DNA of 23,443 bases from a virus. Each line of letters starts with the position of its first letter. The first letter of the stretch is position 1. Both the position numbers and the translations under genes were made by a program. The stretch is taken from positions 1-23,443 of IMG/VR virus record IMGVR_UViG_3300035698_006149; one strand, 5' to 3'. This document shows, piece by piece, positions 1-23,443 of the stretch. The notes under the pieces were generated by a model. That model worked only from the letters and a program-made list of their open reading frames with translations, did no database searches and was not told where the DNA came from.

Positions 1-91
1 AAGCGGTTTCGACGTTCGACGCCAAGATGAAAGCATCGTCGTCTGCATATCCAGATCGAGCGTCAATGATTGCGTTGTTGAAAATTGTCAT
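1..91 (-). CDS. Start of an unknown gene, cut by the window edge
   Basis: Reading leftward from an ATG at 91, the frame stays open for 30 codons to the left edge. It begins MTIFNNAIIDARSG and continues YADDDAFILASNVETA. An AAGGA lies about 11 bases before the ATG, a somewhat long but usable spacing. The gene follows the Ig-like virion gene by about 30 bp on the same strand, so it is probably the next gene of the structural block. Nothing in the visible 30 residues identifies a family. The only rival ATG nearby (at 101) is in another frame that stops within about a dozen codons. Confidence 0.6.
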   Translation of the reverse strand, partial: MTIFNNAIIDARSGYADDDAFILASNVETA

Positions 92-122
92 TATCTTTCA
101 TTTCCTTACTAACTTCAAGAGA

Positions 123-1472
123 TCATCCTACAGTCCAGGGATTGCCTGGGTATGTTCCCATTCGACGAGCAGCCATATAATCAGGACGTGTACGACGTCG
201 GTAAGGGCTCTCAAGTCCACGGATTGCACTCGTAAACATAGTAAGAGGAAGCAGGGACTCCAGCGCACTGCGCCAGGCATTTTCCAGTTTAGTCAGGTAA
301 CTATCCAGGACCTTAGAAGATCCACTGAAGCTACGAGAGATTTGGAATAGGCCAAGTGTCTTGTTCTGACTGATTCCAGTAGCTGCTTGAAGTGTCACAG
401 CCTCGCTGAGAACTTCCCAGATGACCTTAGCCTGAATGTAGTCCCTCATGGTTCTAGTAGGCTGGTCATAGCGGGAGTCTTCATCCCGGGCTAGCATCAT
501 GGCGGCAAGCCATTCTGACTCTCGGTAAATCAAATAATCTTTCTCACGATCGTCTAAGTCCAGTATTCCACCAATAATGTCAAAGCGACGGAAGACGGAG
601 GAGACTGTTCCATAGTGAGGAAATAGCTCTGTGGAGAACTCAAAGGTTCTCTCTTCACTCAGAACTTTTGAGCCAGTGCTATTTGAAGTGTCAGCATCCA
701 GTACCACCCATACACGATTGTTTGGCAGGAAGGTCATAAGCTGAAGAGACGTGATTTCTGTAGCATCGGGGTCCCAGGTTACATTGGGAGCATCTCCCAA
801 AGCTGTGTTAAGAGTAAGAACTACAGTTGCTCCAGAAACTGCACAAGACAGAAGCTCTGGAACACGGGCAGGTATAGTTGGAGTTCCATCAATAGACTCA
901 GCATATAGGTTTATCTGTGTAAGGTCCACCCAGCTTGCAGCATCTGTAGGCCACTGAGCTGTAAGAACGTCTTCAGAGAAGACCAGAGTCAACTGAGTGA
1001 TGATAGATCCTTGTAAGGGATTAGTAGCCAGACCATATGCATTGGCTGCAGGGTTAGAGCTTAGCAAACGGAAGTCACCTGAGTAGCCAAGAGCCTGGTC
1101 CCAAAGTTGTCCAGTGGGAAGCTCTACTTGGACAGGCTCTATAAGAGAGGTTCCTGTTGTAAAGGTAATGGAAATTGGAGCTGCTAAAGGGGTTGTATCA
1201 AGAGACTTAAGTCCAACTGTGATTAGCAGACGGTAAGCTGTCTCTTGACGAAGAGTATAAGCAGGAAGAAAGCTAATAATACTTGCTGTCTCAGTACTCT
1301 TTACTGTCAAAGACCCCTGGACAACCTGACTGGAGGATGCCACAGGGGTCAGAATGACTATAGATGAGGTGACTGTGCTTTCATCAAGCAGACCACTGAA
1401 GTCAAGCAGGAGGGTCCGGTTGAGCGGCATCCCGTCATCAAGATTGTTTGAAGCAAGAACAGGAGCCGCCAT
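123..1472 (-). CDS. Virion-type protein with bacterial Ig-like domains
   Basis: A 449-residue protein. Residues about 1-108 look like an SbsA-type Ig-like domain (Big_5): a PLNRTLLLDFSGLLDESTV strand pattern and an end rich in beta residues (ISITFTTGT). A second beta-rich segment, about 155-285, has the similar core LTLVFSEDVL. The C-terminal 160 residues are more helical and basic, ending in an RRRTRPDY-type tail. There is no signal peptide or membrane segment. GAGGTGG lies 8 bases before the ATG. It sits two genes after the capsid gene in the head block, which suggests a head-to-tail connector or surface-exposed head or neck protein. The domain type is recognised; the virion role is inferred from position. 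Confidence 0.6.
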   Translation of the reverse strand: MAAPVLASNNLDDGMPLNRTLLLDFSGLLDESTVTSSIVILTPVASSSQVVQGSLTVKSTETASIISFLPAYTLRQETAYRLLITVGLKSLDTTPLAAPISITFTTGTSLIEPVQVELPTGQLWDQALGYSGDFRLLSSNPAANAYGLATNPLQGSIITQLTLVFSEDVLTAQWPTDAASWVDLTQINLYAESIDGTPTIPARVPELLSCAVSGATVVLTLNTALGDAPNVTWDPDATEITSLQLMTFLPNNRVWVVLDADTSNSTGSKVLSEERTFEFSTELFPHYGTVSSVFRRFDIIGGILDLDDREKDYLIYRESEWLAAMMLARDEDSRYDQPTRTMRDYIQAKVIWEVLSEAVTLQAATGISQNKTLGLFQISRSFSGSSKVLDSYLTKLENAWRSALESLLPLTMFTSAIRGLESPYRRRTRPDYMAARRMGTYPGNPWTVG

Positions 1473-1492
1473 GGCAAAGCCACCTCATTGAT

Positions 1493-2167
1493 TTACATTC
1501 TAGTGTCACCAAAACTATTGATGACGTCTTCCAGGAAGACGAGAACTCGGCTACGACGCCGGCTACACTCTTCCAGGTAGGCCAGGGCAACCACACCCTT
1601 GCGTTCGCTGAGGACCTTAGAGGTCTTAATCTTGTTAATAATATCCCCTTCAGGATCAATAGAGTCCGTGGCTGATGGGGGAGTCAAGAGAACTTCGAGC
1701 TCAGTAGCTTCGAAGCCTGAGGAAAGAACAGGATCTTTGCCTCCTTCGACCCGGCTGTGAACCTCCGATTTATGATACTCGGGGATCTTGAAAGAAGTTA
1801 TGGCATCTTTGCTGACTGCAATAATTGTACCAAGCTGAAGAGCCGAAGCAATGATCTTAAGACCATGCTCAGGGATCTCATTAAGACTTGGCACACCGTT
1901 TTGGCCGAAGACGGCCACTGGGTCTCGTCGGTTAAGACCGACGAGGACTTTGGACTGGGAGTCAGTCCATTCGGATCGTACATTGAAGATAACTTCACGA
2001 GCGACATTGAGCTGGATGGCTTGAAGGCCAGTCAGATAGTCGAAGTACGAGGCAGGAAGGGCCTTCTGAGCAGGAGCTGCATTTCTCAGGCCATTGGACA
2101 CCGTGTCCACTTTGGAAGGATTAGCATCGGGGGGGAGATTGCTAGTTTGTTCGGTTGACTTTCCCAT
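1493..2167 (-). CDS. Unknown protein of the head gene block
   Basis: A 224-residue protein with no recognised family. Residues 1-40 are polar and probably disordered. The rest is mixed alpha/beta, without membrane segment, signal peptide or cysteine pattern. It is the first gene after the terminator following the capsid gene, preceded by GAGGAG 12 bases before its ATG. The next gene starts 20 bp after its stop, so the two are probably co-transcribed. Position suggests a head-completion or connector role, but no motif supports a specific one. The coding sequence contains a perfect 15-bp palindrome at 2095-2109, encoding Asp-Thr-Val-Ser, that recurs elsewhere in the window. Confidence 0.6.
   Translation of the reverse strand: MGKSTEQTSNLPPDANPSKVDTVSNGLRNAAPAQKALPASYFDYLTGLQAIQLNVAREVIFNVRSEWTDSQSKVLVGLNRRDPVAVFGQNGVPSLNEIPEHGLKIIASALQLGTIIAVSKDAITSFKIPEYHKSEVHSRVEGGKDPVLSSGFEATELEVLLTPPSATDSIDPEGDIINKIKTSKVLSERKGVVALAYLEECSRRRSRVLVFLEDVINSFGDTRM
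2095..2109. repeat. Dispersed palindrome, copy 1
   Basis: TGGACACCGTGTCCA is a perfect 15-bp dyad with a single central base, inside the 224-residue gene. Its minus-strand form has the same core as the copies at 9279-9295, 17932-17942 and 19412-19428. Confidence 0.75.
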
Positions 2168-2202
2168 AATTCTTGAGTACTCCTCTTTAGTTCAAAGAAA
2201 GT

Positions 2203-2233
2203 AAGAGGCAGGCAAGTGATTCGCCTGCCTCTT
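2203..2233 (-). terminator. Hairpin terminator after the capsid gene
   Basis: AAGAGGCAGGC at 2203-2213 pairs perfectly over 11 bp with GCCTGCCTCTT at 2223-2233 across a 9-base loop. Read on the minus strand it starts 35 bp after the capsid stop and is followed by the T-rich ACTTTCTTTG. It separates the highly expressed capsid gene from the two genes beyond. Some read-through is likely, because no strong promoter is obvious before 2167. Confidence 0.7.
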
Positions 2234-2267
2234 TGGATTTTAACCAGTGGTATCTAAGCCGCTAGGC

Positions 2268-3638
2268 TTACACTGTCAAGCCACTGATTGCAGTCTTCAC
2301 AGTAGGACCAGGCCACGTCGGAGAAGCGACCACAGAGAACTGGAAGTTTGCGAACGGATCAAGGCCACGCTTGATAGCAATGTTACGAGCAACACTGATA
2401 CCCTCGCCGCCAGCGGCGGTGGCTAGTGCGTAACGTTCCCGGAACTTCGTCGAGATCACGTCGATCCGAGGATCACTGAACTCTTCAGTCGTGACATCTT
2501 CATCTTGCATGATAGCGCCAAGATAACGTGAGTCAGCAACGATGATGTTGGTCAGAGCAGGAGTCGAGCTGCCGGCAGCCACATAAGGCATGTAAGGCGT
2601 AACGACGGTCTGCAGAGACTTTCCAAGCAAACCTGAATCGGGACTGGTCGACAAGGCAGCCAGCGGAGTCGCAGCTTCCCAGCCATAACCCAGAGGATTT
2701 GCCTTAGCCGAAGGGTGAGGAGACGCCGATCCAGTTGGCCATTTGTAAAGAGGACCCTTGGCCGATGCCAATGCAAAGTCCCGAATCTCCGGGGTGCGGG
2801 CAAAGATGGTCCAGGCCAAGCCATTGACCAGGATCAGATCGGGGTTGAACCCGCGATTGATCAGGTCACCAGCCATCTCGACCAAGTCGTCCAACGTGAT
2901 GGAACCATTCTGGGCACCATCAATACCGACGCCCGAACTGTTACGGTAGGACGAAGACAGGTTGTTGATGAAGTCGTTACCAATGCTCGTTAGGTGAGCA
3001 AAGATACGTTTTTCCTTGGTGCGAGCCATAGCCCGGCCAGCAGCAGAAAGCATGCGGCCCATGATGTCGAAGCCCTTGACATAGCGGCGAACGTCATCCT
3101 GGATTTCCACACGCAGACCAAACTTGCCAACCCGGCAGTATCCCTGGCCCTGAACTGCAAACTTGCGGATCGGGTATTCCTGCCCGTTACCAACCTCTTC
3201 AGCATCAGCGACTGCACTGAAAGCAGGGAAGTTAACGGCGAGGACACCTTCAGTACGAATCGTTTCAAGAAGCTTGGTGCCGATGTATTCGGGCTCGGCA
3301 GCTTCCTGAACGACGGAACTCATGGCACCGGGGATGAGAGTGCGCAGCTCTTCCATCGAGATCTGATCGGAGAAACCGCACATTTCATTACAGAAGTCGA
3401 CCCAGCTCAGGTTGACCTCTTTAGCATAATCATAGTCCGAGAGCATGCGACGGACAGTATCCGTAACATCGCGCTTGGCACTGTCGGCCTGAGTTTTCTT
3501 CAGGTGGTCTGGCAACGAGAGCTTGCGGGCCTCGTCGATGTCAATACTCGCCTTTGAAAAGCTGGCCACAATGGAGTCTGACAGGTTTTTAGCCAGCAGT
3601 TCCACATTGGTTGAGTTGAGGTTGATTTGGGTTCCCAT
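2268..3638 (-). CDS. Major capsid protein (HK97-fold type)
   Basis: A 456-residue protein matching the size and sequence style of HK97-fold major capsid proteins. The first 115 or so residues are charged and helical, like a scaffold-type delta domain. Then comes a mixed alpha/beta body with an E-loop-like region (GNGQEYPIRKFAVQGQGY, about 150-168). A spine-helix and A-domain segment follows, with DLVEMAGDLINRGFNPDLIL then VNGLAWTIFARTPEIRDF. It lies directly after the protease-scaffold and decoration genes, as E does in lambda. An AAAGGAGGAG sequence sits about 12 bases before the ATG, and a terminator follows, both consistent with heavy expression. The family is inferred from pattern and order; no single catalytic motif exists to prove it. 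Confidence 0.8.
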   Translation of the reverse strand: MGTQINLNSTNVELLAKNLSDSIVASFSKASIDIDEARKLSLPDHLKKTQADSAKRDVTDTVRRMLSDYDYAKEVNLSWVDFCNEMCGFSDQISMEELRTLIPGAMSSVVQEAAEPEYIGTKLLETIRTEGVLAVNFPAFSAVADAEEVGNGQEYPIRKFAVQGQGYCRVGKFGLRVEIQDDVRRYVKGFDIMGRMLSAAGRAMARTKEKRIFAHLTSIGNDFINNLSSSYRNSSGVGIDGAQNGSITLDDLVEMAGDLINRGFNPDLILVNGLAWTIFARTPEIRDFALASAKGPLYKWPTGSASPHPSAKANPLGYGWEAATPLAALSTSPDSGLLGKSLQTVVTPYMPYVAAGSSTPALTNIIVADSRYLGAIMQDEDVTTEEFSDPRIDVISTKFRERYALATAAGGEGISVARNIAIKRGLDPFANFQFSVVASPTWPGPTVKTAISGLTV

Positions 3639-3684
3639 TGTAGTGGTTGACTCCTCCTTTAGAGTCGCGGTGACTGTTTAAGCC

Positions 3685-4947
3685 TTACAGCTCGAACGCA
3701 ATCAGCAGCGCACCGGCTTCAGTATAAGCAGAAGGAGCGACAGCACCTTCGAATGTATTGCCGGCAAAGGCAAGCTCTTGAGCTACGCCATTGGTTCCGG
3801 TGCCAGCAAGCCCGGAATCTCGAGGGGTGACAGCCTTGGACAGATCGAAGGTATCAGGAACACCTTGTTCCCAAACCCGCAGGAAACGGCCGATGATGTT
3901 ACCCAAATGAAGAGCATTGACAGTCAGGCCAGCAGTCATACCACCAGAAGCAGCTGTGCCAGCCGAAGTGCCGGCAGCCGCCCAGGCATCGCCTTCATCA
4001 GAGACTTCAGCATAGCCAATAGCTACTGCGCCTAGTTCTGTTGCAGTGATCGTGATCGTGGTGGCAGTGTCTGTTGAAGTAGGTGTGCCACGATACTTAA
4101 GAGCTGTCAGAGCCCAGGCTGCAATAAAGTTGGTGATTGTGTTGGCAACGGCGACGCCCTTGACAAAGTAACCGTTGTAGCCAACGCTAGTTTTAGCCGC
4201 TGCCACAACTGTGAAAGTGACAGCACAACCCTGAATAGTAATGGTGAACGAGTCACCTGTTGCCACATCGGCGAACGTCGGGGTGATGACCCGAGTCGAC
4301 GCAGAAGGTTCAGTCGTGGTATCTTCATTGTCAATACGGCACGGACCCAAACGAGGACGGCTGGAGGCCGAGAGTTTAGAACCAGTGATACCAAGATTCA
4401 TACACAGGTCACCTTCATTAACGTGGCCAATAGCATTGGCACCATTACGGAAGTAAGGAATCATGAAGTGACGCCGACGCATGACCACAGCCTTCCAAGC
4501 CGGATCAAAGTTTTCGTTGACGATCTCACCTGTGGACAGGTAAGAGTTGCGAATGATCGGCTGATGGGCCAAGCCAATAGGCAAGGTTGCACCAATATAT
4601 GCAGTGGAGTCACCGGAGGCCGCAACAGCCGTACCAGGAACGTCAAGATCTTCTGTGTTACCGACATCGCCGGCAGCATAGGTGATCTGATACGGGACCG
4701 GACTGGCCGGAACAAGCCACTTATTGCCACTTGTGTCTTCCCAGACGCCAACCGGCTCACCGGCCTCTATGACGACGGGGACATCGAAGTTACCGAAATT
4801 GCCCTGCCACAATTGGCTGGAGCGTCTGGCCGGCAGGTAAGGGCAGAGCTTAAGGGCGTTGCCCAAAGCCGGAGTGATGCCATCGCCCTGCTCGATAAAT
4901 GGAGGGGTGTAGGGGGTAGCATGCTGGATGAAACCATTGGCACTCAT
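3685..4947 (-). CDS. Putative capsid decoration protein
   Basis: A 420-residue, low-charge, beta-rich protein encoded between the protease-scaffold gene and the capsid gene. In lambda and many siphoviruses the decoration (head-stabilising) protein is encoded at this position. The body (1-217 and 341-420) contains EAGEPVGVWE and similar beta segments. Residues about 218-340 look like a separate inserted module, with ITIQGCAVTFTVVAA and TATTITITATELGAVAIG. This resembles the 'TINGVTFTA ... VTITA' domain that is common in phage virion proteins. AAAGGAGAA lies 10 or so bases before the ATG. The decoration role is inferred from gene order and composition. A second, minor capsid protein is the alternative. 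Confidence 0.55.
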   Translation of the reverse strand: MSANGFIQHATPYTPPFIEQGDGITPALGNALKLCPYLPARRSSQLWQGNFGNFDVPVVIEAGEPVGVWEDTSGNKWLVPASPVPYQITYAAGDVGNTEDLDVPGTAVAASGDSTAYIGATLPIGLAHQPIIRNSYLSTGEIVNENFDPAWKAVVMRRRHFMIPYFRNGANAIGHVNEGDLCMNLGITGSKLSASSRPRLGPCRIDNEDTTTEPSASTRVITPTFADVATGDSFTITIQGCAVTFTVVAAAKTSVGYNGYFVKGVAVANTITNFIAAWALTALKYRGTPTSTDTATTITITATELGAVAIGYAEVSDEGDAWAAAGTSAGTAASGGMTAGLTVNALHLGNIIGRFLRVWEQGVPDTFDLSKAVTPRDSGLAGTGTNGVAQELAFAGNTFEGAVAPSAYTEAGALLIAFEL

Positions 4948-4989
4948 TGTTTAGAGTTCTCCTTTTTAAGGTTTAGCCATGATGGCTGA

Positions 4990-5499
4990 TTACCCACGAA
5001 GGGGCTTCGTGAAGCGAGCAGGAAGCTTAAAGCCACCTTCGTCATCTTCCTTCTTGGGGGGTGTCGGAGGGACCGATCTGTTAAGAGGATCCACAGTCTG
5101 GTCATCAACCAAGAGCTCAAGTCTCTTAGTGACGTCATCGAGAGAGTCGCGCAGGGAATCGATTGTCCGCTTGTTCAGCTCATCCCGAAGGGTCAGAACC
5201 TTTTCTTTGTCTTTCAGGTCTGCCTCAGAATACTGACCAATTTTCGAGAAGGCTTCAAAGACTCGGTCAACCACATCGGATTTGATCTGGTCCTGGAATT
5301 CGTCGATTTGTTTCTGGGCATCTGTCAACTTCTCAGTGAGAGGATTAACAGCAGCATCAACGGCCAGGGTCTTTTCTTTCTCGAATTCCTCATGATCGGC
5401 CTTTTGCCGGGAGCTGAGGATGCGGGCGACCGGCTCCAGAGACGCGATCTGCTCATCCGTAAGATTGAGCTTCTTCAGCAATTGGAGCAGTTCGTCCAT
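4990..5499 (-). CDS. Scaffold protein from an internal in-frame start
   Basis: The ATG at 5499 is codon 439 of the protease-scaffold frame and is preceded by AGGAGG with a 5-base spacer. It would yield a 169-residue protein starting MDELLQLLKKLNLTDEQ. It is almost entirely charged helix and coiled coil (about residues 25-130), with a proline- and lysine-rich tail ending FTKPLRG. This is the lambda C/Nu3 arrangement, in which the protease C-terminus is also made separately, in excess, as scaffold. Seen: start, Shine-Dalgarno sequence and coiled coil. Inferred: abundant separate translation. Confidence 0.75.
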   Translation of the reverse strand: MDELLQLLKKLNLTDEQIASLEPVARILSSRQKADHEEFEKEKTLAVDAAVNPLTEKLTDAQKQIDEFQDQIKSDVVDRVFEAFSKIGQYSEADLKDKEKVLTLRDELNKRTIDSLRDSLDDVTKRLELLVDDQTVDPLNRSVPPTPPKKEDDEGGFKLPARFTKPLRG

Positions 5500-6813
5500 G
5501 ATAGCCTCCTCGCTATTCGTATTGTTGAGGGCAGAGTCTGTCCCTCTAGTTCTATCTAGTAAGGACTTTCGCCCTGAGATTGTTAGCGTCGATGGATCAG
5601 AGTCTTCTTCAGGACTGAAAACCCACTGCTTATCTACAGGAGGAGCTAGCCGAATGAAGATATCTGGACTATCCGACAACATGATCATAAGGTCTCGGCC
5701 GGCAAGATGTTCACTGAGTCCAGAGACTTTGACAGCAGCATCAAGAAGGTTTGATTGCTGAGGAAGGAGTTTCTCATCCTGCACAACTAGGAAGAGACTG
5801 GTCAGGATCTCACGCGGGGTGGAGCAAGGCAGTTCAGTATCTTCATGTTTGTAACGACAAAGATCCAAAGGACTTGCCAGAAGTTCAAGAGTCTCTTTCT
5901 CACTATCGGTAAGGCAAAGCTCGGGTGAGCAGGGATAGGACTTAGAGAATTGATCGACGAACTCAGTGGAGACAATCTTATCCGAAGGTGTCAAAGGCAT
6001 AGACATGTCGATGAGTACAGCCCAGCTTGGATTGTGAATCTGACGGCAGACATCAGCACTGGAAGTGTCATAAAGCAGGTTGTTCTCCCTGTCCTGGGCA
6101 TAAAACTGAACAATGGATTTACCAGACTTGTTCTCTGAATCCTTTGAGGCTTCTTTAAACTCTTCAACACCTGCCCAAGGGTTGGCAGGTTCGTCAGTAA
6201 ACGCCTGATGTTTCATAACTATGTCTACAGGAAACAAGTAGTTCCACTTCCCATCAACTCTGACTGGACCAAAGACATGCTCAGGCCAGTCTTCATCATC
6301 AGCAGTCATGATATCAATATTTGTAATGGCATCAATCAACTGGCGGCAGTTAAAGGAGATGGACTGGCGATTGAGACGTCCATCCATGATTCTTTCGATA
6401 GCATCAGCATCCTCAATGGACTGCCAGATACGAATGTGACCTAAAGGAGGACTGGTCTTGAAGTTCCAGGAGTCAGTAACAAAGTCATCAGGCCTGCCGG
6501 CGGAGGTATCCGCGTACTCACTTTTAAAGATGGTTCCAATAGCTCGACCATCTTCGCCATAGTGACCAATAAGTACTGGTTTGTTGACAGGAATGACAAA
6601 AGTGTCTGCAGCCGGGCGTAGTTGGCTAGGTCGGTAGACTCGCTTGTTTGTGATAAGTCCAGCATGAGATGCTGTGCTCTCAGCCACAAGGCGAAAGTCT
6701 TTCTGAAACCCTTTGTCAATGAGTAGACGTTTGCCGGCAGCACAGGGTTGGCGCACGGAAACCGACAGATTGTCCGACATGAGTATATCTTGGTTAAGAC
6801 GATTACGAGACAT
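4990..6813 (-). CDS. Prohead maturation protease fused to capsid scaffold
   Basis: A 607-residue protein. Residues about 30-220 form a prohead serine protease. The sequence around VLIGHYGEDGRAIGTIF carries the catalytic His (H84). NRQSISF carries the nucleophile, probably S151. HQAFTDEPANPWAG (202-214) matches the conserved 'dePANP.A' segment that follows the active site in this family. Residues 225-438 form a linker. Residues 439-607 are a charged coiled coil typical of scaffolding proteins. The full-length product should assemble inside the procapsid and cleave scaffold and capsid N-termini. GGAGG lies about 9 bases before the ATG. An internal start with a perfect ribosome binding site at 5499 should also make scaffold alone. 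Confidence 0.85.
   Translation of the reverse strand: MSRNRLNQDILMSDNLSVSVRQPCAAGKRLLIDKGFQKDFRLVAESTASHAGLITNKRVYRPSQLRPAADTFVIPVNKPVLIGHYGEDGRAIGTIFKSEYADTSAGRPDDFVTDSWNFKTSPPLGHIRIWQSIEDADAIERIMDGRLNRQSISFNCRQLIDAITNIDIMTADDEDWPEHVFGPVRVDGKWNYLFPVDIVMKHQAFTDEPANPWAGVEEFKEASKDSENKSGKSIVQFYAQDRENNLLYDTSSADVCRQIHNPSWAVLIDMSMPLTPSDKIVSTEFVDQFSKSYPCSPELCLTDSEKETLELLASPLDLCRYKHEDTELPCSTPREILTSLFLVVQDEKLLPQQSNLLDAAVKVSGLSEHLAGRDLMIMLSDSPDIFIRLAPPVDKQWVFSPEEDSDPSTLTISGRKSLLDRTRGTDSALNNTNSEEAIMDELLQLLKKLNLTDEQIASLEPVARILSSRQKADHEEFEKEKTLAVDAAVNPLTEKLTDAQKQIDEFQDQIKSDVVDRVFEAFSKIGQYSEADLKDKEKVLTLRDELNKRTIDSLRDSLDDVTKRLELLVDDQTVDPLNRSVPPTPPKKEDDEGGFKLPARFTKPLRG
5505..5510 (-). promoter_or_regulatory. 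Internal ribosome binding site for scaffold
   Basis: AGGAGG on the minus strand, 5 bases before the internal ATG at 5499. It is a full match to the anti-Shine-Dalgarno sequence, inside an open reading frame where it encodes Glu-Glu-Ala in SEEAIM. Confidence 0.75.
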
Positions 6814-6836
6814 TCTTTACTTCCTCCACTTCTATG

Positions 6837-6845
6837 TATAGTAAG
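6837..6845 (-). promoter_or_regulatory. CTTACTATA element before the protease-scaffold gene
   Basis: CTTACTATA on the minus strand, 23 bases before the ATG at 6813, in the short gap after the portal gene. It is one of several copies found ahead of genes. TACTAT could serve as a -10, but no good -35 is present at 16-18 bp here. Confidence 0.45.
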
Positions 6846-6863
6846 AGAGTTTGATCTGGCTTC

Positions 6864-8606
6864 TCAGGGCTTTCCTGTAGCTCCTGATAAGAAGGCAGTG
6901 CTACGAACAAGGTTTCCAAGAGAAGCCTTTGAGAGCTGTTCTGTTTCTGGGTCATCATGTTCCTTAAGGAAATTCTCCATTCGGTAGACCTTATCACTAA
7001 TGCTGAAGGCTTCATCAGCAGCCTCAGCGCTGGCAATCCAGGAGGTCTTGCCTGATTTATCCAGACCAGTCTTATAGTGTTCGAAGGCTTCCTGACTCAG
7101 TTTGTAGACAAGTGCCGAGTCTTTAGGAGTCTTCGGGACAGGACTGTTACCATATTGGTTGGTTCCTTTCTGGTTCTGGCTGGCTTGCCCTTTGGCAACG
7201 GCACCTGCCTGGGCCTTGGCTTCAGCTAGTCGGACTGAGACTTCCTCAACTTGGGATTCTGACCAGTCTTCATCTTTGAAGGGCTCATAACCTAGACGCA
7301 TACGATATTCAGAATGAGACAAGCCTTGAGACTCCCACAACATTGTTGCATGAACTTCCTGACGCATCTTCCTATCCAAGTCAATTTCATTGAAGTGAAA
7401 CAGAACACGGTTCTGATCATCATCAAACGACCAACGGAACTTGTTTCCAGCTTCAAGTAGTAAGACATCGATAAGGAAGTTGTTTATATAGCTTTCAATA
7501 GATAGCGCCAGGAACTTGCAGCGGTCAACACCTTTGTCTGTCAGAGTCGCAGCAGTGTTTCTGTTCGAGGTCGAGCCCTCACCTAAATCAATTGAAGACA
7601 GATTGCATCCTTCACGTACGCGACCTTTATAATGTGTAATGGCCCATTGGTAGCAGCTTAGGTCAGCTCCATTGGTAATAGACTCGATTTCATGGCGAGC
7701 ATCAGAGACATAGAAGCCCCCTTCCAGAGCACCTTGTGAGATGATGGAGTGAACACGATCAATCTCAGAATAATTATTCTCCCGGTCAATAGTAGGGTTC
7801 TCTATCTTGATATGAACCAGAGGAGCCCCTTGCTGGGAGATAATGGAGTTAACTACAGCCTCGACAGCTCGTAGATCCTGAATGTCATCCAAAGCAGGCA
7901 TTAGCCAAGGATCGGAATAGACTTTTCCTGGATGACGGCAGAAGTTGAAATGGATAGTACTCTTGGCGCCAAACTCTACTCTTTGACTGAAAATACCTGA
8001 GTCTCCACTAAAGATCTTCCATTTACCAACTCTGTTGGTCTTTGGATTGATAACTGGAATAGCTCGTTCCATGGGAAGAACTTCCATGGCGCAGATCGGT
8101 GCAACCGTGCCACGACCTCTCGACTTAGCTACAGGATTTCCTGGAGAGAGGAGTTCATTTCTGTTGAGATACAGTAGGCCATTAGAGAAACGAACAGAGT
8201 CTGTGACCAGTTGCTGCAGGGGGATATCAAAAGGTTCCTGCATGCGCTGACCCATCTCATAGAGTCGATCCTGTATATATCGAGCAGCTGCCGGGTTCTT
8301 GCTCTGGATTGTCCAGCCGGACTTCAAAATCTGTTCAGTATGTCTTAGGATGGCAGTACTAAGAACTTCTTCCATCTCGGCATACTCGACGATTCTGCCA
8401 AAGTTAGGCATGTCTACATTGTAGATACTGGAGGATCCATAGAGCCGAGTTACTCGACCAATGGCTCTCTTTAAGGGAATGACGATGCTTTCCATCCGAT
8501 CCTTGAACCGTCCAATACTTACAGGCTTGATCCTGGGTGAGAAGTTATCTATTCCAGGATTCGGAAGGGGAATGGCCTCTGTAACTTTACTTTTCATAGT
8601 AGTCAT
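6864..8606 (-). CDS. Portal protein
   Basis: A 580-residue protein with the layout of phage portal proteins. The N-terminal helical and beta region includes an EILRHTEQILKSGWTI-like segment (seen as AILRHTEQILKSGW). A central SDPWLMPALDDIQDLRAVEAVVNSIIS stem-like region is preceded by FNFCRHPGKVYS. Then come a wing region and an EGSTSNRNTAATLTDKGVD segment, and a helical crown-like C-terminus rich in Ala, Gln and Lys (about 470-500). Twelve copies would form the DNA channel at one capsid vertex and dock the terminase. The start overlaps the previous gene by 4 bases (ATGA), implying translational coupling. Family assignment rests on overall pattern and on its place between the terminase and the protease. 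Confidence 0.85.
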   Translation of the reverse strand: MTTMKSKVTEAIPLPNPGIDNFSPRIKPVSIGRFKDRMESIVIPLKRAIGRVTRLYGSSSIYNVDMPNFGRIVEYAEMEEVLSTAILRHTEQILKSGWTIQSKNPAAARYIQDRLYEMGQRMQEPFDIPLQQLVTDSVRFSNGLLYLNRNELLSPGNPVAKSRGRGTVAPICAMEVLPMERAIPVINPKTNRVGKWKIFSGDSGIFSQRVEFGAKSTIHFNFCRHPGKVYSDPWLMPALDDIQDLRAVEAVVNSIISQQGAPLVHIKIENPTIDRENNYSEIDRVHSIISQGALEGGFYVSDARHEIESITNGADLSCYQWAITHYKGRVREGCNLSSIDLGEGSTSNRNTAATLTDKGVDRCKFLALSIESYINNFLIDVLLLEAGNKFRWSFDDDQNRVLFHFNEIDLDRKMRQEVHATMLWESQGLSHSEYRMRLGYEPFKDEDWSESQVEEVSVRLAEAKAQAGAVAKGQASQNQKGTNQYGNSPVPKTPKDSALVYKLSQEAFEHYKTGLDKSGKTSWIASAEAADEAFSISDKVYRMENFLKEHDDPETEQLSKASLGNLVRSTAFLSGATGKP

Positions 8607-9484
8607 GCTTCCTCAGTCAAAGGTGGAGGAACATCCAGAGTTTGTGTGTCAGAACGCTTCTGAATGGTTCCTAACCCTGGAATAACAAGATTGTCCGTGA
8701 GTTCTTTGTAGGCTGCTTTGATGGAAGCCAGGGCACTTTCAGTAGGAACCGGAGTTGGAGCTGGAGTTCCTGGAGGGTAACTGATTCCCATATGTGTAGT
8801 CTCAGCAGCTACAGATTCAGCTTGAGAAACTCCCAAGCCATCCAAGGTTCGCTTGATTGCAATCAAGCGGGCATTGACTGCAGTATTAGCAGCCGTCGAA
8901 AGTTTGTTGAAGAGGCTGACGATAGAGGGTTTTACTTCTGGTACCTCTGACTCAACGATCTTCATAGGAGACACTGGGCTGGCTGTGACTGCTGTAAGAT
9001 CGTTGAGAGCTTTAGACTTGACCATTGAACGGGTGTAATCTCTGAGATCTGCAGTCTTCTGAATCATATTGTCCTTGGTGACCTCTGAAATTTGATCCAG
9101 TGTTCCAGAGATTAAAGACTCGAAAGAGTCTCCAAGTGTAGCAAGCTGTTTGGAAACAGAGCCTGTCAGAGTATCTTTCTTTGTGGCTAGGGCATCTACT
9201 TTGGTCAGAACCTCAGAATCCCGGTGGGCCAGGACTTCCATTTCCTCGATACACTGGTCCCCTCTGGAACGGATTTCATTGGACACGGTGTCCAACGTAG
9301 AGGGGGTTTCTCTCAATCCTTGATCGATGGCATCGGCCAGATCTGTAACCCGGTTACCAGCCAGAGAAGTTACCATAGCCTCGCGGGTCTCTCGATAGTT
9401 TACCAAAGGAATACTGTCAGCCTGGTTGGAGTTCTCAAGAACTGCAGATTCAAAAGCGTCAATGATTGGCTGATAGGCAGACAT
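8603..9484 (-). CDS. Coiled-coil protein carrying one GISYPPG motif
   Basis: A 293-residue, largely helical protein with heptad-like stretches (about 40-165) and no recognised family. Residues 233-241 read GISYPPGTP and are followed by a Pro-rich linker (PAPTPVPTES). That short motif recurs five times in the gene immediately upstream in the operon, whose stop overlaps this start (TAATG). The stop in turn overlaps the portal start. Position between terminase and portal, and the shared motif, suggest a virion-internal or portal-associated structural protein. This is inference. A perfect 17-bp palindrome at 9279-9295, encoding Leu-Asp-Thr-Val-Ser-Asn, lies within it. Confidence 0.6.
   Translation of the reverse strand: MSAYQPIIDAFESAVLENSNQADSIPLVNYRETREAMVTSLAGNRVTDLADAIDQGLRETPSTLDTVSNEIRSRGDQCIEEMEVLAHRDSEVLTKVDALATKKDTLTGSVSKQLATLGDSFESLISGTLDQISEVTKDNMIQKTADLRDYTRSMVKSKALNDLTAVTASPVSPMKIVESEVPEVKPSIVSLFNKLSTAANTAVNARLIAIKRTLDGLGVSQAESVAAETTHMGISYPPGTPAPTPVPTESALASIKAAYKELTDNLVIPGLGTIQKRSDTQTLDVPPPLTEEA
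9279..9295. repeat. Dispersed palindrome, copy 2
   Basis: TTGGACACGGTGTCCAA, a perfect 17-bp dyad inside the 293-residue gene. It is identical over all 17 bp to the intergenic copy at 19412-19428. Confidence 0.8.
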
Positions 9485-10818
9485 TATTTAGGATCCTCCA
9501 GACCAGTAGAATTAGGAGGATAGCTGATGCCTATATACTGGGTAGAAGCAACTGCTTCAGTCTGTTGCTTAGCCAATTCTTTAGCTTTCGACGAGTCAGA
9601 GCTATCAAGAGAGAATCCAGGTGGATAGTTAATCCCTTTAGATTGAGTTTCTTTAGCAGCGGCTTGTTCAGCTTTCCTAATATCTTCAATAGAAAACCCA
9701 GGGGGATAGCTAATACCTTTTTTAATAGGAGGAAGAATAACTTTTTTAATAGAGTCTGAAATAGTATCTGTCATCTCTCCCCATAAGGAAAAGATAGAGC
9801 TGCCAATTCCTGTAAGACCACCAGCCAGGTTGGGTTTGAGTTTGTCATAATACTTTCCGACATCCCCGAAGACAGGCTTCTTATAAAGAGTGTCAGTCGA
9901 TTTGGTAACTAGCTCCTTGGTCTTCTCAACTTGACCTGATACTCCTTCAGGAGAGAATCCTGAAGGATAACTGATTCCTAGGTTCTGAGTCTCCTTGACA
10001 GCAGCAGCTTGTTCAGCTTTCCTAATATCTTCAATAGAAAACCCAGGGGGATAGCTAATACCTTTCTTCTGAGCATCCTCAGCTTTTGACTGAAGTTTAC
10101 CCATGAAACTTTCAAACATCTTGCCGTTAGTAGCGGCAGAGACTTTCTGGCTGACTACCTTCTTGATCTTCTTGTAAGAACTGGAAACAAAGGACTTAAG
10201 AGATCCGACCAGGGATTCTTTTTCCTCTTCCCTTTTTCCAACCACAGTATCTGCCATCTCGAGCTGATCTTTGAGACCTCCTGAGATAGAATCAATGACT
10301 GAAGGAATGTCCTCCAAGGCTTTGGAGAAATCTTTCTGTCCTGTATCCATGACGAACCCATACATGGCAATATCAGCAAGATCGTCTAATCGAGGCTCAG
10401 TCTGGAAAGGAAGGAAGGTCAGTTCCTCTTGGATACCATTATCATGAGGGCGGACACGACCACGAACTCTCTGAGCGTCCTGCCAAAGTTGGTGGCTGGA
10501 AGCTACACCCTCAGATACTTTGTCTATAATGTAAGAGGAGAATGGATTGGACATGGGGTCAATACTTACAAACAAAGGGTCATGCATTTCAGGAGAAAGC
10601 TTACCGGTAGCAACTTCTTCTCCAAAGACATTAGAGGAAGAGACCCCGGAGAGTTTCTGCTGAAGCATACTTCCACCAGGGCAGGTCATATCAAAGATGA
10701 CTCGACGGGCAGCCTCATTGGTAGGACGTTCCTGAATAAGCTGAGACAAGCCAGTGCCATTACCAACAATGGAGTTGAAAATAGATATCTTTACTTTGGG
10801 TTTTGTTAGCCGGGCCAT
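9484..10818 (-). CDS. Repeat protein with five GISYPPG-type motifs
   Basis: A 444-residue protein of unknown family. Residues 1-180 are mixed and look folded. From about 190 it is helical, Lys/Glu/Ala-rich and repetitive. The motif occurs at 253-261 (GISYPPGFS), 281-289 (GISYPSGFS), 368-376 (GISYPPGFS), 395-403 (GINYPPGFS) and 430-436 (GISYPPN). Two copies lead into an identical SIEDIRKAEQAAA helix. A sixth copy is in the next gene. A regular short aromatic-proline motif on flexible helical arms suggests repeated docking to a multicopy partner such as capsid or portal, but no partner can be named. The GFS-helix units derive partly from an exact 59-bp DNA duplication. Confidence 0.65.
   Translation of the reverse strand: MARLTKPKVKISIFNSIVGNGTGLSQLIQERPTNEAARRVIFDMTCPGGSMLQQKLSGVSSSNVFGEEVATGKLSPEMHDPLFVSIDPMSNPFSSYIIDKVSEGVASSHQLWQDAQRVRGRVRPHDNGIQEELTFLPFQTEPRLDDLADIAMYGFVMDTGQKDFSKALEDIPSVIDSISGGLKDQLEMADTVVGKREEEKESLVGSLKSFVSSSYKKIKKVVSQKVSAATNGKMFESFMGKLQSKAEDAQKKGISYPPGFSIEDIRKAEQAAAVKETQNLGISYPSGFSPEGVSGQVEKTKELVTKSTDTLYKKPVFGDVGKYYDKLKPNLAGGLTGIGSSIFSLWGEMTDTISDSIKKVILPPIKKGISYPPGFSIEDIRKAEQAAAKETQSKGINYPPGFSLDSSDSSKAKELAKQQTEAVASTQYIGISYPPNSTGLEDPK
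9662..9720 (-). repeat. 59-bp exact direct repeat, copy 1
   Basis: Identical over 59 bp to 10007-10065, in the same reading frame of the 444-residue gene. It encodes the GISYPPGFS motif and the helix that follows it. The identity includes third codon positions, so the duplication is recent or kept uniform by recombination. Confidence 0.85.
10007..10065 (-). repeat. 59-bp exact direct repeat, copy 2
   Basis: Second copy, 345 bp from the first (offset a multiple of three, so the frame is preserved). Recombination between copies would delete 115 codons in frame. Confidence 0.85.
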
Positions 10819-10820
10819 GG

Positions 10821-11240
10821 TTATCTCACTACTGTCATAGACTGTTCAAGAAACAAGGTCTTAAGACGCTCGTTGTTCATCAAGGAATCCGGGGACTTGC
10901 CACGTTCATATGACAGAAGGTCTGGGTAGGCACTGGCAACTTCAATGTCTACTGCCTTCTTATAGGTCTCCCAAGAGATATAATTTCCCTTACTGGGGGG
11001 ATCCAGGAGCTGGACAAGCTGTCGCAGCTGGGAGCTAGCCTTTCGGATGTCAATCTTAAATCCTTCTCCCAATTGATCCAGAAGACCTATTGTTTCTACA
11101 GCTTTGGATCGAGCTTGGGTAAACAAGAGTCTTGCAGCCGGGCGGTCGACGGGCTGACGATCATAGTTGGAGCCCTGAAGAACAGAAGGGTCATGGGTGT
11201 TAACTACAACATCTCGTAGGCGGTTAAAGGTTTTGGCCAC
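10821..11240 (-). CDS. Small unknown protein after the terminase
   Basis: A 139-residue protein starting with GTG; its start overlaps the terminase stop in TAGTG. The sequence is mostly helical, without membrane segment, signal peptide or cysteine pattern. Segments such as RSKAVETIGLLDQLGEG and SSQLRQLVQLLDPPSKG suggest a helical bundle. I recognise no family. It lies 2 bp ahead of the 444-residue gene, within the packaging operon, so a small head or packaging accessory protein is plausible. Confidence 0.65.
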   Translation of the reverse strand: MAKTFNRLRDVVVNTHDPSVLQGSNYDRQPVDRPAARLLFTQARSKAVETIGLLDQLGEGFKIDIRKASSQLRQLVQLLDPPSKGNYISWETYKKAVDIEVASAYPDLLSYERGKSPDSLMNNERLKTLFLEQSMTVVR

Positions 11241-14200
11241 TATCTGGTCCTCTTAGAGAAGTTTCCGGCTGTTCTTGAGGCAAACCCATTAACGCTTCTA
11301 GGCTTTGACCCTCGAGAGGAGTCAACAGGAATACCGTTCACACTTGTTAATAACAGGTTCTTGTCTTTGGGATCATCCATCAGAGCTCCAAAGGATCTCA
11401 AGGCACCTTCTTCAGTTATATTCTTAAGGTCATCAGAGACTTTAGGTAGGATAACAGCCTGTCCCGTTGCTCCTATTTTGAGCTTGGGCATCAGGTTTAC
11501 ACTGGGTTGGTCTGAAGAAGTACCAAAGCTTTTATCGGACCCACTGATGATCATTGCTGATTCTAAAGGAGTTATACGCTTCTCGTAGAACCATTCTTTC
11601 CAGTAAGCATAGAGTGCTAGACCAGAGGCAATCACATCATGGTCATTATCTGGAGTATAGATAGGGTGGCCAGCTGCAGATTGGCGCTCAACCTTGAAGG
11701 CAATCATTGAAGGGCTTAGGGCCTTGCTGGTTCTCTCGGCCTCACTGATAAAGACTGCTCGTTCTTCGACCATGGCCTGAAAGAAGTTTACTATCAGTGT
11801 CTTCTCCTGGATTTTACGTGCCTTGGTCTCATCATTAGGACAGGCAGGATCTACCATTGGAATAGTAGAAGCCATACTAACAGGTGTCAGAATATCTCCA
11901 AGTCTAGCATCTGGGTGCTTGCCACCCCGAAGAGGATCTCTGGCTGCATTGAGTGACATCTCTTTCATGCGCTCAACTTGCATATCACCAAATCCAGCAT
12001 CCACATAGATAAACTTAGGCTGATAGATTCTGTTGGCACAAAAGATGGCATTTACTGACATGATTTGAGTGAAGTCAATATGAGAGACAATCCAACGATC
12101 GATCATCTTATAAGTTCCACGACCCTGGGCGTCTTCTAATGAAGCAGGTGTAAACTCACAGACATAGAGACGAAGACCTACACCTGGTCTATTCCAGTCA
12201 GCTCCTATAGTTCTAATGACTCCAGGTGTGACTGGCTTGACAGGACATCGAGACAAGTCAGTGACAGGTTCAGTATATTCCCAATGCTTCTGAGATATTG
12301 CCAAGACATCATCAGGCTTAAAGATAGCAGATGCTTCTACACCAAATTCTGCAAGCCACTCACGAACATATTCATCATGGTCTCTGCATGATCTTCGAAT
12401 AGCCTCAAGAGCTTTCTTTTTCTCTGCCTCTTCCATTGCTACAATGTCTCTTCGATCATTAATAGAATAGAAAATCTCCCTATGGCATGAAGAAGATATA
12501 CAATGCTCATAGAAAGTTTCACGATGCCCATGTGGTGTAGATATCTCTAAACATTCGATGTTTTTGTTTTGGCCAATGATTGGGTTAATGGTACGCCAGT
12601 CTTCACCATCTAGATAGTCCGAATTGTGTGTCAACATACCGTTGGCAAAGAAACGGTGTTGAGCACTGGAAGTCATATTATAGACAATACCTGTCTTTCC
12701 AAGTCTCTTTTGACAGCTCTTAAGAATAGGTAGACGAAGGTATCCAGGTTTCCACTCAAGAGATTTAATAAGCTCAGCAGGGGTCATCATGGATTCTCGT
12801 AAACCTTTGTTCTTAGTGTATTTACGGTAAAGTATCCAGGTATTGGCTCCTTGAAGTTTCTTCACATTGTAGCAGAAGCTTACAGACTTGATAAACTGAT
12901 CAATGTTTTCCTTGGAGTTGTTTATACTTATTCCTCCAAACAATTTACCTTCAATAGAATAAGTCTTTGTACGGCTCCATTTGATAGACAGGGCTGAAAG
13001 AAGTTGACCGATCTGATCTAAAAAGCTGTCAAGCCATTCCTCTTTTATGCTTCTTATTCTTAAATCAATAGAGTTTGGAGTAATCCCATTCTTTTGATAA
13101 CGAATACTTGAAGCCTCTGCACTGAATAATCCCGACAGGAAGCTAGATTTTATAAAGTTATTGGCCTTCATTATTACTTCAGGGATAATTAAAGGCTGTA
13201 AGGTTTTATAACTCGAAGGACATATATCCTTAAGCAATCTGTAGGCCCATGAACTTGTTATAGAAGAGACTGTTCCTCTTATTCCACGATCTACATTTTC
13301 GGAAAATCGAGTGTAAGAGCTGCAGCGTCGTCCACCAAGATGGACAATATCCTCAATGATTTGTTCTAGATCCTCTTCTTGACCAGAGAAACCAGCAGTA
13401 CCTCTTCCCTTTTTATCTATTGTTATCCAGCCATCACCAAAATTATAACCTGCAAGACGGGCAACGACTACCCCTTGGGAGAACTTAAGATTCTGATAGT
13501 GAAGAGGAACAATTGCATATTTTGCTTCAAGAGGAGGGATATCTCTTTTTCCATTAAAGATTGGATGGTTCTCTGTACAATGAAGTGTTCCTAAGTCATT
13601 ACTAACTGTAACTAACTCATTTATACCTTTAGATAATGCATCAACTTCATCTACGACTAAACCATTGACATCTCCACCTAGGACTTTGTCTTGTAATGTT
13701 AGATTTTGAACAGGTCTCACTGCAAATTCTGATACATTTACAAGAGTTCCTTCAGCAATACACTCATCGATAACGCACATACCGGCACTGGATTCAGAGT
13801 CGTCGTCTTTCTCAATATTGCGTAATCCAACCACACCAGTTCCTCGAAGAGAGCTGCCTCGGGCCTTATTGGAAGAACGAAGGACCTTTCCTACAATTGC
13901 TGACCCATTGTTGTATTCAATACGATAACGTGGTCGCTGACGATAGATATGACCTGAACGCATGCCAACCGGAATAACCACAGAGTCCATCAACTCAGGG
14001 TGACCATTATCAGCAGCCATCTCACACAGCTGCTCAAGTCCACCCTGGTCGGAGTCAAAGAACTCGTGGACCTGGTCTTCATAGGGGGCCACAACAAGAA
14101 CAGTCTGCTTCCAGAAGAATGACCTGTGCAGAGTCAGGACACGAGCTGAGATTGTTTTTCCTTCACGTCGACAAACCCGACCAACCTTATGCATAGCTGT

Positions 14201-14500
14201 ACAAAGATACATGTCATCCTGAACGGGGCTCCAGGCTGGGAGGTCAAGAACATCCCTGGCCCAGGCTGCAACGTTGATAGCATAAGCAGAGTGAGTAGCA
14301 TCTTTCTCATTCTTACCCTGGCTTAAGAAAGATTCTACTTGATAACTGAAGTCTGTCTTGTCTGCATGCAGTGGCCGGCAGTCAATTTCAAACTTCAGTC
14401 CTTTATCCAGCATGTGATACCGGATACATTTCTTACACATGGGATGTAGTTTTTCAAAGGCTTCTGGGGGAATATCTGAGAACTTATCAATATTAGGCAT
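11240..14500 (-). CDS. terL: Terminase large subunit, interrupted by an intein
   Basis: A 1086-residue precursor; removing residues 247-626 leaves a 706-residue terminase. This is the packaging motor ATPase and headful/cos nuclease. The ATPase shows a deviant Walker A, CRREGKT (110-116), and a Walker B MCVIDE (241-246) with catalytic E246. A coupling motif follows as STPHG (654-658). The RNase H-like nuclease follows, with candidate metal-binding acids D768 (GADWN), D834 (YVDAGFGD) and D955 (NDHDVIASGLALYAYW). The insertion lies immediately after the Walker B glutamate, so the ATPase is inactive until splicing. The start overlaps the previous stop in TAATG. C-terminal residues after about 985 are Ser/Lys-rich and look flexible. 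Confidence 0.92.
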   Translation of the reverse strand: MPNIDKFSDIPPEAFEKLHPMCKKCIRYHMLDKGLKFEIDCRPLHADKTDFSYQVESFLSQGKNEKDATHSAYAINVAAWARDVLDLPAWSPVQDDMYLCTAMHKVGRVCRREGKTISARVLTLHRSFFWKQTVLVVAPYEDQVHEFFDSDQGGLEQLCEMAADNGHPELMDSVVIPVGMRSGHIYRQRPRYRIEYNNGSAIVGKVLRSSNKARGSSLRGTGVVGLRNIEKDDDSESSAGMCVIDECIAEGTLVNVSEFAVRPVQNLTLQDKVLGGDVNGLVVDEVDALSKGINELVTVSNDLGTLHCTENHPIFNGKRDIPPLEAKYAIVPLHYQNLKFSQGVVVARLAGYNFGDGWITIDKKGRGTAGFSGQEEDLEQIIEDIVHLGGRRCSSYTRFSENVDRGIRGTVSSITSSWAYRLLKDICPSSYKTLQPLIIPEVIMKANNFIKSSFLSGLFSAEASSIRYQKNGITPNSIDLRIRSIKEEWLDSFLDQIGQLLSALSIKWSRTKTYSIEGKLFGGISINNSKENIDQFIKSVSFCYNVKKLQGANTWILYRKYTKNKGLRESMMTPAELIKSLEWKPGYLRLPILKSCQKRLGKTGIVYNMTSSAQHRFFANGMLTHNSDYLDGEDWRTINPIIGQNKNIECLEISTPHGHRETFYEHCISSSCHREIFYSINDRRDIVAMEEAEKKKALEAIRRSCRDHDEYVREWLAEFGVEASAIFKPDDVLAISQKHWEYTEPVTDLSRCPVKPVTPGVIRTIGADWNRPGVGLRLYVCEFTPASLEDAQGRGTYKMIDRWIVSHIDFTQIMSVNAIFCANRIYQPKFIYVDAGFGDMQVERMKEMSLNAARDPLRGGKHPDARLGDILTPVSMASTIPMVDPACPNDETKARKIQEKTLIVNFFQAMVEERAVFISEAERTSKALSPSMIAFKVERQSAAGHPIYTPDNDHDVIASGLALYAYWKEWFYEKRITPLESAMIISGSDKSFGTSSDQPSVNLMPKLKIGATGQAVILPKVSDDLKNITEEGALRSFGALMDDPKDKNLLLTSVNGIPVDSSRGSKPRSVNGFASRTAGNFSKRTR
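12623..13762 (-). mobile_element. LAGLIDADG intein in the terminase Walker B motif
   Basis: A 380-residue, in-frame intein from C247 to N626. Block A is CIAEGTLV. Block B is GTLHCTENHPIF, with its TxxH. The C-terminal blocks include VYNMTSSAQHRFFANG and the terminal THN, followed by Ser as the +1 residue. All splicing residues (Cys1, block B His, final His-Asn, +1 Ser) are present, so it should splice, joining VIDE to SDYLDGEDW. Two LAGLIDADG-type motifs, RLAGYNFGDGW (348-358) and FLSGLFSAEAS (454-464), keep an acidic residue (D and E) at the catalytic position. Homing activity is therefore plausible. The insert looks more AT-rich than its flanks, as expected for acquired DNA. Confidence 0.92.
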
Positions 14501-15084
14501 TAGTGGCGGCTCCTATTACGGTTAGCCGCACCCCGGGCCATATATCCAGATACTTTCTGAGGGGAAGGATTTCCTCGCTTGAGTTCATCTTGAGCAGCAA
14601 TACCAGCGCCTAGAGCAGCAAACCCAGCTCCCGCTGCAAAGGGGTGGAACTGCATGGAACTAATAGTAGCAGATGCCACGGATCCTGCCTTTCTATTTAT
14701 AACTGCTCCATAGGCTTTGGTTTTTCCTCTAGCACCAGACATGAGAGATTCTCTACCAATAGAACCCTTCATGCTGTTCATGAACTGAGAAAACTTCCCA
14801 GGTGTAGTAGTATTAAACCCGAACCGGGCCTGTCGATAGAGTTTACGAGCATATTTGTTTACACCACCGGATTTACTAAAGACTGATTTAGAAGCTCCAA
14901 TGAGACCGGCGCCCGCTAGACCAGCTGAACCAATAGCCATCAAACCATAGGTCGGAGCAATAAGAGGAGAAACTGCAAACTTAGTCAGAGCTAGGGCAGC
15001 ATTAATTGCCACACCTAGTTCATCCTGAGGATCATAATCTGGTTGGATATAACTTCCACGCTGTCCTAAATAGGAAGATGGCAT
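14500..15084 (-). CDS. Small Gly/Ala-rich unknown protein before the terminase
   Basis: A 194-residue basic protein. Residues about 26-66 and 145-165 are hydrophobic and rich in Gly and Ala (LMAIGSAGLAGAGLIGAS; FAAGAGFAALGAGIAA). These could be membrane-interacting helices. Between them is a basic stretch (KYARKLYRQARFGF). The tail is Arg-rich (RGAANRNRSRH). The gene overlaps both neighbours (TAATG at each end), so it is expressed with the terminase. Gly/Ala-rich amphipathic proteins in head blocks are often ejection or minor virion proteins; that is only a suggestion here. No family is recognised. Confidence 0.6.
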   Translation of the reverse strand: MPSSYLGQRGSYIQPDYDPQDELGVAINAALALTKFAVSPLIAPTYGLMAIGSAGLAGAGLIGASKSVFSKSGGVNKYARKLYRQARFGFNTTTPGKFSQFMNSMKGSIGRESLMSGARGKTKAYGAVINRKAGSVASATISSMQFHPFAAGAGFAALGAGIAAQDELKRGNPSPQKVSGYMARGAANRNRSRH

Positions 15085-16040
15085 TACTCTTCTCCTTGGG
15101 GTTGAATATCAACAGTAGTGACGTCAAGAAGCTCGCTGCGACGACTGGTTCTGGAAGCTAGAGAGGGAGCACTACCCATCGGGTTCTCTTTGGGCTGATG
15201 CTTGGCCTGAGCTTCAGGAGTAGCCAGTAGTTGGCGTCGGAGGCCGTCGATGTTTCTTTGACAGACCTCCAGCTGTTCAAACAGGGGGGAGGCTTCCTTG
15301 CGGTAAATAGAGTGAACTTCCCCTAAGCCAACAGGAATTGCAGAGACTTCATTATCATTGACTACGAAGGGGTCACAGCCAAGTTCATTAAGAACTCGAC
15401 TCTGCAAGACCATCCAGGAAGCCAGGTTGCCAATCAAATGGACATGGATAGCAGACTCCGTTGAGACACCTAGTGAATCACAAAGGCTTTGCCTAAGTGA
15501 AGTATCTTGAAGTATTTCTAGGGGGCAGGCCAAACTGAACGGGTGAGCATCAGCTGCATAAAGGTAACAGCGACAGTGGGATAGATCCTTCTGAGCTCCT
15601 CCGGTGCTCACTGCCAGGGAATCCTGAACCATTGGACAAAGAGGGCCCTGACAGATCATAGGAATTCTTGCAGCTCCATAGCCACAACTACTGTGTATCA
15701 ATTGAAACTGGTGGACAATATTAGAGAGTTGTTTCTGGGATAATGAAAGTGAGTTACCAGATGGAGAGATCTTGGCCAACCAACTGGCAGCTTCTAGCTG
15801 TAAGGCAGTAGAATCTTCAGGATGTGACTCTATCTTACCCTCTACTATTTCAAAAGTTCCCTCTCCAGAAGAAGGGAGGGCATCAATGTTGTAGTGGGGG
15901 AACAGCTGGCCAAACTCAGCAGAGTTCTCCTCAACATTATGTTTCATCACAGAAGTTGTACGAGCTGAGGCTTTGCCACTCTCTGTGAAAGCGAGTTTGT
16001 TCAGGGTCTTTTCAACTTCCTGGGTGTGGTCTTCAGTCAT
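15084..16040 (-). CDS. Cysteine-rich protein, first gene of the packaging operon
   Basis: A 318-residue protein. The centre carries C119, C130, C135 (in CQGPLCPM), C156 and C158 (CRC), and C172 (ACPLE). A helical segment ending MVLQSRVLNELG follows. The spacing looks like a metal or iron-sulfur site. CP-x-E-type motifs preceding a helical Arg-containing segment occur, as far as I recall, in unassigned proteins encoded just before terminases of other large phages. A terminase small subunit or packaging regulator is possible but unproven. The first 80 residues are acidic and probably disordered; the C-terminal 50 are also low complexity. A CTTACTACA element precedes the gene. Confidence 0.6.
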   Translation of the reverse strand: MTEDHTQEVEKTLNKLAFTESGKASARTTSVMKHNVEENSAEFGQLFPHYNIDALPSSGEGTFEIVEGKIESHPEDSTALQLEAASWLAKISPSGNSLSLSQKQLSNIVHQFQLIHSSCGYGAARIPMICQGPLCPMVQDSLAVSTGGAQKDLSHCRCYLYAADAHPFSLACPLEILQDTSLRQSLCDSLGVSTESAIHVHLIGNLASWMVLQSRVLNELGCDPFVVNDNEVSAIPVGLGEVHSIYRKEASPLFEQLEVCQRNIDGLRRQLLATPEAQAKHQPKENPMGSAPSLASRTSRRSELLDVTTVDIQPQGEE

Positions 16041-16102
16041 CTTTAGTTTTCTCTCTTACCTAATAGATCAGTCAACCACAGGATTTTATGGCTTACAGGC
16101 TC

Positions 16103-16111
16103 TGTAGTAAG
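16103..16111 (-). promoter_or_regulatory. CTTACTACA element before the packaging operon
   Basis: One-base variant of the CTTACTATA element on the minus strand, 62 bases before the ATG at 16040 and just beyond the terminator of the upstream unit. This is where the promoter for the whole packaging and head block would be expected. No convincing -35 is seen. Confidence 0.45.
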
Positions 16112-16149
16112 AGAAAAGAAAAGAGACTGGCCACTTGAGGGTAGCCAGT
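16110..16149 (-). terminator. Terminator after the nuclease gene
   Basis: ACTGGC (16126-16131) pairs with GCCAGT (16144-16149), with two more pairs inside after a C-A mismatch. On the minus strand the hairpin is followed by the pyrimidine tract CTCTTTTCTTTTCTC. It begins 7 bp after the nuclease stop and separates the two units. Confidence 0.65.
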
Positions 16150-16155
16150 TGTCAA

Positions 16156-16653
16156 TTAGTTCAGGTAAGAAATATGTGGACGGTGATTTTGCTTGTTGTA
16201 TTGACTGTCCTTCTTAACCAACTTAACTGCTTGTAGCTCTCGAGATAGCCACTTACCTGTCTCCAGCTTTTCAATATCTACCAGGACCCGGCCAAAGTTA
16301 CCCCTCTTCCCATGAGTCCAGACAACAAGAGTACCTGTGGAAAGAAACTCCTGTGTGAAAAGAGTGGCTACATCACCGCCCAGGTCCCGTTTCTCAATAG
16401 CATCAGAGCCTAGGAGACGACATTTGACCTTGACCATGTTCTGATCAAACCCAGCTGACCAGGTTAGCCAGAAAGTATCTCCATCATAGACTCTGTCAAC
16501 TGACAGAACAGGATATCGATACCAAAAGGCTTCTGCTTTATTAGCAGCGGTTGTGTTTTCCTGGTCCGAAAAGACCCAGATGACTAACAGAACTGATAGA
16601 ATAACTGGGATCCACTTAAGGCGACTACTTCTTGTTATCGACTTTCTTAGCAT
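16156..16653 (-). CDS. Membrane-anchored staphylococcal-nuclease-like protein
   Basis: A 165-residue protein with a short basic N-terminus and one membrane helix (about 13-28, WIPVILSVLLVIWVF). An SNase fold follows. Conserved residues are all present: VYDGDT (D57, D59, T60), CRLLGSDAIE (R79, D84, E87) and FGRVLVDI (R122). These correspond to the Ca2+ ligands and catalytic R35, E43 and R87 of staphylococcal nuclease. The topology would place the nuclease outside the cytoplasmic membrane. There it might degrade competing or host DNA, or act in entry exclusion. I chose the ATG at 16653, which has AAGGA 8 bases upstream; the longer frame would start with TTG. It overlaps the previous gene by 29 bp. 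Confidence 0.8.
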   Translation of the reverse strand: MLRKSITRSSRLKWIPVILSVLLVIWVFSDQENTTAANKAEAFWYRYPVLSVDRVYDGDTFWLTWSAGFDQNMVKVKCRLLGSDAIEKRDLGGDVATLFTQEFLSTGTLVVWTHGKRGNFGRVLVDIEKLETGKWLSRELQAVKLVKKDSQYNKQNHRPHISYLN

Positions 16654-16975
16654 TGACTTTTTCCTTGGATTTGATAGGGGGGGAAGGGATTTTTGGCTTA
16701 ACCGAAGGAATAGTGATCTTAGAATCAACTACCGGATCTACTGGTTTGTCAGCCTGCTTAACAGTGATTGGACCCTCAACTACTTCCATCTTGCTGATAG
16801 GAATGTAGAGCTGAGGAGTCTGAAGGGCAACTGCCCGAGCTGCATTAGTCAGAGCCATCTGAAGGCTTTCAAGGTCTTTTTCAATCATGATAGGTTCAGA
16901 AAAAGTACCACTGGGGTTGACCAGACAAACACCAACCATGGTGCTCCCTGCAAGTTGAACGAGTTGGAATTTCAT
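16625..16975 (-). CDS. Small unknown protein with Pro/Lys-rich tail
   Basis: A 116-residue protein starting MKFQLVQLAGSTMVGVCLV. The start at 16975 is set by AAAGGAG 6 bases upstream; longer frames lack a site. Residues 1-75 look like a small folded alpha/beta domain (beta start, then a helix DLESLQMALTNAARAVAL). The last 40 are Pro/Lys-rich and probably disordered. No family is recognised. It precedes and overlaps the nuclease gene, so the two are probably co-translated. Confidence 0.65.
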   Translation of the reverse strand: MKFQLVQLAGSTMVGVCLVNPSGTFSEPIMIEKDLESLQMALTNAARAVALQTPQLYIPISKMEVVEGPITVKQADKPVDPVVDSKITIPSVKPKIPSPPIKSKEKVNAKKVDNKK

Positions 16976-17031
16976 ATTCGGCTCCTTTGATTCAGTCATT
17001 TGATCCAAGCATATAAGAGAGGATTCCTGAG

Positions 17032-17060
17032 TATAGTAAGTCAGGGTGTTACCGGTTCAA
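17032..17060 (-). promoter_or_regulatory. Probable promoter with CTTACTATA element
   Basis: On the minus strand, TTGAAC (17055-17060), 16 bases, then TACTAT (17033-17038) inside CTTACTATA (17032-17040). It lies 56 bases before the ATG at 16975. This copy of the element has the best -35 match and is the main reason to suspect that the element includes a -10. Confidence 0.5.
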
Positions 17061-17068
17061 TGATAGGT

Positions 17069-17443
17069 CTATTCGAAAGATGCTGCGGCAGCATAGAAAA
17101 TTGTCTGGCCCAGAACACCCGCGGCATCCAGGTCAAACTCAAAGGGGACTTCAGAGTCCTCAGCAGATGCTCCAAGGTCCTTGATCGTGGTGAAATCAGC
17201 AGGAATGTCCCCATTGATAAAGGACATTAGAGCAGAACCCTCAATCATTCCTGCAAAAGGGTCTTCAGTTGTAGCGATTCCAACCAGATAGAGTCTGATA
17301 GGATTAATTTCGCTACCTAGGGTAGCAGTGACAACATGGCGCGAAAAGCCTTCAGGAGAAAAATCCTGAACGATCTTAAGACCTGGGGCCAAAAATGGGA
17401 CCTCCGCAGGGAAGTTTGCCTTCCCAATCATTGAAAACTTCAT
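17069..17443 (-). CDS. Small unknown acidic protein
   Basis: A 124-residue acidic, probably beta-rich protein starting MKFSMIGKANFPAEVP, with AAGGA about 10 bases before its ATG. It has no membrane helix, signal peptide or cysteines. It contains SEINPIRLYLVGIATTEDPF and ends FYAAAASFE. No family is recognised. It is the first gene of a short minus-strand group that starts at a divergent promoter region, and no strong terminator separates it from the next gene. Size and composition would fit a small virion protein such as a tail or decoration subunit, but this cannot be shown. Confidence 0.65.
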   Translation of the reverse strand: MKFSMIGKANFPAEVPFLAPGLKIVQDFSPEGFSRHVVTATLGSEINPIRLYLVGIATTEDPFAGMIEGSALMSFINGDIPADFTTIKDLGASAEDSEVPFEFDLDAAGVLGQTIFYAAAASFE

Positions 17444-17491
17444 TATGATATGTTCCTTCTTGGAATATTAAGGATGTCTGATCCTGCCTCT

Positions 17492-17500
17492 TATAGTAAG
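17492..17500 (-). promoter_or_regulatory. CTTACTATA element before the 124-residue gene
   Basis: Exact CTTACTATA on the minus strand, 48 bases before the ATG at 17443, within the 266-bp divergent intergenic region. The rest of that region holds the plus-strand promoter and element; nothing else is evident in it. Confidence 0.5.
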
Positions 17501-17598
17501 AAGATATACCTAAGCTTTCTTTAAGTCTATAGAAGATTCTTTGATTCTACGGATAGATTATGAGCGACGAATGTCTGTTACTACTAATAAGAGTGTTT

Positions 17599-17627
17599 TT
17601 GAAATAATAAGGTGCTCTTAGTATAAA
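17599..17627 (+). promoter_or_regulatory. Sigma-70-like promoter for the protease unit
   Basis: TTGAAA (17599-17604), a 17-base spacer, then TATAAA (17622-17627). Both hexamers are near consensus with ideal spacing. Transcription would start near 17634, giving a leader of about 75 bases that carries CTTACTCTA. Confidence 0.7.
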
Positions 17628-17638
17628 ATAAGTGAATG

Positions 17639-17647
17639 CTTACTCTA
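17639..17647 (+). promoter_or_regulatory. CTTACTCTA element in the protease leader
   Basis: One-base variant of CTTACTATA on the plus strand, 62 bases before the protease ATG. Here it lies just downstream of the predicted transcription start, not at the -10. Confidence 0.4.
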
Positions 17648-17709
17648 AGGAATTTTCTAAAAAAGGATTCGATATAGTGTAAGTCCAGTAGTTACAAGAG
17701 GTTGCTACC

Positions 17710-18708
17710 ATGAAGATGGGACAAATGAGCCTTCCGAGATTTGAAACTGGGAGGATAATGCGCTCGCTTGTCGTTCCAGAAGACTATGGCGTAAGACTGC
17801 ATAACGTCCCAGAATGCTGGAAAGAGACCCGTGGGGCAGGAATTATCGTAGCTGTCCTGGATACAGGTTGCCCTGACCATCCTGACCTTGTCATATCCGA
17901 ATTTAAGAATTTTACAGCTGATCCTGTGATAGACACGGTGTCCGGACACTCGACTCACGTCAGCGGGATAATTGGTGCCCGGGGTGGAGACCATGGCTTG
18001 ACTGGGATCGCTCCAGAATGCTCACTCATCACCGGCAAGATATTAGACAACCAAGGACAGGGATCTGATGTCGCATTGGCCGAAGGTATTCGTTGGGCTA
18101 TAGAAGCAGGAGCCAAGGTCATTAATATGAGCCTTGGAGCTCCACCCTCAGCCAAGGCTTACTTCAAAAGGACTGTCAGTGCTCTGAACCTGGCCTATGA
18201 GCAAGGCGTGATGGTTATCTGTGCTTCAGGTAACGAGAATGCAGGCAAGGTTAGCTTGCCAGCTTGCTTAGATACAACAATTGCCGTTGGAGCTGTTAAC
18301 TCCGCTCGAGAACGTTCCTGGTTCTCAAACCGCGGTCGGCATCTTAGTTTTGCTGCTGCTGGTGAAAATGTTCTCTCGACCTTCAAAAATGATACCTATT
18401 GTGAATTATCCGGAACTAGTATGGCTTCTCCTCACATTGCTGGACTCTGTGCCCTTATTCTCTCCTCCCACCTGAATGCAGATAAAGAGACTCCAATTAA
18501 AGACCTAGAAGACATGATCGAGCATTTGCGTCGAATCAGTGTTGACTTTGGAACCAAAGGCTTCGATGAGGACTATGGATGGGGTATCCCTATCTTTGGT
18601 CACATCAACCCTGACGCGCCTAAGGTTGAAGATGTTGAAGGAAAGATTCAGAAAGGATTTTCCTTTCTGGATTCTCTTATGCTTTTACTACAGCAGCGAC
18701 TGAAGTAA
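17710..18708 (+). CDS. Intracellular subtilisin-like serine protease (family S8)
   Basis: A 332-residue subtilase with the complete catalytic set: D51 in VAVLDTG, H80 in GHSTHVSG, oxyanion N175 in ASGNEN and S237 in GTSMASPH. There is no signal peptide, and the 20 or so leading residues are too short for a classical propeptide. It therefore resembles intracellular subtilisins. The C-terminus (about 295-332) is an extra, partly hydrophobic tail. Possible roles are virion-protein maturation, host-protein turnover or lysis support; none is proven. It is in its own unit, opposite in direction to the head genes, with a sigma-70-like promoter. Phage genes of this layout are often accessory cargo. 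The 11-bp palindrome core at 17932-17942 overlaps the codons just before the active-site His. Confidence 0.92.
   Translation: MKMGQMSLPRFETGRIMRSLVVPEDYGVRLHNVPECWKETRGAGIIVAVLDTGCPDHPDLVISEFKNFTADPVIDTVSGHSTHVSGIIGARGGDHGLTGIAPECSLITGKILDNQGQGSDVALAEGIRWAIEAGAKVINMSLGAPPSAKAYFKRTVSALNLAYEQGVMVICASGNENAGKVSLPACLDTTIAVGAVNSARERSWFSNRGRHLSFAAAGENVLSTFKNDTYCELSGTSMASPHIAGLCALILSSHLNADKETPIKDLEDMIEHLRRISVDFGTKGFDEDYGWGIPIFGHINPDAPKVEDVEGKIQKGFSFLDSLMLLLQQRLK
17932..17942. repeat. Dispersed palindrome, copy 3 (core only)
   Basis: GACACGGTGTC, the perfect 11-bp core of the palindrome, within the protease gene. It is flanked by A and C, so the outer pairs seen in the other copies are lost. Confidence 0.6.
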
Positions 18709-18734
18709 CAAAATCTACCATTCAGGAAGTTAAG

Positions 18735-19349
18735 ATGTTCAGTATCTACAAGAAAATCATTTATCGTGGATTGATAGTCATTTTGGCAGCATGTATGCTC
18801 ATTGCTATAAGTTGGGGTGGGAAGTATATTACGAGTTGGGACTTTCGTCGGGCCATGAGTCGAGAATCAATGGCAAAAGATGCTGAAAATTCACAGAAAG
18901 TTCATGATCAGCTGGTTGAAATCAGGGCTTTAACTGGTGCAGACCGAGCCTATGTATTCCTGTTTCATAATGGAGCTCATCTTAGTACTGGCCTGCCAAT
19001 GAAGAAAATGTCCTGTGCTTATGAGTCTTGTGCGTCGGGAACTGCTAGTAAAGCTTTTGAAATGTCTGATCTCCTTGTCAGCCGCTATCCTATACTACTA
19101 AACCTATTGACAAAGAAACCTCAGCCTTACCTGATGAATGTTGACGCTGCTGAAAACTCTCACTTCAAAACACTTAAACAGCTTCATGGAACTCACTATG
19201 TTGTGGTACATCTACTTGTTAATGATGGACTACTAATTGGCTGGATGGGTGTTGACTTCCACAGCATGCCTGTAGACTTTAACTCTAAGTTCTACACGGA
19301 TACTGCCTTAAGAATTTCGGAGATCATGGGTATCCCAAGACTAGATTAA
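18735..19349 (+). CDS. Membrane-anchored GAF-like sensor protein
   Basis: A 204-residue protein. One membrane helix near the N-terminus (about 11-28, RGLIVILAACMLIAISWGG) is followed by a GAF-like domain (about 55-195). LTGADRAYVFLFHNGAHLSTG is a strong match to the first GAF strands, and LIGWMGVDF to the last. GAF domains bind small ligands or act as scaffolds. No kinase, cyclase or other output domain is attached, so it would act by itself or through a partner. It starts 26 bp after the protease stop and ends just before a terminator, making a two-gene unit. The helix would leave the domain on one side of the cytoplasmic membrane; the side is uncertain. Confidence 0.75.
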   Translation: MFSIYKKIIYRGLIVILAACMLIAISWGGKYITSWDFRRAMSRESMAKDAENSQKVHDQLVEIRALTGADRAYVFLFHNGAHLSTGLPMKKMSCAYESCASGTASKAFEMSDLLVSRYPILLNLLTKKPQPYLMNVDAAENSHFKTLKQLHGTHYVVVHLLVNDGLLIGWMGVDFHSMPVDFNSKFYTDTALRISEIMGIPRLD

Positions 19350-19376
19350 CAATAGATCCAAGATCACCGGATGAAA

Positions 19377-19408
19377 GAAGAGCCCAGACATTACTGCCTG
19401 GGCTCTTC
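19377..19408. terminator. Bidirectional terminator between convergent units
   Basis: GAAGAGCCCAG (19377-19387) pairs perfectly over 11 bp with CTGGGCTCTTC (19398-19408) across a 10-base loop. It sits between the GAF-like gene and the HIRAN gene, which converge. The flanking T tracts are short on both strands. Confidence 0.7.
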
Positions 19409-19411
19409 CCT

Positions 19412-19428
19412 TTGGACACGGTGTCCAA
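19412..19428. repeat. Dispersed palindrome, copy 4 (intergenic)
   Basis: TTGGACACGGTGTCCAA, a perfect 17-bp dyad 3 bp beyond the terminator stem. It overlaps no gene, which shows that the motif is not just a codon artefact. Confidence 0.8.
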
Positions 19429-19430
19429 TC

Positions 19431-19790
19431 TCAGGAAAACGTTTTGAACTTGGTCTTGTTAACATAGATATGAATCAGGGGAATCCGGCCACCCAGATTC
19501 TCAATACTATGTAGCTTGGCTCGTAGGTTAAGTTTACCAGAATCCATCAATGGTGCCCAGACTGCAGACAGGTCCTTTGGAATATAACCAAGGTTGACCA
19601 GTCCCTGATCAGGAGAGGTGGCATCACTCACCAATACTCGAATAGCATTAGGATCATGAGGCTCTGAAGGCTCTCTAACCAGAACGACAGCGTCACCTGG
19701 AGTACGGTAACGAAGGGCAGCTTTTCCTTCAGTATGAAAGCAAACACCTCGTACCTTTACTGGATTAGGAATTTTAATAGGCGCGGTCAT
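19431..19790 (-). CDS. Stand-alone HIRAN-domain protein
   Basis: A 119-residue protein that is essentially a single HIRAN domain. It shows VRGVCFHTEGKAALRY, then VVLVREPSEPHDPNAIRVLV, LGYIPKDLSAVWAPLMDSG and a closing strand. In Rad5/HLTF-type proteins this fold binds single-stranded 3' DNA ends. Bacterial stand-alone versions are also thought to bind DNA. A role in phage DNA processing or replication is plausible. I chose the ATG at 19790, with GAGG about 10 bases upstream; the frame could extend one codon to a TTG. It overlaps the helix-turn-helix gene by 17 bp, so the two are coupled. Its stop is 2 bp from the copy 4 palindrome. Confidence 0.8.
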   Translation of the reverse strand: MTAPIKIPNPVKVRGVCFHTEGKAALRYRTPGDAVVLVREPSEPHDPNAIRVLVSDATSPDQGLVNLGYIPKDLSAVWAPLMDSGKLNLRAKLHSIENLGGRIPLIHIYVNKTKFKTFS

Positions 19791-20082
19791 CAAAAGGATC
19801 CTCTCTTCCTGAGATCAGCATAAGAGGTGACACATTTAAGGCAAAGGCAAGGTAGGTAATAAGCGAGACCTTTGTCTTAAACCCGCGCCGGACTCTGCGC
19901 AGAGAGTTATAGAGACTGTTTGGGTGATAACCAATACGCTTCGAGAGCCAGCGTATTGAGGCTTTGTGAAACTTCAACTCATAGTGGAGACGGGCAAGGT
20001 CAAGCCTGGCCATGCGCCCACCATCTACAGGAGGACTAGGTCTATGTCTTTTACGTCGTTTTGATAGGATCAATTTAGGCAT
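19774..20082 (-). CDS. Cro/CI-like helix-turn-helix regulator
   Basis: A 102-residue basic protein. The N-terminal 25 residues are Lys/Arg-rich. Residues about 30-92 form a Cro/CI-type (HTH_3) fold: ASIRWLSKRIGYHPNSLYNSL is the helix-turn-helix. The ending, LITYLAFALNVSPLMLIS, matches the final helices of the family. It probably binds operator DNA as a dimer. Candidate sites in this window are the TTGGACACGGTGTCCAA palindromes, the nearest 345 bp away, or the inverted repeats upstream of its operon; neither is proven. AAGGAG lies 5 bases before the ATG, and the stop overlaps the HIRAN gene. Confidence 0.75.
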   Translation of the reverse strand: MPKLILSKRRKRHRPSPPVDGGRMARLDLARLHYELKFHKASIRWLSKRIGYHPNSLYNSLRRVRRGFKTKVSLITYLAFALNVSPLMLISGREDPFDDRAY

Positions 20083-20106
20083 GACTTCTCCTTATTTGTT
20101 AAATGT

Positions 20107-20143
20107 GATCCAGCACCTGGTATGTTGGTCCTGATGCTGGATC
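20107..20143 (-). repeat. Inverted repeat before the regulator gene
   Basis: GATCCAGCA (20107-20115) pairs perfectly with TGCTGGATC (20135-20143) across a 19-base loop. It lies between the micro-protein gene and the helix-turn-helix gene. No T tract follows on the minus strand, so an mRNA hairpin or an operator is as likely as a terminator. Confidence 0.55.
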
Positions 20144-20157
20144 TGGGGGTATGCTTG

Positions 20158-20229
20158 TTAGCAGTTACCCTTACCGCGGCCAGTCTTAGGACCGGCACCT
20201 TGGGGGCCTGTTCCGTCACCTCTAGGCAT
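20158..20229 (-). CDS. 23-residue Gly-rich micro-protein (DUF5320-like N-terminus)
   Basis: A tiny frame beginning MPRGDGTGPQGAG and ending TGRGKGNC. It has AGAAGGTG positioned 7 bases before its ATG and its own TAA. The sequence closely follows the N-terminal signature MPxGDxTGPxGxGPxTGRGxGxC of the DUF5320-type small proteins of archaea and bacteria, but stops right after the Cys, where those proteins continue. Function is unknown. The pattern of Gly, Arg and a single terminal Cys could bind a nucleotide, nucleic acid or metal. It sits between csrA and the helix-turn-helix gene, all on the same strand. The signature match and the ribosome binding site together make this a real gene despite its length. 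Confidence 0.75.
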   Translation of the reverse strand: MPRGDGTGPQGAGPKTGRGKGNC

Positions 20230-20305
20230 ATGGTTTCACCTTCTTCCTTCACTTATATCCACTGATAGTTAATCATAAGATGCAGTGTCCGTCAACCTCT
20301 TTTCT

Positions 20306-20467
20306 TTATTTCGATGGTTTTTCATTGGGAACAGTGATAATCTTAAGGTCCCTGGGAGCCTGGATGCCAATATGCACCTGGCCGGCATGATAGCGAATTA
20401 TAACAATTTTGATGTCTTCTCCTATCATGATTGCATCTTCTTTAGGTTTAATAGCAGTGACTAGCAT
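20306..20467 (-). CDS. csrA: CsrA-like RNA-binding regulator, divergent
   Basis: A 53-residue protein: MLVTAIKPKEDAIMIGEDIK, then QVHIGIQAP. It follows the CsrA/RsmA pattern (MLvltR..ge.i.IGddI ... gqVriGI.AP). CsrA dimers bind GGA motifs in mRNA leaders and change translation or stability. The N-terminal basic pair (R6-R7 in E. coli) is Ile-Lys here. The 'VHREE' segment with essential R44 is replaced by KIITVP, and the C-terminal helix is nearly absent. Either RNA binding has changed, or the protein acts by pairing with host CsrA. GGAG lies about 9 bases before the ATG; an inverted CTTACTAT pair lies upstream. Family assignment is firm from the core; altered function is inferred. Confidence 0.8.
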   Translation of the reverse strand: MLVTAIKPKEDAIMIGEDIKIVIIRYHAGQVHIGIQAPRDLKIITVPNEKPSK

Positions 20468-20523
20468 TATGAAACTCTCCACACTGTTGATCTTACTGCC
20501 TTAAGACAGCATATACCTTCTCC

Positions 20524-20552
20524 TATAGTAAGTCCTTACTTACTATTGAAAA
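20524..20552 (-). promoter_or_regulatory. Promoter/operator region before csrA
   Basis: CTTACTATA on the minus strand (20524-20532), with a weak -35, TTTTCA (20547-20552), 16 bases from TACTAT. The same spot contains a perfect inverted repeat, ATAGTAAG (20525-20532) and CTTACTAT (20539-20546), separated by 6 bases, as in an operator. The element lies 56 bases before the csrA ATG. Confidence 0.5.
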
Positions 20553-20574
20553 CATTAGAGTTCAATAGTCTTAG

Positions 20575-20823
20575 TCACCAGCCGTCTTTTAGGCATTGGT
20601 CCAGCCAGGAAGCCTTGTGTCCATCAAAATAAAGTCCTGATAAAGTACCGGAAGGGCAGGCATAAATTAGGCTGAAGTCCTCGGAGCTGGCCCTAATGCT
20701 CACATCCAGGAAGCCATTGTTTCTAAGCAGAGCTGCAGCTTTTGAAGGGCAGCCATCGTTGAGAAAAGCACTGGCCCAAGACAGAACCTGCCCAGGAGGT
20801 AGAAATTGTTTCTTGTTTCTCAT
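20575..20823 (-). CDS. Small unknown protein
   Basis: An 82-residue protein whose ATG overlaps the previous stop (ATGA), so it is translated with it. The sequence has a helical first half (QVLSWASAFLNDGCPSKAAALLRNNG) and a beta second half (DFSLIYACPSGTLSGLYFDG), ending with WLDQCLKDGW. Three cysteines are spaced too far apart for an obvious metal site. No family is recognised. It is followed by the csrA promoter region. Confidence 0.65.
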   Translation of the reverse strand: MRNKKQFLPPGQVLSWASAFLNDGCPSKAAALLRNNGFLDVSIRASSEDFSLIYACPSGTLSGLYFDGHKASWLDQCLKDGW

Positions 20824-21164
20824 TGTAAGGGGAACATTTCTATCAGCTGGGAATAAGAAGATTCAGGATCTTCTAGACCTCTGAGAGGCGCCTTGGAGGG
20901 ACGGAAAGCGACAGCATGTATATTGGGGAAGAGTCCTGGGATAAAGTCCATATCGGACTCATCGATAACGTCAGCATTAAATAGAAGCATAACAGGGACC
21001 TCAACAGATGGCTCAGTATCTTCTACTCTTGAGAGAACAGATTCTTGACTTAAGCCTTGGGCTTCTAAATCCTCCTTCATGAGTCGCTTAAGATCTGCAT
21101 ATATCTCTTCAGGAGAGCGTTTCTTCTTCTGAAAGAAGTTTCTAAACATGATATTTACTCTCAT
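20820..21164 (-). CDS. Small unknown acidic protein
   Basis: A 114-residue protein. The N-terminus is basic and helical (FRNFFQKKKRSPEEIYADLKRLM). The remainder is acidic, with VPVMLLFNADVIDESDMDF and a short C-terminal helix. It has no recognised family or membrane helix. The start is uncertain. ATG 21164 has AGGA only 2 bases upstream, while ATG 21149 has a weak GAGAG at 9 bases and would give 109 residues. It is the first gene of the minus-strand regulatory group and faces a divergent gene across a 98-bp region holding paired CTTACTA elements. Confidence 0.6.
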   Translation of the reverse strand: MRVNIMFRNFFQKKKRSPEEIYADLKRLMKEDLEAQGLSQESVLSRVEDTEPSVEVPVMLLFNADVIDESDMDFIPGLFPNIHAVAFRPSKAPLRGLEDPESSYSQLIEMFPLQ

Positions 21165-21205
21165 TTCCTGAGGTGAGGCTTATACCCTCAATGGTAGATA
21201 CTGAT

Positions 21206-21226
21206 CTAGTAAGTGTCTTACTACTA
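21206..21226. promoter_or_regulatory. Paired divergent CTTACTA elements
   Basis: CTTACTAG on the minus strand (21206-21213) and CTTACTACTA on the plus strand (21217-21226) form an inverted repeat with a 3-base spacer. Each points at its own gene: the minus copy is 42 bases from the ATG at 21164, and the plus copy 36 from the ATG at 21263. Directional pairing at a divergent junction supports a promoter or leader role. Confidence 0.55.
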
Positions 21227-21262
21227 GGCCAGAACAAAGATCAAAAGAAGGAGAGAAAGATC

Positions 21263-21676
21263 ATGATGACAAGCTACGGTATTGAGATTAGAGCTAAAGG
21301 AACCACACTTACCTTTGACTTCAAGAATCTGAAGTCCTATTCCTCCACCTTCCTGAAGATAGAGAACAATGGAACTGACAAGCCACTATTAGCTGCTTTT
21401 GACATCGTCTTTGATGATCCGGCGATCTGCCAGATTCTAGTCCCCTTAAGTGACAGTCCTGACCTCAGACTTATTGTTCCCTCCCTCTCAATCGATGCTA
21501 AGATCAAGAAGATTGAGCCGTCTGAGGAAGAAGGCCTTGTTGTTCTCCTGCTGGTCCCGGCAGAGAGTCCTCCTTATAAGTTGGAAAGAGGCATAGGAGC
21601 TCCTGGAACAGAAAGGCCATGGAATTTAATACCTCCAGTTATGAGTGATGAAGGATCAACACCAAGACGATCCTAA
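21263..21676 (+). CDS. Unknown protein, first gene of the rightmost unit
   Basis: A 137-residue protein starting at the first of two adjacent ATGs, with AAGGAG 9 bases upstream; the longer upstream frame has no site. Residues 1-100 are beta-rich (YGIEIRAKGTTLTFDFKNL; ILVPLSDSPDLRLIVPSL). The C-terminal 35 are Pro/Arg-rich and probably disordered. No family is recognised. It heads a three-gene plus-strand unit ending at the strong terminator at 22851. Confidence 0.7.
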   Translation: MMTSYGIEIRAKGTTLTFDFKNLKSYSSTFLKIENNGTDKPLLAAFDIVFDDPAICQILVPLSDSPDLRLIVPSLSIDAKIKKIEPSEEEGLVVLLLVPAESPPYKLERGIGAPGTERPWNLIPPVMSDEGSTPRRS

Positions 21677-21699
21677 GGAAATCTTTCAAGGAGTAAACA

Positions 21700-21990
21700 A
21701 TGAGCAGCAGAGTGATCCTCAGAACAGATGTTGTTGCCTTGGATATCAGCTATACGTCAGTGAGGAGTCTTGAGGTTGTGTACAAGACTTCTCCATCATA
21801 TAGAATATCTATACCTGATAGAATTATTGTCAAGCTTTGGGATCCAATGAACCTCAAGTCTATTTTATTGATCAAGCAGGCGTCTAACCTCAAGTTGGTC
21901 ATCGAGAGACATGATATTGATGAGAATGTAAGAGTAATCAGTATCAATGAAGATAGCATTGAATGTAAAGTCTTGCCTTGGGAAGTCTAA
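21700..21990 (+). CDS. Small unknown beta-rich protein
   Basis: A 96-residue protein with AAGGAG 6 bases before its ATG. Alternating hydrophobic residues (VILRTDVVALDISYTSVRSLEVV and similar stretches, shown here in part: LEVVYKTSPSYRISIPDRI) indicate a small beta barrel or sandwich. It has one short Lys-containing central segment and no cysteine pattern beyond C91. No family is recognised. Its style resembles the C-terminal part of the YopX-like neighbour, and the two could share ancestry, but I cannot align them convincingly by eye. Confidence 0.65.
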   Translation: MSSRVILRTDVVALDISYTSVRSLEVVYKTSPSYRISIPDRIIVKLWDPMNLKSILLIKQASNLKLVIERHDIDENVRVISINEDSIECKVLPWEV

Positions 21991-22053
21991 GAAAATAAAG
22001 AAAGACCTAAGTCTTTCAGAGTGAAGATAAGTTGAAGAAAAAGAAGCAAAGAG

Positions 22054-22824
22054 ATGATCCCAGAATATAGAGCATGGCTCAAAGATGAAGATAAGATGGT
22101 CAAAGTGTCCTCGATTAACTATAAAGAGGAAACAATAAAATTCTTTGATCAAGAGAACCGCAGTAAGATAGAGAATGAAACACTGGTAGAACGGGTAGTT
22201 TACATTCGTCGAACTGTGGACTTCACTAGAATCATCCTCATGCAGTCCAGAGGACTTCTTGATCAAGAAGCTGTAAAGATCTTTGAAGATGATATTGTTT
22301 CCTTCGAAGAGCATTATGATGGGGACAACTTGGTAAGGGCTGTTGTTGCCAGGGTATGCATTCACGAAGAAGAGTGGGCTCTGTTCAGCCTAAAGGATGG
22401 CAAAGACGAGTATATTGGAGACCTTTACTCTGGCCATCTTAACTGGTTCCTTAAGGTCATAGGTAATACTCACGCCAACATTGAACTGATGACAGAGAAG
22501 ATAACCAAGAATTCCATCTCAATAAGAACAAGTGCAGGGTCAATAGAGCTGGGAGACCAGTGTGATATCGAAGTCAAGGAGACGAATGTCACACTCTACA
22601 CAATAGCAGGTAATGTTCATCGTTCCACAGACCCAAAGGTAGTTTCCATCAGACTACGAGGTACCTGGATGTCCAATGATGACACGATAGTCCTTCAACA
22701 CTATCAGGGATATGTAAACCCACCACTAAGAATGGTTATCTCCTACGGAGAGCTTGTAGGAATGGACAGGATGGTCAAGATCCTTGATATCCATAACTCT
22801 TGGATCCTGCTAGAAGTATTGTAA
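22054..22824 (+). CDS. YopX-like protein with a C-terminal beta extension
   Basis: A 256-residue protein. Residues 1-145 follow the YopX family: MIPEYRAWLKDEDKMVKV (family: '.kFRAWdk..k.M'), ILMQSRGLLDQEAVKIFEDDIV (residues 61-82, family 'lMQyTGLkDknGkeIYEgDIV') and LKVIGNTHANIELM at the end. Residues about 155-256 are an additional beta-rich domain not typical of YopX, which is usually near 130-150 residues. YopX proteins are common in phages such as SPbeta; their function is unsettled. The ribosome binding site is weak (AAGAG very near the ATG). It is the last gene before a strong terminator. Confidence 0.75.
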   Translation: MIPEYRAWLKDEDKMVKVSSINYKEETIKFFDQENRSKIENETLVERVVYIRRTVDFTRIILMQSRGLLDQEAVKIFEDDIVSFEEHYDGDNLVRAVVARVCIHEEEWALFSLKDGKDEYIGDLYSGHLNWFLKVIGNTHANIELMTEKITKNSISIRTSAGSIELGDQCDIEVKETNVTLYTIAGNVHRSTDPKVVSIRLRGTWMSNDDTIVLQHYQGYVNPPLRMVISYGELVGMDRMVKILDIHNSWILLEVL

Positions 22825-22850
22825 AAGACAGAACAATTCAAGTAAGTCTA

Positions 22851-22886
22851 AGTGCTCCCGGGAAAGAGACCCAGGGGGCACTTTTT
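22851..22886 (+). terminator. Strong intrinsic terminator
   Basis: AGTGCTCCCGGG and CCCAGGGGGCACT form a GC-rich stem of about 12 pairs (one G-T pair, one bulge) with a 7-base loop, followed by TTTTT. It lies 27 bp after the YopX-like stop. Confidence 0.85.
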
Positions 22887-23075
22887 GTATGAACCCACAT
22901 ATATTTTTTCATATATTTTTAGAACACTATGAATATACTTGTAGATATGAGTATATAAGACACTTTATCTGATAATTAGTTTACATAATGTAGGGACTCT
23001 TGATACAAGTCACGACGTTTTGTAAAGATTAAAGAGGCGCTTAAAGGTAGCTTTGAACATGATGGATCAGAAAAG

Positions 23076-23140
23076 GCGTTAAGGTCCTAAGGTAAGGGTG
23101 ACTTCAAAAAACGCTTAACGCGCGCGAGATAAAGTCACCC
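23076..23140. ncRNA. Candidate structured RNA element: interleaved stems (pseudoknot type) 1
   Basis: GCGTTAAG (23076-23083) pairs with CTTAACGC (23114-23121), and GGGTGACTT (23096-23104) pairs with AAGTCACCC (23132-23140). Both are perfect and they interleave, as in an H-type pseudoknot. The last strand also overlaps CACCCCTCG (23136-23144), which can pair with CGAGGGTG (23192-23199) with one bulge, an alternative fold. Strand of expression is unknown. Confidence 0.45.
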
Positions 23141-23211
23141 CTCGGATATGGTGGTGATATAGATACCAAGCCCGGCGACCCCCCGGCGTTTCGAGGGTGG
23201 CCCCTTGATAA

Positions 23212-23249
23212 TGGACGCTACGTGTGCATGATAGCACTGAGTACAGCAC
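23212..23249. repeat. 194-bp-spaced imperfect repeat, copy 1
   Basis: TGGACGCTAC (23212-23221), then AGCACTGAGTACAGCAC (23233-23249). Both blocks recur 194 bp further on, the first exactly and the second at 14 of 17 positions. The copy is enclosed by a hairpin, GTGT/GATAG with CTATC/ACAC. Confidence 0.7.
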
Positions 23250-23267
23250 TATCACACCCACTTCACT

Positions 23268-23280
23268 GTATCCCGGATAC
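23268..23280. repeat. 13-bp palindrome
   Basis: GTATCCCGGATAC is a perfect dyad with a single central base. It has the same architecture as the dispersed TTGGACACGGTGTCCAA sites but an unrelated sequence. Confidence 0.55.
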
Positions 23281-23319
23281 CAGAACCTCACTCACTCGCA
23301 TAGCTCGTTCATTCGCTCA

Positions 23320-23380
23320 CCGCGGCCTGCACACTGGGCCATGCTGAATTTCTTGGCCGCGGAGGTGTCCAGCATGGCCC
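23320..23380. ncRNA. Candidate structured RNA element: interleaved stems (pseudoknot type) 2
   Basis: CCGCGGCC (23320-23327) pairs with GGCCGCGG (23355-23362), and GGGCCATGCTG (23336-23346) pairs with CAGCATGGCCC (23370-23380). Both stems are perfect (8 and 11 bp) and interleave with connecting segments of 7-8 bases, the geometry of an H-type pseudoknot or of two competing hairpins. Confidence 0.5.
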
Positions 23381-23405
23381 AGGAGAAGACTTGACCTTAT
23401 GACAC

Positions 23406-23443
23406 TGGACGCTACTCCACACACACAGCACCGAGTACGGCGC
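23406..23443. repeat. 194-bp-spaced imperfect repeat, copy 2
   Basis: TGGACGCTAC (23406-23415), then AGCACCGAGTACGGCGC (23427-23443), running to the window end. The small stem CTG-AGTA-CAG of copy 1 becomes CCG-AGTA-CGG here, a compensatory pair change. Confidence 0.7.

Follow-up and report, generated by a model that had tools for sequence, protein, structure and literature searches.

The window, meaning the whole stretch of DNA analysed here, is an entire virus record of 23,443 bp, and the element described below is therefore cut by the contig end. Judging from its predicted proteins, the window is evidently one part of a larger genome, that of a distantly 0305phi8-36-like jumbo phage. Its capsid and portal proteins share 24-30% identity with those of Moorella phage MTATph1, Bacillus phage KLEB27-3 and Acinetobacter phage ME3, and in the ME3 annotation the capsid, portal and terminase are all given as homologous to those of Bacillus phage 0305phi8-36. 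Single-protein searches with the terminase and the capsid retrieved no close relative, and the search with the YopX-like protein a single weak one; the capsid alignment led to several hundred distant relatives. The virion and terminase genes form a block on the minus strand (123-16040). The plus-strand genes (17710-22824), which encode a subtilase, the YopX-like protein and others, are arranged unlike those of the relatives and are followed by a terminator and then by a gene-free stretch.

The large terminase gene (11240-14500, minus strand, 1086 aa) has a weak LAGLIDADG match, below the Pfam cut-off, at residues 452-534, upstream of the terminase match, and could possibly contain an intein. 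An intein in the terminase of BtI1, a relative of 0305phi8-36, has been reported (PMC2147016). A second gene-poor stretch of the window (20083-20574, 492 bp, GC 0.42) also has no ORF of at least 75 aa.

The terminal stretch (22825-23443, 619 bp) contains no ORF of at least 75 aa, in line with the first-pass annotation of this DNA, which had noticed more than 550 bp without a gene. Its five short frames (41-81 aa) have no Pfam match at E<=1, and the possibility that the contig end interrupts a gene was also checked, with no family match. The GC content climbs towards the contig end. The features of the stretch are as follows.

22850-22888, plus strand: intrinsic terminator of the upstream plus-strand gene (YopX-like, 22054-22824), a 10-bp helix AAGTGCTCCC/GGGGGCACTT (22850-22883) and then a T run
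About 22885-22990: AT-rich stretch
22898-22920, plus strand: tandem CATATATTTTT boxes (direct repeat D3), putative phage promoter element
22997-23036, plus strand: putative 5′ hairpin, CTCTT (22997-23001) with AAGAG (23032-23036), from the minimum free energy (MFE) fold of the whole stretch
23037-23048, plus strand: GCGCTTAAAGGT motif, common to the window and its relative G002 in a local alignment
23076-23140, no strand assigned: interlocked helix pair 1, 23076-23083/23114-23121 (8 bp) and 23096-23104/23132-23140 (9 bp)
23206-23221, plus strand: first copy of the spaced repeat, TGATAATGGACGCTAC
23229-23254, no strand assigned: first hairpin around GAGTAC (23239-23244), with C.A mismatches on the plus strand and G-U pairs on the minus strand
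23320-23382, no strand assigned: interlocked helix pair 2, 23320-23327/23355-23362 (8 bp) and 23334-23346/23370-23382 (13 bp)
23400-23415, plus strand: second copy of the spaced repeat, TGACACTGGACGCTAC
23428-23443, no strand assigned: second hairpin around GAGTAC (23433-23438), cut by the contig end

The strong terminator and the AT-rich stretch had been noted in the first reading and were both found, the former as a 10-bp helix; one terminator scan does not list 22850-22883, probably because it limits loop length. The two boxes are the only TATATTTTT sites of the window on either strand. The CTCTT/AAGAG hairpin is absent from a local fold of 71 nt. The spaced repeat, likewise noted earlier, is 16 nt long; its copies at 23206 and 23400 are identical at 14/16 positions, direct, non-palindromic and 194 bp apart, and each is followed by the short hairpin around GAGTAC. 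The segment 23085-23096 is GGTCCTAAGGTA, identical to a highly conserved segment of 23S rRNA that belongs to the I-CeuI site; a chance match is quite possible at such a length.

Five perfect inverted-repeat pairs of 8-13 bp are present, where at least five had been claimed, although one of them (22962/23127, 156 nt apart) may be due to chance. The other four make up the two interlocked pairs, which have the topology of H-type pseudoknots (8+9 bp and 8+13 bp) and correspond to the two pseudoknot-type arrangements described at first. None of 300 dinucleotide shuffles of 23031-23443 (413 nt) reached four such helices (shuffle mean 0.25) or two interlocks (mean 0). The 55 other segments of the window hold at most one interlock each, and 1.02 Mb of loci from other phage DNA hold 12 interlocked pairs in total. 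Over the whole stretch, plain MFE folding gives nothing exceptional on the plus strand (z -0.5 to -0.8) and a moderate value on the minus strand (z -2.3 to -2.8). The signal is carried by the interlocked helices, a kind of structure beyond the reach of plain MFE folding. We infer that both helices of each pair form together; mutually exclusive hairpins, that is a switch, are possible in place of pseudoknots. The small phage contig that supplied the YopX-like protein matching that of the window also has two 9-bp inverted repeats that interlock, located where two genes meet (L002:3098-3180).

The first-pass annotation had proposed a large structured RNA, maybe a divergent GOLLD or ROOL. The structured gene-free element stands, but its assignment to these families found no counterpart in Rfam. 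No covariance model matched the window at curated thresholds, and at E<=5 there were two implausible matches, of which one spans the terminator and the other falls within the YopX-like gene. Neither the ROOL (RF03087) nor the GOLLD (RF02032) model matched the window at the gathering score or at E<=5, the truncation of the element lowering the sensitivity of the ROOL search, and neither matched any of 23 related records; the control genomes were silent too. The stretch is therefore not detectably a member of either family. Homo-oligomeric nanocages are characteristic of ROOL. ROOL resembles the window stretch as a large structured RNA of phages and bacteria of roughly 0.6 kb, with kissing and intermolecular contacts described (PMC12286853), but there are no tRNA genes near the window stretch. 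GOLLD is a giant structured RNA also found in phages, with transcription in the course of phage development, whereas the window stretch is shorter as far as seen. As had been stated, the window has no tRNA or tmRNA (ARAGORN; Rfam), with neither a tRNA-like domain nor a tag reading frame found, and no group I intron signature, and the Rfam models of group II introns and small ribozymes did not match it either.

A DNA search of the gene-free stretch in phages, plasmids and viral contigs found no relative, and homologue searches gave no alignable set. Weak BLAST matches to two other loci (L008, L010) and to KLEB27-3 all lie inside genes. The motif GTACTC-GTGC..GTAGCGTCC does not occur in the viral contigs, and its two occurrences in genome contigs are intragenic with a different spacing, and were attributed to chance. 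The last 18 nt of the contig, used as a query, gave one coding match and no continuation contig. The window element is gene-free, structured beyond chance, unusual and uncatalogued.

Among related phages, G007 (30,873 bp) has a gene-free stretch of about 1 kb (29,819-30,873) and G016 one of 865 bp (55,959-56,823). Each sits to the right of a minus-strand terminase, which is also the layout of the window, and directly after each begins a gene that has a Shine-Dalgarno-like sequence. A third record, G002, has a stretch of about 0.45 kb, reversed in the record, ahead of a small gene. In these three relatives the noncoding stretch is on the side away from the terminase cluster, and the next gene points away. 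The stretches of G007 (z -3.7/-4.7 on the two strands) and G016 (z -6.0/-4.2) fold better than their shuffles, and that of G002 does not (z -0.1 for its GC-richer 250 nt). The isolate Bacillus phage KLEB27-3 has a 506-bp gap free of annotation (215,487-215,992) close to the head of the arm that diverges from the terminase, with a folding z of -4.3 on the strand leading away from the terminase. Long gaps also occur in more distant relatives; the two inspected (G019 and G032) contain small ORFs and were set aside.

The stretches of G007 and G016 gave nothing convincing in Rfam or in annotated phages, and are identical at 26/28 nt in one motif. CTCTGCCTGTAGCRTRGGAGGACAGGCC is common to L105 (about 10556-10583) and L108 (about 16631-16658), where it lies within structured noncoding stretches, about 0.75 kb long, that are otherwise unalike. 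Beyond these two phages, TGTAGCRTRGGAGGACA had two matches, at gene ends with a Shine-Dalgarno-like sequence, which were ascribed to chance. Between the window and G007 or G016 we found no convincing sequence similarity (equalled in 13/400 and 32/400 shuffles, respectively). The homology among the stretches is thus positional only, as this similarity is unconvincing and the G002 stretch folds no better than shuffles. Gene-free stretches recur at or near the same place, two or three of them are structured, and sequence similarity is seen in pairs only.

One such pair includes the window. Its plus strand and G002 share CTCTT, GATACAAG and then GCGCTTAAAGGT, in a local alignment with a score of 27 that was reached in 0/400 shuffles (mean 18.2, maximum 26); the minus strand shows no similarity to G002 (278/400 shuffles). 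Among the phage loci searched, the pattern CTCTT..GATACAAG..GCGCTTAAAGGT occurs in the window and G002 only; three matches to GATACAAG..GCGCTTAAAGG beyond G002 are all in coding sequence. The CTCTT/AAGAG hairpin is kept in G002 with a loop shorter than in the window. Both also have tandem TATATTTTT boxes on the same strand, some 60-100 nt before the common motif; the boxes alone are weak evidence, because the comparison was made post hoc and the G002 sequence is rich in AT. These boxes and the shared motif lead into the stretch, which argues against its being non-functional, whether as intergenic DNA in decay or because the contig ends in chimeric or non-homologous sequence. The rise in GC towards the contig end and the failure to find a DNA relative would fit such an origin, but neutral sequence would not give so strong a signal of interlocked helices, and we regard this origin as very unlikely.

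We favour a reading, to which we give a probability of about one half, in which this stretch of a 0305phi8-36-like jumbo phage encodes, on the plus strand, a noncoding RNA that is structured (or else a structured leader of great length) and is made from its own phage promoter. If the element is an RNA, its location on the plus strand is fairly likely, given the orientation of the relatives' stretches, the similarity to G002, the boxes and the preceding terminator. G-U pairing and folding energy nevertheless favour the minus strand. Only on that strand do helices extend by G-U pairs (from 13 to 15 bp, from 9 to 13 bp in the case of 23096-23104/23132-23140, and to a 14-bp hairpin), and it has the better folding z, as would be expected from a structured RNA that starts beyond the contig end and runs towards 22990, convergent with the YopX-like gene. 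We consider such a minus-strand RNA improbable: the G002 similarity and the promoter-like boxes run on the plus strand, the relatives' stretches point the same way, and the terminator scan found no terminator at its 3′ end. Moreover, the adjacent G-U versus A-C positions, counted by a fixed rule, are few (1 versus 3).

A DNA element, such as a genome terminus, the edge of a terminal redundancy, a packaging site or a replication origin, is the main rival to the plus-strand RNA, because the breaks of all four contigs fall at the element or next to it: the window at 0 bp from the noncoding edge, G002 at about 110 bp (L101:1), G007 at 113 bp (L105:10873) and G016 at about 735 bp (L108:17588). Such clustering is unlikely by chance for records of 31-57 kb and mildly favours an origin or a genome end, albeit in an unplanned test in which an ORF truncated by the contig end can make the gap look larger than it is. 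The inverted and spaced repeats would then form cruciforms or be bound by proteins, next to an AT-rich region in which the DNA unwinds; the AT-rich stretch does adjoin the inverted repeats, and the direct, non-palindromic repeat with its 194-bp spacing would suit this role. However, the stretch has no iteron array, the record, which is a fragment, has no repeat between its ends and, in the GC-skew check suggested for an origin, no clear switch at the stretch, and the stretches of G007 and G016 resemble folded RNA beside a gene start. We consider a DNA element of this kind unlikely. The cluster of breaks may possibly reflect a genome terminus or a feature that breaks assemblies; a genome end or terminal-redundancy edge located beside early genes would account for it, and is compatible with an RNA in the same place.

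For the plus-strand RNA, we infer transcription of the stretch and every step from promoter to function. Upstream transcription would end at the terminator, and a new unit would start at a phage-specific AT-rich promoter marked by the tandem TATATTTTT boxes, to be read on the plus strand away from the terminase/virion block. The RNA would open with the 5′ hairpin and continue into a domain that contains two H-type pseudoknots as well as two copies of a GGACGCUAC-plus-hairpin module, and could act early in infection, in trans or on a gene beyond the contig end. An early-made RNA appears the likeliest role by analogy with phage K, in which long noncoding RNAs are abundant and one comes from its own early promoter (PMC9241854). 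Like the window stretch, lnc001 and lnc002 of phage K are long, noncoding and intergenic; unlike it, in a comparison by description only, they belong to another lineage, lie by tRNA genes and have measured transcription. In 0305phi8-36, from the same distant lineage as the window, noncoding spaces are concentrated in the non-virion arm and were taken as promoter sites (PMC2147016); in the part of that source consulted, no large structured RNA is described for these promoter-sized spaces.

The element is probably RNA-coding, and it is probably a fast-changing viral RNA. It is tempting, if more tentative than the reading of the window itself, to suggest that large, fast-evolving structured RNAs of about 0.4-0.8 kb form a class, absent from Rfam, that 0305phi8-36-like jumbo phages carry behind a dedicated promoter near the head of the virion-diverging arm; the window member would combine H-type pseudoknots in tandem with GGACGCUAC-hairpin modules that recur. 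Few large ornate RNAs of obscure function are known from phages, and they have been recognised via sequence families; searches of this kind would miss an element that is conserved in position while its sequence changes. The idea can be put to a laboratory test in KLEB27-3, a relative available as an isolate, which has a structured noncoding gap close to the equivalent position. A Pistol ribozyme (L145:6257-6320, minus strand, 71 bits) was also seen in a distantly related phage record, in a locus with two tRNA genes elsewhere.
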